Source: Parietichytrium sp. I65-24A (taxonomy: Eukaryota > Sar > Bigyra > Thraustochytrida > Thraustochytriidae). From it: a DNA stretch of 64,000 bases. Within the stretch, counting starts at the first letter, position 1. Each line of letters begins with the position of its first letter. The stretch is taken from positions 124,001 to 188,000 of the forward strand of contig BLSF01000001.1 of assembly GCA_012862575.1 (NCBI GenBank). The letters run 5' to 3'. A program made the translations under genes and the position numbers. Of this stretch, positions 1 to 64,000 are shown one piece after another. The notes below the pieces were generated by a model. The model searched no databases. It saw nothing but the letters and a program-made list of their open reading frames with translations, and was not told where the DNA came from.

Positions 1-624
1 TTTAAGTTGTCGCCTTACAACGCGCGCTCCGCCGGGTACGATATCCGAAGACCGATTTGGGCGCACTAGAGATGATCATTGGAAGGTGTAGCTCTGCTAG
101 GGTGCTATATGCATAGTCTAGATCTAAAGGGTTCCTTAAGACGAGAAAAGAAGGCCTTTTTTGCACAGTGAGTGTGGAGGAGAGTGTGGAGGGTAAGAAA
201 GAGTGAGTGCATTAACTCGGTTTTCGGTGAATTGCGATATCCCAATGTCGAGATAAAAATTGTGCACGGGAAAAATAATTTTGGAAATTCTCAAAAACTG
301 AACCCTCCGAAGCTCCCGGCTTTTCCCCTCGTTATTCTCATTGAGCAGTTGCAAGCTATATAACACTTTTCCATTTGGTGTGTGTTTTCTTTTCTTTTCC
401 TTTCCTTTCGCAGTACATCGAAATACTACTTTCCAGTCGTGAAACTGCTCTGCCTGTCCAAATATGGAGGAGGAGAGAAAACACGCCAGAGAACGAGAGA
501 GCAAGTCAATGGAGAGGTGTTGCCACCCCCAAAAACCAGCACACCTCTTAAAAGCTGCTATGGAGTTTTATAGCCGTGATATTTCTGTGGTACTCTGTAC
601 TACTGAGCAAAGGATTCGACTTGC

Positions 625-680
625 CTTCTCTTTCTCTTTCTCTGTCTGTGTCTCCGTCTCTCTCTCTCTCTCTCTCTTTC
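625..680. repeat. CT-rich microsatellite
   Basis: Interrupted TTTCTC and TC dinucleotide run; a plain simple-sequence repeat in the spacer. Confidence 0.8.
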
Positions 681-3356
681 TGTGCCCTGTATGAGGGAAT
701 CGTTAACTTAACTCGTGTTCTCTTTCCTGCTGTCCCTTCTGATCTCTTCTTGTCTCTTCACATCTGAGCCTCTCTTCTACTCATTTTCCAAACTCCACTC
801 TTCCCTCCTCTCTACTCCTAGTGGGTCGATAAGCGAATTCTTTCTTCATTTTGCGAGTGCAAAGTTTTGATTCGACACTTGAGTATAAGTTACTGTTGTA
901 CTACCTTCTTCGGATTCAAGTATTGAACCATTGAACTTTGCGTGGCTTACCGTGGTTCGGCAGAGAATGTAGCCGGTGCCGGTACTTGACAAAGAGTAAC
1001 TTCACGCGCTCCTCTTCCTTTCAGTGTCGCAATTGTCTCTTCTCACTGCTTGAATCCACAGATCCATCACAACACAGCTCCTGGTACGCAACTTGGACGG
1101 CGTGCGCTCTCTCAAAGACTGAAAGCTCGAAACGACTTTGAAAAAGCGAAGAAGGAAGGCATAGGAATAGGGAAAGGGAAAGGGAAAGGGATCTGGAGAG
1201 AGATCGCAATCGAGTGGAGAAACTCCTCTCTTTCACTGCTGTACTTTTTTTCCTCTCTTCTTTTTCATTCTTTGTTGCATATGTTTTCCCAGTCGTCGTT
1301 CCGAGTCGTGGTCTTTCTCAGAAATAATAAATGTGAACAAATCGGTGCGCCTCTTTTCCTCCCATGACACATTGCCTTCCCTCTTTCCGCGTACAATAGT
1401 TTCCAATTCAGAGTGTGAGAGAAACACCGACGTAGGGCACGGAAGGGCTCCCACATGTCGTGCTTATCGTTCTCAGCTCTGCTGGACTACCTTAGGACAG
1501 CATGAGACAGGCTAACACACGACGTACGTCTGCGCTGGCATATTCCGTTCATTGAGCTTTGTTTTTCTTCAGTGAACAATCAATTACTAAACCCATCCTG
1601 CCTCGGCAGCACAGAAGGGAAAATACTTGAAGGTGAACTACCTCTTCATTTTCCAGTACCAGTGGTACTGAGTTCTCACAGTCAGTACCAACCCATTTTC
1701 TTCCTCATTCTGCTTCTTTCCTCTTGCGCGCTCGCGAAAGAGTGGGGAAGAGTGGGAAAGAAGGGGAAAGGAAGGGAAAGGAATCGGAGGGGGAGGGAAA
1801 CGATCCGCGCCAGGAAATGCATAAATAAGTTAATCAAAAAGTGTGAGAGCCTCACCAGAATATCAGAATTCAGAATCCAGAAAACTCGAAACCCTCGCTC
1901 GTGGCGTGGGTTGAGTTAGTGGCTCGCGATCTTTTCGTACCAACACACCACTCACAAACGCACCCGCACTCGTGCGGGTAGTGCCCGGTAACAGAGCCAC
2001 ATCGCACACCTCCTCACACTTTGGCATCCTTGAGTAAAGCAAATACTTTTTCAACATCTCCTCCACACTTTCGCTGAGTACTGAGTACTCTTTCTCCACA
2101 CTCGCACGCGGGCGACTTGGTCATTCGACTTGTCAATCAATACTTGTGCGCTTTTCTTCCCTCTCCCAGCGTCTCCCAAGAAAGTGGTAGCGTTCGCTAC
2201 ATACCACTGTAGTGTCGTTTCGTGGAGGGCGAATGAGTACTGAGTGCTGGGTCGTGACTACCCAGCTAGTGCTACTCGTAGCAGCGTTGGTGAGGGAGTC
2301 CTATAGTGCTTGAACTACTTCTACTCGCGGTGTGCGTACAGGTTAACTTTTTCGAAAAAAGAACGATTTTTTTGTCTTTTCTTGACTGGTCGCTTTGCAA
2401 TCTTTGCAACCGATGAAAAGCTTTTTCTTTTTCTTTTCTCTTTTCTTTTTGCTCTCTCTTCGCTTTCCCTCGTGCAGTGCAGTGCAGTGTCGTGTCGTGG
2501 CGTGGCGTGGGATCCCTCGCGCGATCTCCCCTCCCAATCTTTGCATCAATCTCCTTCTCTCTGTTCACTCCTCACTCAACATGACACATTTCAAAACAGT
2601 GACTCGACAAGAAGAAAAAGAAGTAAAGAAAAGAAATGGTCACACAGGCAATCAAGTTCCGCAAATACTTCGAAAATAAATGATTGATTTCGACGGAAAG
2701 AGTTCACTGGCAAAGACACCCACAGAGAGAAAGAGAGGGAAAGGAAAGAAGGAAAGGAGGGAAGATGAGAAAAAGAAATAGGGAGTTGAACAATGGACTG
2801 AATGGCTGGCTGACCGTGGAGACTGTGGCGAATGAAGTTTCGCCTCTCCCTCTTCCAAAGTGCGCACGACGAATATTAAAAAAAAAAATTAAAAAAAGAG
2901 TAACAAAACAAAACAACCAAAACAAAATCAATCAATGCAAATTTCGAGCCACTCCATTTGGCCGGCGAAACAAAACAACAGAGAACACAATTTTTCGATT
3001 GATTTGGAGACACAGACTACACAGACACACATGAGCGAGAGTGCTTCTTGCATCATGTGCAACACGTCTACTATATCGGGTAGACGGGATATAGAACCCG
3101 CCACCCTTGACCAAACAAGTTGTTGTCCAAACCGAATTCCCGATGTCTCCGTTTTACTGCTTCCCATAGACGTCCACCTAATCCAAAAGAACTCGACTCT
3201 TGTTCATCTCCAGATTTGCGGAACGACCTCACTCTCCACCTCTCACTGAAACAGCATACCGTAGCCCATAACAATCTTTCGAGGAACGCATGCCCCATTA
3301 GCGTTACCCATAGTGGTAAGCCTGAGCTTCACCAATCACTCTCAATGAAAGGAGTG

Positions 3357-3383
3357 CTCGAGTATCTCGAGTATCTCGAGTAT
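3357..3383. repeat. Three CTCGAGTAT units
   Basis: Three perfect copies of a 9-base unit containing the palindrome CTCGAG lie head to tail about 250 bases before the first gene. Confidence 0.8.
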
Positions 3384-3534
3384 CAAACTTACTTTTCGCG
3401 ATGTGCAATGATGAACTAAAAATTTGCGATGGGCAATGAGTAGCTGAAAAAGGGGAGTGCTAAGCGAATAGCCTAACGCCCGGCCTCGCGAAAAGTGGGA
3501 GGCTGGGGTCTCTCACGGACACAGACTGTGGGCA

Positions 3535-3582
3535 AGACAAAGACAAAGACAAAGTGCAAAGACAAAGTGCAAAGACAAAGTG
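3535..3582. repeat. ACAAAG tandem repeat
   Basis: Repeats of AGACAA grade into longer GTGCAAAGACAAA units; simple sequence immediately upstream of the first coding region. Confidence 0.8.
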
Positions 3583-3589
3583 CGTAATA

Positions 3590-3620
3590 GAATTCAGAAT
3601 TCAGAATTCAAGATTCAAGT
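3590..3620. repeat. Degenerate AGAATTC repeat
   Basis: Four to five copies of a 7 to 8 base unit of the form AGAATTC end 16 bases before the ATG at 3636. The same kind of unit recurs in other spacers (27.76, 41.64, 42.76 and 61.43 kb). Confidence 0.7.
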
Positions 3621-3635
3621 TTTGGATGTTGGAGA

Positions 3636-4781
3636 ATGGCAGGGCTCTTGCCGCAAAGGCTGGTTTCCAAGCTGAGCGGGCCGTGGTCCACGAAGGCGTT
3701 TTACATTGAATACGGAGGGTACCTCTCCAACCATCTCGCGCACGGAGTGGTGGCGCTGAGTGTGCTTGGCGCGGCGGACGAGAGGATCGAAAAGTTCGCG
3801 TCCAATCGCTCTGCTGCGCTTGAGAGCGCAGAACAGTGGAAGAAGAAAGAAAGCGCGGAAGAAATTCGAACGTTTCCTGCGGAGCTGATGGGGAAGAGAG
3901 AAAGGTTCTATGCGCTCCAAGGATTCTACGAAAGGGAATGCTCGGGACGAGGAGTGGATGGCGCCATTCAAACCTACCTGCCCAAGCTTGCCCCGGGTCT
4001 CGTTGGCGCTGCCGTCCACGGACTCATCCATCTAGGATACGGATATGCGGCAGGTTCGCCTCGCGTCGTGTCGGAAGGTCTGGCATACCTCCACCACAGC
4101 AACCTCTTCCTCGGGGACAGCGAAACAGAAGCAAAATCCAATCTGCCATTAGACGCGGAACCCTCCTTTGAGGCGTTTCAGAACCGTTTCGTTCAAGCTG
4201 TAGACCGTGTCCGCGCCGAACATCTCCTTGAAAAGCACATGGACTCATACCTGGACAAGATGAAAGAAGTGAAGCTTTCGACCTTCCAAAAGAAGATGCA
4301 CTCCTTGAGCAGCCCAGAAGGAATTGCTCTCCTACAAAAGTACGTTGCTGATATCCATGAACCGTCTCAAGCCGGATGGCTCGTTGATGTAAGCTTGAGT
4401 GCATTCCTCCACACGAGCGACAAACGGACGTGCGACTTTTTCATTCTCCATGGGGTGACTTCCGCATGGGCGTTGCAGCAAGTTGCGCACCTCCTCTCTG
4501 AGCCAGCGCCTGTATACCGAGCATACCTGCGCGCCTTCTTGGCCGTTTACGCTGTACAAGGTTGTCCGGCCCTCGACACCTTTGCCCCACGGGACCACAG
4601 TGCCCTGGAAAGTCTCTCGTGGGAACAGATCTCTCAGCGAGCTGTAGACGCCGAATGCGACGAACACGTCTACAAGCTTGTCCAAGTTGCCTTACTCCGT
4701 AGCAAGGAAGCAGGAGCAATGCACGAGAACTTTTACAAGTCGTGCGCTCTGCAAGTCCTTGAGACGCAGTATCGATTTTGA
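3636..4781 (+). CDS. Questin oxidase-like (DUF4243) protein
   Basis: Predicted 381-residue soluble protein without introns. It matches by eye the questin oxidase-like family (DUF4243): an N-terminal tract with Asn-His and a second His (YLSNHLAHG, about residue 30), then VHGLIHLGYG near residue 128 and LHHSNLF near residue 155. These His-rich helices are the recognisable family features. In fungi, questin oxidase opens an anthraquinone ring in secondary metabolism; most family members in other eukaryotes have no assigned reaction, so a redox role is inference. The ATG follows directly on the upstream spacer repeats, and the frame starts with a short basic tract. The neighbour on the right is on the opposite strand and converges on it, so there is no sign of a metabolic cluster. 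Length agrees with the family's usual 350-450 residues. Confidence 0.7.
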   Translation: MAGLLPQRLVSKLSGPWSTKAFYIEYGGYLSNHLAHGVVALSVLGAADERIEKFASNRSAALESAEQWKKKESAEEIRTFPAELMGKRERFYALQGFYERECSGRGVDGAIQTYLPKLAPGLVGAAVHGLIHLGYGYAAGSPRVVSEGLAYLHHSNLFLGDSETEAKSNLPLDAEPSFEAFQNRFVQAVDRVRAEHLLEKHMDSYLDKMKEVKLSTFQKKMHSLSSPEGIALLQKYVADIHEPSQAGWLVDVSLSAFLHTSDKRTCDFFILHGVTSAWALQQVAHLLSEPAPVYRAYLRAFLAVYAVQGCPALDTFAPRDHSALESLSWEQISQRAVDAECDEHVYKLVQVALLRSKEAGAMHENFYKSCALQVLETQYRF

Positions 4782-5026
4782 AGTTTTCACCTTTTCTCAT
4801 TTTTGTTCACCCTACTCTACTCGAATTTATAGACTATCTCTTTCCAAGATTGATTCCCTTTTCTTTCGCCCGAGTCGCACAGCAATGTACGTTGAGACGG
4901 ACCTTTTTCCAAAAGTATCGACATCTTCAGAATTTTGAAGTTGCAGAGCTTGGTACTCTCGACTTGTTTGCTTTGCCCCTCCTCTCGTAACCTTTGTGTC
5001 TCACTATTTCTCAACTTGTGCTACCG

Positions 5027-5065
5027 GTGAGTGAGTGAGTGAGTGAGTGAGTGAGTGAATGAATG
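5027..5065. repeat. GTGA tetranucleotide microsatellite
   Basis: About eight GTGA units followed by GAAT and an alternating TA run, lying between the two convergent genes. Confidence 0.9.
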
Positions 5066-5111
5066 TATATATATATATTTTTAAAGTTGTCATTATTGGT
5101 AAAAGTAGATC

Positions 5112-7823
5112 TTACATTTCGAAGGTGGAGTCGGACAAAGACACCACCAAGGCGGTCACATTGTCTGAAGTTCCTAAACGCAGAGCAAAGTCCACGAGGC
5201 GCCGGCTTGCCTGCTGCGGGGTCGTGCAGGTTCTACATATCTCCACTGCTTCCTCGTTTGTCAGGGCGTCCCAAAGCCCGTCACAAGCGATCACAAGAAA
5301 CGATTGCGAACTGTCGCTTTGGTCACCGCCCTCCAAAGACATCTCATCCAAATTTACGATCTCCCACTCTGGCGTGCAGTCAACGAGGTTCTCCGAAAAC
5401 TCGAAACTAGTTTGCCCGTATGCCGGATGGTCGCGGGGAAAGAACCATTGGTAGTTGTCCTGGGCGGGTTTTTTATAATCCACATCTCCTAAAGCCCTGG
5501 AAACTGCCAACTCGCCATTTACGCGACTCGTCTCTATATAATTAAATCTGCGCTTAGCTTGCGCACGAATCTCTGGGTCGTTAAGGTCCATGCGGTGCAG
5601 CTTTTCGATGAGCATCTCGCGCTCCACTGTAACCCAGCCACCAACGCGCTCAATTCTCGAGCGCTCATCCGTCCGCGATGGCGAATGCTCATGCGACAGC
5701 GCCTTGATTCGCCCCGCATGGAAGAGCACTGCACGGGAGTCGCCAATATTGGCGACGGCTACACTTCGAGCCTGTGATGGATCGTCGTCCGAGTAGTGTA
5801 CAAGTGCGACGAGCGCACACGACCCATCCTGCATACGGGGTGTCGAGCCGTACGCCAAGTCAAAGAACTCGCTCTCTATGCGCTCGAACGCGGAATTGAC
5901 TGCCTCCACAGGCCCATGTGGCCAATCCTCAAACATACGCTCGCTATCTGCACTGTACACGTGTAGCTTTTTGCTTGCCAGCTCGGCCACTCTTTTCCCA
6001 CAGTGCCCGTCAAACACACCGTAAAACCCCATGCTCGTCCCCATGTACCTGGGAAGCGCCACGTCGTAGTCCTCCATCGAAGATCTACAACCTTGCTCCG
6101 CCGTGCGTCCAAAGACGGCGTTGCCCAGCGGCTCTGGGGCCACCTCGAGCTCTGTCGCAGGAACGTTTCTCTTGGCTGGGAAAAGGTTTTGCTCCATCGC
6201 AAACATACCTTCGCTCTCGAAATCCGCTGCACCGTCTATTAACCCCGAAGAACCTCCCCTATCAAATGCGCGCAAACGCTCCAGCCCACTCGCGGCGAAA
6301 GAAGACGTGAGCTCCTCATCCTCCTGGCCAAAGTCATCCTCTGGCGGAGGCATATCATCGGAAGACACTGAGAATCCGCCGCGAAGATGTGGCGGTACAT
6401 ATTTCGACGGGCCCTTTTTGACAGCAGAAAGCTGGCTTCGAGTCGCCGCAACTGACGTCACCGGAGCTGGGGACACAAACGCCACAGAAGAAGCCGCGCC
6501 ACTAGAGGAGGAGTTCTTCCCGTTGGAAGGCGACCCGCTGCTCAGCATTCCTCCCAAAAGCCCCGTCTTGGGCTGGAGCTCGCGCCCGATGAACCCACCG
6601 CTAGGGCTCTTCGGGGACTGGGAGTGGACGGAGCCGGACGACGGAGAAGGGTCATCCAGCTCCAAGGGCGGTTCGAATAGGCGCTTACTGGACTCGGTTG
6701 GCTCACAGAACGAGGACGGCCGACGCTGAGGCGACAAGAATGCGGGACTCCTCGATATCGGGCTCCCAATAGATTGTGCGTCCAGGGCAGGAGGCCGTAC
6801 ACCTGACCTCGACCTAGGAGATTGAAGACTATTACTATGGAACGGTTGTCCGAACGATGCTGCAGAAGCGGACGACGAAGCGGACGTTGTGGACTTGGGA
6901 TACAATGGCGGCGTCGCACAAGTCACCGGAACCGCCACGGCTGGCCGCGAGCCTCTCGGGCTCGTCGAACTTGACCCGCTTGGACTAAGTGGGGCAAAAG
7001 AGGAAAATTCCCGCGTGGCGATTCTATCGAGGCTCGGGGCAGGACTAGCCTCAAATACAAATGGATCTTCCGGGTCTGCCCCAACAGAGTCCAGTCCTGT
7101 CATTTCATCCGTCTCGCCGCTCGAGCTAGTGCTCGTCGAGCGGCGCAGGTGTTTACCAAAGCGCGGAAAGTTTGCGCCGTCCACTGTCGGGACATTCACG
7201 CTCCCTATTGTCGGCCGGCTCTGTGCTCGTCGGTTCTCCATTTGCCCCATCGACAGCATTAGGTCCTCTTCGGACTGGGACCAAAACCTTGCCCGCGGAT
7301 CTGGGTCGCTGCCGTCCCCACTTTGCGACCTACCTGCGAGAATTTGGCGATTAGGAATATTCTGCGGAGTGAGACCATTGATTGCAAGCCCGGCGTCACT
7401 CGGATCGCCGTCGTCTAGAATGTAATACATCACCGCCAAGTGGAAGCAAAACAACCAATTTTTCATGTCTTCCTCCGTATGTGCGTGCAGATGATAGGTT
7501 TGCCCGAGGTCCGTGCTCAAGGATATGATCGTTCTGCTCTGGACTGACCTCGCCGTTTTGACAACCATCACATCGCCAATACTTACCAGAGCCTCTTCCG
7601 GCGCGCCCTTCTCGACGCTGGCGTACACCACCCCGTCCCGAAACACCACGTAGCGTCGCTCCCATTCATAGTCGTTCGGATGCTCATTCTTGGGCACGCA
7701 TTTGATCTCCAGGTACCCCTCTTTCTCAACTTTCGACTGTGCAAAGTGCTGCCGGTAGCTATCCAGTGTTCGCGGCTGCTGATAGCTTGCCGCGATCTTC
7801 CGAAACCCGCCCATCGTCGCCAT
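5112..7823 (-). CDS. PH domain-PP2C protein phosphatase
   Basis: Predicted 903-residue protein, no intron. Residues about 34-132 form a PH domain, with the final-helix Trp in the segment MKNWLFCF. A long Ser/Pro-rich, probably disordered linker follows (about 190-560) and contains the short motif KYVPPHLRGG near residue 473. The last 330 residues are a complete PP2C (PPM) Ser/Thr phosphatase: SMEDYD, FDGHCG, NIGDSRAV, SRALGDVDY, ACDGLWDAL and SDNVTALVV supply the expected metal-binding aspartates, so it should be active with Mn/Mg. The PH domain suggests recruitment to phosphoinositide membranes. The frame is open eight codons upstream to a TTG; the ATG at 7823 (MATMGG) is the first ATG, with a second three codons later. 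PH-PP2C fusions are known in stramenopiles; the substrate is unknown. Upstream lies a spacer with two TGACGT sites. Confidence 0.92.
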   Translation of the reverse strand: MATMGGFRKIAASYQQPRTLDSYRQHFAQSKVEKEGYLEIKCVPKNEHPNDYEWERRYVVFRDGVVYASVEKGAPEEALVSIGDVMVVKTARSVQSRTIISLSTDLGQTYHLHAHTEEDMKNWLFCFHLAVMYYILDDGDPSDAGLAINGLTPQNIPNRQILAGRSQSGDGSDPDPRARFWSQSEEDLMLSMGQMENRRAQSRPTIGSVNVPTVDGANFPRFGKHLRRSTSTSSSGETDEMTGLDSVGADPEDPFVFEASPAPSLDRIATREFSSFAPLSPSGSSSTSPRGSRPAVAVPVTCATPPLYPKSTTSASSSASAASFGQPFHSNSLQSPRSRSGVRPPALDAQSIGSPISRSPAFLSPQRRPSSFCEPTESSKRLFEPPLELDDPSPSSGSVHSQSPKSPSGGFIGRELQPKTGLLGGMLSSGSPSNGKNSSSSGAASSVAFVSPAPVTSVAATRSQLSAVKKGPSKYVPPHLRGGFSVSSDDMPPPEDDFGQEDEELTSSFAASGLERLRAFDRGGSSGLIDGAADFESEGMFAMEQNLFPAKRNVPATELEVAPEPLGNAVFGRTAEQGCRSSMEDYDVALPRYMGTSMGFYGVFDGHCGKRVAELASKKLHVYSADSERMFEDWPHGPVEAVNSAFERIESEFFDLAYGSTPRMQDGSCALVALVHYSDDDPSQARSVAVANIGDSRAVLFHAGRIKALSHEHSPSRTDERSRIERVGGWVTVEREMLIEKLHRMDLNDPEIRAQAKRRFNYIETSRVNGELAVSRALGDVDYKKPAQDNYQWFFPRDHPAYGQTSFEFSENLVDCTPEWEIVNLDEMSLEGGDQSDSSQSFLVIACDGLWDALTNEEAVEICRTCTTPQQASRRLVDFALRLGTSDNVTALVVSLSDSTFEM

Positions 7824-8612
7824 ATTTGTTTTGGCAAACCCAACCAACCCTGCTCCCTTCGTCTATGGCAGACTTTCACAATCCACAACGGCCAATCTCT
7901 CCACAAAATTTTGTGGACTGCAAATCGCAAATCGCAAATCTCTCCTCGTACGTTTCTAATTCTGTAAAGCAATCGCTCTCCCGATGTCACTCACGACTGT
8001 CTTACATACCGTGGAAAAAAACCGCCTTACGAATTGGAATATCAATATCTCTGTCGTACTACTTGTGTACCTGACGGTTGTTGTTGTTGTTGTTTTCCCA
8101 CTGTTCAACTTCCCTCCTTCCTCCTTCTTCCTTCTTCTTTCCCGGGGCTCGACCCAGCCCGTCCGCGCGTCCCAAAGAAAAATAAAATCGTCCCGCGCAC
8201 TCCCTCCTCCCCACAGCTGTGGAGAAACGGTAGATTTTCGGTGGACTGACGCCAGCTGTGGAACGCCTTCCTTCCTTCCTTCCTTCTTTCCCCCTGCTGG
8301 CGTCCTGGCGTCGGCGAATTAGCGTGAGCCAAGTACGAAAACGGCGGTGCGCGCAGGTGTGTGCTCCCTCACAAGACAAGGTGGAGAATAGTCCCTCCTA
8401 TTTCGCCGAAAGATTCTCCGAGGACTCTTTTTGCTTTCACTCTTTTTCTTTGCAGTGTACTCCCCCGCTACCCCGGTTGTTCCGACGCTTTCCCCCGCAC
8501 TCCTACCGTTTAGCGTAACCAACTGCGTCAGGAGGCCTAGGGTGACTAGGAGGTCTAGGATGGGTGGGAAGTTTGGGAAGTGCATCGGCGTTCGTAACGA
8601 TGGAGGCTATGG

Positions 8613-8638
8613 TGACGTGATGCATCGAAGCTTGACGT
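8613..8638. promoter_or_regulatory. Pair of TGACGT (CRE-like) sites
   Basis: GGTGACGTGAT at 8611 and CTTGACGTAAC at 8631 are 20 bases apart, about 790 bases upstream of the PP2C ATG. TGACGT is the core bound by CREB/ATF-type bZIP factors in other eukaryotes. A pair alone could be chance; it is listed because denser clusters precede two other genes in this window. Confidence 0.35.
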
Positions 8639-9621
8639 AACGGAAGAGGTGGCGTTACGAGGGAGTGTCGTGGACTGAACTGCGCGGATACCGGTAATGG
8701 CCCCACCTTGAATTGTAGTGGTGTTCCTTTGTTCCTTAATGTTCTTAGTCCTGGACTAATGAAGTGAAACTGGTGAATGAAACGAAACGAATGGAGAATG
8801 TTTTCTCAACTTTTTGCAAGTCAATTTTGCTTTACCTTTTATTTTATTTTATTATTTTATTTCATTCGTGCACTGCCTCTAAACATCATCGACCAAGATA
8901 TTGGTTTTCATTATTTTCCATTCCAGTTTTCGTTGAGCAAAGATTGTAAACACGAAACAGTTTGCAAATAAATGTCAACGAAACCAGCTTTCCGAACCTT
9001 GTGACCGGATGTTGGGATCTCACACAGCTCAAGCTATAGCAGGAGAGACTTGCGTTGAATAATTACAATGATTACAATGGTAAGAGTCTCCGATGATCTT
9101 CAACGGCCCGCGAAGCACCTTTATAAAACGAAAAAGCCGCGACAAAGTCATCCTTGGGAGAACCGACGGGAACGCCATTCTTTGTAGCTGGAAAACGCAG
9201 GTTCTCGCTTCACGCCCCTTAAGACCGACGATGAAGAGGGCTCTGTGACACCTTCAAGTGAGCAGCGGATCCCTCGATTCCGCCGCGGCCTTTCGCATTC
9301 GCATGTTTCCATTCTAATCACCGAGCTGAGATGGTTTACGCAAATGGAGAGAACCCAAGTTGCCACTCTTTGACCCAAGGGAACCAATCGGTTTGGCGTT
9401 GCCATTAATTCGCTATCACGCACCACGCTATCATGTTCCCTTGCCCACGCGAAGAAGGGGAGACCGGGCAATGATTGTAAAGAAGATCGAATTTTATTGC
9501 AAATTGTCACAAGTTGGAGAAGAATGAAAAGAATTTTTGCAAAACCCAGTGCTTTTTTTACGGAGACAAAGTTGTTTTGATCAAGATCAAGACATTTCTC
9601 AACCGAGACAGATGGACTCCA

Positions 9622-9736
9622 TTATCACTTTTCGACTTATCACTTTTGACTTGTCACTTTTCGACTCGCCACTTTTTCACTGATCTCATATGATCACTAT
9701 TCGATTCGACTTGCCACTTTTGACTGATCACTTTGA
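9622..9736. repeat. Degenerate 15-base minisatellite
   Basis: About seven imperfect units of the form TATCACTTTTCGACT / TGTCACTTTTCGACT / TGCCACTTTTGACT run head to tail. A near-palindrome TGATCTCATATGATCA interrupts them. Non-coding spacer DNA. Confidence 0.75.
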
Positions 9737-10464
9737 AATTGACTGGCATGTTTGCGATGCACACCGCCAATCACTGTGCAGCCTGTCGTAACCTCGCTCT
9801 CACCGGACTCGGCCCTCTGTGCGCTTCCGTCCACCCAAACATCGCCGTATTGTATAACAACCGCACCGTGCAGTGTGACCCTCAACCTTCTCCTTCAACA
9901 CCACCTTCCAAGTCCTATCGCAAAATATTAATTGACCCTAGCGCTCGATGTCTCTCCAGGTCCTACAAGGTCCTAAACCAACCTTACCTCACCGTCTCGG
10001 AGGTGGGCTTCTAGTTACGTGATTAGCCAGTATGGTAGGAGAAGGGACCGCAGAAGATGAATAGAGGAAGGATCTGGGTAACTCTAACAAAAAATTGTTC
10101 AAAGTAATAAACGTGCGAATGAGACACTCAGTTGACAGTGAAAAGGACAGTCAATCTTTTGGAAAAGAAGGTTGGATAGTTGGTTTGTTGTTTGTTTGTT
10201 TGTTTGATTGGTTTCAAAGTCGATCGTTGCAGCGGACGACAAGCAAGCGAGCAATCAAGGCAGGCTTCTTCATTCACACTGCAAACTGATTGTGGAGGGA
10301 CGAACGAAGGACGCTGCGGTCAAGTTCGAGCTCGTATGCCAACGCGAGAGGTTGGAGGGTCGAAAGTTGGTGTCTCGGGCTGGGCAGCGGGTTCCAGCTT
10401 GAAGGTCGAGGTGAGGTGAGCTGTTTGAACTCTGTGCTTGGATTGGTTTGGGGAGAAACGGAGG

Positions 10465-12474
10465 ATGGACAGCTTGGATAAGAATAGCAAGAGCTTCTTT
10501 GAGAGCCCGCTGTTCCTGGCGCTCAATTCGAATGAGAGAGGATGGTTCGTTACGGCGATTCGAACTGCGTTCGTTGGCTTGGCGTTTGCCGCCTTGATGC
10601 TGTACACGTTCGGACTGAGCTCTGGTGAAGATGCTATCAAAGGAGCTTGTGGAGGGGCCGCCGCAATGGCTCTTACGCAGGCATGGGCGTCAGCTTCTGC
10701 GAGGTACATCTTCAATGAGGAGTATCAGGCGCGCAAAAGGGGCGAGCCAGGCATGGTGACTTGGCTGTCCTTCTGGCTCTTTATGGACTGCGTGTACCAC
10801 TTTCTCCACCCAAACAAGACGCAGGACGCGCGTGAGGGACAATCCGGGAAAATTGAGGACGAGCGAACCAACGCAAAGCTCGAGCAAGACGGAACATTTG
10901 TGGTGGATTTTGTTGCGGATACCGGGGATGGATATAATTCGTGCTACTCTGTGATCTCCACAATTGCTCAGAAAAGCCTCAAGGTTCGCGAGGTGCACCA
11001 AGATGGGCAAGTGACTGAAACCGAGCTCCCGAGGGGAAGGATCCTTGTTCACGGCGGGGATATTGTCTACCCTTTTCCGAACGCGAGCGCTTTCAAGTCG
11101 CGATTCTTGGCGCCATATTCCACTGCTTTTCCCCAGGATGCCTCCGACGGCGAAAAACTGTACTACGTGGTTGGCAACCACGAGTATATGGATGGCTTGA
11201 ATGCATTCCAAAAGCATTTACTTGGCAGAGAGCGGGTCGGAGGCTGGGCCACACCTCAGTCTACGCTCTACTTTGCCATGCGTCTGCCATACGGTTGGTG
11301 GCTCTTTGGCATTGACCTCGGTCCGGAGCCTGAAGATATTGACGAAGCACAAGCTCACTTTTTTGAGAACGTGCGCGTTGGCGAGAACGAAAAGATCATT
11401 TTGGTTTACCACATCCCAGATTGGATTAAAACCGGACACATGGATTGCCTCAACTTTAACCGCTTGGGCCGCTTGCGCTGCAAATTAGGTGAAAAAATTC
11501 GCCTCTGTTTGGCGGGTGACCTCCACAACTATCGCCGCATGGAAAAGGTCGCTTCCGGGCCTCAGGCGAGCTTGCAGGAAAAGGAGCCCCTTCAAACCCA
11601 CTCTGGAGAGAACGAAGAGCCGAACTGTTTCACAACGAGTAATCAGACGTTCATCGTTGCTGGGAACGGAGGCGCGTTTCTCCATGCAACGCACGCCCCA
11701 CTGATTGAAGAGCTGGTAGATTGCGACAACCAGCTGGTTCAAAACAAATCCACGTACCCAACTGTGCAAGACTCGCAGCACATCTGGGACTCCAAGTGGC
11801 TCACCATGTTTTTCACGACCACGAATGGCACCTATATGCGCCTTCTCGGCGGAATATATACACTGATGTTTATGGGTTCTGCGCACGAACAGCACAAAAG
11901 TGTGTACAGCTTGCTGGTGGACTCGTTTTCTAGCGGCTTCTTCATCGTATGCTTTGCTTGGTTTCTCATCACGCATCACATTCTCGCAACGGCAAGCCAT
12001 GCTGTCCATTGCAAGATGCTCAAAGTTGCTTGCCTGGTTCTGACGCATACATTTGCGCACGTTGCCTGCGCCGCGCTGGCACGCGTATTGTTCGACTCTT
12101 TTCTGTTTCCGCGCGTGCTCGAAGCGACCACTTTTGATGGGGAAATCGCCTTCAACCGCGGGTTAGTTACGGGAGTTTTCATGTTTATGGTGGGCTCTCT
12201 CATTGCTCCATTCATCACTGGCGTTTACTTTCACATCACCTTGCATACCTTTGATTGGCACTGGAATGAGGCAATCGCCACTGTGCAGCACCAAGACCAC
12301 AAGGGGTTCTGTAGGCTCCTTCTCCGGCCCAACGGGGAGCTCGATGTCTACGCTATCGGGATTGACAAGGTTCCGCACACGTGGCAGACCCACGAGCCTA
12401 CGAAGACCAACCCATGCTTAAAATACTCCTCTGAGCTCCACCCTCGACTTATCGAGCGGATCACACTCGCCTGA
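10465..12474 (+). CDS. Membrane-anchored calcineurin-like metallophosphoesterase
   Basis: Predicted 669-residue protein. A hydrophobic segment near residues 27-50 is followed by a calcineurin-like phosphoesterase core: HGGDIVYPF (about 193), GNHEYMDG (about 237), YHIPDW (about 315) and AGDLHNYRR (about 347) are the ordered metal and phosphate motifs of the superfamily, and GNGGAFLH follows. The C-terminal half has about three more membrane spans (about residues 488-560 and 570-600), then a short His-rich tail. The enzyme probably sits on an internal or plasma membrane and hydrolyses a phosphomono- or diester; the substrate is unknown. Similar soluble-plus-membrane proteins occur in mosses and protists (from general knowledge). 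The frame is open nine codons further upstream to a TTG, but the ATG at 10465 is the natural start. No intron is seen. Confidence 0.85.
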   Translation: MDSLDKNSKSFFESPLFLALNSNERGWFVTAIRTAFVGLAFAALMLYTFGLSSGEDAIKGACGGAAAMALTQAWASASARYIFNEEYQARKRGEPGMVTWLSFWLFMDCVYHFLHPNKTQDAREGQSGKIEDERTNAKLEQDGTFVVDFVADTGDGYNSCYSVISTIAQKSLKVREVHQDGQVTETELPRGRILVHGGDIVYPFPNASAFKSRFLAPYSTAFPQDASDGEKLYYVVGNHEYMDGLNAFQKHLLGRERVGGWATPQSTLYFAMRLPYGWWLFGIDLGPEPEDIDEAQAHFFENVRVGENEKIILVYHIPDWIKTGHMDCLNFNRLGRLRCKLGEKIRLCLAGDLHNYRRMEKVASGPQASLQEKEPLQTHSGENEEPNCFTTSNQTFIVAGNGGAFLHATHAPLIEELVDCDNQLVQNKSTYPTVQDSQHIWDSKWLTMFFTTTNGTYMRLLGGIYTLMFMGSAHEQHKSVYSLLVDSFSSGFFIVCFAWFLITHHILATASHAVHCKMLKVACLVLTHTFAHVACAALARVLFDSFLFPRVLEATTFDGEIAFNRGLVTGVFMFMVGSLIAPFITGVYFHITLHTFDWHWNEAIATVQHQDHKGFCRLLLRPNGELDVYAIGIDKVPHTWQTHEPTKTNPCLKYSSELHPRLIERITLA

Positions 12475-12991
12475 GCGTTGTTAATTCTCTTTTCTGAATC
12501 TGATCAAAACAAAAACTATTCCCCGAAACGAAAGTCATCATCTTTCGTTCCTTATGACATCACAACTTGATACGAATCAATCGTGACATGGACTTGCAAG
12601 CAACGACCTCTCTCTCCCAAGCTCGCGTCTATTCATGTCTATTCATTCAAATGTTTCACAGGATTCTCTCCCGCACCTTCCCCCCCTTTTTTGCTGCTGA
12701 GTCCAACGTGAAGTAAAACACGCATGCGAAAATGCGTTCTTGGTTCGTTCACTCTTTCAACTCTTTCAATTTCAGAGTAATCTGCCAGGACTGAAAACAT
12801 TATGTCGACTTAGCCACCAATTCCATCATCCACCTAATCCACCTGCCGCCATACCTGGCCTCGTACGTGCGAGGCAATTGGCGCGGGGACCCATCCCAGT
12901 GAGCGCCGTACATTGCACGGGAAGCAAACAGGGGTGCTCAAGCCGTGCTCGAAAAGCCGCCCACCGAGCAAGCTAAAAGGCAAAGCCGCAA

Positions 12992-13050
12992 AGGTAGAGG
13001 TACAGGTACAGGTACAGGATTACAGGTACAGGTGCAGGTGAGGTGCAGGT
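12992..13050. repeat. GGTACA hexanucleotide repeat
   Basis: GGTACA units grade into GGTGCA units and end 21 bases before the RRM gene ATG, probably within its leader. The rest of the 12475-13071 spacer shows no gene. Confidence 0.8.
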
Positions 13051-13071
13051 GACGGGAGTGTTGCTCGAGAC

Positions 13072-13455
13072 ATGGAGGAGTCTCGGACCATCCGCATAAC
13101 GGGTTTGCCTTTGAAAGTGCAGCACTGGGAGCTGTTGGCGTTGACGGAAACGTTCGGCAAAGTAAAGGACATTCGCGGCAACCGGCGCCGTGGTCGGGAG
13201 CGGCAGTTTTTGCCAGAGCTAGCGGAAGAAGCCTTCGTGACCTTCGAAGAAGCCGAGGATGCCGCCGCCGCGAGAGATAACCTGGCCAACTCGGAGCTGA
13301 GAGGGTTCATGCTGCATGTGGCGTTTGCTGAGGAGAAGGACTTGGCAACCCGGAATACATATAAAGCCGTGTGGGAGGCTGACGCTGATAGCTTTCACCA
13401 AATTAGCAATCAACAAGGAGGCCAGCAACAGCCGCAGCAACAGGAATCCGCGTAG
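13072..13455 (+). CDS. Single-RRM protein, cyclophilin E RRM type
   Basis: Predicted 127-residue protein made of one RNA recognition motif and a Gln-rich tail. RNP2 is IRITGL (residues 7-12) and RNP1 is EEAFVTF near 52; the usual Gly-aromatic pair of RNP1 is not conserved. The segment EDAAAARDNLANSEL and the later KAVWEADAD resemble the RRM and linker of cyclophilin E (PPIE), whose RRM is normally fused to a peptidyl-prolyl isomerase. No isomerase domain follows: the frame stops after QQQPQQQ-type sequence and the downstream DNA is simple repeat. It is likely a nuclear RNA-binding or spliceosome-associated protein (inference). The start ATG follows the GGTACA repeat. It converges on the SAH hydrolase gene. 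Confidence 0.75.
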   Translation: MEESRTIRITGLPLKVQHWELLALTETFGKVKDIRGNRRRGRERQFLPELAEEAFVTFEEAEDAAAARDNLANSELRGFMLHVAFAEEKDLATRNTYKAVWEADADSFHQISNQQGGQQQPQQQESA

Positions 13456-14028
13456 AGCTCGCGAATTGCGGAATTGATTCCTTCAATGTTTCACTGTCTG
13501 TTTTAAATACAAACCAAACTTTGCCTTGCTTTTGTTTCCAGCAAACCATTTTTGTTTGTTTGTTTGTTCGTTTGTGTGTTTTTATTTAGCTTTTCTGGAC
13601 CTCTCGATACATGCTTGGAAATAACTTTCACAAATCGAAAACTGTTCCAGATCTATAGAACGGGACTGGGAGAGCGCATGAGGGAGAGCGTTTTAAGACC
13701 GCAGTTGACGACTTGCTTCTCAAGCTGCGAGCAACACAAGATGCACATTGCGACTTCGACACATCCAGAAGGGACTGGAACGACTACTAGTGCTCGCATA
13801 GCGAGCAAACCATCTCGTGACAAATGCTGAATGCTGAATGTGACGGTGATCCATCCCGATTCAGAACATCAGGTCGAAACCAAGCAAGCAAAGAAAGAGG
13901 ACAAAGGAAATGAGGTATTTGAGGTGGCGAGTCCTGAACAGCCAAATCTAGACGACGGCTGCGGCTCTATTCAAAATAAATTGTATTGTCGTTTCCCAAT
14001 TAGTAAAGAGAAAGAAAAGGTGGACAAC
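13456..14028. other. Convergent 3' spacer
   Basis: This 573-base spacer separates the 3' ends of the RRM (+) and SAH hydrolase (-) genes. It contains a GTTT repeat (about 13551-13580) and AT-rich sequence that probably carries both polyadenylation regions. The long plus-strand frame that enters from here is only the antisense of the hydrolase gene. Confidence 0.6.
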
Positions 14029-15477
14029 TTAGTAGCGGTAAGTTGCAGACTTGAATGGTCCATCAACGTTGACAGAGATGTACTTAGCCTGCTCGTCAGA
14101 GAGCTTGGTGAGCTTAGCACCGAGCTTGTCGAGGTGAAGGCGAGCGACCATCTCGTCGAGCTCCTTTGGAAGCACGTACACCTTGCCGCGAGCGTACTTG
14201 CCAGATTCGCGCTCGCGCCAGAGCTCGATCTGAGCAAGGGTCTGGTTGGTGAAACTGTTGCTCATCACAAAAGATGGGTGGCCAGTGGCACATCCAAGGT
14301 TCACAAGGCGGCCCTCAGCGAGGATGATAACTCCGTGGTTGGTTCCTGGGAACACGAAGCGGTCGACCTGTGGCTTGATGTTGATGCGCTGGCACTTGTC
14401 GTAGACGGTAGCCATGTCGATCTCGTTGTCAAAATGTCCAATGTTACAGACGATAGCGTTGTTCTTCATCTTGGCCATGTGCTCGTAGTTGACAATTCCC
14501 TTGTTTCCGGTAGCGGTCACAATGATGTCAATCTCGCCGATCACATCCTCGACGGTGGTCACAAAGAGACCCTCCATAGCAGCCTGAAGAGCACAGATAG
14601 GGTCGATTTCAGATACGTACACAATGGCGCCAGCAGCCTTGAGAGCCTTGGCGCAACCCTTGCCGACATCTCCGAATCCGCACACCATGGTCTTCTTTCC
14701 TGCAAGCATAACATCGGTAGCGCGCATGATACCGTCAGGAAGGGAGTGCTGGCATCCGTAGAGGTTGTCGAACTTGGACTTGGTCACACTGTCGTTAACG
14801 TTGATAGCAGGGAACAAGAGCTTGCCCTCCTTCTCCATCTGGTAAAGGCGGTGCACACCAGTGGTGGTCTCCTCGCTCACTCCAACAATGCGAGGGACAA
14901 TCTTGTGCCAGCGCTGTGGGTCGCGCTCGAGCTCGCGCTTGAGGATCTTGAGGACAACCTTGAACTCAGCGTTGGTGGTGGACTCTGGGTCTGGGAGAGT
15001 TCCGTCAGCAGCGTAGCGGTTCTCAGCCTCGTATCCCTCGATGATGAGGAGGGTCATGTCACCACCATCATCAACGATCACATCTGGGCCGTTGCCTTTT
15101 CCATCGTCCTCTGGCCAGGTGAGCGCAGCCAGCGTGCACTCCCAGTACTCATCGAGGGTCTCTCCCTTCCACGCGTACACTGCGGCCGTTCCCTTGGTTG
15201 CCACTGCAGCTGCGGCGTGGTCCTGGGTGGAGAAGATGTTGCACGAGCACCAGCGCACGTCAGATCCGAGAGCGTTCAAGGTCTCGATCAAAACTGCGGT
15301 CTGGATGGTCATGTGCAGGGATCCTGCAATGCGCGATCCAGCCAAGGTCTTGCCGTACTTCTTGCGGCACTCGACGAGACCTGGCATCTCAACCTCGGCC
15401 AACTCGATTTCCTTGCGACCAAAGTCAGCAAGCGCCTCCTCGGCGATCTTGTATGGGAGTCCTGCGTACTCTGCCAT
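14029..15477 (-). CDS. SAHH: S-adenosylhomocysteine hydrolase
   Basis: Predicted 482-residue NAD-dependent hydrolase that splits S-adenosylhomocysteine into homocysteine and adenosine and so relieves inhibition of methyltransferases in the methionine cycle. Visible signatures are the substrate-domain start [10 protein letters not shown], the Rossmann motif [18 protein letters not shown], and the canonical C-terminus ending in ATYRY. The insert after LTWPEDDG, of about 40 residues, is the one found in plant and many protist enzymes and is absent from animal ones, which explains the length. The frame can be read 15 codons further to a GTG; the ATG at 15477 is chosen since MAEYAG begins the conserved fold. 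Codon use is strongly biased, so the antisense frame is open for over 600 codons. Upstream lies a dense TGACGT cluster. Confidence 0.97.
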
Positions 15478-15678
15478 CTTTCCTGCTTCTTTTCCTTTCT
15501 CTTGCGAATCCTTTACCGACACCTACTTTTCTTCCTGCTCCGCTCCTCTGCGTTTGGTGACTGCTGCTCCAAGATCTTCTCGCCCTTCTTGCCAGCACAT
15601 CACTCCGCCAGAAGCGACCTCCACCCAACCCTGCTTGCGTCTCCTCCCGCTTTGCCTAGTACTCTCTAGCAGTGATGG

Positions 15679-15927
15679 CGTCATCAGCAGATGACGTGCG
15701 CACAGCCACTTGATGGTAAAGCTGACGTAGGCGGGCATGTGACGTAGGATTGGTATGGGGAGAGAGTGGATGGCGTCAGCGGAGGGAAGATTCGCGGTGA
15801 CGTCAGCGAGCGGCACGGCTGGGTGGCGGGGCGGGAGATGACGCGAGCGCAAGGGACCACTCGTGGTGGGGATAAGGATCAGGTATGGAAAACGGTGGGA
15901 GTGGATGTGAGTGGGGCGGAAACGTCA
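15679..15927. promoter_or_regulatory. TGACGT (CRE-like) cluster upstream of SAH hydrolase
   Basis: Five TGACGT cores occur within 240 bases of the gene's upstream side: 15692, 15723, 15740, 15798 (full palindrome TGACGTCA) and reversed at 15922. Partial GCGTCA cores lie at about 15679 and 15774. By chance one core per roughly 2 kb (both strands) is expected. ATF/CREB-type bZIP factors bind this core in other eukaryotes; use by this gene is inference. Confidence 0.55.
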
Positions 15928-17514
15928 TGTCTCGACATCTTGAAATCGGTGCACTGGTCACAAATTGACACCGCAATCAATCAATAAGTATCTTCCTTCT
16001 TCCTCTTTTGCCACGTCCTTTCCGTCCTTTGTTCCGAATCTCACGCTTTCTTTCTCGACGTCTCGAGTCTCTGCCTTCAAGCTTTTCTTTCAATTCACTG
16101 TCAAAAAATGTCAAAAACTGAAGGAAGAAAGGAAGCTGCCCCAAATAGAAAACTCCTTCTGCAAAAGCATGCAAAAGCCCAGAAAGCCAAAGCAGAAATG
16201 GATCCACCCACTGCTATTCAACTTATCATAGATATTATAGTATCCCCGAATTGCAGTGCGCTCCAGCTGGCTATGATGTGAGTGGGTGAGAAACTCCTCA
16301 CTAACCTTTCAACAAGAACATGAACATCATAATTTCGCGCTCACCAAAGACGCCTAAAAGTCCTGAAAAAGCCAAAGATCGGTTCAGACAGAAGGGATCA
16401 ACTCTACTAGTTGTTAGAGAGAGTGATACGGCTCTTGTCTCAAGACGCGAATAGGGTGATGGTAACACTATGATACTGCGAAATGTATCAGGACTAGTGC
16501 CAGTGTGGAGTTGGCGAGAAAGCTTCGATGCGCTTCGATGCACGTAACCGGGACCGACATGTGAGTGAGCGCTCGTGCTCCACCACAAATCCTTTCGAAT
16601 CCTTTCGAAAAGAAAAAAGAGAAAAGAATGTGGTTTAGGCCTTGTACATCCATGAACGCAATGACTTTCAATGACTGGCGCGCGGTTTTCAATTCATTAT
16701 TTCATTTGACTGTGAACAAGATCAGAGCCTGAGGATTGAGAATGATTGAGATCATGGTACTCAGTACTACACTCAGTGCTATGTACTCAGTACCCAGCGC
16801 TGGTACCGGTACTTTACAAGATTCATTGGGAGAAAAAGTGGTACGAGGAGTCACTCTTTGTTAGCGCACACCTCTATTGTTCTCTACTAGCGAAGAAGTT
16901 TGGAAATTAGGACCTTGTAGTACCTTCACTATGCCATCATCCAGCAGGTGGTCAAGGAAGACTCCCTAGATCTTACAAATAGACAGAATAATAATACTCT
17001 AATTGGTGGGGGAATTGAGTAGCAGATGATGGTCCTAGTACTAAGAAATGCGTTTCAAAGTTGGCTTTCGCAGTTTGGAAAGGTTTGGGAACTTTTCATT
17101 TTCACTCTGAAAACAGAAAACACTCTTCTATTCCCGTCCTGTCTATCTATTCTCATGAACTTATTCGGCGATTCGATTTTGACAAGATCTTTTTTAGTGT
17201 CGAGAGAGTCGAGAGTGTCGAGAAAGAGATCTACTGGTTAGGACATTCCATAGTCCCAGCCATCTTCCAGAACCCCGCGCGTGTCACCAAGGAGTCCTTG
17301 TCACACCGAACCTTCTCTTGTTCACGACTTCATTTTGTTCTTTGACCGGTCGAACGTTGTTGCCCAAAGTTTCGGTTCCGCGAGTTGCAATATTTTCCTT
17401 CTTGCGCACAGAGGAGACAGAGGAGAACAACCAAACAAATAGACGCCGACCGGCGCAAATAAATATATATAAAAATATCGTCCACCACCAAGTGTCCTCG
17501 GAGCATGCGACAGA
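15928..17514. other. Upstream spacer of the giant scaffold gene
   Basis: No gene was recognised. The spacer includes a cluster of GTACTCAGTAC-type words (16756-16815) with GGTACCGGTAC, and an AT-rich stretch about 50 bases before the ATG at 17515 that may include the transcription start. Confidence 0.55.
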
Positions 17515-20500
17515 ATGCGCGCGTCGCCGCTCTCCCCTGGCGCTAGACTTTCGCACAGCAACACCACTAGCCCGCGCAAGCGCTCGCGCACGCAAACGCA
17601 AACGGGGACACCACGGAAGCAGGAGGAGGAAGGGGAATTTGGCGATGCACAGCGGGGACAGTACGCGGCCGCGTATACGGAAGACTACTCGGACAGCGAG
17701 TCCCTGTCCCAGCAGCAGGACGGAGATGACCATGATGACCATGATGATGATGATGACAGCGACTCAGATGACGGCGGGGGTCCTCGCAAGGGGTACGCGC
17801 TCGTGAGCGCGGCGTTACATTCGCTGGAGAAGAGCGGGAGAAGGAAGAATCACTCGCCGAGGCTTAGGGCCGGAAGAAAAGAAGTGCGTGGAAAGTTCCG
17901 GGAACAGGCCAAATCCCCGCCGAGGAGACTTCCCGGGCTGCGGTCGGAGACGGAGAGATTGGAGAAATTGGAGAGATTGGAACTGATGACAGAGTTCGAT
18001 CCTCAGGAAGATGCGATTCGGGCGATGCTTTCGCCATCGAGAAGGGGAACGTACCGTAAAGGAAGTCACGCGGCAGTCATAGCGGCTAATTTGAGAGCAA
18101 TCGAGAGCCCGGCCAACAAGCACATGCAAGAGTCCTGGGGGAATAACTTCGCTGCGGAAATGGAGTTTCTTTCTGCGGAGACGACCAGGGAAGAGATTGA
18201 ATCTTCGCATCGAGCGCGCAAGCTGGAGCTGCAGAGGATTATTGGCCACGTGAGAGCGGTGTCCAGGGGCGATCCCGGTCAGCATCAGCATTTGCATCAG
18301 CATCAGCAAATGGACTCTTCGCGCGCAAGCTCCACGCAAGCCCGGCAACGAAGGAAGGTGCCCCAGGTGCCGTTCGGGCACCTTGCCTTTGAGGATCTCA
18401 GTTGGAAGCGCGCAGCCGCCATCGATTTAAGGTTGTGGAGCAACGTGGTGAACGACAATAGTCTGGCAGAGTTTGCGAGCGCTGTCAGGCAATGCAAGTC
18501 ACTTGATCTTCGAGGGTGCGTAGATATTACGGATGCTGGCTTGGAGGTTCTTGCAGAGAGAGCCGTAGCTCTGCAGGTGATTCGACTCGCAGGGTGCTCC
18601 GGCCTTTCCGAAAGTGGCGTCGTCAAATTCTTGGAGATTCGAGGCTCCAATTTACTAGGCCTTGACCTGGACAAATATTACTCGCTTCGCTTGGATACAG
18701 ACAAGTCAGTGGGCTGCGCGTGCTGCACTGCTGCCTCAAATGACGTGTCGGACGATGAATGCAAGAGCGCGGACGCAATCACACTCGATGCTGGCCTAGC
18801 ACTTACTGAGCGGACGACGAGGGCAATTGCTGTCTGTTGTAGGAATTTGCGAGCCATTCACATGAACAAACAAACGAGCGCCTTAGGAAACGAAGCAGCT
18901 GTGTTGCTTGCGAAAAACTGCCGCCAACTTACCCACATTGAATTTTTACACTGCAATCGGCTCGGATCAGAAGCCTTCAAGACACTTGGTGGTTTCAGCT
19001 CATCTACAATACGAGCAGCTCACCTGAGTTTCTGCAATACAGTGACTGACGAGAGTTTAGATCTGCTGTTCGAGCGGTCTGCAGAACTTCGACGTCTTGA
19101 CTTAGCAGGCCTGGACAAAATTACGGACGCAGGAGTTCGCGGATTTCTTGAAAGAAAAGTAATCTGGGGCTTTAAACCCAACGAAGGCCTCGCCCGTCTC
19201 CGGCATTTGGATTTTCAGAGCTGTGGAAAATTAACAGACATTGCCTTGAGCTGGATCGCCTCTGGTTGCCCTGCTCTGCAGTACCTGGATATCAGCAAAT
19301 GCCCGGGAATTCGCGACTACGGGCTGAAAAACATCGGAGGCATGAAGACGCTTAAAATCCTGAAAATGAGTGATTGCCCCCTGATTACTGATGCTGGGAT
19401 GGAAAACCTCGTACATGCAAGGTCCTCCGTTGACCCTTTTGCTCTCGGAAAGCTGCACAAGCTTGTATTAAGCGGTCTCGCGCTGACTCCAGCCGCGCTG
19501 ATCGTTGTGGTCGAAAAGCTAGGGAACCGAAATGGTGGTTCTCTCGCCAACTTGGAAGTGGAAAACAATCCCGCGGTAACCGATTCCGTGTTGCGACTGA
19601 TTGCACATAATATCGGCAACAAACTTCGTTCGCTTCATCTCTCTAGCTCGCTTCAGGTGTCCGCAGCTGGACTCGGCGCACTCGGGCAAAAGTGTAAACA
19701 AATCCGCTCTTTGCGAGTCTCCAATTGCGAAAATCTTGCGGACGACGCATTAAGGTCTATCGAGCAACTCCGCCATGTACAGTTCTTGGACATCTCTCTC
19801 AACGCGTCTTTAACCGATCAAGGGGTTCTCTCCGTTCCGAGCTGGAGGTTGCTATCCCTCAAGCTTAATGCAATCCCGGGTGTCAGCGATGAGGCAATCT
19901 GCGCTGCCGTCGTGCGCTGCCAAGAACTACTCACCCTGGACGTGAGAGAATGTAAAAATCTCACGGACGCCCTGTTTCTTGGATTCATTGACTGTGACTC
20001 TTATCCTCCCAAACTTGACACTATTAACGTCGCTGGGTGCGCCAAAATATCGGATGGGGCCATAGATGGACTTGCGGCGCATCTGCGCGATAATCTGAGC
20101 CTACCGTGCAAATCGTTTCGCAATCACGAGTTTCGCGGCGTCTTGCAGGAACCAACGGGAAGAGCGACTCGACACCAGAGGACTATCAACAATTTGAAGC
20201 TTGCCAGACTCTCGGCCGCGCAGATGATACAGTGCTTCGTGAGGTCCCAGTGGGCGCAGCGGAGGTTCCGAGCCCTCAGGTTCCAATTGCACCAGACTAG
20301 GATGAACGCTGCCGTAAAGATTCAGGCGTTGGGCAGGAAAATGCTTGCGCGCATCTTCTACACGGAAATGCGAAACGTGTGCGAGTTTATTGCGCTTCGT
20401 GTTCAATTTCTGTGGAAGCAGTATCTTGTAAAGAAGCTCTACGCCAAGTCCATCGCTTTTTGGAAAAACCGAACCCTCACGACTGCCTTCTACCAGTGGG

Positions 20501-23500
20501 CGAATAATGCTGTTGCTGAGGCCATGGCGCGCCGGGAGGAAATAGCCAAGCAACAGGCCCTCAAAGCTTTCCAATTCTGGTCACTGCGCACTTTGAAAGG
20601 TACAGTTCAAGTGTGGAAAGACTATGTCGCCCAATGCCGCTGGGAACACGCTCGTTATCCACGCGCTTTGAAATTTTTCTCCGATCGAACGTGTCGCCAA
20701 GCATTCAACTCTTGGTCTGCAAACATCAAGCCGGGTATCGCGAGGCGATCAGCCCTTGTCAAAATTTTTCTCAACTGCTTGCCACTGGAAACAAGAAACG
20801 CGAGCGTGGCCAAGAGCAGCGTCTATGTGGCCAACCGAATGAGCGAGAGGCGCGTCAAGCGAACAGCGTTTCGTGCCTTGTCGGACAACGTACTTGAGTC
20901 TCGCGAGTTTTACCAGCTGGCTTCTCAGTTCCTGCGAGCCCAGTTTTTGGCTTTGCCAGGGCAGCCCGGACGGCCCATGGGCCGAGGGTACGCCATGTTC
21001 GCTGCTTGGAAACTATATACAAACTTCCGAAAGCGGACCAGAGAGAAGGAAGCTGAGTTGCGCAAACTATCTAGAAAGCGGGCGCTGCGGACAGCGTTGT
21101 TACACCTCAGGAGCGACGCGAAACGCATATGTCTCGCAAGAGCTCAAAAACTCGCCGCTGCGAGACTGTTCTCCAATGTCTCTAGTAAGAAGATGCTGAG
21201 TATGTGGAGATCCAATGCTACTTTAGGCCGAATTGAGAGAGAGAAAATGGCCAAAGCGGTCGCTTATATGCGAAATAGAACATTGGCGGGCTTTTTCCGG
21301 CTCTGGCATCGCTCAATTATGCAAAACAAGTCCAATGCTGACAAGGTGAGCAGATCGATTGCGCGACTCAAAAACCGTGTACTCTCCAGGGCTTTTATTG
21401 GCTGGGCTGACTACGCTGAGCGATGTGCGGAGATCAAGAACCGAAGCAAGCACAGAATTGAGATCGGGCTGCTTGGCAAATGTTTCGATACGTGGCAAGA
21501 GTTCCAGCAGGAAAACTCCGCCAAACGACGAAATCAACTTGGGCTTTGGGAGGAGCTGAATCTTCGTATCGTTCCCTTGCAAGCGCTCTGTCGCGGTGTA
21601 CTGGGTCGTACACATGCCGAGGACCACAGACTCATCACCCAACTCATGGCAATCAAGATCCAATCGCAGATTCGAATTATGCTTGCGAAAAAAGAGCTGA
21701 TACGCCAAGAGCGGCGACGAGTTCTCAAAGAGTACGTATTTGCAGAAAAGGCGTTGGATGCGATGGCGGAAGAAGATAAAGATGGCCACGCAATGCGAGC
21801 AGAGTACAACGCGGCTCGAATCGTACAGCTGCATTACCGTGCACGGCAATCGCGGGATTGGTACTACGCAGCCCGGCGGGAGATGAACAAACTTCGAGAG
21901 ATTAAACGTCAAGAGGAGCAAAAGCGGATGGCAGAGGAGCACCAAGTGAAGATGCTGGAGAGACAAGAGGAGAAGGAGAAAACCGACAAGGTGGTGTCCA
22001 AATTTCAGGCTTTGTTTCGGGGCGCCAAAGCTCGTGCAAAATATCATCAAATGTGGATTCACGACTTTGATAATCGCACCGCCGGACTAATTCAGCGAGC
22101 TGTGAGGGCGCGAATCGCGCGCAATAAATGTGACGGTATCCGCCGGTCGCGTTTTATTGTGTTGGAGACGAGGAATCAACAGCGCGCAAACGCTCGCATC
22201 CTTCGCGCAGTGGCTTTGAGGACCAAAGCGCAACAGGATATGGCAATACCTGTGTTAGACTCCATTGGACTTCATCCAGATACCTTCAACTTGGAACTGA
22301 AAAAGTTAAAGAAGGAGGTGAAGGAGGACTTTTTCGCTTGGAACCGGCTTGCACGAAGCCACATCGAGGCTTTCCGGCGTGGAGGCTTCGACGCGGATAA
22401 ACGCGACGAAATCATAAGTGCTTTTTATGAACGTGTACAGGACGAGTCGTGGGTGAAAAAAGGTGACGCGGTGAAAATTGTCTCCAGCCAAAGCCCGTAC
22501 TGTGGGCAGACAGGATACGTTTTGAACGTGCATAAAGTTGGAACAGTGCCTGGCGGGCAGCAGTGCGTTGTGCGACTGGACCGAACTGGCCGGATTGCGT
22601 TTTTACCTGTTATGACATACCCAACAAAGTCAGAGGGATCGAAGAATGCAATGTTGAGAATCGATCGAATGCAGAAAGACTTTGAAGAGTCTAAAGTGAA
22701 ACCTGAGCTCGTTGAACAGAACCGCGAGAACCTCCTGGCTGCTGCCGATGTACTCAGGAAAGAGCACGACGAACGCAGAGCGGCCTTGATGGTACAGCGT
22801 ACCATTCGAGGGATGAATATTCGAGAATACGTCCGCGAGCAATCTGTAAAGCAAAAGGCGATCGACGAGCGGAAACAGCAAAAGCTGCTCAAATTGCTTC
22901 GTGCTCTGCATCTTGACAGCGCACGCACTGGTAGGATCCTCGTGGCTCTCGGATTGGTGTGGCCACGCTATGTTCCAGAAATGCCAGAAAAGCCGTTCGC
23001 GGCGGAGACTTGGTACAAAAAATACCAAATGCAGAAAGAGTTGGACAAATACAAAAAAGAGAAATTTGAAGAAGTGCGAATGGACAGACTCGTGCGGTTA
23101 AAAATGGTGAAAAAGGCCCAGGAAGACCAGGGGCGCGACGATAACTTTTACGGTCACGGGGGTTCTTCGAAAAGCTTGCGTCTTATCTCATCTCGACTCA
23201 AGCATGCTGCGTCAATAGAACCCACAGACCTAATTAAGGACGAACACCAGACCAAGCTGAGGTGGAGGCTCCGCGGGCCAATTAAGGCCACGATGTATCG
23301 CGGGCTAGAGCTTCTCACGAACAAACTTTTGGCACCATGTGCGGATTGGCTCAGCTTGAAGGGAGACAAGGTCCGCGGCAAAGGGACTGACAAGAGTAAA
23401 TTAGTACTGAGCTCTGTCATTGATGTACTGGCCAGCTTAGTTGGTGGACCAGAATGGAGACAGAGTCCTGTTGAGAGGAGTACCTGGGTTGGAGTTCATT

Positions 23501-26500
23501 GCTTCGCACAGCTTTCGGAGAGCGAGCACGGCACGATGCTGGGATATGCTCTATATCACGGGACTTGGGACAAGAAGGGGATACCGCATGGCTTTGGTGT
23601 GCTGGAGTTTGCTCACGGCAACGGCCTTGGAAAAATCCTTGCAAAGTACAGCTCTCTTTTTGAGGATGACGACAAGAGCGCTGGTGGAAGTTCAGTTTCT
23701 TCCAGCGTATTTGCTGCAATTGGTGGCGGTCTTAGGCGATCGTCTACGCTGCATAATCTTCGCAAGCATATGTCAAAGAGCTCTGTTGCCCAGTTTTCAG
23801 AGTTGCAAGATCGTGTGGAGGATGAGGAAGTGGTACTCACCGATACAGAGGACGAAGACGAAGACTCCGGGGCAAACCAAACTAACGTCTCTGATGAGGA
23901 CGCGTTGATTCGAGAGGTGTCCAAGGTTTCTTTGTCGTCACTGGTGGATGAGAATGGTAATTTGGACTACAAACGGCTTCTTAAGCGTCGGCAGTCTTCT
24001 AAGCGTATTGATATGAACACTCTTTCTAAGAATGACGGGTCACTTTCGCACCGAAGCCACAGCAAGGATCAGCTCCCGCAGTATTCGTCGATCGCCGCCA
24101 ACGTCAGTCATGGTCAAATTGAAGGCGACGTGGTGATCAAGTTTGTCGGGGGAGCCGTTTATGAAGGAGGATACGTTGCTGAAGACGCAGTTGGACGCAC
24201 ATTTGCGGAGGAGTCGTCGTCCAAATTCAATCAAGATCTGCCAATTTTTAGCCTTCTCTCCAAGCCGTCAGGGAGGGATGCCCTTGCAAGATCGCGCAGG
24301 AGCGTAGTGGCCATCTCCGAGTCTCGAAACGGGTTTGTTGAAGCCGTGGAAGACGACGACGAAGAGGAGGATAATTTTGCGAGAAGATCCCCTTCGTCGT
24401 CCAACAGCACGCATTTTGGTGTGTGGACGTGCGCAGATGGGACAAGCTATGAAGGGCCAGGAGTAACGAATCACTTCGACGAGAGCGACGTCACGGGGCT
24501 TTTGCGAGTGACCTGGGCAAACGGGGAGTCGTACTTTGGAGATCTTTTGCACGGCAAACGTCACGGTTCTGGCCGGATGGTGATGGCTAATGGGGACGAG
24601 TACAAGGGCGAGTGGTTGGACGATCGCCCAGATGGGCGAGGTTTTCATCTAACTGGCTCCTCTCGCACTGCATATCTCGGTTTCTTTAAGAACGGAGAAC
24701 CTCATGGAAAAGGCAGACAGACTTTTCCAGACGGCGCAAAATATGAAGGTGGATATTTTGAGGGTAGGTTTCACGGAAAGGGGCGCTTGCGGACGGGGGC
24801 AGGCGATACGTTTGAGGGCAGTTTCTTGGTCGGAAAGTATCACGGGTTTGGCAAGATGGTTTATTCGGATGGGGCGACGTACGAGGGCCACTGGCAAGAC
24901 GGGAAGCGCCACACACCGGTTGGAGAAGCGCCATCAATTCTGACAACTCCAGAGGGTCACGTGTACCATGTGCCATTCCTTGACAACGAAATGGACGGTG
25001 CAGGGGTGTTTGTGGAAAAGACCTTAAATTTGTGGAGGCTTGAAAAGCGCGGCCTTTGGAGGCGGGGGCAACTAGTACACTGGATCTCGGTGAACGTCAA
25101 TGAAGGCAGCACCGCAGAATTTTGCGACATGTTCCACAAGTACGCCGACTACAACTCTCCATTCGCTCTATTCGTGGCACAGACGCTTCCCGAGCTACCA
25201 CCAGGAGTAGATCCACATGATCGCCGCGTCGAGCAGCATATCGACGCAATTATTCGTCGTGCTGGTGGGCTTGTGGGCAGCACCATGACGGAAAGATCCA
25301 AGGCAGACCTTGAGCAGTGCAAGCCGCAGCTGGAGGCGATGGTTGTGGCTCATGGCCAGGCCACTGAAGATCTGGCAACGGCCGAAAAAGAGTTTGCAGA
25401 CGCGAAAACAAGGCTGTCGTTTGCACGGCAACGGGCAGAAGGGCTTGAAAAGGAGTGCGAAAGGCTGCAGAAGGAGGTGAAAGACTTTTGGAAGGAGAAC
25501 AAAGAGGCGCGCAAGAAGAAGAGAGCCTTCAAAAGATCTCTGCATCGCCTTCGACAAGCAGAGTACTCGGAATGGTTTGCCTGTAAAATGGCGACCCTCA
25601 CTCCTTTTTTGTGGGACTCACTTTGGCGCGGGCTGAGTAAAATGCTATTGGTAGAATTGGATGACCGCGCCATCTCCCCCAAAGATATTGAAAAGCTCTG
25701 TAACAGTGCAGAGACCAATGCCCGTCTGGGCGAGCCGAACGCGCTTCTTCGCAATTACAAGGTAAAGTTCCTTGACGATGTGGACCATCTCAATGTGTAC
25801 GAGCGCTCCAAAAACGAAAAGATGATGGACATGGTGAGCAATATTGTTTATAATCGTGACATGAAGCCGAACAACATAGAGCTGGTGCAGGTCTGCCCTC
25901 TTGCGGCGCCCTTAATCCTATTTTTGCGCTCTTGCTTTGAGTACTTGAAGGCAGCTCAGGAAATATCCAGGACCGTCGATTCGCTCAAGGATACGAAGAA
26001 ACTCTCAAATCATTCCCGCGAGGTACTCGTCGAGGAAGCAGAAAAAGTACTGGCTCGGGAGCTTGCAGTTCAGGAGGCAGAAAAAGCCAAATTGGGTGCA
26101 TTTTATGATCTGGAGGCTATGAAAGCCAGGTTGCAAAAGTTGGAAACCAATCATGAGCGCGCGGTGGAAATTAGCCTTCGCGCTATCGAGCTTGCCAAGA
26201 TGAGCCCTGAAGCTGTTTTGATGCACCGGTTCACGGACAAGTTGGAGCGCGACGAAGACGACATTGTTCCGTGGTTGAGTCGAGAAGACGAGTACATCCG
26301 GAACCAGTGCCGGGCTTGCATTAATGATATGCTGGCTCTCCTCTGCGGAATTGAGCCTGAGGTGTGGGATACTGTGTGGACCCTGAAGGAGCTTGTTGTC
26401 GCGCAACACAACTACGAGGTTCGCTACGGGAAGCTGGAAAATGACCCTGAATACATTTACCCAGAAGTTCGAGACGCCGTGGGAGCGATGGTGAACATAA

Positions 26501-27474
26501 CTGCTGGGTTTCCTCTGGCAGAACTGCAGGTGAAAGATTGTCTCGACGATGTGATGTTTCGCGTCGAAGGCCCAGGAAAGGAAATGCTGGATTTTATGGA
26601 TAGTTTGTTAGACCGTGCGGAAGCATTGTACCGATTTGAGGAGCGCGCTCGGCTTCGGGACGAGATGTTTGCTGGAAAGAGGGTCGCTGTAAGGCTCGAG
26701 GGAGAAGATTCAAGGCGGCGTTTCGGGGTCTGCTTGAGGACGTTTGATTATAAGAAGCCCATATTCGCGCCGGTTGAGCCAGGGACCGGAGTCATATTCT
26801 GTGACGACTCGGTGGATGTCTTTGGGTACGAGGACTCCACTGCTTTTTCGACGGAGCTTAAAGTCGGAGACTTGCTGTGCTTACCGGACTTGTCTCGAGA
26901 CACGGTCATTCAGCGCACGATCGTCCAAATCTTGTACGATTTTCAGCTGCAGCTCGACTCGCCGTTTGACTACCATGTATTGACGGGCGACTGGACCAAG
27001 AACTGGGGCTTTCAGCAACCAGACAAGGTGATCGAGTATCAGGAATGTCAGATGATTGACGTGAGGTACGATAACAACGAAGAGGAGACGTACGTCATGC
27101 TTGATAGGGTGGAGCTGGCATTAGAAGACGACGAGCTGGTTCCCAACAGAAAGCCAATGCAACCACCCGGCCAACCTTCCAAGTCCAAAGCTCCGGGGTC
27201 TGCGAGATCGACAGTATCCATTAGCAGCGATGACAGCGACGACTCTGCCGCAGAGAACTCCACCTTCAAGTCTCGCGCGCAGATCTGGGAGGAGTTTCTG
27301 GACAAGAGCACGGACCGACCATATTATCACAACGTTGAGACAGGACTCACAACCTGGGATCAGCCCGTCCTTGACAAATTCTCGTGGTTTCAGTTCGAGG
27401 ACGATAGTACCGGCTACCTGTACTGGTTCAATCCGGTGCGCAACGTGACGACATGGAGGCATCCAAAGAGGTGA
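17515..27474 (+). CDS. Giant LRR-IQ-Sfi1-MORN-WW cytoskeletal scaffold
   Basis: Single uninterrupted frame of 3,319 residues. Order by eye: acidic/basic disordered N-terminus (1-290, with Asp and Gln-His runs); cysteine-type leucine-rich repeats like AMN1/F-box LRR proteins (about 300-865, units such as LDISKCPGIRDYGL); IQ motifs (about 885-975); Sfi1-like helical repeats with RTLxxAFxxW cores (about 980-1340); further IQ motifs (about 1350-1545 and 1750-1775); a KOW/SH3-like segment with GDAVKIV (about 1646-1700); MORN repeats with GxGxxxxxxGxxYxG (single units near 2005 and 2300, main block 2332-2470); a coiled coil with a dynein-stalk-like globule (about 2590-2900); two C-terminal WW domains (3260-3319). 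IQ and Sfi1 repeats bind calmodulin and centrin, so a role at basal bodies, flagellar roots or centrosome-like structures is inferred. No enzyme domain is seen. Confidence 0.85.
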   Translation: MRASPLSPGARLSHSNTTSPRKRSRTQTQTGTPRKQEEEGEFGDAQRGQYAAAYTEDYSDSESLSQQQDGDDHDDHDDDDDSDSDDGGGPRKGYALVSAALHSLEKSGRRKNHSPRLRAGRKEVRGKFREQAKSPPRRLPGLRSETERLEKLERLELMTEFDPQEDAIRAMLSPSRRGTYRKGSHAAVIAANLRAIESPANKHMQESWGNNFAAEMEFLSAETTREEIESSHRARKLELQRIIGHVRAVSRGDPGQHQHLHQHQQMDSSRASSTQARQRRKVPQVPFGHLAFEDLSWKRAAAIDLRLWSNVVNDNSLAEFASAVRQCKSLDLRGCVDITDAGLEVLAERAVALQVIRLAGCSGLSESGVVKFLEIRGSNLLGLDLDKYYSLRLDTDKSVGCACCTAASNDVSDDECKSADAITLDAGLALTERTTRAIAVCCRNLRAIHMNKQTSALGNEAAVLLAKNCRQLTHIEFLHCNRLGSEAFKTLGGFSSSTIRAAHLSFCNTVTDESLDLLFERSAELRRLDLAGLDKITDAGVRGFLERKVIWGFKPNEGLARLRHLDFQSCGKLTDIALSWIASGCPALQYLDISKCPGIRDYGLKNIGGMKTLKILKMSDCPLITDAGMENLVHARSSVDPFALGKLHKLVLSGLALTPAALIVVVEKLGNRNGGSLANLEVENNPAVTDSVLRLIAHNIGNKLRSLHLSSSLQVSAAGLGALGQKCKQIRSLRVSNCENLADDALRSIEQLRHVQFLDISLNASLTDQGVLSVPSWRLLSLKLNAIPGVSDEAICAAVVRCQELLTLDVRECKNLTDALFLGFIDCDSYPPKLDTINVAGCAKISDGAIDGLAAHLRDNLSLPCKSFRNHEFRGVLQEPTGRATRHQRTINNLKLARLSAAQMIQCFVRSQWAQRRFRALRFQLHQTRMNAAVKIQALGRKMLARIFYTEMRNVCEFIALRVQFLWKQYLVKKLYAKSIAFWKNRTLTTAFYQWANNAVAEAMARREEIAKQQALKAFQFWSLRTLKGTVQVWKDYVAQCRWEHARYPRALKFFSDRTCRQAFNSWSANIKPGIARRSALVKIFLNCLPLETRNASVAKSSVYVANRMSERRVKRTAFRALSDNVLESREFYQLASQFLRAQFLALPGQPGRPMGRGYAMFAAWKLYTNFRKRTREKEAELRKLSRKRALRTALLHLRSDAKRICLARAQKLAAARLFSNVSSKKMLSMWRSNATLGRIEREKMAKAVAYMRNRTLAGFFRLWHRSIMQNKSNADKVSRSIARLKNRVLSRAFIGWADYAERCAEIKNRSKHRIEIGLLGKCFDTWQEFQQENSAKRRNQLGLWEELNLRIVPLQALCRGVLGRTHAEDHRLITQLMAIKIQSQIRIMLAKKELIRQERRRVLKEYVFAEKALDAMAEEDKDGHAMRAEYNAARIVQLHYRARQSRDWYYAARREMNKLREIKRQEEQKRMAEEHQVKMLERQEEKEKTDKVVSKFQALFRGAKARAKYHQMWIHDFDNRTAGLIQRAVRARIARNKCDGIRRSRFIVLETRNQQRANARILRAVALRTKAQQDMAIPVLDSIGLHPDTFNLELKKLKKEVKEDFFAWNRLARSHIEAFRRGGFDADKRDEIISAFYERVQDESWVKKGDAVKIVSSQSPYCGQTGYVLNVHKVGTVPGGQQCVVRLDRTGRIAFLPVMTYPTKSEGSKNAMLRIDRMQKDFEESKVKPELVEQNRENLLAAADVLRKEHDERRAALMVQRTIRGMNIREYVREQSVKQKAIDERKQQKLLKLLRALHLDSARTGRILVALGLVWPRYVPEMPEKPFAAETWYKKYQMQKELDKYKKEKFEEVRMDRLVRLKMVKKAQEDQGRDDNFYGHGGSSKSLRLISSRLKHAASIEPTDLIKDEHQTKLRWRLRGPIKATMYRGLELLTNKLLAPCADWLSLKGDKVRGKGTDKSKLVLSSVIDVLASLVGGPEWRQSPVERSTWVGVHCFAQLSESEHGTMLGYALYHGTWDKKGIPHGFGVLEFAHGNGLGKILAKYSSLFEDDDKSAGGSSVSSSVFAAIGGGLRRSSTLHNLRKHMSKSSVAQFSELQDRVEDEEVVLTDTEDEDEDSGANQTNVSDEDALIREVSKVSLSSLVDENGNLDYKRLLKRRQSSKRIDMNTLSKNDGSLSHRSHSKDQLPQYSSIAANVSHGQIEGDVVIKFVGGAVYEGGYVAEDAVGRTFAEESSSKFNQDLPIFSLLSKPSGRDALARSRRSVVAISESRNGFVEAVEDDDEEEDNFARRSPSSSNSTHFGVWTCADGTSYEGPGVTNHFDESDVTGLLRVTWANGESYFGDLLHGKRHGSGRMVMANGDEYKGEWLDDRPDGRGFHLTGSSRTAYLGFFKNGEPHGKGRQTFPDGAKYEGGYFEGRFHGKGRLRTGAGDTFEGSFLVGKYHGFGKMVYSDGATYEGHWQDGKRHTPVGEAPSILTTPEGHVYHVPFLDNEMDGAGVFVEKTLNLWRLEKRGLWRRGQLVHWISVNVNEGSTAEFCDMFHKYADYNSPFALFVAQTLPELPPGVDPHDRRVEQHIDAIIRRAGGLVGSTMTERSKADLEQCKPQLEAMVVAHGQATEDLATAEKEFADAKTRLSFARQRAEGLEKECERLQKEVKDFWKENKEARKKKRAFKRSLHRLRQAEYSEWFACKMATLTPFLWDSLWRGLSKMLLVELDDRAISPKDIEKLCNSAETNARLGEPNALLRNYKVKFLDDVDHLNVYERSKNEKMMDMVSNIVYNRDMKPNNIELVQVCPLAAPLILFLRSCFEYLKAAQEISRTVDSLKDTKKLSNHSREVLVEEAEKVLARELAVQEAEKAKLGAFYDLEAMKARLQKLETNHERAVEISLRAIELAKMSPEAVLMHRFTDKLERDEDDIVPWLSREDEYIRNQCRACINDMLALLCGIEPEVWDTVWTLKELVVAQHNYEVRYGKLENDPEYIYPEVRDAVGAMVNITAGFPLAELQVKDCLDDVMFRVEGPGKEMLDFMDSLLDRAEALYRFEERARLRDEMFAGKRVAVRLEGEDSRRRFGVCLRTFDYKKPIFAPVEPGTGVIFCDDSVDVFGYEDSTAFSTELKVGDLLCLPDLSRDTVIQRTIVQILYDFQLQLDSPFDYHVLTGDWTKNWGFQQPDKVIEYQECQMIDVRYDNNEEETYVMLDRVELALEDDELVPNRKPMQPPGQPSKSKAPGSARSTVSISSDDSDDSAAENSTFKSRAQIWEEFLDKSTDRPYYHNVETGLTTWDQPVLDKFSWFQFEDDSTGYLYWFNPVRNVTTWRHPKR

Positions 27475-29952
27475 ATCTTTCTAAATTCTAACCTTCCACT
27501 CATGCTGTAGATTATTAGTAAATGGAGAAGCAACTCTCGACTAGTGGTCAATCTTCCCGGATCCATTGGCTCTCACTGTCGGTATCAGGCCCGCACAGTC
27601 AGTACCTTCTTCAAAGACAGTCCACTGATGTCCACTGCGAAGATCTCCTGAACTGGAATTCCTCCCTCTTCGACCTTTCCTCTTTCCGAAGTTCTCTACG
27701 GCGATGAACCTAACGTCGCTGTTCCTGCCTGTTTTCTACTAGTAACTTCATTCATGTTTTGTTCAGTGTTCAGATTTCAGATTTCAGATGTCAGATGAGC
27801 TTGACTCGCGACCGACCGTGAGCGCGTTGACTACTGCTGAGCTGAGCGACAGCATCACTGCAGTCCAAAGGTCGTCCAGCGGAGCGCTTGCTTCTTATGT
27901 TCTTGAGGTTTCGTTTATTTCGTTTTTACCCTTTACCCTTCCATATCCATACTGACCGTGAGCACACATAAGCTTTAGCGCATGGCACACACTCTCCTTC
28001 TTTCTTTCCTTCTTTCTTTCGGATACGTAGTTTCCTTATGTCTCAACTCGTCTCTCGTGAGACAACTAGACTTACATACGGCGCGAATAGCGCGACGCCT
28101 GTCGACGCACGCTCGGAGCGCGGTAGCGCTCAGCTACTTGTGCGCGTAGCAGCGGCCTCGATCGCCAGCATGCACGATGCTTTCGCCAACAGTGAGCCAT
28201 CCTGGCGATTCCTTCCACCGCAGCTGTAGAAGCTTGTGAGTTGTCGAGCTCGTTGTACTATCGTCGCACTGCACTAACTGCACTGCTCCTTTTCATCCTT
28301 TCCCCGCTGGACGTGTTGTGTTGTCCACGAGACCTGGGGATAGCAGAGAGAGAGAGAGCACGAGCTCTTCGGGAGCCAAGCATGTGCATAAGCTAAACCT
28401 CCGCAAGCTGGAAACTCCTTTGCATCATCCATCCATCTGCCCGCACGTCATTCATCAGTACTGAATACCGTGAGCGAGCAGCTCGCTGCGACGCACGATT
28501 CCAGCAGCTCCCGCTCGCCGACCGTCTGCTGTGCGTGCATTGAGCTTGAATTGAAAACTTTGGAGCAAATTGACCAACAGACAGTTTGACAAGACGGGTT
28601 CGTTTTGTTGTTTGTCTGTCTGGTACCCTCGTGAGGCCGTCGTCGGCCACGTACAGTTTATCTTATTCTCTCTCTCTTGAACATGAGAATGATGATGAAA
28701 AATAAGAAAACACCTAAATGTCTTTGTCTTGCTCGCTTTGGTGTTGGTCTTGTGGCTCATGCTTGTAGAATTTAAAATTGATTTGAGATTGATCGAAAGA
28801 GAGGCAAGGAATGGAAACGCAAAGCACACATAAATGACTCTCGCGCACTCTTTGATCTGACTTTTGACTCAGAAAGGGAGAAGCTCACTGCCTGTGAATT
28901 ACTAAACTATTACTTCGAAAGTTTCGCATGTTTTAGCCAAGAAAAAAAGCACAGCAAAACAACTCATGTGTATTTTGTTTTGTGTATCCCAACACACATC
29001 TCGCGGTGACGAGCCAGCCCAGTCAATCTTTCTTAGTATCTTTCAACTTGTCAACATTTCAACAATTTCAACAATTGACGTAGAAATCAAGTTCCCATCT
29101 AAAGTTACTGCACCACATTGCATGACCCAACAACAGCTGAAAGTAAATTACATGAATTATGAAATGTGAAAGCTCTCTCTTCTACGTTGAGTGTACGTGC
29201 TAGTGTACCGGTACCATCGATCCCTACGAGGTTCATGCGCCAATCTGCGTGTGACCTACCTCCATCCGAGCGCTCTGCTATTCATCCGTGATACATCATG
29301 ATACATCCTGAAATGAGAAATTGAGAATTGAGAATTGAGAGAGGCTATTCACAGTCAATGAGCAACGCGAAACGAGAGAATAATAATGCTAAAGGCCAAT
29401 GCTTTGGAAAGTATATGTGATGAGAGTAGTACAAAAGTTGAACCAGCCAGACGAGCAGAATGTTCTCCGAGATAAACGGGATGGTAGCTCGCGCTAACTG
29501 CAGCACGTGGCTGGCTGGCACTTTTGCACTTGGGGGAGGGAGAGCCTGAGAGGGAGTAAAGGGAAAGAAAGAAAGAAAGAAAGAAAGAAAGAGTTGTTGA
29601 CCTTCATTCACTCACTCACTGCCTCAGGCTCACCACTCACTTGCTCAAAGTCAACTTCGATGGTTCAGAACGGAAGACGGAGCAGAAGAAAGAGGTTTCA
29701 CTCTCAGTGTTCAAGTTCAATGGAAAAAAAGACTTCCAATCTTGCAAGTGTTTATTCGATTCTGTTTCTCAGAGGTTGATTAGCTAGTCTAACGTGCGAA
29801 TACAGGAGGCCAAGAGGAACGTAGAGCACTCAGGCCGTGTGCTACATTACATGCACGGCCCTCCCCGCAGGATTGGAGCAGACCATGCCTTGACTCCATT
29901 GTGCAGCAGACAGACCCGAAATTGGTCGTGGGCACGAGACTCGAAAGCAAAG
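27475..29952. other. Spacer upstream of ammonium transporter
   Basis: This 2.5 kb stretch has no recognised gene. It contains degenerate TTTCAGA repeats (27762-27796), CTTT repeats (about 27995-28020), GAGAATT repeats (29310-29340) and a GAAA microsatellite (29562-29593). Near its right end CTAAC followed by ATACAG (about 29789-29805) looks like a branch point and 3' splice site of a leader intron; no convincing donor was found. Confidence 0.5.
29562..29593. repeat. GAAA tetranucleotide microsatellite
   Basis: About eight GAAA units in the presumed leader or promoter of the ammonium transporter gene. Confidence 0.9.
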
Positions 29953-31443
29953 ATGGTGTTGAATTGCACGCAAATCACCGACGCAGACCTGGCGGTCTTG
30001 TGCGAAGAGCTGGCCGTCGCAAAGGCGAGCTGGGAGGAGTCGCTCGCCGCTCAGACCATTGAGACAGTCGGTTTTAAAAATGACTCGGACACATTCTTCA
30101 TCTTGTGGGCCGGTTCGCTGGTGTTTTTCATGCACTGCGGGTTTGCGATGCTCAGCGCAGGAGCGGTGCGTGTGAAAAACACAAAGAATATTCTCATGTG
30201 CATTCTGCTCGACGCATGCATGTGCGCAATTGCATTTTGGTTTCTCGGCTACGGATTTGCATACGGCGACGACGCTGGGGGCTTCATTGGAACCTCTGGA
30301 TTCGTGGGAATGAGCATGAGCGATCCTGGAAGCTACCAATCGTTCTTCTTCCAGTTCGCGTTCGCAGCCACAGCCGCGACCATCGTCTCTGGAGCAGTTG
30401 CCGAGCGAGCTTCTTTCGAAGCTTACCTCAGTTACTCGTTCTTCTTGTCCATCTGGGTATACCCTGTCGTCGTGCACTGGGTGTGGGGAGGTGGCTGGCT
30501 CACCTCTGGGCCTGACTCGCTCTTTGGCGTTGGCGCCATCGACTTTGCGGGAGACGGCCCTGTACACATGATTGGTGGTGTCGCTGGAGCCATTGGGTCC
30601 AAGATTATCGGCCCGCGAATTGGAAGGTTTGATTCTGATGGCAAGCCCCATCCTATTCAAGGGCACTCCTCTCCTCTGGCGTTTCTTGGTACCTTTATCC
30701 TCTGGGTGGGATGGTTCGGTTTTAATTCCGGTTCTGCTCTGGCCATCATCGGAAGCGGCTTGGTCGCAGAACGCGCGGCAGTGAACACCCTCATGTCTTC
30801 CTCCACCGGCGCGCTTGCGTCTCTCTTTTTTCACTACTTTTGGATGCGACAAGGATGGGATATCAATGCCGCCTTGAACGGAACCCTTGCCGGCCTCGTT
30901 GCGATCACCGCGGGCTGTGCCGTCGTGGAAACCTGGGGAGCACTCATCATCGGGTTGATTGGTGGAATTCTTTACGTTCTTGGTTCTGTTTTCACCATCA
31001 ATGTTCTTAAAATCGACGACCCATTGGACGCAACTCCAGTGCACTTGTTCACTGGAATGTATGGCCTGATCGCAGTTGGATTCTTCGCCAAGACCGAGTT
31101 TGTGGAGGAGTACAATGCCGGCTTCCTTGAAGGCGGCGACCCGAAAGACTATAGCGGAGTCTTCTATGCAGGGAACGGTCACCTGCTCGCAGCGCAAATT
31201 ATCGAGATTCTTGTCATCCTTGCATGGGTCGGGGCTTTCATCACCCCTTACTTTTACATACTGAAACGCCTGGGCGTTCTGCGCATCAGCGCTGAGGCCG
31301 AGAGCGCTGGCATCGATGAGTCTTCTCACGGTGGTACTGCCTACCCAGAGATGTACACAGAGGAGGGCAGTCCAAAACTGGCGCAGAACAACGGTCCTGG
31401 GGGTCCTGTAAACGGGAGCAATAAAGAGGTCAACCGAGTTTAA
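29953..31443 (+). CDS. AMT1: AMT-type ammonium transporter
   Basis: Predicted 496-residue plasma-membrane ammonium channel/transporter with about eleven hydrophobic spans. Recognised by AMLSAGAVRVKN, the signature DFAGDGPVHMIGG, GWFGFNSGS, and LDATPVHLFTGMYG. The two pore histidines of the Amt/Rh fold lie in GPVHM and TPVHL and are both present, so transport should be possible. The cytosolic tail is short and Gly/Asn-rich. The protein would take up ammonium for growth; it resembles plant and algal AMT1 more than bacterial AmtB (by eye). The frame is open upstream to a GTG and includes an in-frame ATG at 29851, but the segment before MVLNCTQ is unlike the family, so the ATG at 29953 is preferred. 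A branch-point plus acceptor about 150 bases upstream suggests a leader intron. The 3' end faces an ankyrin gene 264 bases away. Confidence 0.95.
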   Translation: MVLNCTQITDADLAVLCEELAVAKASWEESLAAQTIETVGFKNDSDTFFILWAGSLVFFMHCGFAMLSAGAVRVKNTKNILMCILLDACMCAIAFWFLGYGFAYGDDAGGFIGTSGFVGMSMSDPGSYQSFFFQFAFAATAATIVSGAVAERASFEAYLSYSFFLSIWVYPVVVHWVWGGGWLTSGPDSLFGVGAIDFAGDGPVHMIGGVAGAIGSKIIGPRIGRFDSDGKPHPIQGHSSPLAFLGTFILWVGWFGFNSGSALAIIGSGLVAERAAVNTLMSSSTGALASLFFHYFWMRQGWDINAALNGTLAGLVAITAGCAVVETWGALIIGLIGGILYVLGSVFTINVLKIDDPLDATPVHLFTGMYGLIAVGFFAKTEFVEEYNAGFLEGGDPKDYSGVFYAGNGHLLAAQIIEILVILAWVGAFITPYFYILKRLGVLRISAEAESAGIDESSHGGTAYPEMYTEEGSPKLAQNNGPGGPVNGSNKEVNRV

Positions 31444-31707
31444 GGATGCCATCGGACAACCTTGACAGAGAGCGATGCTGTCTTTCGTGCACTTTTTTGA
31501 TATCATATATGTATGGACATTCATTCACCCTAATTATTTGAACGTTTTTGTCAATATATTTATTCTTCTGAGTCCTGAATTAATTATTCTGGTTGTGGGA
31601 TTGCGCGCAAGATTGGCGATGCCCCTTTTTTTTCTTTCAAAGTAACCACTCAAGGAAATGAGGCTTGTTTTCAAATTTCGTTCGTAGCGTACACAGATTG
31701 TATTTAC

Positions 31708-33054
31708 TTATATATTCACATCCTGGGGCTGCTCGGGACGTAGGTTCAGGTTTGCAAGTTTGGAGCTGAGTGGGCCGAGGCGGAGCAATGCAATACACTT
31801 CTCCACATCGTATAAAGACGCCCTTTCTCCGGCCAGTTGCAACGCACGCTGTTTGGCGAGGAGCACATCCAAAGGCAGCTGTTTCGCATTATTCTTAAGT
31901 TTCACGGCATCCCGACCGAAGCGGGAGGAGAGCAAGTTTTGCAGAATCGTTTCGTGGCTAAGTTCCGAGGCAAGATGCATCGGGGTCTGGCCGAGCTTGT
32001 TGACCTCGAACAAACACATTGGCTCTACTTTGCAGATCAAAGAGCAGAGAAGAGCGCCATGATGCTTCTCCATGGCGAAGCGCTCCAAAGGCTTTGTGCC
32101 TTTCTTGCTTTGTGTTTGAGCCAGCTCAACCTCGTTCAGTCTCCGCAAGACCACGTGAAGTGGAGTCTCTCCGCGGCGAGATGGCTGACGAAGCATGCCC
32201 ACTTCCCCAAGGAACTCCTCCATCCGGCGGAGAGGTCCATAGCCACGAATTACTTGCTGAGCGGCTGCAAAGTTAAGTTTCTCACAGGCGAAATGAATCG
32301 CGAGACCATCCACATCGGATTTAGGGTCGTGGTACCATGTGTATACAGCGTCTGCGTGGGCCTGTAAGAGGAGCTCCACGATCGCTTCTGTGCCTTGGCA
32401 GGTGTCGCTGAGGCTCAGGAGGAAATGGTGCAACGGCAGAGCCCCTTGTGAGGATTTTGTGCGCGCTGAAGCTTTGTTGATCCGCAGGAGCAGCCGAACC
32501 AGGGTCACGTCCCTTTCTTTGACCTTTTCTCTTCTAGCAATCTTCTCGCAGACTTGATGAAGGAGGGGCGCGCCGTTGCGGGCTCGCGAGCAAACGATTT
32601 GCGCAAGTTTGGGATCCGCGGCTGTGAGCGCATCGATTAAAGCCCTGCATGACCCAGACTCATTGAAGATTCCCCACACCTGGTTCTCTAATTTGCACAC
32701 AGCGATCACCTTCTGCAGCTCCCGCATCCACACGCTCGCGTCCTCCACATTATCAGTAATCAAATGCAGCACTGGCTGGCCGAGCGTTTCCAACTTCAAG
32801 ATGCACAGGTCCGCGCCATGTTTGACTTTCTGCTTCATGCTCACCGTCGACACCTGTTCCAGACTCAGTCCGCGGTCAAACATCTTCTTCTTCTCTGCAT
32901 GCTGTGCGTGTATTGTCATCTCGAACGAATGATGCAGAACCACTTTACATGCCGCAAAGTGATCTGCGCGATCTCTGCTCTGCGCAAACATACATGACGC
33001 CAACATTTGCCCATCTCCTTCACCATACGCCAAAGCCAGTTTCCCCGCCTCCAT
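31708..33054 (-). CDS. PH-like and ankyrin-repeat protein
   Basis: Predicted 448-residue soluble protein. Residues about 15-120 look like a PH domain: alternating strands, then DASVWMRELQKVIAV with the typical Trp of the last helix. Residues 125-425 contain four to six diverged ankyrin repeats, the clearest being GAPLLHQVCEKIA, GALPLHHFLLSL, GETPLHVVLRRL and GQTPMHLASELSH. This arrangement suggests a membrane-associated adaptor binding phosphoinositides and a protein partner; no enzyme domain is visible and no specific orthologue was recognised. ATG at 33054; no intron seen. It converges on the ammonium transporter gene. Confidence 0.75.
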   Translation of the reverse strand: MEAGKLALAYGEGDGQMLASCMFAQSRDRADHFAACKVVLHHSFEMTIHAQHAEKKKMFDRGLSLEQVSTVSMKQKVKHGADLCILKLETLGQPVLHLITDNVEDASVWMRELQKVIAVCKLENQVWGIFNESGSCRALIDALTAADPKLAQIVCSRARNGAPLLHQVCEKIARREKVKERDVTLVRLLLRINKASARTKSSQGALPLHHFLLSLSDTCQGTEAIVELLLQAHADAVYTWYHDPKSDVDGLAIHFACEKLNFAAAQQVIRGYGPLRRMEEFLGEVGMLRQPSRRGETPLHVVLRRLNEVELAQTQSKKGTKPLERFAMEKHHGALLCSLICKVEPMCLFEVNKLGQTPMHLASELSHETILQNLLSSRFGRDAVKLKNNAKQLPLDVLLAKQRALQLAGERASLYDVEKCIALLRLGPLSSKLANLNLRPEQPQDVNI

Positions 33055-34903
33055 CTTCTCCCCTTCTGTCCTTCTCTTCCCGCACCTTAATTCACCGACA
33101 CTGCCGCGTACCCTATCCCACAGTTACCCGAAAAGTGTAGTAGTGCGCCGCAATTCGCCGACTGCTTTCCCCTTTGCACCGAAGAGTCCCCGCACTCTCA
33201 TGCATTTCGGTACTGCAGACACCTTTCAATCAAAGGTCGAAAAGTTTGCTCGCCCACTCCGCTCCTCTCGTCTTACTGTTTTGACTAACCAAGGCTACCC
33301 CCAGGCGACGCCTTTTTCTCCAAGCGGGGCCTACTACACGCCTATCTAACCGTACGGGGTGTTAGTATATTGTTAGAGAGTGCTAGCTGGTGTAGAAGTG
33401 TTTAGGGATGAGGTAGAAGGGAGTGAGGTGTGTAGGTGGTTGGGTAGGGAGGGTGGTAGAAGGGAGGATAGAGGAGGGCGTAGAGTGGGGAGAAAGTGGG
33501 ACTGACAGTGAGCATGAGAGAGAGAGAGAGAGAGAGTACCAGTAGTGTGGTTCCACCTTTGGGGAAGGGTGGAAGTCAGGTTTCAGATTGGTGTTTCACT
33601 AGAAAAATTGTTTCGATTTATTTTAAAATAAAGAGAAAAAGTGAGTGCTTAGGAACTAATATCATTGGCTCTTTTACAGCTTGGGATAATTAATTCGCTT
33701 TTTGCCCAAAAAATTCGCAACTAATTGTGCAAACAAAGAGCTCCCTCTCGAGAGATAAAGAGAAAGAGAAAATTTAATTGAAATTGTTTTTACTTTACAA
33801 TCTACTTCCCTCTACTAGTTCTATGTGGACTCTCAGATCAATGGAAGGTCTTAACGCACCATCTACCACCGCCACTAGTCTCCAGCAATCTTCAGCAACT
33901 TTCTTCAGCACCTCGAGAACCTACGCGTACGCTGGTCTTACTGCGTACTACTTAGACCTATCCAGTACCAGTGCCTCCGGGACCAGCAATCGCCTAATTG
34001 AGTGCTAGTGATGTATTATTCAGTATTCCCCAGTATCACCTCCCACGGCTTCGGACTACAGATAATGATAAGCAATGAATAGCGAACAAATTCAAATCGT
34101 CAAAAGTTCAAAAGTTCAGACCGGCGACATGATCCTGACTCTTGAGACCGTGCATCCTATCACCCATCAATGGTAACGAGTAGGAGTTCCAAGGTTTCGC
34201 TGTTAAAATTTGGGCTGAACCTTACCGGACTTTCGACTCTACAGGGTATTAAACATACCGGTAGACGTCGTGGGTTAAGAGGTTGCGTAATGGGTGTTAG
34301 GTGCCGGGAAATTTGTCTTATTCTCTGAGCTGAAACATTCCTGACATGTAATTTTTTTTGAGTTGATTTTTTAGAAGGTGAATTGTGAATTGTGAAATTC
34401 TGAACACTTGGGATGACAGATGAATTGGATGCATGGATGTATGGATGCATAGATGGCGAGTGAGCATGCGAGTCAAAAAAGTTGAGAGCTTGATGCGATC
34501 TTATGATTTAGAACCGGGACAGGTTCGCCGTGTATGCTTGCAAAGATTTATATATCTTTTCTAACTCGCTGCCCTCATCGAACTCTCGATCCTCCCGTAT
34601 GACGTTCAGAGTTGACGAGAGTTGCCGGTCGGCTTTGCGCTTCCGAATTTACGGTCTCTTGAGTCAATTCACATTTACGTATTCATGGTTTGAATGAAGG
34701 CTGGTAATGTACTGACGCCAACGCGAGTAGAAACGTCTACCTGGAAATGCCAGACAGATCCAATTTTCCTTGACGCCAGAATGTACCAAGTGCGTGCGAT
34801 ACACAGTTTGTTTTTTGCAGGAACACTGAGGTTCCAGGTTCCTCTCCACAGAGATCAGAGACGTGCTGAATGCTCCGAACGAAGGCAGAGTAGGAAGTGC
34901 TTC
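33055..34903. other. Spacer with G-rich purine tract
   Basis: No gene was recognised between the divergently oriented ends here (the two flanking genes are both on the minus strand). The stretch 33355-33545 is strongly purine-rich on the plus strand, with several GGG runs and a GA microsatellite (33521-33538). The remainder is AT-rich with no domain-bearing frame. Confidence 0.55.
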
Positions 34904-36661
34904 TCACAAGTACCCCGTGAAGGCCTGTACAATTCTGCATTCGATGAAGAACACCTGCTTGCGCTCACGGTCGGTCAGCCCAAGCTTAATCTTGTAGGCT
35001 TTCCATTTGAGCTCCAAAAGAGCAGCTTCGTGGTCTACAAGCGGCGTGAAGAGAGAGTGCGAGCATGGCATTTCCATCTTGGAAGCCATGTTCCCCAAAT
35101 CACGACAACCTGACAGCAAGCCAATGACCACGGTGTCCATGAATGCAAAGAACACCAGCCTGTCATTCGCCATTGCGTCCGCAATATTCCTGACGTGCCG
35201 GGTGAACGGCCCAATGCCAGGACTTTTGCTCGCGCTCGGCTTCTTTTGGAGCTCCGCAAGGTCGCTCTTTAGCTTTGCACGGAGGTCGTTGGCAGCATCG
35301 ACCAAAATTTTGACCACTGCTCCTTCAGAGTCTGGGGATTGGACGACTTTGTCGAAGAGAAGGTCAAGGCCACTCAGTGCAGCCTGCCACCTGCCACTGT
35401 CTTGATCCATCAGCAAAATCAAACTCGTCCAAAACACAACCGCTTGATCTGTGCCCGGCCACGTGGGGTTGTGGAAGATTGGGTCCATTCCCCAAACGGC
35501 TATGCCTTCCACCATGGCCCCGACCGCGAACCCTTGGCAAAGCACAGCAGCTGTATGCGGCAGTGCAGTGAGCGGAAGAAGAGCCATAAAGTTAAAGTAG
35601 TGGTGCGAGTGGAAGTAGCAATCAGGCAAGATGAAACGATGAACGCTGAAAATGCTCGCGCCAGCGATGGCGTAAAGCAAGGCAGGGTACAGAACCCACC
35701 GCCCAGCAAAGGCCCAAAGTACTGCGAGATTTCCAACCGCAGCGAGCACAGCGGTCACTAGCGCCAAGCCCACCGCGCGCTCAGCCGCAGTCATCGCCGC
35801 CCATCCATCCTTCTGCACCACCTTGCACCCAAAGCTCTGCAACACTGGCACATTGTCCATATAAACAAACATCATCCCGCACCCCATGCCGCAGGCATAA
35901 AGGCCGACATTCTCCCTGTGCAGAGTAAATCTCGCGACCAAGAGCCACACAGCCATCACGGCCGCCACGCACTTTGCCAGCTCCCGAACCCCCATCCAGT
36001 CATACCTACTTCCGTACCATCTCCTTCGTCCGAGCACCACCTTCGACACGACTGCGTACTCTGCCACGGCCGAGCTCACGAGCCAGGCGGTCTCCACGGT
36101 CAGAATCTCGTCCCCAGCTTGCTCCAACCGGTCTCCAACCGCGCCGACATTGTCACTTGCACTTTCAGCTCCCAGCCGCGTCATGCCGTAGCTCAATGCC
36201 GCCCAGGACGCCCAAAGCGCCAGCGCCGAGAGACTCAACTTTGGCGGGAAGCCAACCGGCGGCCGCGCGTCCGGCGCCACGCTCGGAGAGTACAGCACCA
36301 TTCTGCCGCACGTCAAACGACACCTGCTCAGCTTGCTCTGGTTGCTCTGGTTGCTCTGGTTGCTCTGGTTGCTCTGGTTGCTCTGGTTGCTCAGCTTGTT
36401 ACCCCGGTTGTGCGCAGGGTCTTTCGAGGGATACGCACGGTGAAACGTCTTTGTTTCGGGCTCGAGAGGCTCGAGCACTGGCCGGATGTATGATGTTTGC
36501 GAGCGATTAGACGGGCTGCTGCGGCTGGTGCAGTCGCTGCGATTGTCGCGGCAGTGGTTGTGGCTGGGCGACTCCGGAACACGGCGAGGAGCGTCGGTTG
36601 ACTTGCGTGAATAGCAATAGCACTTGTTCTCGGTTTGAGGTCGATTCGGTTCAGAGGGCAT
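34904..36661 (-). CDS. Multi-spanning membrane protein, fungal LCCL-protein membrane-domain type
   Basis: Predicted 585 residues from the first ATG (36661), or 465 from an internal ATG at 36301 that starts MVLYSPSVAP. Five or more hydrophobic segments lie at about residues 143-165, 230-250, 255-275, 290-350 and 385-445. The tract HSHHYFNFMALLPLTALP followed by GFAVGAMVEGIAVWGMDPI resembles the membrane part of fungal LCCL-domain proteins (HxHHYxxxLLLLP ... ARWGFDSI), but no LCCL domain is present. Function is unknown. The last 130 residues are charged and cytosolic in character. The first 120 residues are low complexity and include tandem Ser-Asn-Gln repeats encoded by a 9-base minisatellite, so the shorter start is possible. 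A pyrimidine-rich acceptor-like site about 30 bases upstream of 36661 suggests a leader intron. Confidence 0.6.
   Translation of the reverse strand: MPSEPNRPQTENKCYCYSRKSTDAPRRVPESPSHNHCRDNRSDCTSRSSPSNRSQTSYIRPVLEPLEPETKTFHRAYPSKDPAHNRGNKLSNQSNQSNQSNQSNQSNQSKLSRCRLTCGRMVLYSPSVAPDARPPVGFPPKLSLSALALWASWAALSYGMTRLGAESASDNVGAVGDRLEQAGDEILTVETAWLVSSAVAEYAVVSKVVLGRRRWYGSRYDWMGVRELAKCVAAVMAVWLLVARFTLHRENVGLYACGMGCGMMFVYMDNVPVLQSFGCKVVQKDGWAAMTAAERAVGLALVTAVLAAVGNLAVLWAFAGRWVLYPALLYAIAGASIFSVHRFILPDCYFHSHHYFNFMALLPLTALPHTAAVLCQGFAVGAMVEGIAVWGMDPIFHNPTWPGTDQAVVFWTSLILLMDQDSGRWQAALSGLDLLFDKVVQSPDSEGAVVKILVDAANDLRAKLKSDLAELQKKPSASKSPGIGPFTRHVRNIADAMANDRLVFFAFMDTVVIGLLSGCRDLGNMASKMEMPCSHSLFTPLVDHEAALLELKWKAYKIKLGLTDRERKQVFFIECRIVQAFTGYL
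36333..36393. repeat. 9-base minisatellite GTTGCTCTG
   Basis: Six to seven perfect units; read on the minus strand they encode (Ser-Asn-Gln)n in the N-terminal region of the membrane protein gene, or lie in its leader if the downstream ATG is used. Confidence 0.9.
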
Positions 36662-36677
36662 GGCGGGTGGCTCTTAG

Positions 36678-37145
36678 TCACGGGAAGACGGACTGCGGCA
36701 ACAAAAAGAAGATGCTGCTCATCGCTTGCCAGACAGAACTGTGTCCGTTGACAGGACACGGAAAGTTGTAGTCTGCGTACAAACCTGTGGGGTTGGTTGT
36801 TGCAGAGGTTTCTCGATTAGAACCGGACAACACCTTTAATAGTGCAGGGCACTGAATTCTCCTTCCGTGGTGGACCTGTCTTTCTTGTTCATGCGCCAGC
36901 ACCAAAGGGCGAATGCAGTCCTCGTCATTCTCACGTCCTCGCATGTAGCCAGGATTTGTCCCAAGAAGAGATCGAACTAACCCCCTCTCTTTGACTAGCT
37001 CAACGCCGAGCGTCTTGACCCTGTTCTGGCATTCGTCCGTTAGTGCATACCCGGCCAGAGCATCAACAGTTTTGAGCTCCACGCAGTTCAAACAAATCGT
37101 CAAATTCTTAGACGAGAGAACCAAGGAGTCGCATGCAGTGAACAT
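36678..37145 (-). CDS. Hypothetical open frame, doubtful
   Basis: A 155-codon frame from the ATG at 37145 with ordinary amino-acid composition and several cysteines; it was not recognised. Its stop lies only 16 bases before the ATG of the membrane protein on the same strand, and its end overlaps an acceptor-like sequence. It may therefore be leader or intron sequence, or a remnant, rather than a gene. No domain, signal peptide or membrane segment is evident. Confidence 0.2.
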   Translation of the reverse strand: MFTACDSLVLSSKNLTICLNCVELKTVDALAGYALTDECQNRVKTLGVELVKERGLVRSLLGTNPGYMRGRENDEDCIRPLVLAHEQERQVHHGRRIQCPALLKVLSGSNRETSATTNPTGLYADYNFPCPVNGHSSVWQAMSSIFFLLPQSVFP

Positions 37146-37841
37146 GAAATCCACCCTCTACTGTGTGTTCCGTCCGTGACAACTTTTGCAAGTTTTTCCG
37201 TGTCTGGGATCCACGAGCTTGGAACCAAGTTAATCATTTTACACTCATCCCGTTTCCTTTGTAACGTTCTGTTCCCACAATTGAGAACAGAATAACAAAC
37301 CCCACCCTTGCTTTTGTATCAGAGCAGCTTTAATGGGTCGCTTTGCCGATTTCTGAATTCTGATATCGTAATGCGAAGCGCAGTTGGTACTGTAATGCCA
37401 AAAATCACCGGACACAAGGTCCGTCCGCGCGCCTTACTTGATGGCGTCTACAGCCAATCATCGAAATCGACCAAACGTATCCTGACGGATACATCCAACA
37501 CATTTGCATCACTTTGCATCTGCTCAGATACAACTTCAAGTTAAGTGTGCACCCCACTTTACCACAAACACCAGGAGTCCTTATCGCGTTGGATTGAAAT
37601 CGGAGCCCTCGAGCGTTTTACGAGGGGTTTATTTGAACAACTTGGTCGAGAAAAGCGTGAGGTAAACTTTCAAAAATTCGACGAGTGTGAAAGTGTTTGG
37701 AAGGAAGAGCACAGCCTTAGTTGTTGCGCGAAAGAGAGTCGTGGAAGGACGGGGAGCACGCTGAGGAGGAAGCAGGCGAACGCGGCCAAGGAGAGATCAT
37801 TCGCTCTCGTTGTATTGCAGAATCAATAGAAAACGGGGGCG

Positions 37842-40238
37842 ATGCGGAGGCAGCAACCTTTTCAGGTTGGGGCTAAAGTGCAAGTCAAGGCCGTCTCGGT
37901 GATGCATTTAAGCGAATGCGAGAGGAGATTTGGTGATGGTTATCGACAAGTCACGCTTGAGGCTACTGTGGTGAGTGTTGATGGCCATTCTCGCATGGTT
38001 CGACTCGCCGGTACTAGCGAGGAGAAGCAGGTCTCAGAGGAACTTCTCGCAATCTCAAATGGCAAAGGGAAGCAAACGAGAGTCGTGGCAGATCCTTTGA
38101 CCGAAGAGAACCCGAGGGCTGCATTCTCTTCGCATGGTGAAACTCAAGCCGCGGTGCAAAGAAATAACGCTTTTCTCGTCGAAAGTACTTTTCAAAATTC
38201 AGGGCCCCAGAGATACTGGTCATCAACAGGAATCGAGAACCAGCTCTCATGCTCACAACGAAGCCAGAGCTCGGTTCTGCTGGAACCGGCCATCGCATCC
38301 CAGCTTAGTGAAGCGAACCAGTTTACGACGAACACGGCCGAAAACTTCCAGCAAGGTAGTGCGAGTGGAGCTGAACACGATTTGCAGCTTGCGGCGACGC
38401 AAGCGAGTACATCCGCGTCGAGGACTTCATTTGCACAGCAGAATACAAGAAACTCTCAACACTCGGCCTTGAGTCAACTTCACTCTTTTCGCAGGGCAGG
38501 CTCCTCTACAGTGCCTTTCGTTCAGGACACCGATGGGTGGGATTTCAAGAGCCGCGCAACTGATCCAAGAAACGCCGATGGATACAAGGGCCACCCTATC
38601 CTGCACTGGAGTTTCGCTTTACGCCAGACAGAGAAGACGCCGATGAGCTACTTTATGCAGTTCTTCCCGATATCTTTGGCGCGCTCTATCGTGACCCACA
38701 CCAACGAGCGCTTGAAGAAGCAGGGCAACACTGTAATGCGCGGGCCTGGAGAGTTTTATTGCTGGATCGGAGCGATTTTGCAGGCGTGTTTGTTCCCATC
38801 CATAACAATTAGTGATTTATGGGAAGGAGCTGAAACGACCAATCCCGCAGTGAGAGACTTCATCTCTCTCGATCGTTTCAACCAGATTTGTGCGGCACTT
38901 GCATTTATACCGATTTACAAGGACCCAAGGTTCAATAATACAGAATCTCACACGAATACAAACACGAACACGAACACGGTTGAGCACTCAAATGGACAAG
39001 AGACAATGTGGAATACATGGGACGAAGTTGATCCGCTGATTAAAGCTTTCAACATGGCGCAGCTGGATGCACTGGATCCAGGAGGCACAATATGTGTTGA
39101 CGAGGCAATGCCAGAATGGCAAAGGCAATACGATAGTTGGGATGATGGGATGCGGCATCTCACCAAAATAATCAGGAAGCCTGAGCCGATCGGTGCCGAG
39201 ATCAAGTGCGCTGCTTGCGCAACAACCGGGGTCATTCTGTGTGCGGAACTTGTGCCATCAGAGCATGTAATTCAAGAGCATGAAGGATCAGGGGTTCTGG
39301 AGGCAACTGCCGTGATTCAGCGACTCTGCACTCCGTTCTTTGGTAGTGGCAGAACTGTGTATGCGGACAGTGCGTTCGCATCGGTCAAGACTTGCGTAGC
39401 TATGCGTAGGCATGGTCTTCATCTCGTTGGTATGGTAGACACTGCGACGAAAGACTTCCCGAAGGAATCGTTGGACGCCCACGAGTACTCCTTCCAGGGT
39501 GACTCTGTGTTTATGGAAAAGGAGATTGAGGGGTTTCCAATCCTAGCCCATGGATGGAAGGATGGGAAGGTCGTCGAAACGTTGGTATCGACGTGCGGAA
39601 CGACCGGGCCAGGAAAGCCGTACAGAAAGCTTCAATATCAGGATGGCAAAGTGAGAACTTGTGAGATTCCTCGCAGTGCACTGTGCACGGAGTACTTTGA
39701 GCTGGCTGGCTCTATCAGCTTTAATAACAGAGTGCGGCGAGATTTTTTCGCAACTGAACAGGCTCTTGAAACGAAGAGGTGGCAGCTGAGAATTTTCTCC
39801 ACGATTCTCAGCATGTGCGTCACAAACGCCTATTTAGCGAGTGAGTACTTCGAACCTGATGAAAAGAAGTTCGGCGTAAGAAACTTTCTGAAATTCCTGT
39901 GTTCGGCTTTGTTGGAAAACACATGGGATTCTGACGACTCGAGACCCAGGAGTAGGAGCACGGATGAGAGCGCGCCAGGTGCCGGCGAGATTCATGAAAT
40001 GTCGAGCTTACTATCGCTCAACAGTGTGCACAAATTTTGGAAGAACGCAACATCCAAAAAACGTTGTAGCGTCGCTGGTTGCCAAAAGCTCGCCGGGCAG
40101 TATTGCAAAATTTGCACTGCGAATGCCCAGGGTACACAGGACCTTCGAGCGTCCCATGTTAAGTCGTTTTGCAAAGAACATCGCGGTCCTCATATGATTA
40201 GATACAGCACCGTTCCCGACGACGGTGATTCATACTAG
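37842..40238 (+). CDS. PiggyBac-type transposase-like protein
   Basis: Predicted 798-residue protein in one intact frame. Residues 1-75 form a small beta-rich, Tudor/chromo-like segment; 75-230 are Gln/Ser-rich and disordered. From about 250 the PiggyBac (DDE_Tnp_1_7) core is recognisable: CVDEAMPEW carries the first acid (Asp420) and VYADSAFAS the second (Asp509). Where the family has GVD with the third acid, this protein reads SFNNRVRRDF, placing Asn629 at the catalytic position. The conserved KRWQLRIF follows. The C-terminus (about 745-790) has a Cys-rich zinc-binding tail, with Cys pairs in CQKL/CKIC and CKEH, as in PiggyBac proteins. No terminal inverted repeats at TTAA could be paired by eye. 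The gene may be a domesticated derivative or an inactive copy; both are inference. Codon use and GC resemble neighbouring genes. Confidence 0.85.
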   Translation: MRRQQPFQVGAKVQVKAVSVMHLSECERRFGDGYRQVTLEATVVSVDGHSRMVRLAGTSEEKQVSEELLAISNGKGKQTRVVADPLTEENPRAAFSSHGETQAAVQRNNAFLVESTFQNSGPQRYWSSTGIENQLSCSQRSQSSVLLEPAIASQLSEANQFTTNTAENFQQGSASGAEHDLQLAATQASTSASRTSFAQQNTRNSQHSALSQLHSFRRAGSSTVPFVQDTDGWDFKSRATDPRNADGYKGHPILHWSFALRQTEKTPMSYFMQFFPISLARSIVTHTNERLKKQGNTVMRGPGEFYCWIGAILQACLFPSITISDLWEGAETTNPAVRDFISLDRFNQICAALAFIPIYKDPRFNNTESHTNTNTNTNTVEHSNGQETMWNTWDEVDPLIKAFNMAQLDALDPGGTICVDEAMPEWQRQYDSWDDGMRHLTKIIRKPEPIGAEIKCAACATTGVILCAELVPSEHVIQEHEGSGVLEATAVIQRLCTPFFGSGRTVYADSAFASVKTCVAMRRHGLHLVGMVDTATKDFPKESLDAHEYSFQGDSVFMEKEIEGFPILAHGWKDGKVVETLVSTCGTTGPGKPYRKLQYQDGKVRTCEIPRSALCTEYFELAGSISFNNRVRRDFFATEQALETKRWQLRIFSTILSMCVTNAYLASEYFEPDEKKFGVRNFLKFLCSALLENTWDSDDSRPRSRSTDESAPGAGEIHEMSSLLSLNSVHKFWKNATSKKRCSVAGCQKLAGQYCKICTANAQGTQDLRASHVKSFCKEHRGPHMIRYSTVPDDGDSY

Positions 40239-43200
40239 GCGAATCAATCAAGAACACACAATTTTCAGAAGTCAGATACATCGCTTTATATTTTCTTCGT
40301 GTGTTTATTATTCTAGATTGCATTATTTTGCTGTCTGTCAAATGTAACGTGGATGTCGGAACCCGAAGAGAACCAGCCTATGATCACAAGAGGTTCGGTT
40401 CTAGGCGAATCCGTAAAGTATCTAAAACATTCTATCGACTACTATTCGAAGCATTGGACGTCTATAAGATAGCAGCTTTAGAGTTGATCGCTAGTGCGTG
40501 CACTAGTACGCTTACCAAAAGGAGTTTGATCTCCGAGCAGCCAACTCTTATGAGTATTATCTATTCTAGACTACCCTGGCGTTGCAGGCTCCTCTTCTTC
40601 TCAAGTCTGAACCCAGTTCGATTCGATTTGTCGTTTCTTTCTTCACGAGCTAGACTTAGCGAGGAGCCATCAGTTCAGAAATTCAGGACGAGCGCGTCAC
40701 CCATCTACCTTGCCGCTTTCGAAAGATTCGCCGTGAGGCGCGCACGCAGTCGAAAGTTTCCCAAAACGCCAGCACCTGAAGTTTGGAAAAATGCGATCTT
40801 GATGAGAGTTTACTCCGCGTCCCAGAACACGAGCTACGGACTACTGGATCTAGCTAGACTAGAGTAGCAATGAGCTAGAGGCGTTATCAATTGTACTTGA
40901 AATGTTTTGGGTCTTCCCACATCTGCCCCAGTTGATGGGAGGAACGAGGTTGCGTTGCGAGAGTTGCGAATTTGAAAAGTGCTGGCGCGAACTCTCTCTG
41001 AGGGGCTTAGATTCACTTTTAACACTGAGTACTGCCTTGGGCTAGACTGCTGGTCGTCTAAAAAAACTAAGGAAAAAGACAGTGGAAAAAGAATTAGATT
41101 TTTCGATTGATTGCTCCGAAACCTCCGAAACTGCGGGCTGCGCGGTCAGAATCTCATCAGTGACGACTGCGACTCGACAAACGTAGTAGCTATTTTGAAT
41201 AGCTTGAATTTGGGGTCTAGCTTGGCTTGCAAGCGTCTTTCGCGAATTATGTGCATGAATGTCATGAATGAGTGGTTTCTGGATGTTTCTGGGGTACTGC
41301 GTGTACTCAGTACTACACGAAAGCGGGTCCCACCTCTCCAACTTTCGAGTCCCACGTCAGAAGCGGTTGGCTTTTTTCGTGCGTTCAGATCTTCACTCGG
41401 TTTTCACAGTCAATTCAGAAGATAATTATTAACTTAGTTCAGGACAAGGCGGAATGTCTACGTTTGCATCGCGTAAGTCACGGACCGAGGTTCCTCGGCA
41501 CGCTCCAAATCATGAACCCTACTACGGGTGCTCAATCCAAATGTACCGGTAATTGAAAGGACGGAATGACTTTCAGACAATCTCTCGAGTCTGGAACAAG
41601 TGCTTGCGAATAGCAAAAATCGATTCACTGGAACTTTTTCTGAATTCTAAATTCTGAATTCTGATCTTTTATTTACACCCGTCACCTTTCCTTTCCGTTC
41701 CTTTCCGTTCCTCGCGAGATGGAGATGGCGAGATGCACGCGAAGCGCAGAAGAGCAAGAGACGGGTGGATCATGGTGGAACATGAAACCAAAAGCTAACA
41801 AAGCTTACATGGTCGATAACAGCTGCGAAGGTTCCACTAGGCACCGATAGGTCGCGCCAACCCAAGTTCATCGATTCATCCATCCAACCTCTCTCCGTCG
41901 ACACAGTTGTTGCCGCCATCACCGTCGTTGCAGAGGCCCATCTTGCAGCCAATGGCGTTTGAGAAAAGAGGACCTTACAATTCTCTGCTTGGAAGGTTTT
42001 GAAAGGCTCGAACAGGCGCGTTGCATGCGCTTAAACTTACAGCACAAGTGCGTACTAGTACCTTCTCAGATGGCGGATGATGGGATGGATGGTGGTGGAT
42101 GATTGATTGGGGCGGATGCACACACGGCTTTGCTGGCACGCTGGAATTCGGAATCCATTGAAAAAACCTTCTGCCAAATGAGCCAAATGGAAGGAAAAGT
42201 CTCAGATTTCTGACTGTCTCTGTAATGGAGCACCCGAGTGATTCTCTCAGGTCTTGAGTGCACTGATTGTGCAATGGTGTGCAGTTTTCTTAACAAAATA
42301 TTTCAACCACTACCTACTTAGGAGCACACATCCTTTGAATAGGATCGACCACAGAGCTCTATTTGGGAGCGCCACAACTTGGGGCAAATTGGTTACCCAA
42401 AATCATATCAATTCACTAGCTCATCATACTTCCGAACAAGTGAGCCCGTGAAATTTGAAGTTGTCTATCTGTCTAGTTCTAGCCTTGTTTAGATACAATT
42501 AGGCGCACACTGCGGGCAAGTTCAATAGGTTGGCGAAACGATATCCACGAGTACAAAATATGTCGAAGATGGTGCACGTGAGATGGTGGCCGAATTTTGT
42601 TTGTTTGGCCATATGCAGTTCTGGCGGTATAAGCCCATTCGGCGAACGTTCGCTGGAAAAGGAAGGTAGATCCTGCCTTGTTTCAAGAAATGACACGTGA
42701 GAAAAGTAACCTTTTCTAAATAATTTTAAACTTTACAACCTGGGCTCTGACAGTGAATCCTGGATCCTGAATCCTGAATTCTGAAATTCTGAATCCCTCC
42801 TAATTATGCCATGAGAGTCGGTAGCAGCGGATAAAAACTTGCCAATTTTGCCATTTGAAGTACTGTCAGTTCTTTAACATGACAAAGTGTGTCGGCGAAA
42901 TTGTTTGCTTTACTTTTGAGAACTGACTGTGATTGTCATTGAAGATATAAGTTATTGAGGAGCATATTTGTCCCAACCCCTCCAAGCCGCCGCAGTTTCT
43001 CCTTGAGAACCAAAAAGTCGAGTACAGTGGAATGCAAGACTAATGAATCTTCCGTGAGGAGGGTCAATGGTGTCTAGTGCTTTCCTAATCCCACACTTAC
43101 GCTAGCTAGTAGAAAAAAAAACAAATTCACCGACGCTCCTCTTTCCGCCCTTCGGGCACTCTTAGTGGCGGGTTCGAATGATACTCCTTCACTACCAAAT

Positions 43201-45002
43201 ATTTACCGCTATCCAATGACGTACCATATACTACCATCGGGTCCTACCGAGAAGGGACCGAGAGAGGATTGCACGAACGCAGCACATAGAAGAAGCACGC
43301 TACTCTACCCACTGTGCTCTTCTCGAAAAAGGAATAAGGCTCCTATACTGAAAATCCTAGCTCCTCGTCCCTACAAACCTCACGGGCTGCGCGCTGGCTT
43401 TCGTCTTTCTCCTTAACGAGCACCCTAGGCGTGGTATGCGAGGATTTGGAGAAGCGCAATTTGTTGCGGCTAGTAGGACCTCATAGGAGAAAAACAAATC
43501 GATGCACCGTGAACGTCGCCATCGACAACGAGCCGAGTATATTCCGCTAATAGCATAAGAGCCTCGTAGCACAGCAGGCGGAGAGTCTAGGACGTGTTCA
43601 GTGACGGTAAGGTTAAATATAGATAGAAGTTTGACTCGCGCAGTAGGGGTGGGTATTAGTATTATACATATATTTCAGTAGGAAAAGAAAGAGCGATAGA
43701 TGGATCGATCTATGGAACGTTGAAGGCAGTTTACCCGATCATTTTTTCCAACTTTCGATCAAACTCTTTCAATCATTGAAACCATTCAAAGAGTTTTTTG
43801 GCCCCCTAGAGAAAGCATAAATTCAGGCAGACAAGAGAGTACTCGAGTATCGTCAACGCGTGCAAGTCCTGAATGGATTTGGAGTTGTCCCGAAAGAGTT
43901 GGAGAAATCCTCGCAACAAGGAAATTTGAAACTGCTGCCTGAGGTGCCTGGTTGCATACATACAGGGTCCAAAGGCTTCGGCGAAACCTCCCTCTCGGCA
44001 AATCCTACGTGGAAATCCCGACGACATGATGAGAATGATGGGACCTCCCATTCTTCCTTCTTCCTTCGCACGAGGTGTTCTGACCGGTAGGCCGAGTTGG
44101 AACATATAGAACCTCTCTACTTGAAAAAATAGTATATGGTCCTATCACGGTCTAAAACTGCTTAGGCAGGCTTCTGGTCTGAGTTTTGGGTAGGTTGAAC
44201 GGATGATTTGCTACGGTTTCCTGTGAATGTGGCCGTAAGAGCTGGGAAGAGTGCTTCCAAAATCCAGCTAAGAATCCAAATTGTGTGTTTTCTCATGGCA
44301 CTACTGTTCTTCATAGCAAGTTCTAATCAGAAATACTGGCGGCAGTGGCGGCAGGCGCAAAGTAAACGAATATATAAATGGTGGGATAAGAGTCCTATAG
44401 AAAAATCCACTTTCAGTTCTTCATTCGACCCTCATTCCTTCCTTCTTTGCTTCAGCACTCCGCTACTACCATGTACTAGTCACCTAGGGTACTAGGCTCT
44501 GAGTACTCATGTCAGTACAATGTTCTATGTAGTCAGTAATGAGTACTACTCACACCGAAAGGAAGCGAGCCAACGACGGCTGAGTGAGGCAGTCGCGACT
44601 TGAGAGTGCGTTCTTATTCCTCTTATGCTCTTTTGCTCTTTTGATCTCTCCTTCAACGTTTTTCCCATGCGTCTTCTGTGTTAGATAGACCTCGGTCTCC
44701 AAGAGAGTTGTAGATTTATAAATATTCTTCTCTATCCTCCTCCTTTCTCTCTCACTCTCACTCTCTGGTGCCCTGGCTCGGAGAAATCGGAGAAACCTTG
44801 ACAGCCAAGACATTGGGAGACTGTGAGTACTGAGTACCGGCCATAAAGGCTTTGGCAGAGAGAGGAGAGAGAGAGAGGGGGGACTCGCACATGAAATAAT
44901 CAAATACAAAGCAGATCTCAGAAGAGAAATTCATACACAGTCAGAATAATTTCAATCGATTCAGAAGAGAAAAACATTTCTAAAGGACAAACTGTGTTCT
45001 GA

Positions 45003-45078
45003 ACCAAAGGAACAACAACAATCTACAAACAACAACAACAATTACAACAACAACAACAATAACAATTACAACAACCCG
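45003..45078. repeat. CAA-rich tract
   Basis: Interrupted ACAACA repeats, about 1.3 kb before the sulfotransferase ATG; simple sequence, possibly promoter or leader. Confidence 0.8.
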
Positions 45079-46051
45079 CCATCTTCCGCCACAGTTCGTG
45101 CTCTGTCAATACACTGTCGAACACTAACTAAGTGCAACGTGCATCATCGGCAGCTCTCCTGCAACCAACCCCAACTAACTTACTGCGCAGTCTCTGAGCG
45201 AGGCGAGAGACAAGTAGAAGAAGAAGAAGAAGAAGAAGGAGGAGGAGCAGCAGCAGGGTTATTGTGTACTCAGAGTCAGAGACACCTCCGCGTACTTGTT
45301 CAGAGGACCTGAGACTGGTGAAAGTTGAACTCTGAAAAACAGCGACCGTGGAAGGCTGACTCTACTGCTCTAGTCGAGGTGCCGAGAGTGACGGAAAGGC
45401 TGGGAGAAAGCGGTGCAGACACGGCTCAAGTGTGCTGGCGCAGAAGTGGAAACGAGCAGAAGAAGAGGGTTGCGATTGTGAAGGAGCGCTCTGCCGAGTA
45501 GTGTTGGACAGTGAGCCAAAGAAAAAAGCTGCCTACAGTACCGGTTGATATTTTGATCGGACGCCCATCGTCACCGCTCTGGTGTGACTCTCTGGTTGGT
45601 CGATTTGTTTGTTTGTTTGTTGGCTTGCTCTAGATTGACTGTGCATCCAATCAGATTGTTGGCTGGTCCTCTCGGCGCGAGTTCAGACAACAAGTTTAGC
45701 CAAAGAAAGACGCGCTGCGCTGAACCACGTTGGTATTTCAAGAGACCGGAAGACGACAAGTGGAGCGCGCGCGCGAGTCATAAGTTTCCTGACTTGCATC
45801 GCACGTAGTTGACTGCCGTATTTTCTGCAAGGCGGCTTACACCTTGCTTTAAGTTCAGAACTGGAGTTTGCTTCACGTCAGGGACGAAGCAATTGTTCCT
45901 CAAAGCTGTGTTCAGTGAATCCGAAGCTGAGGCTGCCCAAGGTCGTGGCCTTTGTGTGGTTCATTCTGTGGTCGCGTGATATCAGACGCGACCGGAGCGA
46001 TCGAAGACGAGTGTGCCTTGGTGGCGCTCGTGATTCATATTATTACGCAAG

Positions 46052-46162
46052 GTGAGTTGGCTGAGCTGCGGTTGCCGTCTTGGTTGTTGCAGGCCGGCGT
46101 TGGTGAGATCTGTTTCAATTGCTGACATACACGCTGATATCCCAATCTGCTTTCATCTTCAG
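46052..46162 (+). other. Probable leader intron of the sulfotransferase gene
   Basis: CAAG followed by GTGAGT (donor, 46052) and TTTCATCTTCAG (acceptor ending 46162) enclose 111 bases with a GCTGACAT branch-point-like sequence about 35 bases from the end. The size agrees with the coding introns of RagC (117) and eIF2-beta (120). An in-frame TGA at 46221 shows that it lies outside the coding region. Confidence 0.6.
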
Positions 46163-46346
46163 ACAGAAGCGGCTTCTTGCGGACAGGCTGGGCGCGTGTG
46201 CCCGAGAGGCGATAACCTTTTGAACGTATCTGTCGAACAGGCCGCCACGCCTTGCAAATTCGGCTGTCCTCTTCAGCCGTAAAAGATCGCTGTGTATAGT
46301 TGCTGGGTTTCGCGCGCGGAGACTAAACGCCACTTTCATTCGGACG

Positions 46347-47798
46347 ATGCCGTGGCTCGTAAAAGACGAAGGAGAGGCCAACCTCCTCTTGGTCCACGTA
46401 CCAAGATGTGGCGGTACCTCGCTGGTGAAAGAGCACAAGGTAATGCACAAAGCACTCCGGACGCAGAATCTTTACCACCGGATCGGTTTGCGATATTTTT
46501 TCTACAGGTACAGATTGTTGGAGAAGTCCAACTTTCCTCTTGTATCATTTGAGAATCTGTACGCGCTCACTGTCATCCTGACAGCATTTATTATTTGGGG
46601 TGCCATACCGGAGTGGGACCTCCCCGCCTGCAGTGGTGGCTCCCATTGCCCGCCTCCCTTGTCAATATCTTTCTGGACGATGGGCGGCGTTACGTTCTTC
46701 GTGAGCACCTTCTTAATGGCTGCGCCAATCATGGGCCGGATAGATTTGTGTCGCAGGTTTCTGATGTGGATGTTTGGATACGTGCTGTTCGAGTTCTCGA
46801 GCACGCTGGAATATCTTCACGGGATCTCCTACTTTGGGTACATGATGCACTACACTGCTCACAAGCTGCTCAAGCACAAATTCGTGAAGGAGGAGGACAT
46901 TGCCAATAGCAGCTTTGCCATCATCCGTAACCCGTACTCACGAATGCTCAGTATTTTCATGTACAACAGATTTGGCTCCTTAGAGAGCTTCGAACACTTT
47001 GTGGACTGCTGGTACGCCAAATGGAAGCACTACAGGAAAACCGGGTCTACAGAGGAGAGCGATGTGTACTGCCATGTGCTACCCATGTTTGAGTACACGC
47101 ATATTGATGGCGAGCAGGTAGTGCCGAACGTCATTCGCCAGGAGGATCTGAAGGCGCTTTTGGGAGGTGACTGTCCTGCCGACGTACAAGAACGCTACAA
47201 GCATCTTTCTCCAAAGGTTCGCAAAGCCTTGCAGGAGATGCCACACTCGAATCGCAGAAAACTCAAGAAGCAGAAGATGTGGTATGACTATTATTCACAG
47301 AGGACAATGGACCTCGTCCTCGAAATGTTCTGGGAGGATTTTATGATATTTGGGTACAGCACGAGCATCCCAAAACGAAGCGATCTGGTGCCAAAGTTTT
47401 CCGAGAAGAACCCCCCGAGGGAGACCAAGGCACCGTCGACTTTTGGCAATCCCCGGAAGAGCTCGGAAGCGGCTACCTCAGAGGACTGCGGATCGTCGGC
47501 AAGCGATTCAATCAACGACAACAAGGATGACTTCATCGTGTCACTGGAAATGGACCACCATGACGAGGGCTATGGGGGCTCCACACCGACGAGCCACCGC
47601 TCCCACCTCTCGGCTTCGCACCCATCGGACGTGGACAACGACTACGACACCGAGGACGAATTGGACGAGGTCGTGGACACAGACGCAGCCGATGCCGAAG
47701 ATGACAACGTCGTCGATTTAGAAGGGGGCGAGTCTGCGGAGGATGACGACAACCAAGACTCTGTGCAGACAGCTGAAGTGCGCATTGTGACCATCTAA
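46347..47798 (+). CDS. Sulfotransferase-family protein with membrane insert
   Basis: Predicted 483-residue protein. Residues 14-26 (LLVHVPRCGGTSL) are the 5'-phosphosulfate-binding loop of PAPS-dependent sulfotransferases, and 190-202 (FAIIRNPYSRMLS) are the 3'-phosphate-binding motif with the R-x7-S spacing. MFWEDFMIFGYS near 335-350 matches the end of the Golgi carbohydrate-sulfotransferase-type fold. Unusually, two or three hydrophobic segments (about 71-87, 108-128, 139-151) lie between the two PAPS motifs, while the N-terminus has no signal anchor. The C-terminal 120 residues are acidic and disordered, rich in Asp/Glu. It probably sulfates a glycan or other acceptor at an internal membrane; substrate and topology are unknown. 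ATG at 46347 is the first in frame after a stop at 46221. A leader intron is likely. Confidence 0.75.
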   Translation: MPWLVKDEGEANLLLVHVPRCGGTSLVKEHKVMHKALRTQNLYHRIGLRYFFYRYRLLEKSNFPLVSFENLYALTVILTAFIIWGAIPEWDLPACSGGSHCPPPLSISFWTMGGVTFFVSTFLMAAPIMGRIDLCRRFLMWMFGYVLFEFSSTLEYLHGISYFGYMMHYTAHKLLKHKFVKEEDIANSSFAIIRNPYSRMLSIFMYNRFGSLESFEHFVDCWYAKWKHYRKTGSTEESDVYCHVLPMFEYTHIDGEQVVPNVIRQEDLKALLGGDCPADVQERYKHLSPKVRKALQEMPHSNRRKLKKQKMWYDYYSQRTMDLVLEMFWEDFMIFGYSTSIPKRSDLVPKFSEKNPPRETKAPSTFGNPRKSSEAATSEDCGSSASDSINDNKDDFIVSLEMDHHDEGYGGSTPTSHRSHLSASHPSDVDNDYDTEDELDEVVDTDAADAEDDNVVDLEGGESAEDDDNQDSVQTAEVRIVTI

Positions 47799-48703
47799 AA
47801 CCCGCATGCTTTTCCTCGCCCCTCGTTTTTGCTTTCTCTTGAATTTTCTTTCAACTTGCTCCTCCGAGCCTTCTACATTAGAGAGTTTTTCTGAACTGTA
47901 TTCCAACAAAACTAAAACTTCATGAACACCAAACCCTAATTTGACCGCACGCTGACTTGCATTTTCCGTTCGACGGTCCCTTTCTAATTAGAACCACAGC
48001 TTGCGTCGATTCGATTTGATTCGTCTCAAGGACAGCTGATGCACACTTTCACCTCTGCCTCCCTCACAGTCAAATACTCGAATGAAAAACACCGTCGGCG
48101 CTAAGTTAGCCCTTTGGCAAGACGTTCCATCTATATCTCGCACACATCCGCACACCCCTTTGACCCTGTTATGACTTGCAGTCACAGGCAGCCATTCGCA
48201 GGTTGCAGGTCATCGCGCACGCAATAAGTACAAAACTCAGAGCGCATCTTTCTCGCTCTTCTGCAGACAATCTCAAGGACGGCGCGGATTGCTTCTTCCT
48301 CAACTGCTTGCTCCACATTCTTTCCCTTTCCGGCATGACCGGCATGCGTTCAAGTTCATTCGATGAACAACAAACAAACAAACATCCTTTCTTATCTTAG
48401 CGCCCCCTCTTCTTTCTGTTCTATCTCATTGTACACACTTATACATGCACTCACTGTCAATCAATGTAAAAATGAACGAAACTGACTGTCAGTAAACTCA
48501 CTGTTTTCGTCCAATCCCAACGAAACAGCCCCACACCTAGCTTTCCCGCAAGTCCCACACCTAGGCCCGCACCAGGAGACGCCGTCCAGCAGAGTGGTAA
48601 AGTGGCAGAGTGGCAGAGTTGCAAAGTGGCAGATGGTCGCGAATAGGCAGGTGTGAGGAACAGAGTAGAGATCATTCAGGTGTCCGCGGCAGCAGCTTCG
48701 GGT
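47799..48703. other. Spacer between sulfotransferase and myosin genes
   Basis: This 0.9 kb spacer has no recognised gene. It contains an AACA repeat (about 48370-48385) and GTGGCAGAG-type repeats (48595-48635) just before the myosin start. Confidence 0.6.
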
Positions 48704-51700
48704 ATGCGCGCCAGCTGCTGGGTGCGCGACGCGTCCCACGCGGACGTGTGGGTCGCTGCGGAGCTGCTGTCCTCGGAGACCGGGTCTCATGCGGGAAAGC
48801 GCGAAAGTGAAGGGGTTGCAAAGGGAGGCAGCAAGGAAAAGTGTGGTCAAGAGAGTGGGAAGAGTGGGAAGAGCGGCGAAGAACGCCCAAACGCGGGAGG
48901 AGATGCAAGTGGAAATGAGATCACAAGCGCTGGCGAAGATGACGGACATGGAAATGGAAATGGAGTTGGAGAGGAAGATGGGAACAAGAACGATGGAGAA
49001 GCTCATGCCGGCGCGGATGGAAAGGGAATTGGCGTTCGCAGTGTGCGGAGATGGGAGGTAACTGCGACGGCCGCGCCATCACGGCGAGGGCTCTTTCACG
49101 GTGTGCAAACCCAGGCGGCTTTGCCGGAGTGGGCGTTGAAAGCTGGCTATGATCGGCCGCAGGCTAATTTCGGCAGCAGCGATTATTTTCTACCCATGTC
49201 ACAATCACATCAAACTCATACTCACCGAGTGCGGACGAAGGAGGATGGAAGGGAGATCCTTGCTCGCGCCGCGGACGTTCTGCCGAGAGCGTATACATGC
49301 GACGATGGCGGCCATGGCGACACAGCTACTGATGACGAACTTGCATGCGGAGACGCGGTTCTGGCGCTTGGCAACGTTGGGAACGAAGCCGAGCTCGCAC
49401 ATTGGCTGCGGAGAAGGTTCGAGCAGGACCACGTGTTCTCCGCTGTTGGCGACAAAGTTATGTTGGCGGTCAATCCACTGCGGAGACTGGCGGGCGCGGA
49501 AAAGGGCATCGAGACCGCAGACTTTGACGACCCCAGTGCGTGGCCTCCGAGCACCACGCCGCACCTGTCCGGCGTTGCCAGGAACGCATACGAGAGCATG
49601 ATGGCCGGCGCGGCGCGATCGAGTCAGACGATTCTGGTGAACGGCGAGTCTGGTGCCGGCAAGACGGAGGCGGCGAAGTTCATGCTGCGTTGCCTTGCCA
49701 TCCTCAGCAGGGAAGCGCGCAAGAAAGCGGATGCCAGGGCCAAAGCGAAAGTGGACGGTTACCTGGGCAAGATGGGCTTGTTCGGCGGCACCGTGGCGGG
49801 TAAGGCCGCATCAGCTGTGCTTCTTTCGGGGTCTTCCAGAGGACGCGGCCGTGGCCGTGGACGCGGCAGAGGACTCTTGCTCACGAGCAGGCCAAGCGCG
49901 GACAAAGGAGATGAAGAAGATGAAGCAAAGCCTCCGGAACAGGCTGGTGCAGCAAAGGACGAAACGGACGGTGCTTCCAAGCAAGTGGACCTTGGATCGC
50001 AGGTGGAGTCTTATCTTGGTAACGTGAATCCCGTTCTGGAGGCTTTTGGAAACGCAGTGACGGAGCACAATGACAATTCAAGCCGCTTCGGCAAATTCAT
50101 CGACCTCGACTTTGACAGCGACGGCGTGATGCTCGGCGCATTCACCCGCAATTTTCTCTTGGAGAAGAACAGGGTCGTGAGCCACCCGCTCAGGTCGCGG
50201 ACGTTCCACATTTTTTATCAGCTCATAGACTATTTGGATGCTAACGACCTTGTCGAGTTCGACTGCGAAGTGCCTGACTCTGCAGATTCTCAGCAGGAGA
50301 ATATCGACGTTGCCAGCGCCAGTGGCGACGATGAAGATGATGACGATAAGAGGCAAACTTTAAATCCCGACCTCGACGACGATGAGGGACTAGAGTGGGA
50401 TGAGGAGGACGAGGAGATGGAGTTCAAGGTTGTAAAGCAAGTTGCCCCGTACTACAGATTGCTGCACCCGGTCCCTCCTCCAAAGGACCAGGAAAACGGC
50501 GACGACGACTTCTCCGATGATGACGACGACGGCAACAAGTCCGAGGTAACCGAGGAGGAATTCGACTCGAGCCTGGGCATCGACTATGCCACCTCCCCGC
50601 ACGACGATCTGGAGCCTACCAAGAACGCGCTCGAGGCTCTGGGAATTTCTGCCAAAGAACGCGCAGAATTGTGGAAAACTCTCGTAGTCATTTTAGAGAT
50701 TGGGAACATCAAATTCTCACACGATTCTGGCCACGATAGCAACATGGATGCCTCTGTCGTGGACGTCGACTGCGAGTATTCTCGGGCCGCGCTGTATCGC
50801 GTGGCCAAGTTCTTTCGAGTCTCGACACTCTTTTTGGAGCAAGCCTTGTGCTACCGAACTGTCGCGGCAGGCGGCGGGAGGCGAGCTTCTGTCGCGCGCC
50901 TGCCACTATCGAAGGCTCAGGCGAGGGAGTCCAGGGACGGCTTGGCTAAGGCGCTGTACTCGTCGCTCTTTGATTACATCGCAAAGATAGTCAATACGAA
51001 AACGGATCCAGGCACCTCAAGGCGTGCTGCTTCCATTGCCATCCTAGACATATTCGGCTTGGAAGTGAACGAAAGGAATGGATTCGAGCAACTGTGTATT
51101 AACTATGCGAATGAGAAGCTTCAGCTCTGCTTTGATCAACACATGGTCAAGACCGAGAAAGACCTCTTCGAAGACGAGGGAGTGGACATCGACGAGGTTG
51201 AATTCAGCGACAATTCCGAAGTCGTCAGAGCCCTCGATGGCAAGCCAAACGGCTTCCTCACCCTGCTAGACGAGGCAAGTATGCTCGGCACTGCCGACGA
51301 AGCATTCTTAGCAAGTGTGCTGAGCAAAACCCAAGCTCATTCAGCGCTGCGAGCGCCCAAGACGAGTGGGTCCTTGAAATTTACTATTGTGCACCATGTG
51401 GGGCCGGTCATGTACAACTCCGCAGGCTTTGTGAAATGTAACTCTGATGCGTTGCAAGCCGATGTGGCTGACTTGATGCTGCAGAGCACCAACAGGTTCG
51501 TTGCGCAAATGTGCCAAGGCTCATTTGCATCTGACACGGCCGCGCTCACCTCCAACACAGCAGCAGTGGATGTCCAATCAGAGTCTGCGGGTCCAAGCGT
51601 CGGCGGCCGGGTTCATTCCGCCAAAGCGGCTATGATGGCAGGAGTGGCAGCCGTCCGCTTTAAGGCGAACCGAGCCATGTCTTCCACCAAAACAATCGCT

Positions 51701-54502
51701 GGCCTCTTTCGCAAGCAACTAACTTTCCTGGAGGAATCCATGAAGAGTACCAACCAGCATTTTGTCCGATGTGTTCGGCCAAATGATACCAAGTCTCGTC
51801 GAAAATGGGACATGAAACTGGTGCTCAGCCAACTCAAATACCTTTCGGTGACCGAGCTGCTGCGGGTGAGAACGCAAGGTTTATGTGAGCGTCTGTCATT
51901 TGAGGCTCTACTCAGCGCCGGCCGTGAGCTATGTTGCAATATGCGCTTTGAGAATCTGCGGAAGAGCGGTGTAGGCAGCAGACGGCTTGGACGGGAATTC
52001 ATGGAGAAAGTGTACCCGGATGCTGTCCGCATTGACGCCAATAACCCTGAGGCTGATTATGCGCTTGGGAAAAACCTGGTCTTTCTTCGTGCCGGATTTT
52101 CGGCGGATATCAAGAAAAAGGTGCGGCAAAAACGAGGCGATAGCGCGATCATTATACAGCGGAACGTGCGCACTCGATGCATTCATGAATTTCTTCGGAG
52201 AACAAGGGCTAGCATCATTATACAGTCCGCAACCCGCAGGTGGCAAGCGCAGATTGAGCATCGCCGCAAGTTGTCAGCATGCAGATTGCTAAATCGTTTT
52301 TCACGTATGGCTCCCCACCTTGCTGGCTTTAGAAAATTGCGTCGGGCTGCACTCGTATTGCAGGCGTGGTTCAGGATGAAGTGTATTGCCGCGCGATTCA
52401 AGCTGTGCCGTAGAGCAGCAGTTACCGTCCAGTGCCTGGCCCGAATCATGCAAGCAAAAGATGCCCTCAAACACAGGCGAATCGCCAAGAATGCAACCAT
52501 CATACAGTCGAGCTTTCGTATGAATAGAGCCTGTACAGCTCGACTTCGTGCTTTGGCCGCCGCGTGTAAGTTGCAAAGCGTTTTTCGCGGATATAGTGTT
52601 CGAGTCGGGTGGACACAAGTCTTGGCGTCGAGGCGTCGATGGAAGCGCGTTTTGCGGACAAACGAGGCCGTACTTCTTGGAAGTTCTGTCATTCGCACAG
52701 AATCGCAGTACTCCAAGAAAGCTCGCCAGTTGATTCTTACTTCCGCCTCCCCAGTCCCTCGCCTGCTTTTGGTCAACCCGTCGAAGAAAACATTAAAGGC
52801 AGAGCTGGCATGGGACCCGTACGCAACGTCCGTATTCGCACCGTCCGCAAAAGAGTTTTACGTCGAGACGCTTGCTACTCCTGTAACGACCTCTGAAGAT
52901 AATGCGCCAGCCGAAAACCTGTCAGAGAAGCTGGTCATGGCTTTTGAAGACAAATTAGGACCGTCCATTTGCTGGGTCGACTCTGTGCGCAGACCAATGA
53001 CTGTAATGGACATGGTATGCCCAACCATTGGGAGCGAATACAGTAAAGGTGCTCTTCAGCAACAAAACCATGCAACCGCTCTCTCCGACATTGACGCAAT
53101 TCCACCGAGTGCAAGTGGTCATTTTGAGATGCGATTCGCTGAACCTCGAAAAACGGAGGACGAAACTGCCTCCGAAGGCGGCGACGGAGCGAGCTCCGAA
53201 CCCCAGGAGTCCGGCAAGCCCAAGAAGGGACCGGGTAGGTTTTTCTTCTTCAGGAGTAAAAAGTCAGAGGGAGGGGAGAAGGGCGCAACTGGAAAGAAAA
53301 AGAAAGAGTCCAAGAAATGGGAGTCATACTACTTTCAGCTGCGTGGTGTAGATCTTGTCTACTTTGCGGACCAGACTGATTTGCGTGTATTTGCTGGCGG
53401 GTTAAACTTGACATCCAAAACAGCAATCGTTCAACTACCATCCAAACTTCGAAAAGATAACGGGGAAGTGGTTTTCCGACTTCAAATTGTTGCCTCGGTG
53501 GTGCCATTTGGAGCGCTGATTCTGAGAAGTCAGAATGAGCGTCTCGTCCAAGACTGGGAGAAAGCACTAAAGTATGCGGTTCGATGTGAGACTGCCCGTG
53601 AGCAAGGCCTCGAGCCAGTTGTGAAGACCATGTTAAGAGCCTCTTTGGACCCAGCACAACGGATTTTAAAGCACAAACAGGATGGAAATGGTTTTTTCCA
53701 ACAGAAGCAGTACCAGAACGCCATCAACGAATACTCGGCAGCCATCCTTGAAGCAGGTGAAGGGCATCGAAATGACCAGCCAATCATAGCATGTAGAAAT
53801 AATCGCGCCATGTGTTACTTTCTGACTGAGCAATACGAGCTGTGTCTGCAAGACTCTCAGCAAGTCTTAGTAGCGGAACCCGGCAATGCAAAGGCTCATG
53901 CTCGAAAGAGTATGGCATTGGAAAGACTTGGCAAGGCGAACGAGGCGCTCAAGCACGCGAGGCTCGCTTTAGAGATTGCTCCTGATATGACTTCGGCACT
54001 GCAAGTGGAGGCGAGACTGTCTACCTTGAAGGAGAAAAAACGCCGCTCCTTAAAGTCCTTTTCATCGGCTTCCTCTCTCCGCAACGCGATAGAGAAACCG
54101 TCCACCGACGCGGAAGATGGGGCTACCAGTGTTAACGGCGAGGCTGGGGCAGCTGGAGAGAGCGAGGACGACACCAAATCCGTTGCGAAGGCTGCACAAT
54201 TTTATTCTTTGGGAGGACACGGCGATTTTATGAGCGAATCCGATGACTCTGATGGCGCCGGGCAGGGAGAAAGCTGTGACTTTATTGCAACGGCGAGATT
54301 CGACTACGATGGAGACCATCTTGAGTTCAGCCGTGACGAGAAGATTCAAGTAATTGAGATGCGCTCCGAGAGGTGGTGGGTTGGCAAGAACTCACAGGGA
54401 GAGGTTGGAAAGTTTCCTCGTCATTACGTTCGTAGGGACGATAACGTTGGGGCCGAAGAAGCTCCTCACCACTCTATCGGAGATAACGTTGAGGTCATGT
54501 AA
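48704..54502 (+). CDS. Unconventional myosin with IQ, PH, TPR and SH3 tail
   Basis: Predicted 1,932-residue actin motor in a single frame. An N-terminal SH3-like strand (CWVRDASHADVWVAAEL) precedes a Gly/Glu-rich linker. The motor (about 225-1140) has P-loop GESGAGKT (314-321), switch I NDNSSRFGK (from 456) and switch II DIFGLE (from 782), all intact, so it should bind and hydrolyse ATP. Ser729 in RRASV occupies the TEDS position before DGLAK. Loop 1 is expanded with Arg-Gly repeats, and an acidic insert of about 110 residues lies between FHIFYQL and YRLLHP. About five IQ motifs follow (1146-1300), then a PH domain (about 1533-1626), three TPR units (about 1653-1773) and an SH3 domain (about 1857-1916). 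A membrane-linked motor carrying protein partners is inferred. Class assignment was not attempted. The frame extends 17 codons upstream to a GTG; the ATG at 48704 is chosen. Confidence 0.93.
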   Translation: MRASCWVRDASHADVWVAAELLSSETGSHAGKRESEGVAKGGSKEKCGQESGKSGKSGEERPNAGGDASGNEITSAGEDDGHGNGNGVGEEDGNKNDGEAHAGADGKGIGVRSVRRWEVTATAAPSRRGLFHGVQTQAALPEWALKAGYDRPQANFGSSDYFLPMSQSHQTHTHRVRTKEDGREILARAADVLPRAYTCDDGGHGDTATDDELACGDAVLALGNVGNEAELAHWLRRRFEQDHVFSAVGDKVMLAVNPLRRLAGAEKGIETADFDDPSAWPPSTTPHLSGVARNAYESMMAGAARSSQTILVNGESGAGKTEAAKFMLRCLAILSREARKKADARAKAKVDGYLGKMGLFGGTVAGKAASAVLLSGSSRGRGRGRGRGRGLLLTSRPSADKGDEEDEAKPPEQAGAAKDETDGASKQVDLGSQVESYLGNVNPVLEAFGNAVTEHNDNSSRFGKFIDLDFDSDGVMLGAFTRNFLLEKNRVVSHPLRSRTFHIFYQLIDYLDANDLVEFDCEVPDSADSQQENIDVASASGDDEDDDDKRQTLNPDLDDDEGLEWDEEDEEMEFKVVKQVAPYYRLLHPVPPPKDQENGDDDFSDDDDDGNKSEVTEEEFDSSLGIDYATSPHDDLEPTKNALEALGISAKERAELWKTLVVILEIGNIKFSHDSGHDSNMDASVVDVDCEYSRAALYRVAKFFRVSTLFLEQALCYRTVAAGGGRRASVARLPLSKAQARESRDGLAKALYSSLFDYIAKIVNTKTDPGTSRRAASIAILDIFGLEVNERNGFEQLCINYANEKLQLCFDQHMVKTEKDLFEDEGVDIDEVEFSDNSEVVRALDGKPNGFLTLLDEASMLGTADEAFLASVLSKTQAHSALRAPKTSGSLKFTIVHHVGPVMYNSAGFVKCNSDALQADVADLMLQSTNRFVAQMCQGSFASDTAALTSNTAAVDVQSESAGPSVGGRVHSAKAAMMAGVAAVRFKANRAMSSTKTIAGLFRKQLTFLEESMKSTNQHFVRCVRPNDTKSRRKWDMKLVLSQLKYLSVTELLRVRTQGLCERLSFEALLSAGRELCCNMRFENLRKSGVGSRRLGREFMEKVYPDAVRIDANNPEADYALGKNLVFLRAGFSADIKKKVRQKRGDSAIIIQRNVRTRCIHEFLRRTRASIIIQSATRRWQAQIEHRRKLSACRLLNRFSRMAPHLAGFRKLRRAALVLQAWFRMKCIAARFKLCRRAAVTVQCLARIMQAKDALKHRRIAKNATIIQSSFRMNRACTARLRALAAACKLQSVFRGYSVRVGWTQVLASRRRWKRVLRTNEAVLLGSSVIRTESQYSKKARQLILTSASPVPRLLLVNPSKKTLKAELAWDPYATSVFAPSAKEFYVETLATPVTTSEDNAPAENLSEKLVMAFEDKLGPSICWVDSVRRPMTVMDMVCPTIGSEYSKGALQQQNHATALSDIDAIPPSASGHFEMRFAEPRKTEDETASEGGDGASSEPQESGKPKKGPGRFFFFRSKKSEGGEKGATGKKKKESKKWESYYFQLRGVDLVYFADQTDLRVFAGGLNLTSKTAIVQLPSKLRKDNGEVVFRLQIVASVVPFGALILRSQNERLVQDWEKALKYAVRCETAREQGLEPVVKTMLRASLDPAQRILKHKQDGNGFFQQKQYQNAINEYSAAILEAGEGHRNDQPIIACRNNRAMCYFLTEQYELCLQDSQQVLVAEPGNAKAHARKSMALERLGKANEALKHARLALEIAPDMTSALQVEARLSTLKEKKRRSLKSFSSASSLRNAIEKPSTDAEDGATSVNGEAGAAGESEDDTKSVAKAAQFYSLGGHGDFMSESDDSDGAGQGESCDFIATARFDYDGDHLEFSRDEKIQVIEMRSERWWVGKNSQGEVGKFPRHYVRRDDNVGAEEAPHHSIGDNVEVM

Positions 54503-54690
54503 ATTTTTCTCCTTATAATTGAACATTATGAAGCCTTGATGAGGCGCTTATCTCAGTATCCTGAAACTGTCTTTCTGGAGGAAGCGGGTACGGTGAAAGT
54601 CCGGCGAGCAAAACATCTCGCGTAGATTCAACTTTTCTTACTTGTACGTACTTGCTATAAAAGATATCTCGGATGACCCCACTCCCGTTG

Positions 54691-56145
54691 CTAATTCTTC
54701 TTGGCGTCGTCTTCTATTTCTTTGTGGAAGAGCTTTGCAAGAGCCCTACAGAACCTTTCCACATTGTGATCGAAGAGGCCCTGCTTTTCAAAGTTAGGGC
54801 TCCTAATGATGCAAACCAATGCCAAGTAGCTCGCAACTTGGCGGAGGTACAGCACCATGTTGTTATTCAAGCGAATGACCGAGGCAGACTCAAAATCAAA
54901 GGCGAGGTCCTCACGTTTCTGTTCGCTGTGCATCTGATCGTCCTCCCCCATATCGCCGTCCTGCCCAGTGGACTTTTCGAGCCCATCCTGCGCGTCTTCG
55001 TCAGCGCTGTCGAGGGCCCCGTTCTGGGCCTCCTCCGCTCCGTCGGCGGCTCCGTCCGCATCAGAAGCGCTCAGTTTGTCGTCCCCCGCATCTTCGCCAG
55101 CGGCGTCTCCGTTGAGCGCTTTGGTGTTTTCGATTGGAGCGCCGGTACTCGACAAGAGCTCGCCCTCCTTCATACCGTATATGCAAGAGACGTCAATGAC
55201 CACGTCAATCATGTCACTGCAAAGTTCATAGCTCTGAATATCAACAGGGTTGTGGTCTGTGGCAATGTAAATTTTGCTGACGACATCGAAGAGAAAAGCC
55301 TTTTCGACTTCGCAATTTGCGATGAATATATTGAGCAAGTTTTCCATTGCGCTCAATTGTGGAATTAGTTTGTGAACGACCTTGCTAAACCTGTGTACAT
55401 GTCGCAATGCGCAAGTGAGATTAAGGAGAAATAAGGGTCAGCGGCCAAAACATTTTCCAATCTTATGAGCGCCAATTGCGCAGTGCAGTCAAGCAGTCAA
55501 AACTTACGCTTCAAAGATACTGTGGTCGTAAATGGAGGTGAGATAGAAGCTCAGCGTGATCTCCGAGTCGCACACCCGCGCAACATCGTCCAGCTCCATC
55601 TCCACCTGCTCCTGAATGTCCCTTTGGCAATCGAGTTTGTGGTCCTCCGAGAGGAAGAGGTCTCCGTCGACCTTGTGGATGAACACCTCGAAATGCATGT
55701 TTGGGTTGACCGACCTTGCGACGGTGACAATGTCGTGCAACTTGCCAAGTGCCTCCGTGGACGGGTCATCTTGAGCGTCTATCACGTACGCAAGCGCCGC
55801 GCAGTTTCCAAATATCAAGTCAGGGCTGAGTATCTGATCCTCAAATGCCACGCCTTCCTGCAAGTTCACATCACCGGGAAAGTCCCAGACCTCAAACTGC
55901 ACGTAAGGATTGTTCGCGATGAACTTGATGGACAGATTTCCCGTGGACTCCAAGAACAGCGTCTCGTGCGGCGACATCTTTTGGAACACCACGCGCTGGA
56001 TGGAGCTCTTCCCGCTTCTCCGCGGGCCCATCAACAGTATCCTCGGCCTGTTTAGCGAAATGGACGGCTGCCTGGACAGCAGCTTCTCCGACCTCGACCC
56101 ATCCGCGCCTGTATCCGACTTGTCCGCCTCGCCGTCCATTCCCAT
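54691..56145 (-). CDS. RRAGC/GTR2: RagC/Gtr2 small GTPase (one intron)
   Basis: Predicted 445 residues from two exons: 56145-55508 and 55390-54691, with a 117-base intron. The donor is GC|GTAAGTT and the acceptor ACACAG|GTTTAGC, which restores the family sequence FEAFSKVV across the junction. The N-terminal GTPase has the G1 loop GPRRSGKSS (40-48), WDFPGD, and HKVD; the C-terminal roadblock-type domain has LLNIFIANC and [15 protein letters not shown]. Rag GTPases form RagA/B-RagC/D heterodimers on the lysosome or vacuole and recruit TORC1 when amino acids are plentiful. Both halves match animal RagC closely. An acidic insert of about 85 residues (about 287-375) interrupts the C-terminal domain after SCIYG. 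It is divergent with eIF2-beta over a TGACGT-rich promoter region. Confidence 0.95.
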
Positions 56146-56371
56146 CTCTTTTACGCTTTCACGATTTTACGATTTCACGATTTCACGATTTTACGCAGGC
56201 GCCAACGCTATCTTTCTCCTCTCCCGCGGTTCCAACAGTCCCAACAGTCTCGAGAGTCTCAAACTCACGTTCACAACAAAGCAAAGGATAGCTAATCTCT
56301 CTCTTTCTTTTGTGAGCTCTCCGATAGACTCAATGATACATCTCTATACACATCCATCTTAACTCACTGTC

Positions 56372-56396
56372 AATCAATCAATCAATCAATCAATCA
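56372..56396. repeat. AATC tetranucleotide microsatellite
   Basis: About six AATC units followed by ACTGAATAG repeats, upstream of RagC. Confidence 0.85.
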
Positions 56397-56488
56397 TCTC
56401 AACATAGATAGACTGAATTGACTGAATAGACTGAATAGACAGAATGGAGAGGCAACGAGGACGTTTAGCGTCACGTCGGGTAGGATAG

Positions 56489-56625
56489 TGACGTGATCGC
56501 GGCGAAGCTCAGAGGAAGGCGATGTTAGTGACGTGATTGGTGCTTCGTTGCTTGATAGTGACGTAAGATCTATTGATACTGAGTCACGATAGAGGGCTTG
56601 TGACTTTATTGCGTGATTTTGACGT
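56489..56625. promoter_or_regulatory. TGACGT (CRE-like) cluster between RagC and eIF2-beta
   Basis: Four cores, all on the plus strand, lie at 56489, 56529, 56559 and 56620. Three share the longer context ATAGTGACGT or TTAGTGACGT, followed by GA or AA. The cluster lies 344 bases upstream of the RagC ATG and about 780 bases upstream of eIF2-beta. Spacing and shared flanks exceed chance expectation; binding by a bZIP factor is inference. The rest of the 56146-57406 spacer shows CACACCACACCA repeats (about 57153-57173) and no gene. Confidence 0.55.
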
Positions 56626-57406
56626 AACGGGGGTGTTCTGAGTTATGTATGGCGATCCACCGAACGAAGGAGCGTTCGCTGAAATGGGACTCTACCCTAA
56701 CCGAAAGGTCAGGGTCCTTGCGTCTCCACCACTGGCCACACAAATATTGCGTAGGGAGCTATTAGAACAACCTATTGAAAAAGCTAAGCGAGGCACCCGA
56801 GTGTGGAGTTATGGGACTGGCCTAACATTCACTATCGATGCCTAACAGATCTCGAACTAGTTGGCACTCTCCTTCTCACTCTCTAATTGGAACCGGGATA
56901 TGCATTCATTCCTCACTTTGGGCTCTTAGCTTCTGGCGATTTCCAAAATGTGTTGTTGTTGTTTGCAAAACCGTTTACTAGCGAGTTGTAACTCAGTCAA
57001 CATCACAAGGCACGCAATGCCGTTCTTTTCACAGCCTCTTTACCGCTGACAGCCACATCTCTAAAACGTGACCAATTTGACAAAGACTACTTTCATACAA
57101 CAAACCTGATTCCTACCGTCCTCCTACCCCACTCGCTAGTCCTCCGCCGCCACACCACACCACACCACACAACCAAAAAACCAAAAACAAATCAACTCAA
57201 AATCCATCCAAAATCCACGAGAAAATCCCCAAAAAATTCCCCCACAACCGCACGCGTACACGCCACACGTACGCTACCTAACTCCGCGCTAATCCCACGC
57301 GTAAGAGTCGTCGCACACACACCCACACCCACGTACGCCACCGTTTGCGTAACGCTTTGGCGCGAGCGAGCAGACTGGGAGAGAAAGAAAGAGAGGACAT
57401 CCTAAG

Positions 57407-58216
57407 ATGGCGGAGTCAGAAGCACCAGCAGTGGTGACAGAGGAGGAGGTGGATGAGTCAGTGCAGGCAATGTTGGAGGCGCTGAAGAACGCAAAGAAGA
57501 AGAGCAAGAAGAAGAAGAAGAGCAAGAAGGAGGGCGCAGAGGAAGATGCGGACGCGGAGGAAGAGCTGACCGCGGGGCAGAAGAGGTCCATCCACGATGC
57601 GCCGGAGGGAGAATACTCGTACCAGCACATGCTCAACAGGATTTACACGCAGCTCAGGGCCAACAACCCGGATTTGGTCAACAAAAAGCGCGCCGTACTG
57701 CGCCCGCCAGAGGTGCTCAGAGTCGGTACCAGCAAGATTCTGTGGGCCAACTTTCCGGAGATTTGCAAGATGATGAAGAGGGAACCGGACCATGTCATGC
57801 GATTCTTCCTTGCCGAGCTGGGCACTACCGGGTCCATTGACGGAAACGGAAGGTTCATGATTGTGAGTTTGCTTTTGCTATCGTCTTTGTTTGTTTGTTT
57901 GTTTTGTTTTGTTTTGTTGCGGACATTTGCCTGACGGATTGTTTGTTTGATCTAAATGTGCTTCTGGGCTTTGTGACTGCAGAAAGGAAAATTCGTCCCA
58001 AAATACATCGAGTCTCTTCTGAAAAAGTACATTACAGAGTACGTGACCTGCGGAATGTGCAAGCAGGTGGACACCAAGCTCGTCCGTGATCAGATTTCTA
58101 GAATGTACTTCATGCACTGCTCATCATGTGGAGCTAGCCGCGCAGTCGCAGCTATCCAGAAAGGTTACCACGCGACCGGTCGCGGAGAACGTCGCGCTGC
58201 CAGAAACGCAAACTAA
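57407..58216 (+). CDS. EIF2S2/SUI3: Translation initiation factor eIF2 beta subunit (one intron)
   Basis: Predicted 229 residues from exons 57407-57862 and 57983-58216 with a 120-base intron (donor ATT|GTGAGT, acceptor GACTGCAG|AAAGG, GTTT repeats inside). eIF2-beta is part of the eIF2 heterotrimer that brings initiator Met-tRNA to the 40S subunit; it contacts eIF5 and eIF2B through lysine blocks. Residues 30-45 form one lysine block (KKKSKKKKKSKK), whereas yeast and animal proteins have three. The alpha-beta core contains YSYQHMLNRIY and LRPPEV, and the zinc ribbon C-x2-C-x19-C-x2-C (Cys175, 178, 198, 201) is intact. The tail is basic. The protein is shorter than yeast (about 285) or human (about 333) because the N-terminus is reduced. 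The start ATG lies in a purine-rich leader. Confidence 0.96.
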
Positions 58217-58993
58217 GTGGTCGGCGACTGAACGCGTGCCACTAACCTGTCGTGACTCGATGGTGGGAGATGAGCGGTGGTTGGAGAAGCACACTGCTAT
58301 TGTTGTATCACTGCGCGCGAATCTAAAGTATTTCCTTTTGCACTTCATCCCTCCGCTGTTTTCGCATTTGCTTGGCTCCGAGAGGGGCGGGTGGGACATG
58401 AAAGGGATTATCACGAGATATGCAGGGACGAGGGTATATATAAATATAAAGTATATCCTTTTCTAGGAGCAAAAATCAAATATTGCTACTTTTTTTTCTT
58501 GCACGCCTTTCCTATATTATTCGAAAAGCCTCAGCAAATATAGTGCCATAATTCACAATTGCCGCAACCTAGACGAGTTGGAAAAGGAATGCTGAGACGC
58601 CACGAGCGAGATTTATAAAATACTTTTTTGTGCGGTTTGCCTGGCTAACAATTGTTTTGTTCGTTCTTGTCTCTTTTATCTGGTTTAATCCATGTTTTCA
58701 CATATCAGATATTTCCACGCCCTTCTGCTCAGCTGCATGATCAACAGCTTCCTATACATATCTTCCAAACTGAAGAAAGCCAAGAGAGGCGAGGCTGTTG
58801 ACCGGGCTGAGTAGTCAGGTTTTCGTGCATGCAAAGCTTTCGCAAACCTCTGTCTCAAACCCTCCGTCGCGCAAGATGTGCGCGTGTAGGAAAAAGAGAA
58901 GGGTGGATGCATCTAATGGAAAAGAAAAATACTTCAAGTACGACATTGAGCTGCAATTGCACCCCAACGAGACAAGCAATGACAATTCCTATT
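58217..58993. other. 3' spacer between eIF2-beta and Nar1
   Basis: This 777-base convergent spacer has AT-rich stretches with TATATAAATATAAA (about 58434-58450) and pyrimidine runs and no recognised gene; it probably carries both polyadenylation regions. Confidence 0.6.
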
Positions 58994-60745
58994 TTACCAC
59001 TTTTCTAACAAACTATTCTGCAGCTTCGGAACTGCGTGAAACCGCGTGTGCAAAACGCGACGCGCTTGCTCCGAGTACGGCTGCCCTCCCACCCACATGC
59101 TGTACAATCTCTCTACGACAGGGTTGTTCTCGGGGTATCGCAACGCTCGGTTGTGAAATATGTCGGAAACTTTGCTTAGCCTTTCGCGGCCGGCAGCAGC
59201 ATTCGTCATGCTCTCTTCCATGGCCCCTAAAGGATCGTCGCTTTTGGAGGCCTTGGCAGGGCGGATCTGCCCCCCGCCATTTAAGCAGCCTCCTGGGCAG
59301 GCCATAATCTCAACAAAGTCGTAGCTACACTTGCCGCGCTTCATCTGCCTTACGATGGTCTGGATATTCCGGAAGCCATATATAGCCGCGAATCGAAGGA
59401 CAGGCTTGCCTGAGACTTGCAGCTCTACGCTCTTGATATCGCTGTTTCTGCCGACTTTGTATGGAAGCGGGCCAGGGCCAATTTCTACATTGTACAAGAG
59501 TTTCGAAGCCTTTCGAAATGTGTATTCGAGATATCCGCCGGAGCCGCCCCCGCCAGATTCTGCGGTGACACCGGTGAGACGGCCACCTTCTGATGAACAG
59601 GCCCCAAAGTCTCGGAACAAAGTCTCCCACTCGCTTTGCTCAGCTTCTCCTGGAATCTGTCTGACCTTCATCTCCACATCATCCACAGCAGCAACGGAAC
59701 CTGCATTTGAGTCCATCATCATGTTTACTAGCTCAGAGGAAGTCAGAACGCAATCGACGTCTTTCGTATTCGTCTCGGCATCCATAAAGTCACGACGAGA
59801 TGCCTCCAATTTCTTGTCCGCGCAAGGCATCACGGTGGCGACATATATTTTGGACGGGTCGGTTCCAGCTTTGCGACTCACGAATCGCTTGATTAGGGAC
59901 CCTGCGATTTGCTGAGGCGACTTGGTTGTGGAAATATATGGCAAAGTTTCAGGGTTGGACTTTTCGGCAAAACAAATCCACCCCGGGCAGGCAGAGCAGA
60001 TCATTGGCAAATTTTGCTTTGCGTCCACCAATCCGCCATGAGACACCGTTGTTGGGCTGCTTCCAGTCGGATCCAGTTGGACGGTGACGGAGTCCTGCGC
60101 AGCAGAGTACTGCGGGGTACTCCACTCAACTTTGCGATTCCCGCTCCCATCCACTGTCTGCGAGCATGCCCTGTATCGACTTAAAAACTCATTGCAGCTC
60201 TCTACAAGAGCCACATCACCTGCAACCGAAGGATCTAGGACAAAGTTCACGTTCAGCTTCTCTCGGAGAAACTGGTCAATCATCCCGTGGGCTTGTTCTG
60301 CACTGGAACAGCCCAGGTGTGCAGCGATGGAGGCACGCGACTGCGCGGACACCATAACAACCACGAACTTGTACTCGCCACTTTGCGCAGCCCTGATAAA
60401 CTCGGCAGCACTTTGCTGTTCGATGAGAACGGTCTCTGCAGAAGTGATGCACCCGCTGCAAGCCAAGCAGTCGCTTAGCGAAACCTTGGCAGTTTGGTTG
60501 TCCGATGTTTTGATGAGATCTGGCGGAGGTTTAAAGTCTTCTGCGCTGACTTTTTCCATGGCCATGGGACTTGAAAAGTCGCTCTCGAGCTCTAGTCCGA
60601 TTTTGGGCATCCCAGCATGGGCTGGACCTTTGTCACTCCCATCCTCTTTCGAGCCCTTCGCGAATATCGGATTCACACATGCCTGCGACGGTGCGATAAA
60701 GTCGTTCAGATCGCCGAGAAGCACCGAGCTGGAGAAGCCCGACAT
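58994..60745 (-). CDS. NAR1/CIAO3: Nar1/IOP1 cytosolic iron-sulfur assembly factor
   Basis: Predicted 583-residue protein related to iron-only hydrogenases that acts in the cytosolic iron-sulfur protein assembly (CIA) pathway, linking the Cfd1-Nbp35 scaffold to the targeting complex. It is not expected to make hydrogen. The four N-terminal cluster cysteines are Cys23 (SQACVNP), Cys93, Cys96 and Cys99 (CLACSGC). The C-terminal cluster cysteines are Cys253 (ACPGW), Cys308 (MPCADKK), Cys483 and Cys487 (CPGGCLNGGGQ). All eight are present. The protein ends in EKW; a C-terminal tryptophan is typical of Nar1 and is thought to help docking on the targeting complex. Gly-rich spacer residues (GGGGSGG) near 398 are a small local expansion. 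Length is near the usual 470-600. It is divergent with the carboxypeptidase gene, about 900 bases apart. Confidence 0.96.
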   Translation of the reverse strand: MSGFSSSVLLGDLNDFIAPSQACVNPIFAKGSKEDGSDKGPAHAGMPKIGLELESDFSSPMAMEKVSAEDFKPPPDLIKTSDNQTAKVSLSDCLACSGCITSAETVLIEQQSAAEFIRAAQSGEYKFVVVMVSAQSRASIAAHLGCSSAEQAHGMIDQFLREKLNVNFVLDPSVAGDVALVESCNEFLSRYRACSQTVDGSGNRKVEWSTPQYSAAQDSVTVQLDPTGSSPTTVSHGGLVDAKQNLPMICSACPGWICFAEKSNPETLPYISTTKSPQQIAGSLIKRFVSRKAGTDPSKIYVATVMPCADKKLEASRRDFMDAETNTKDVDCVLTSSELVNMMMDSNAGSVAAVDDVEMKVRQIPGEAEQSEWETLFRDFGACSSEGGRLTGVTAESGGGGSGGYLEYTFRKASKLLYNVEIGPGPLPYKVGRNSDIKSVELQVSGKPVLRFAAIYGFRNIQTIVRQMKRGKCSYDFVEIMACPGGCLNGGGQIRPAKASKSDDPLGAMEESMTNAAAGRERLSKVSDIFHNRALRYPENNPVVERLYSMWVGGQPYSEQARRVLHTRFHAVPKLQNSLLEKW

Positions 60746-61644
60746 GATCTATTTCCCCGTTGCGCCGCACCACCCGACCAAGTCTTCCTCTCGAGTCTCC
60801 CACCCAAAGCTTGCACGCCACTCAGTCCACTCAGACACGGAATCTATGCTCCTCGCACACGTTCTTGGCACCAACTTCTCGGTAAACACTAACGTCCTCG
60901 CAGACGCTCGACGTATTGGCAAGCTTTTCAACCTGTCACACAATCACACAGTCACACAGTCGCACGTGGCGAACAAACTAATTACTCCAAAACCAAAAAT
61001 CGACCAAAGGTAATCGACATGCACATGAGTGACTTTCCATGTGCGTGCATAATTTCAACTTCACTTCGTATCTACATAAATACAAATCATATCTCATTTC
61101 ATACCCGCGATTCTCTTTCACTGAACGCTACTCGCAGGTACAACACCAGCCTATCCTCCGGCCTCGGGCACCGGTAATGAGTGCTAGTTCTCTACTAATT
61201 TCTGGCGAATGCTACTGAATTTCTCGATGTCCGGCCGGTTCTGCAGCGGGGAACCCGCGTCCCCCAGAATCGTACCCCTTGGACACTTGGACGTCACTCA
61301 CAGTCTGGCTGGAAGTCAAAGTCAGTCAGTGTTGTTTGGAGTAGTGAGAGAGCGCGGACAAGTTGGAATGATCGCGTTGACTGAAAGGGACAAAAGCTGT
61401 CATTCGCGCTCGTAACCTCTTTACACATTGCATGATTTCTGATTCCTGATTTCTGATTTCTGAACTCTGAACTCTGAAAAGCGAGTGAGCATTGCAAGAA
61501 TTGCAAGCGCGGCAGGGAGATATATATCATACATTTATAATATATATACACTTTGGCACTTTGGCATTCGCGTGTTTCGTCAGAGTGCATCTTTAGTTGC
61601 AAGTCGGATCTTGACGCTGTTGGGCGCGCTGAGGGCTGGCTGAA
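60746..61644. other. Divergent promoter spacer, Nar1 / carboxypeptidase
   Basis: Nar1 (-) and the carboxypeptidase (+) start at its two ends. It holds CACACAGTCACACAGTCGCAC (about 60938-60965), one GACGTCAC site (61289), a TTTCTGAT repeat (61432-61478) and an AT-rich TATATATCATACATTTATAA stretch (about 61519-61552), about 100 bases before the carboxypeptidase ATG, which may act as its TATA region. The GACGTCAC site is single. Confidence 0.5.
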
Positions 61645-63051
61645 ATGCGCGTAAAGACTTTGTTGGCAGCTTTAGCTCTTTTAGTCGCTGGCGCGGGGCC
61701 ACAGCAAGGGAATGGGAAACGGACTAGCGCAGCGGATGCTCAGCTGGCACGGGCATTTGGGTATTCGGAAAGGCAGATCGATAAGGGGATAGCAAAGGGC
61801 AATGTACGCCCTCTTGCCGGGTGCTCGGACAATAAAGACTTCTTTGCGAGGTTCAGGACGTGGGAAGAGATTGAGACATTTTTGACGACTCGGGTGTGCG
61901 ATCTGCGGCGTGAAATTGGGTCTCTTGGAGACGATTGCGTGGTGGTGGAGATTGGGCGTAGCGTGGAAGGCAGGCCGATATATGCTGTTGAGCTGCGGAA
62001 TCCTGCTGCCTTGGCAGAGAGCGCCAAAAACATACGTGGTAAAAAGCGGAAAGAGAAGGCGCTCCTGGTGACCGGGACACTGCATGCGCGGGAGTGGACG
62101 TCGACCATGTCTGTTCTGTTGGCGCTTGTGAGAGCCGATGTTACAGATGTCTCAACCTTTTTTGTCCCGGTCTGGAATCCGGATGGCTACGCGCACAGCT
62201 GGTCCGGGGCGAAAGGGACTAAGAAGAGGTGGGCAAAAGGAGGGATTGTCGAGGAGGAGGTCCCCGCTCGTATGTGGCGCAAGAATCGCCGAGTGAACGA
62301 CGACGGGAGCTTGGGCGTGGACTTGAATCGTAATTTTGGCAGTAGTGCGGACATCTGGGGAACTGACAAGAAGAGCAAATCGATCAACCTTACAGAGTCC
62401 GATATCTACCAAGGCACCAGTGGCTGGAGCGAGCCGGAAACGAAAGCGATCTATGAATATCACAAAAAGCACAAGAAGAAGATAGTATCGTTTTTGGACG
62501 TGCACTGCTGCATCGGCGCTATTTTGGAACCTTTTTCAAGGCAGGGTAAAGCCCCAGAGTACATTTTTGACATCGGACAACGCATCATCGACTCTATTAA
62601 CCGCAAAGCTCCTCCCGACGAAAAGTACGAATGGAGGCCGCGCCCAGCGTCTTCAGCAAGTGGCAGTGGCATTTCTTCCAGCTGGGCTTTTCAGGAGGCC
62701 AAAATTCCTTTTACCTACGTCGTCGAACTTCGGTCCAAGTTTGTCATGCCGTGCTCTGATATTAAACCTATTGCAAACGAGTTCTTGCTAGGTTTCCGTA
62801 CCTTACTTCAGGAGCTATCCCAAATGGAAAAGACGATTGAGGAATACAAACTGCATCATTCCAAGTCTGCCCCCACTCAGGTGTCAATTTCGAGTCTTGA
62901 GGACAAAAAATTTTCAGCAACAACCGCGGAAATCGACATTTACCACAAGCGCAACTTTGGCCGCACCATTGTGTACTTTGCGGTCGGCTGTTTGGTTCTG
63001 CTTGGTGTTTATTTCGCGAAAGCCAAAAGCGAGCCTCACAAAGTCAACTAG
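61645..63051 (+). CDS. Membrane-anchored M14 metallocarboxypeptidase
   Basis: Predicted 468 residues: signal peptide (about 1-18, Leu/Ala-rich), lumenal or extracellular zinc carboxypeptidase domain (about 55-395), a C-terminal membrane span (about 441-458) and a short basic tail. Zinc ligands of the M14 family are His147 and Glu150 in TLHAREW and His287 in FLDVHC; the catalytic glutamate is Glu361 in YVVELR. Substrate-binding Arg in MWRKNRR (Arg212) and Asn-Arg in DLNRNF (228-229) are present. The region aligning with the Tyr248 segment of carboxypeptidase A reads PASSASGSG and lacks the tyrosine by eye. A long activation peptide is not evident. It likely trims C-terminal residues from peptides in the secretory pathway or at the cell surface. 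The start ATG follows a TATA-rich stretch. Its stop is one base from the stop of a minus-strand exon. Confidence 0.92.
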   Translation: MRVKTLLAALALLVAGAGPQQGNGKRTSAADAQLARAFGYSERQIDKGIAKGNVRPLAGCSDNKDFFARFRTWEEIETFLTTRVCDLRREIGSLGDDCVVVEIGRSVEGRPIYAVELRNPAALAESAKNIRGKKRKEKALLVTGTLHAREWTSTMSVLLALVRADVTDVSTFFVPVWNPDGYAHSWSGAKGTKKRWAKGGIVEEEVPARMWRKNRRVNDDGSLGVDLNRNFGSSADIWGTDKKSKSINLTESDIYQGTSGWSEPETKAIYEYHKKHKKKIVSFLDVHCCIGAILEPFSRQGKAPEYIFDIGQRIIDSINRKAPPDEKYEWRPRPASSASGSGISSSWAFQEAKIPFTYVVELRSKFVMPCSDIKPIANEFLLGFRTLLQELSQMEKTIEEYKLHHSKSAPTQVSISSLEDKKFSATTAEIDIYHKRNFGRTIVYFAVGCLVLLGVYFAKAKSEPHKVN

Positions 63052-63052
63052 T

Positions 63053-63847
63053 CTAGTGCAGCTTCAAGAGCAGAAAGAAGTCAACCTTCGGAAGGGTCCA
63101 CGAGATAGGGTCGGCAAGGCGGAGCAGAACGCGATAGCTGTCAAGGCTTGAAGAAATGCACCTTGGTGAATCCGGTTGGCACTCACTATGCTTGGCAGTC
63201 GCTACGTCTTCACGACAGATGTCTGACTCCGCAAAGAAAAATATGTTCGCGCAATAGACGCAGACCGATGCAGGATGTGGTTCTCCGATCTCGCGGCAAA
63301 AACCGGAAAGCTTCCTGGTGAAGGTCTTCTCTTTTCTTTGCGATGCCTCAATTATAGCATCTTCAATGTCTCCAGCTGCTTTTGCGCTGCCTCTGAAGCG
63401 TAGTGCATGGACTGTTGAGTTTAGTTTACAGTCAATGTAACTATGATTTTCTCACCGTACGTTCCGATGTAACTTATGAACTGGTAAAATACAGCTTTCA
63501 TATCCAGTTCGTCTTCCACCGTCAATTTAAGTTTACAAAAAATAATGCCTCTCCCTCCGTGATTGATTTTAGTTAACCCATATAAAACATAACATCTATG
63601 CTTTTCAACCGTGCTTTCCGTTGTAACTTTTCAATGGGGAAAAACACAGCTTTCAATGTCCAATTTTGTCTTCCACGTCCGATCGTTCACGTCTAGAAAA
63701 AAAAAAAAAAAACAACCCAGAGCTATTCTCTCCGTGGTTTAAAAGCGAAGTCAAGTCAATATCATGGTCACTATTCAAAACTATACAAGCATACAATTTG
63801 CGTTCTTCGTGCAAGTCGATCAATGCGACTGTGCCTATCTTTGCCAT
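63053..63847 (-). CDS. Unrecognised multi-exon gene with CxxC motif, internally duplicated
   Basis: No family was recognised. The clearest exon is 63411-63053: an open frame of about 119 codons with Cys-x2-Cys (VCVYCANIFFF) and later SDIC and HSEC, compatible with a zinc site, ending at TAG. Upstream, GTGAGA (63455) to CAACAG (63412) can be spliced as a 44-base intron, joining the segment VEDELDMKAVFYQFISYIGTY to VHALRFRG; unspliced reading meets a stop. A further upstream open segment (MAKIGTVALIDLHEE, ATG at 63847) continues into a partly degenerate second copy of the same exon. Because of this tandem duplication, the true exon structure is unclear, and the gene may be partly decayed. Coding potential rests on consistent reading frame and splice signals only. 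It starts 24 bases after the stop of the next gene on the same strand, so the two might be parts of one gene. Confidence 0.4.
63438..63745. repeat. Imperfect tandem duplication of an exon segment
   Basis: About 63438-63573 and about 63590-63745 align over some 140 bases at roughly 70-75 percent identity by eye; shared blocks include CAGCTTTCA, GTCTTCCAC and CTCTCCGTG or CTCCCTCCGTG. The right copy contains a 16-base A run and small insertions that break the reading frame. Confidence 0.7.
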
Positions 63848-63870
63848 TCGCTGAAGAAGAGAACCCCTAT

Positions 63871-64000
63871 CTATTCCCTGCTCTCTTGCTGCTTTTGCTG
63901 CTTGCGCTGAGCAGCCCACATGGCTTGGCGCTCCTGCTGAGCTTGGTCCTTCTCCTTCAGAGAATCAAGAAAAGCATGATCTGCGCCTTTTTCTTTGATC
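63871..64000 (-). CDS. C-terminal end of a gene running off the window
   Basis: The minus-strand frame entering from the right edge reads 42 codons, including KGADHAFLDSLKEKDQ and QAMWAAQRKQQKQQ, then TAG at 63873-63871. It is highly charged and Gln-rich, predicted helical, and looks like a genuine protein tail; the family was not recognised from so short a piece. The 5' part lies beyond position 64000. Confidence 0.55.
   Translation of the reverse strand, partial: IKEKGADHAFLDSLKEKDQAQQERQAMWAAQRKQQKQQESRE

Follow-up and report, generated by a model that had tools for sequence, protein, structure and literature searches.

IQ motifs and Sfi1 helices are docking sites for calmodulin and centrin, and two animal centriole proteins, CEP97 (LRRs and IQ motifs) and CEP164 (WW), use some of the modules of the protein described below. 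Sfi1 repeats are characterised by a 33-aa periodicity, the motif Ax7LLx3F/Lx2WK/R and centrin binding, and 13 Sfi1-repeat proteins are reported from Tetrahymena, one of which, Sfr1, is found at all cortical-row and oral basal bodies (PMC5112337). MORN repeats have been described as dimerisation and oligomerisation modules, with MORN1 of Trypanosoma, Toxoplasma and Plasmodium having been studied structurally (PMC7725318). In T. brucei, the hook complex at the base of the flagellum includes MORN1 and the LRR protein LRRP1 and lies beside the centrin arm (PMC4695855). Among the stramenopiles, a list of oomycete flagellar genes has been published (PMC3471859).

We report here on a gene found in a 64-kb window of Parietichytrium sp. 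I65-24A DNA (the window being the whole stretch that was analysed), the predicted product of which brings together modules of these systems. Its likeness to the trypanosome hook complex and centrin arm is that MORN repeats, LRRs and centrin meet at the flagellum base there, as separate proteins (PMC4695855), whereas the MORN, LRR and putative centrin-binding parts belong to one chain here; we take this to be an analogy of parts rather than homology of the whole.

Results

A single reading frame of 3,319 codons

The gene consists of an ATG-to-stop ORF at 17515..27474 on the + strand, comprising 3,319 codons plus the stop. Over the same interval, stops number 124 and 153 in the two other forward frames and 64, 89 and 107 in the reverse ones; the 64-kb window is devoid of N. 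Coding potential was scored in 22 blocks of 150 codons covering aa 1-3300, using codon log-odds derived from four further ORFs in the window. In every block the 3,319-aa frame scored positive and outranked both other forward frames, and in 17 it also surpassed the highest-scoring reverse frame; the five blocks in which a reverse frame outscored it correspond to aa 451-600 and to four consecutive blocks spanning aa 751-1350. Near the MORN repeats, two inserts of low complexity yielded codon scores of 0.30 (aa 2045-2200) and 0.29 (aa 2225-2300) and thus score as coding as the rest of the frame, so that retained introns look unlikely. The ORF call, the stops in the five other frames and the codon score together bear out the single unbroken 10-kb frame proposed in an earlier note on this DNA.

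The gene stands alone between its flanks: no further ATG-started ORF of at least 80 aa was found in 15600-17600, and the single additional one in 27400-29900 is of 101 aa and lies on the minus strand. The 1,000 bases upstream were searched for INR-like, FPR-like and CTYAAC patterns. TCAYTYY (INR-like) was matched four times, twice in overlap, with the closest match at -185, and neither of the other patterns had a match. As many as four INR-like matches arose in 3 of 1,000 single-base shuffles, a rarity that may reflect clustered pyrimidines, since shuffling of this sort breaks up the clusters. In P. infestans, INR is reported, with or without FPR, for a minority of genes, and it is also mentioned for a non-oomycete stramenopile (PMC3599244); taken by themselves, the upstream matches would be in keeping with an oomycete.

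From the N-terminus to the C-terminus, the protein comprises an acidic N-terminus, LRRs, a first IQ group, Sfi1-like helices, a second IQ group, a possible KOW-like patch, a single IQ motif, an outlying MORN-like repeat, an insert, the main MORN block, a coiled coil, a stretch devoid of recognised domains and two WW domains.

Leucine-rich repeats and IQ motifs

The first 300 residues are acidic and of low complexity, and no Pfam domain reached its cut-off in aa 1-300. They are followed by LRRs of the cysteine-containing (F-box/LRR) type (18472..20109, +; aa ~320-865), the limits of which were drawn by eye and by pattern, with LRR-like pattern starts ranging from aa 353 to 834. Cysteine-type LRRs had been claimed for this region, and whole-protein Pfam scans agree, returning LRR_4 at 36.5 bits (cut-off 27) and LRR_6 at 34.4 bits (cut-off 23.4). 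When the piece aa 290-880 was compared to PDB chains, FBXL2 and FBXL17 were matched with E values of 4e-24 and 2e-14, respectively, both of them repeat-summed and with no individual stretch passing by itself at 1e-8.

The presence of IQ motifs likewise holds, on the strength of Pfam in one piece of the protein and of pattern counts above those of shuffled sequences. The Pfam IQ family scored 19.3 bits on the whole protein, just under the cut-off of 20.3, and 30.3 bits against the same cut-off on the piece aa 880-1400, in three stretches of which the output places only the best, at aa 1379-1395 within the second group. A simple IQ pattern matched eight times in the whole protein versus a mean of 0.85 and a maximum of 4 in 200 shuffles. 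The first IQ group (20212..20439, +; aa ~900-975) was delineated by pattern only, with starts at 936 and 963, and is not significant alone since aa 880-1350 contains two matches versus a shuffle mean of 0.27 and maximum of 3. The interval aa 1345-1780, in contrast, contains six matches versus a mean of 0.30 and a maximum of 3 in 1,000 shuffles. It covers the second IQ group (21562..22134, +; aa ~1350-1540), which rests on Pfam and on pattern starts at 1355, 1382, 1437, 1497 and 1526, and a single IQ motif found by pattern (22774..22839, +; aa ~1754-1775), for which Pfam IQ returned an E value of 0.24 in its piece, below cut-off. Between the two lies a possible KOW-like small module (22450..22623, +; aa ~1646-1703), with a marginal Pfam KOW7_SPT5 match (E 0.076, below cut-off) and no PDB match.

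Centrin-binding-repeat-like helices

The helices described in the earlier note as Sfi1-like map to 20449..21522 on the + strand (aa 979-1336). While the strict motif Ax7LLx3[FL]x2W[KR] has no match in the 3,319 residues, a relaxed pattern, chosen after the sequence had been inspected, matches seven times, every time within aa 979-1336. Shuffling aa 880-1350 1,000 times yielded 0.06 such matches on average and never more than 2; 200 whole-protein shuffles gave 0.26 on average, again with at most 2. The tryptophans of the seven units, out of 14 in the stretch, are located at aa 995, 1034, 1067, 1231, 1264, 1297 and 1327; their spacings of 39, 33, 164, 33, 33 and 30 indicate an array interrupted mid-way. 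The sequence RTLxxAFxxW, by which the repeats had been characterised, is matched literally once, at aa 986, with near-variants at 1025, 1058, 1255 and 1288.

Each repeat was next dropped in turn from a home-made profile built on the others, with 20 shuffled proteins serving as controls. Repeats 979, 1018 and 1281 were recovered at 6 to 13 bits, scores that no shuffled protein attained; repeats 1051 (0.3 bits) and 1248 (-0.0 bits) were marginal, the latter being outscored by a shuffled sequence, and repeats 1215 and 1311 were not recovered. Pfam, which includes an Sfi1 model, reported no Sfi1 family for the whole protein or the scanned pieces, and a phmmer search of PDB chains with the repeat region, run at E up to 10, found no match. 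A single-sequence structure model of aa 890-1410 consisted of helices and no strands, at low confidence (mean pLDDT 42.5). The claim of Sfi1-like helices thus stands as far as the relaxed motif, the partly regular spacing and the partial leave-one-out profile go, and finds no backing in Pfam or in phmmer searches of PDB chains. We therefore refer to aa 979-1336 as centrin-binding-repeat-like: repeats of this general type are supported, whereas membership of the Sfi1 class is unproven.

In common with Sfi1 and Tetrahymena Sfr1, the region displays helical-looking units resembling A-x7-(hydrophobic pair)-x3-F-x2-W, several of them about 33 residues apart. It differs from them in the lack of a Pfam match and of the strict motif and in the break within the array, and the protein additionally possesses LRR, MORN and WW modules.

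MORN repeats

The MORN block announced in the earlier note was readily retrieved by Pfam, with 52.7 bits for the whole protein versus a cut-off of 22.5, in three stretches. The main block (24526..24924, +; aa ~2338-2470) was located by Pfam and by PDB MORN1 chains, the E values against MORN1 going down to 3.8e-24. The best four of the 27 PDB matches were MORN1; FAP266, FAP207, radial-spoke head 1 and other proteins of the axoneme came next. Each of the 27 had its best stretch either at aa 492-632, among the LRRs, or at aa 2309-2503, among the MORN repeats. T. brucei MORN1 differs from the present protein in being made solely of MORN repeats (PMC7725318).

Further upstream, an outlying MORN-like repeat (23536..23622, +; aa ~2008-2036) gave a Pfam MORN E value of 0.0036, below cut-off. 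Its score with a home-made MORN profile was 2.5 bits, whereas none of 20 shuffles exceeded -3.7. After it comes an insert of low complexity (aa ~2045-2200). A weak Pfam match to Acetyltransf_1 at aa ~1995-2044 was read as spurious because it is below cut-off and overlaps the outlying repeat.

Probable coiled coil, C-terminal part and WW domains

The region at 25231..26196 on the + strand (aa ~2573-2894) looks like a long coiled coil, with two long helices, the first of them coiled-coil, on either side of a helical middle. Its coiled-coil Pfam matches were all sub-threshold, and a low-confidence single-sequence model of aa ~2,590-2,900 (mean pLDDT 48.6) showed a 100-residue helix, the helical middle and a 63-residue helix, with no strands.

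By eye, the end of aa 2,590-2,900 recalls the last helix of the microtubule-binding domain of dynein and the beginning of the second helix in its stalk. Sequence comparisons with dynein did not support this likeness, which is retained as no more than a lead. No dynein family was reported by Pfam and no PDB match was found at E up to 10 for this segment. A profile of four dynein stalks found its best domain in the whole protein at -0.4 bits, versus up to 5.7 in 300 controls (200 segment shuffles, the reversed segment and 99 shuffles of aa 1381-1900), and no real sequence was present among the best 25 rows. In 16 pairwise comparisons of four regions, two of them controls, with four dyneins (100 shuffles each), the best z was 2.25, for the candidate region against cytoplasmic dynein, where a shuffle scored higher; a control region reached 1.71.

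No recognised domain was found by any scan, Pfam included, in aa ~2895-3250 (26197..27264, +). The protein ends with the two WW domains that had been noted from the frame's translation, the Pfam WW family scoring 41.1 bits for the whole protein versus a cut-off of 26.9, in two stretches. The first domain (27286..27366, +; aa 3258-3284) was placed by Pfam, and the second (27382..27468, +; aa ~3290-3318), at the very C-terminus, corresponds to the second Pfam stretch and was placed by motif.

Other genes of the window

Besides the protein itself, 10 of 15 ORFs of the window were scanned with Pfam; the transposase, PH-PP2C, hydrogenase-like and myosin genes described below point to a eukaryote. 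A piggyBac-type transposase is encoded at 37842-40238 (+) (DDE_Tnp_1_7, E 2e-42); of three pairs of inverted repeats in 36600-42000, none was convincing as transposon ends. The ORF at 5112-7823 (-) joins a PH domain and a PP2C phosphatase in a single frame, and that at 58994-60745 (-) encodes an FeFe-hydrogenase-like protein with large- and small-subunit domains, which could be of the ordinary Nar1/NARFL type. Long antisense ORFs overlap in two pairs, 13831-15669 (+) with 14029-15477 (-) and 29842-31524 (-) with 29851-31443 (+); the members starting at 13831 (+) and 29842 (-) had no Pfam match at E up to 0.01. Finally, a 1,932-aa frame at 48704-54502 (+) shows myosin motor, IQ, TPR-like, SH3 and weak PH matches and had no relative in a search of the viral and prokaryotic collections. 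Its unusual tail agrees with the diverse domain combinations reported for stramenopile myosins (PMC3942036).

Discussion

The reading that we favor, and to which we give even chances, is that of a giant structural scaffold, responsive to calcium, in a part of the cytoskeleton built on centrin, for example a basal body, a flagellar root or the associated cortex. Counting for it are the single frame with its coding signal, the eight IQ and seven relaxed Sfi1 patterns, in excess of shuffled sequences, the Pfam matches to LRR, IQ, MORN and WW families, the ranking of MORN1 and then axonemal proteins among the PDB matches, and the precedents of the Tetrahymena Sfi1-repeat proteins (PMC5112337) and of MORN1 and LRRP1 in T. 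brucei (PMC4695855). Counting against it are the lack of Sfi1 matches in Pfam and of phmmer matches in the PDB for the repeat region, the missing strict motif, the choice of the relaxed pattern after inspection of the sequence, the break in the array and the four repeats that the leave-one-out profile recovered marginally or not at all. Since IQ and Sfi1 helices dock calmodulin and centrin, the middle third of the protein is most readily seen as an extended, helix-rich rod that bears calcium sensors. From this we infer the following assembly, ligands, location and response to calcium. Calmodulin and centrin would load a long rod made up of the IQ and Sfi1-like helices, and calcium might stiffen or shorten it. 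Chains would be paired or polymerised through the MORN block, the coiled coil would act as a spacer or aid dimerisation, and partners would be recruited at opposite ends by the LRR fan (N-terminal) and the two WW domains (C-terminal).

The role assigned here to the MORN block departs from that of a membrane dock, which had been proposed for it. T. brucei MORN1 is reported not to bind to membranes or lipid vesicles, although it did interact with individual phospholipids (PMC7725318). Together with the description of MORN repeats as dimerisation and oligomerisation modules, this leads us to prefer pairing or lattice formation, with membrane docking as the less likely function.

Several other explanations of the locus have to be weighed. 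That two or more genes are being read as one, or that the frame is an assembly artefact, might be suspected from its great length and from the five blocks of 22 won by a reverse frame; yet the frame is stop-free, positive and the best forward frame in every block, the reverse frames are interrupted by 64 to 107 stops and the window is without N, which brings this possibility close to negligible. The closest PDB chains to the LRR block being FBXL2 and FBXL17, the protein might alternatively serve a ubiquitin ligase as a receptor of the F-box/LRR type to which further modules have been added. Pfam revealed no F-box, however, whether in the whole protein, in aa 1-300 or in aa 290-900, and a scaffold of 3,319 aa would be unusual as a substrate receptor, making such a function extremely improbable.

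The two remaining alternatives retain a scaffold and place it elsewhere. Proteins unrelated to flagella commonly possess LRR, IQ and WW modules, and IQ, MORN and WW modules occur in cortical proteins too, so that the protein might be a calmodulin-responsive scaffold of the cell cortex or of membrane contacts with no relation to flagella. Junctophilins do match the MORN block, although the three of them rank 23, 25 and 26 of the 27 PDB matches; the long insert between MORN repeats is reminiscent of junctophilin-2 (140 aa), and individual phospholipids do interact with MORN1 (PMC7725318). Against this, the Sfi1-like repeats indicate centrin more than calmodulin alone, and we hold a purely cortical scaffold to be unlikely, if far from negligible. 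A component of the axoneme itself, associated with radial spokes or doublets, is suggested by the several axonemal MORN proteins among the 27 PDB matches (RSPH1, FAP266, FAP207, FAP227, RSP10 and MORN3). The top four matches are to the non-axonemal MORN1, however, MORN matching is generic, and the best stretches of all 27 are confined to the LRR or MORN blocks, leaving an axonemal function decidedly unlikely.

A bolder version of the centrin-based scaffold may be envisaged, wherein one chain fuses the roles of trypanosome MORN1, of the LRR protein and of the centrin-binding components at the flagellum base with a far-diverged, dynein-stalk-like microtubule contact, formed by the long helical hairpin at aa ~2,590-2,900. 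We consider it very improbable; were it true, one protein would tie together a centrin rod, a MORN lattice and microtubules.

Scans with the whole protein or its pieces confirmed no relative in viral, phage, plasmid, bacterial or archaeal contigs. Because the collections searched represent viruses, bacteria and archaea, this result says nothing about protists and is that expected for a eukaryotic gene. In the open literature, no protein with LRR, IQ, Sfi1-like, MORN and WW modules together was present among the matches listed. The kind of protein, a modular cytoskeletal scaffold, is already known; the particular order of its modules may be new, and similar gene models probably exist unnamed in sequenced protists. 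If the protein is indeed a scaffold loaded with centrin and calmodulin, this one gene would provide a direct handle on how the calcium-responsive fibres of a protist are linked to other parts of its skeleton.
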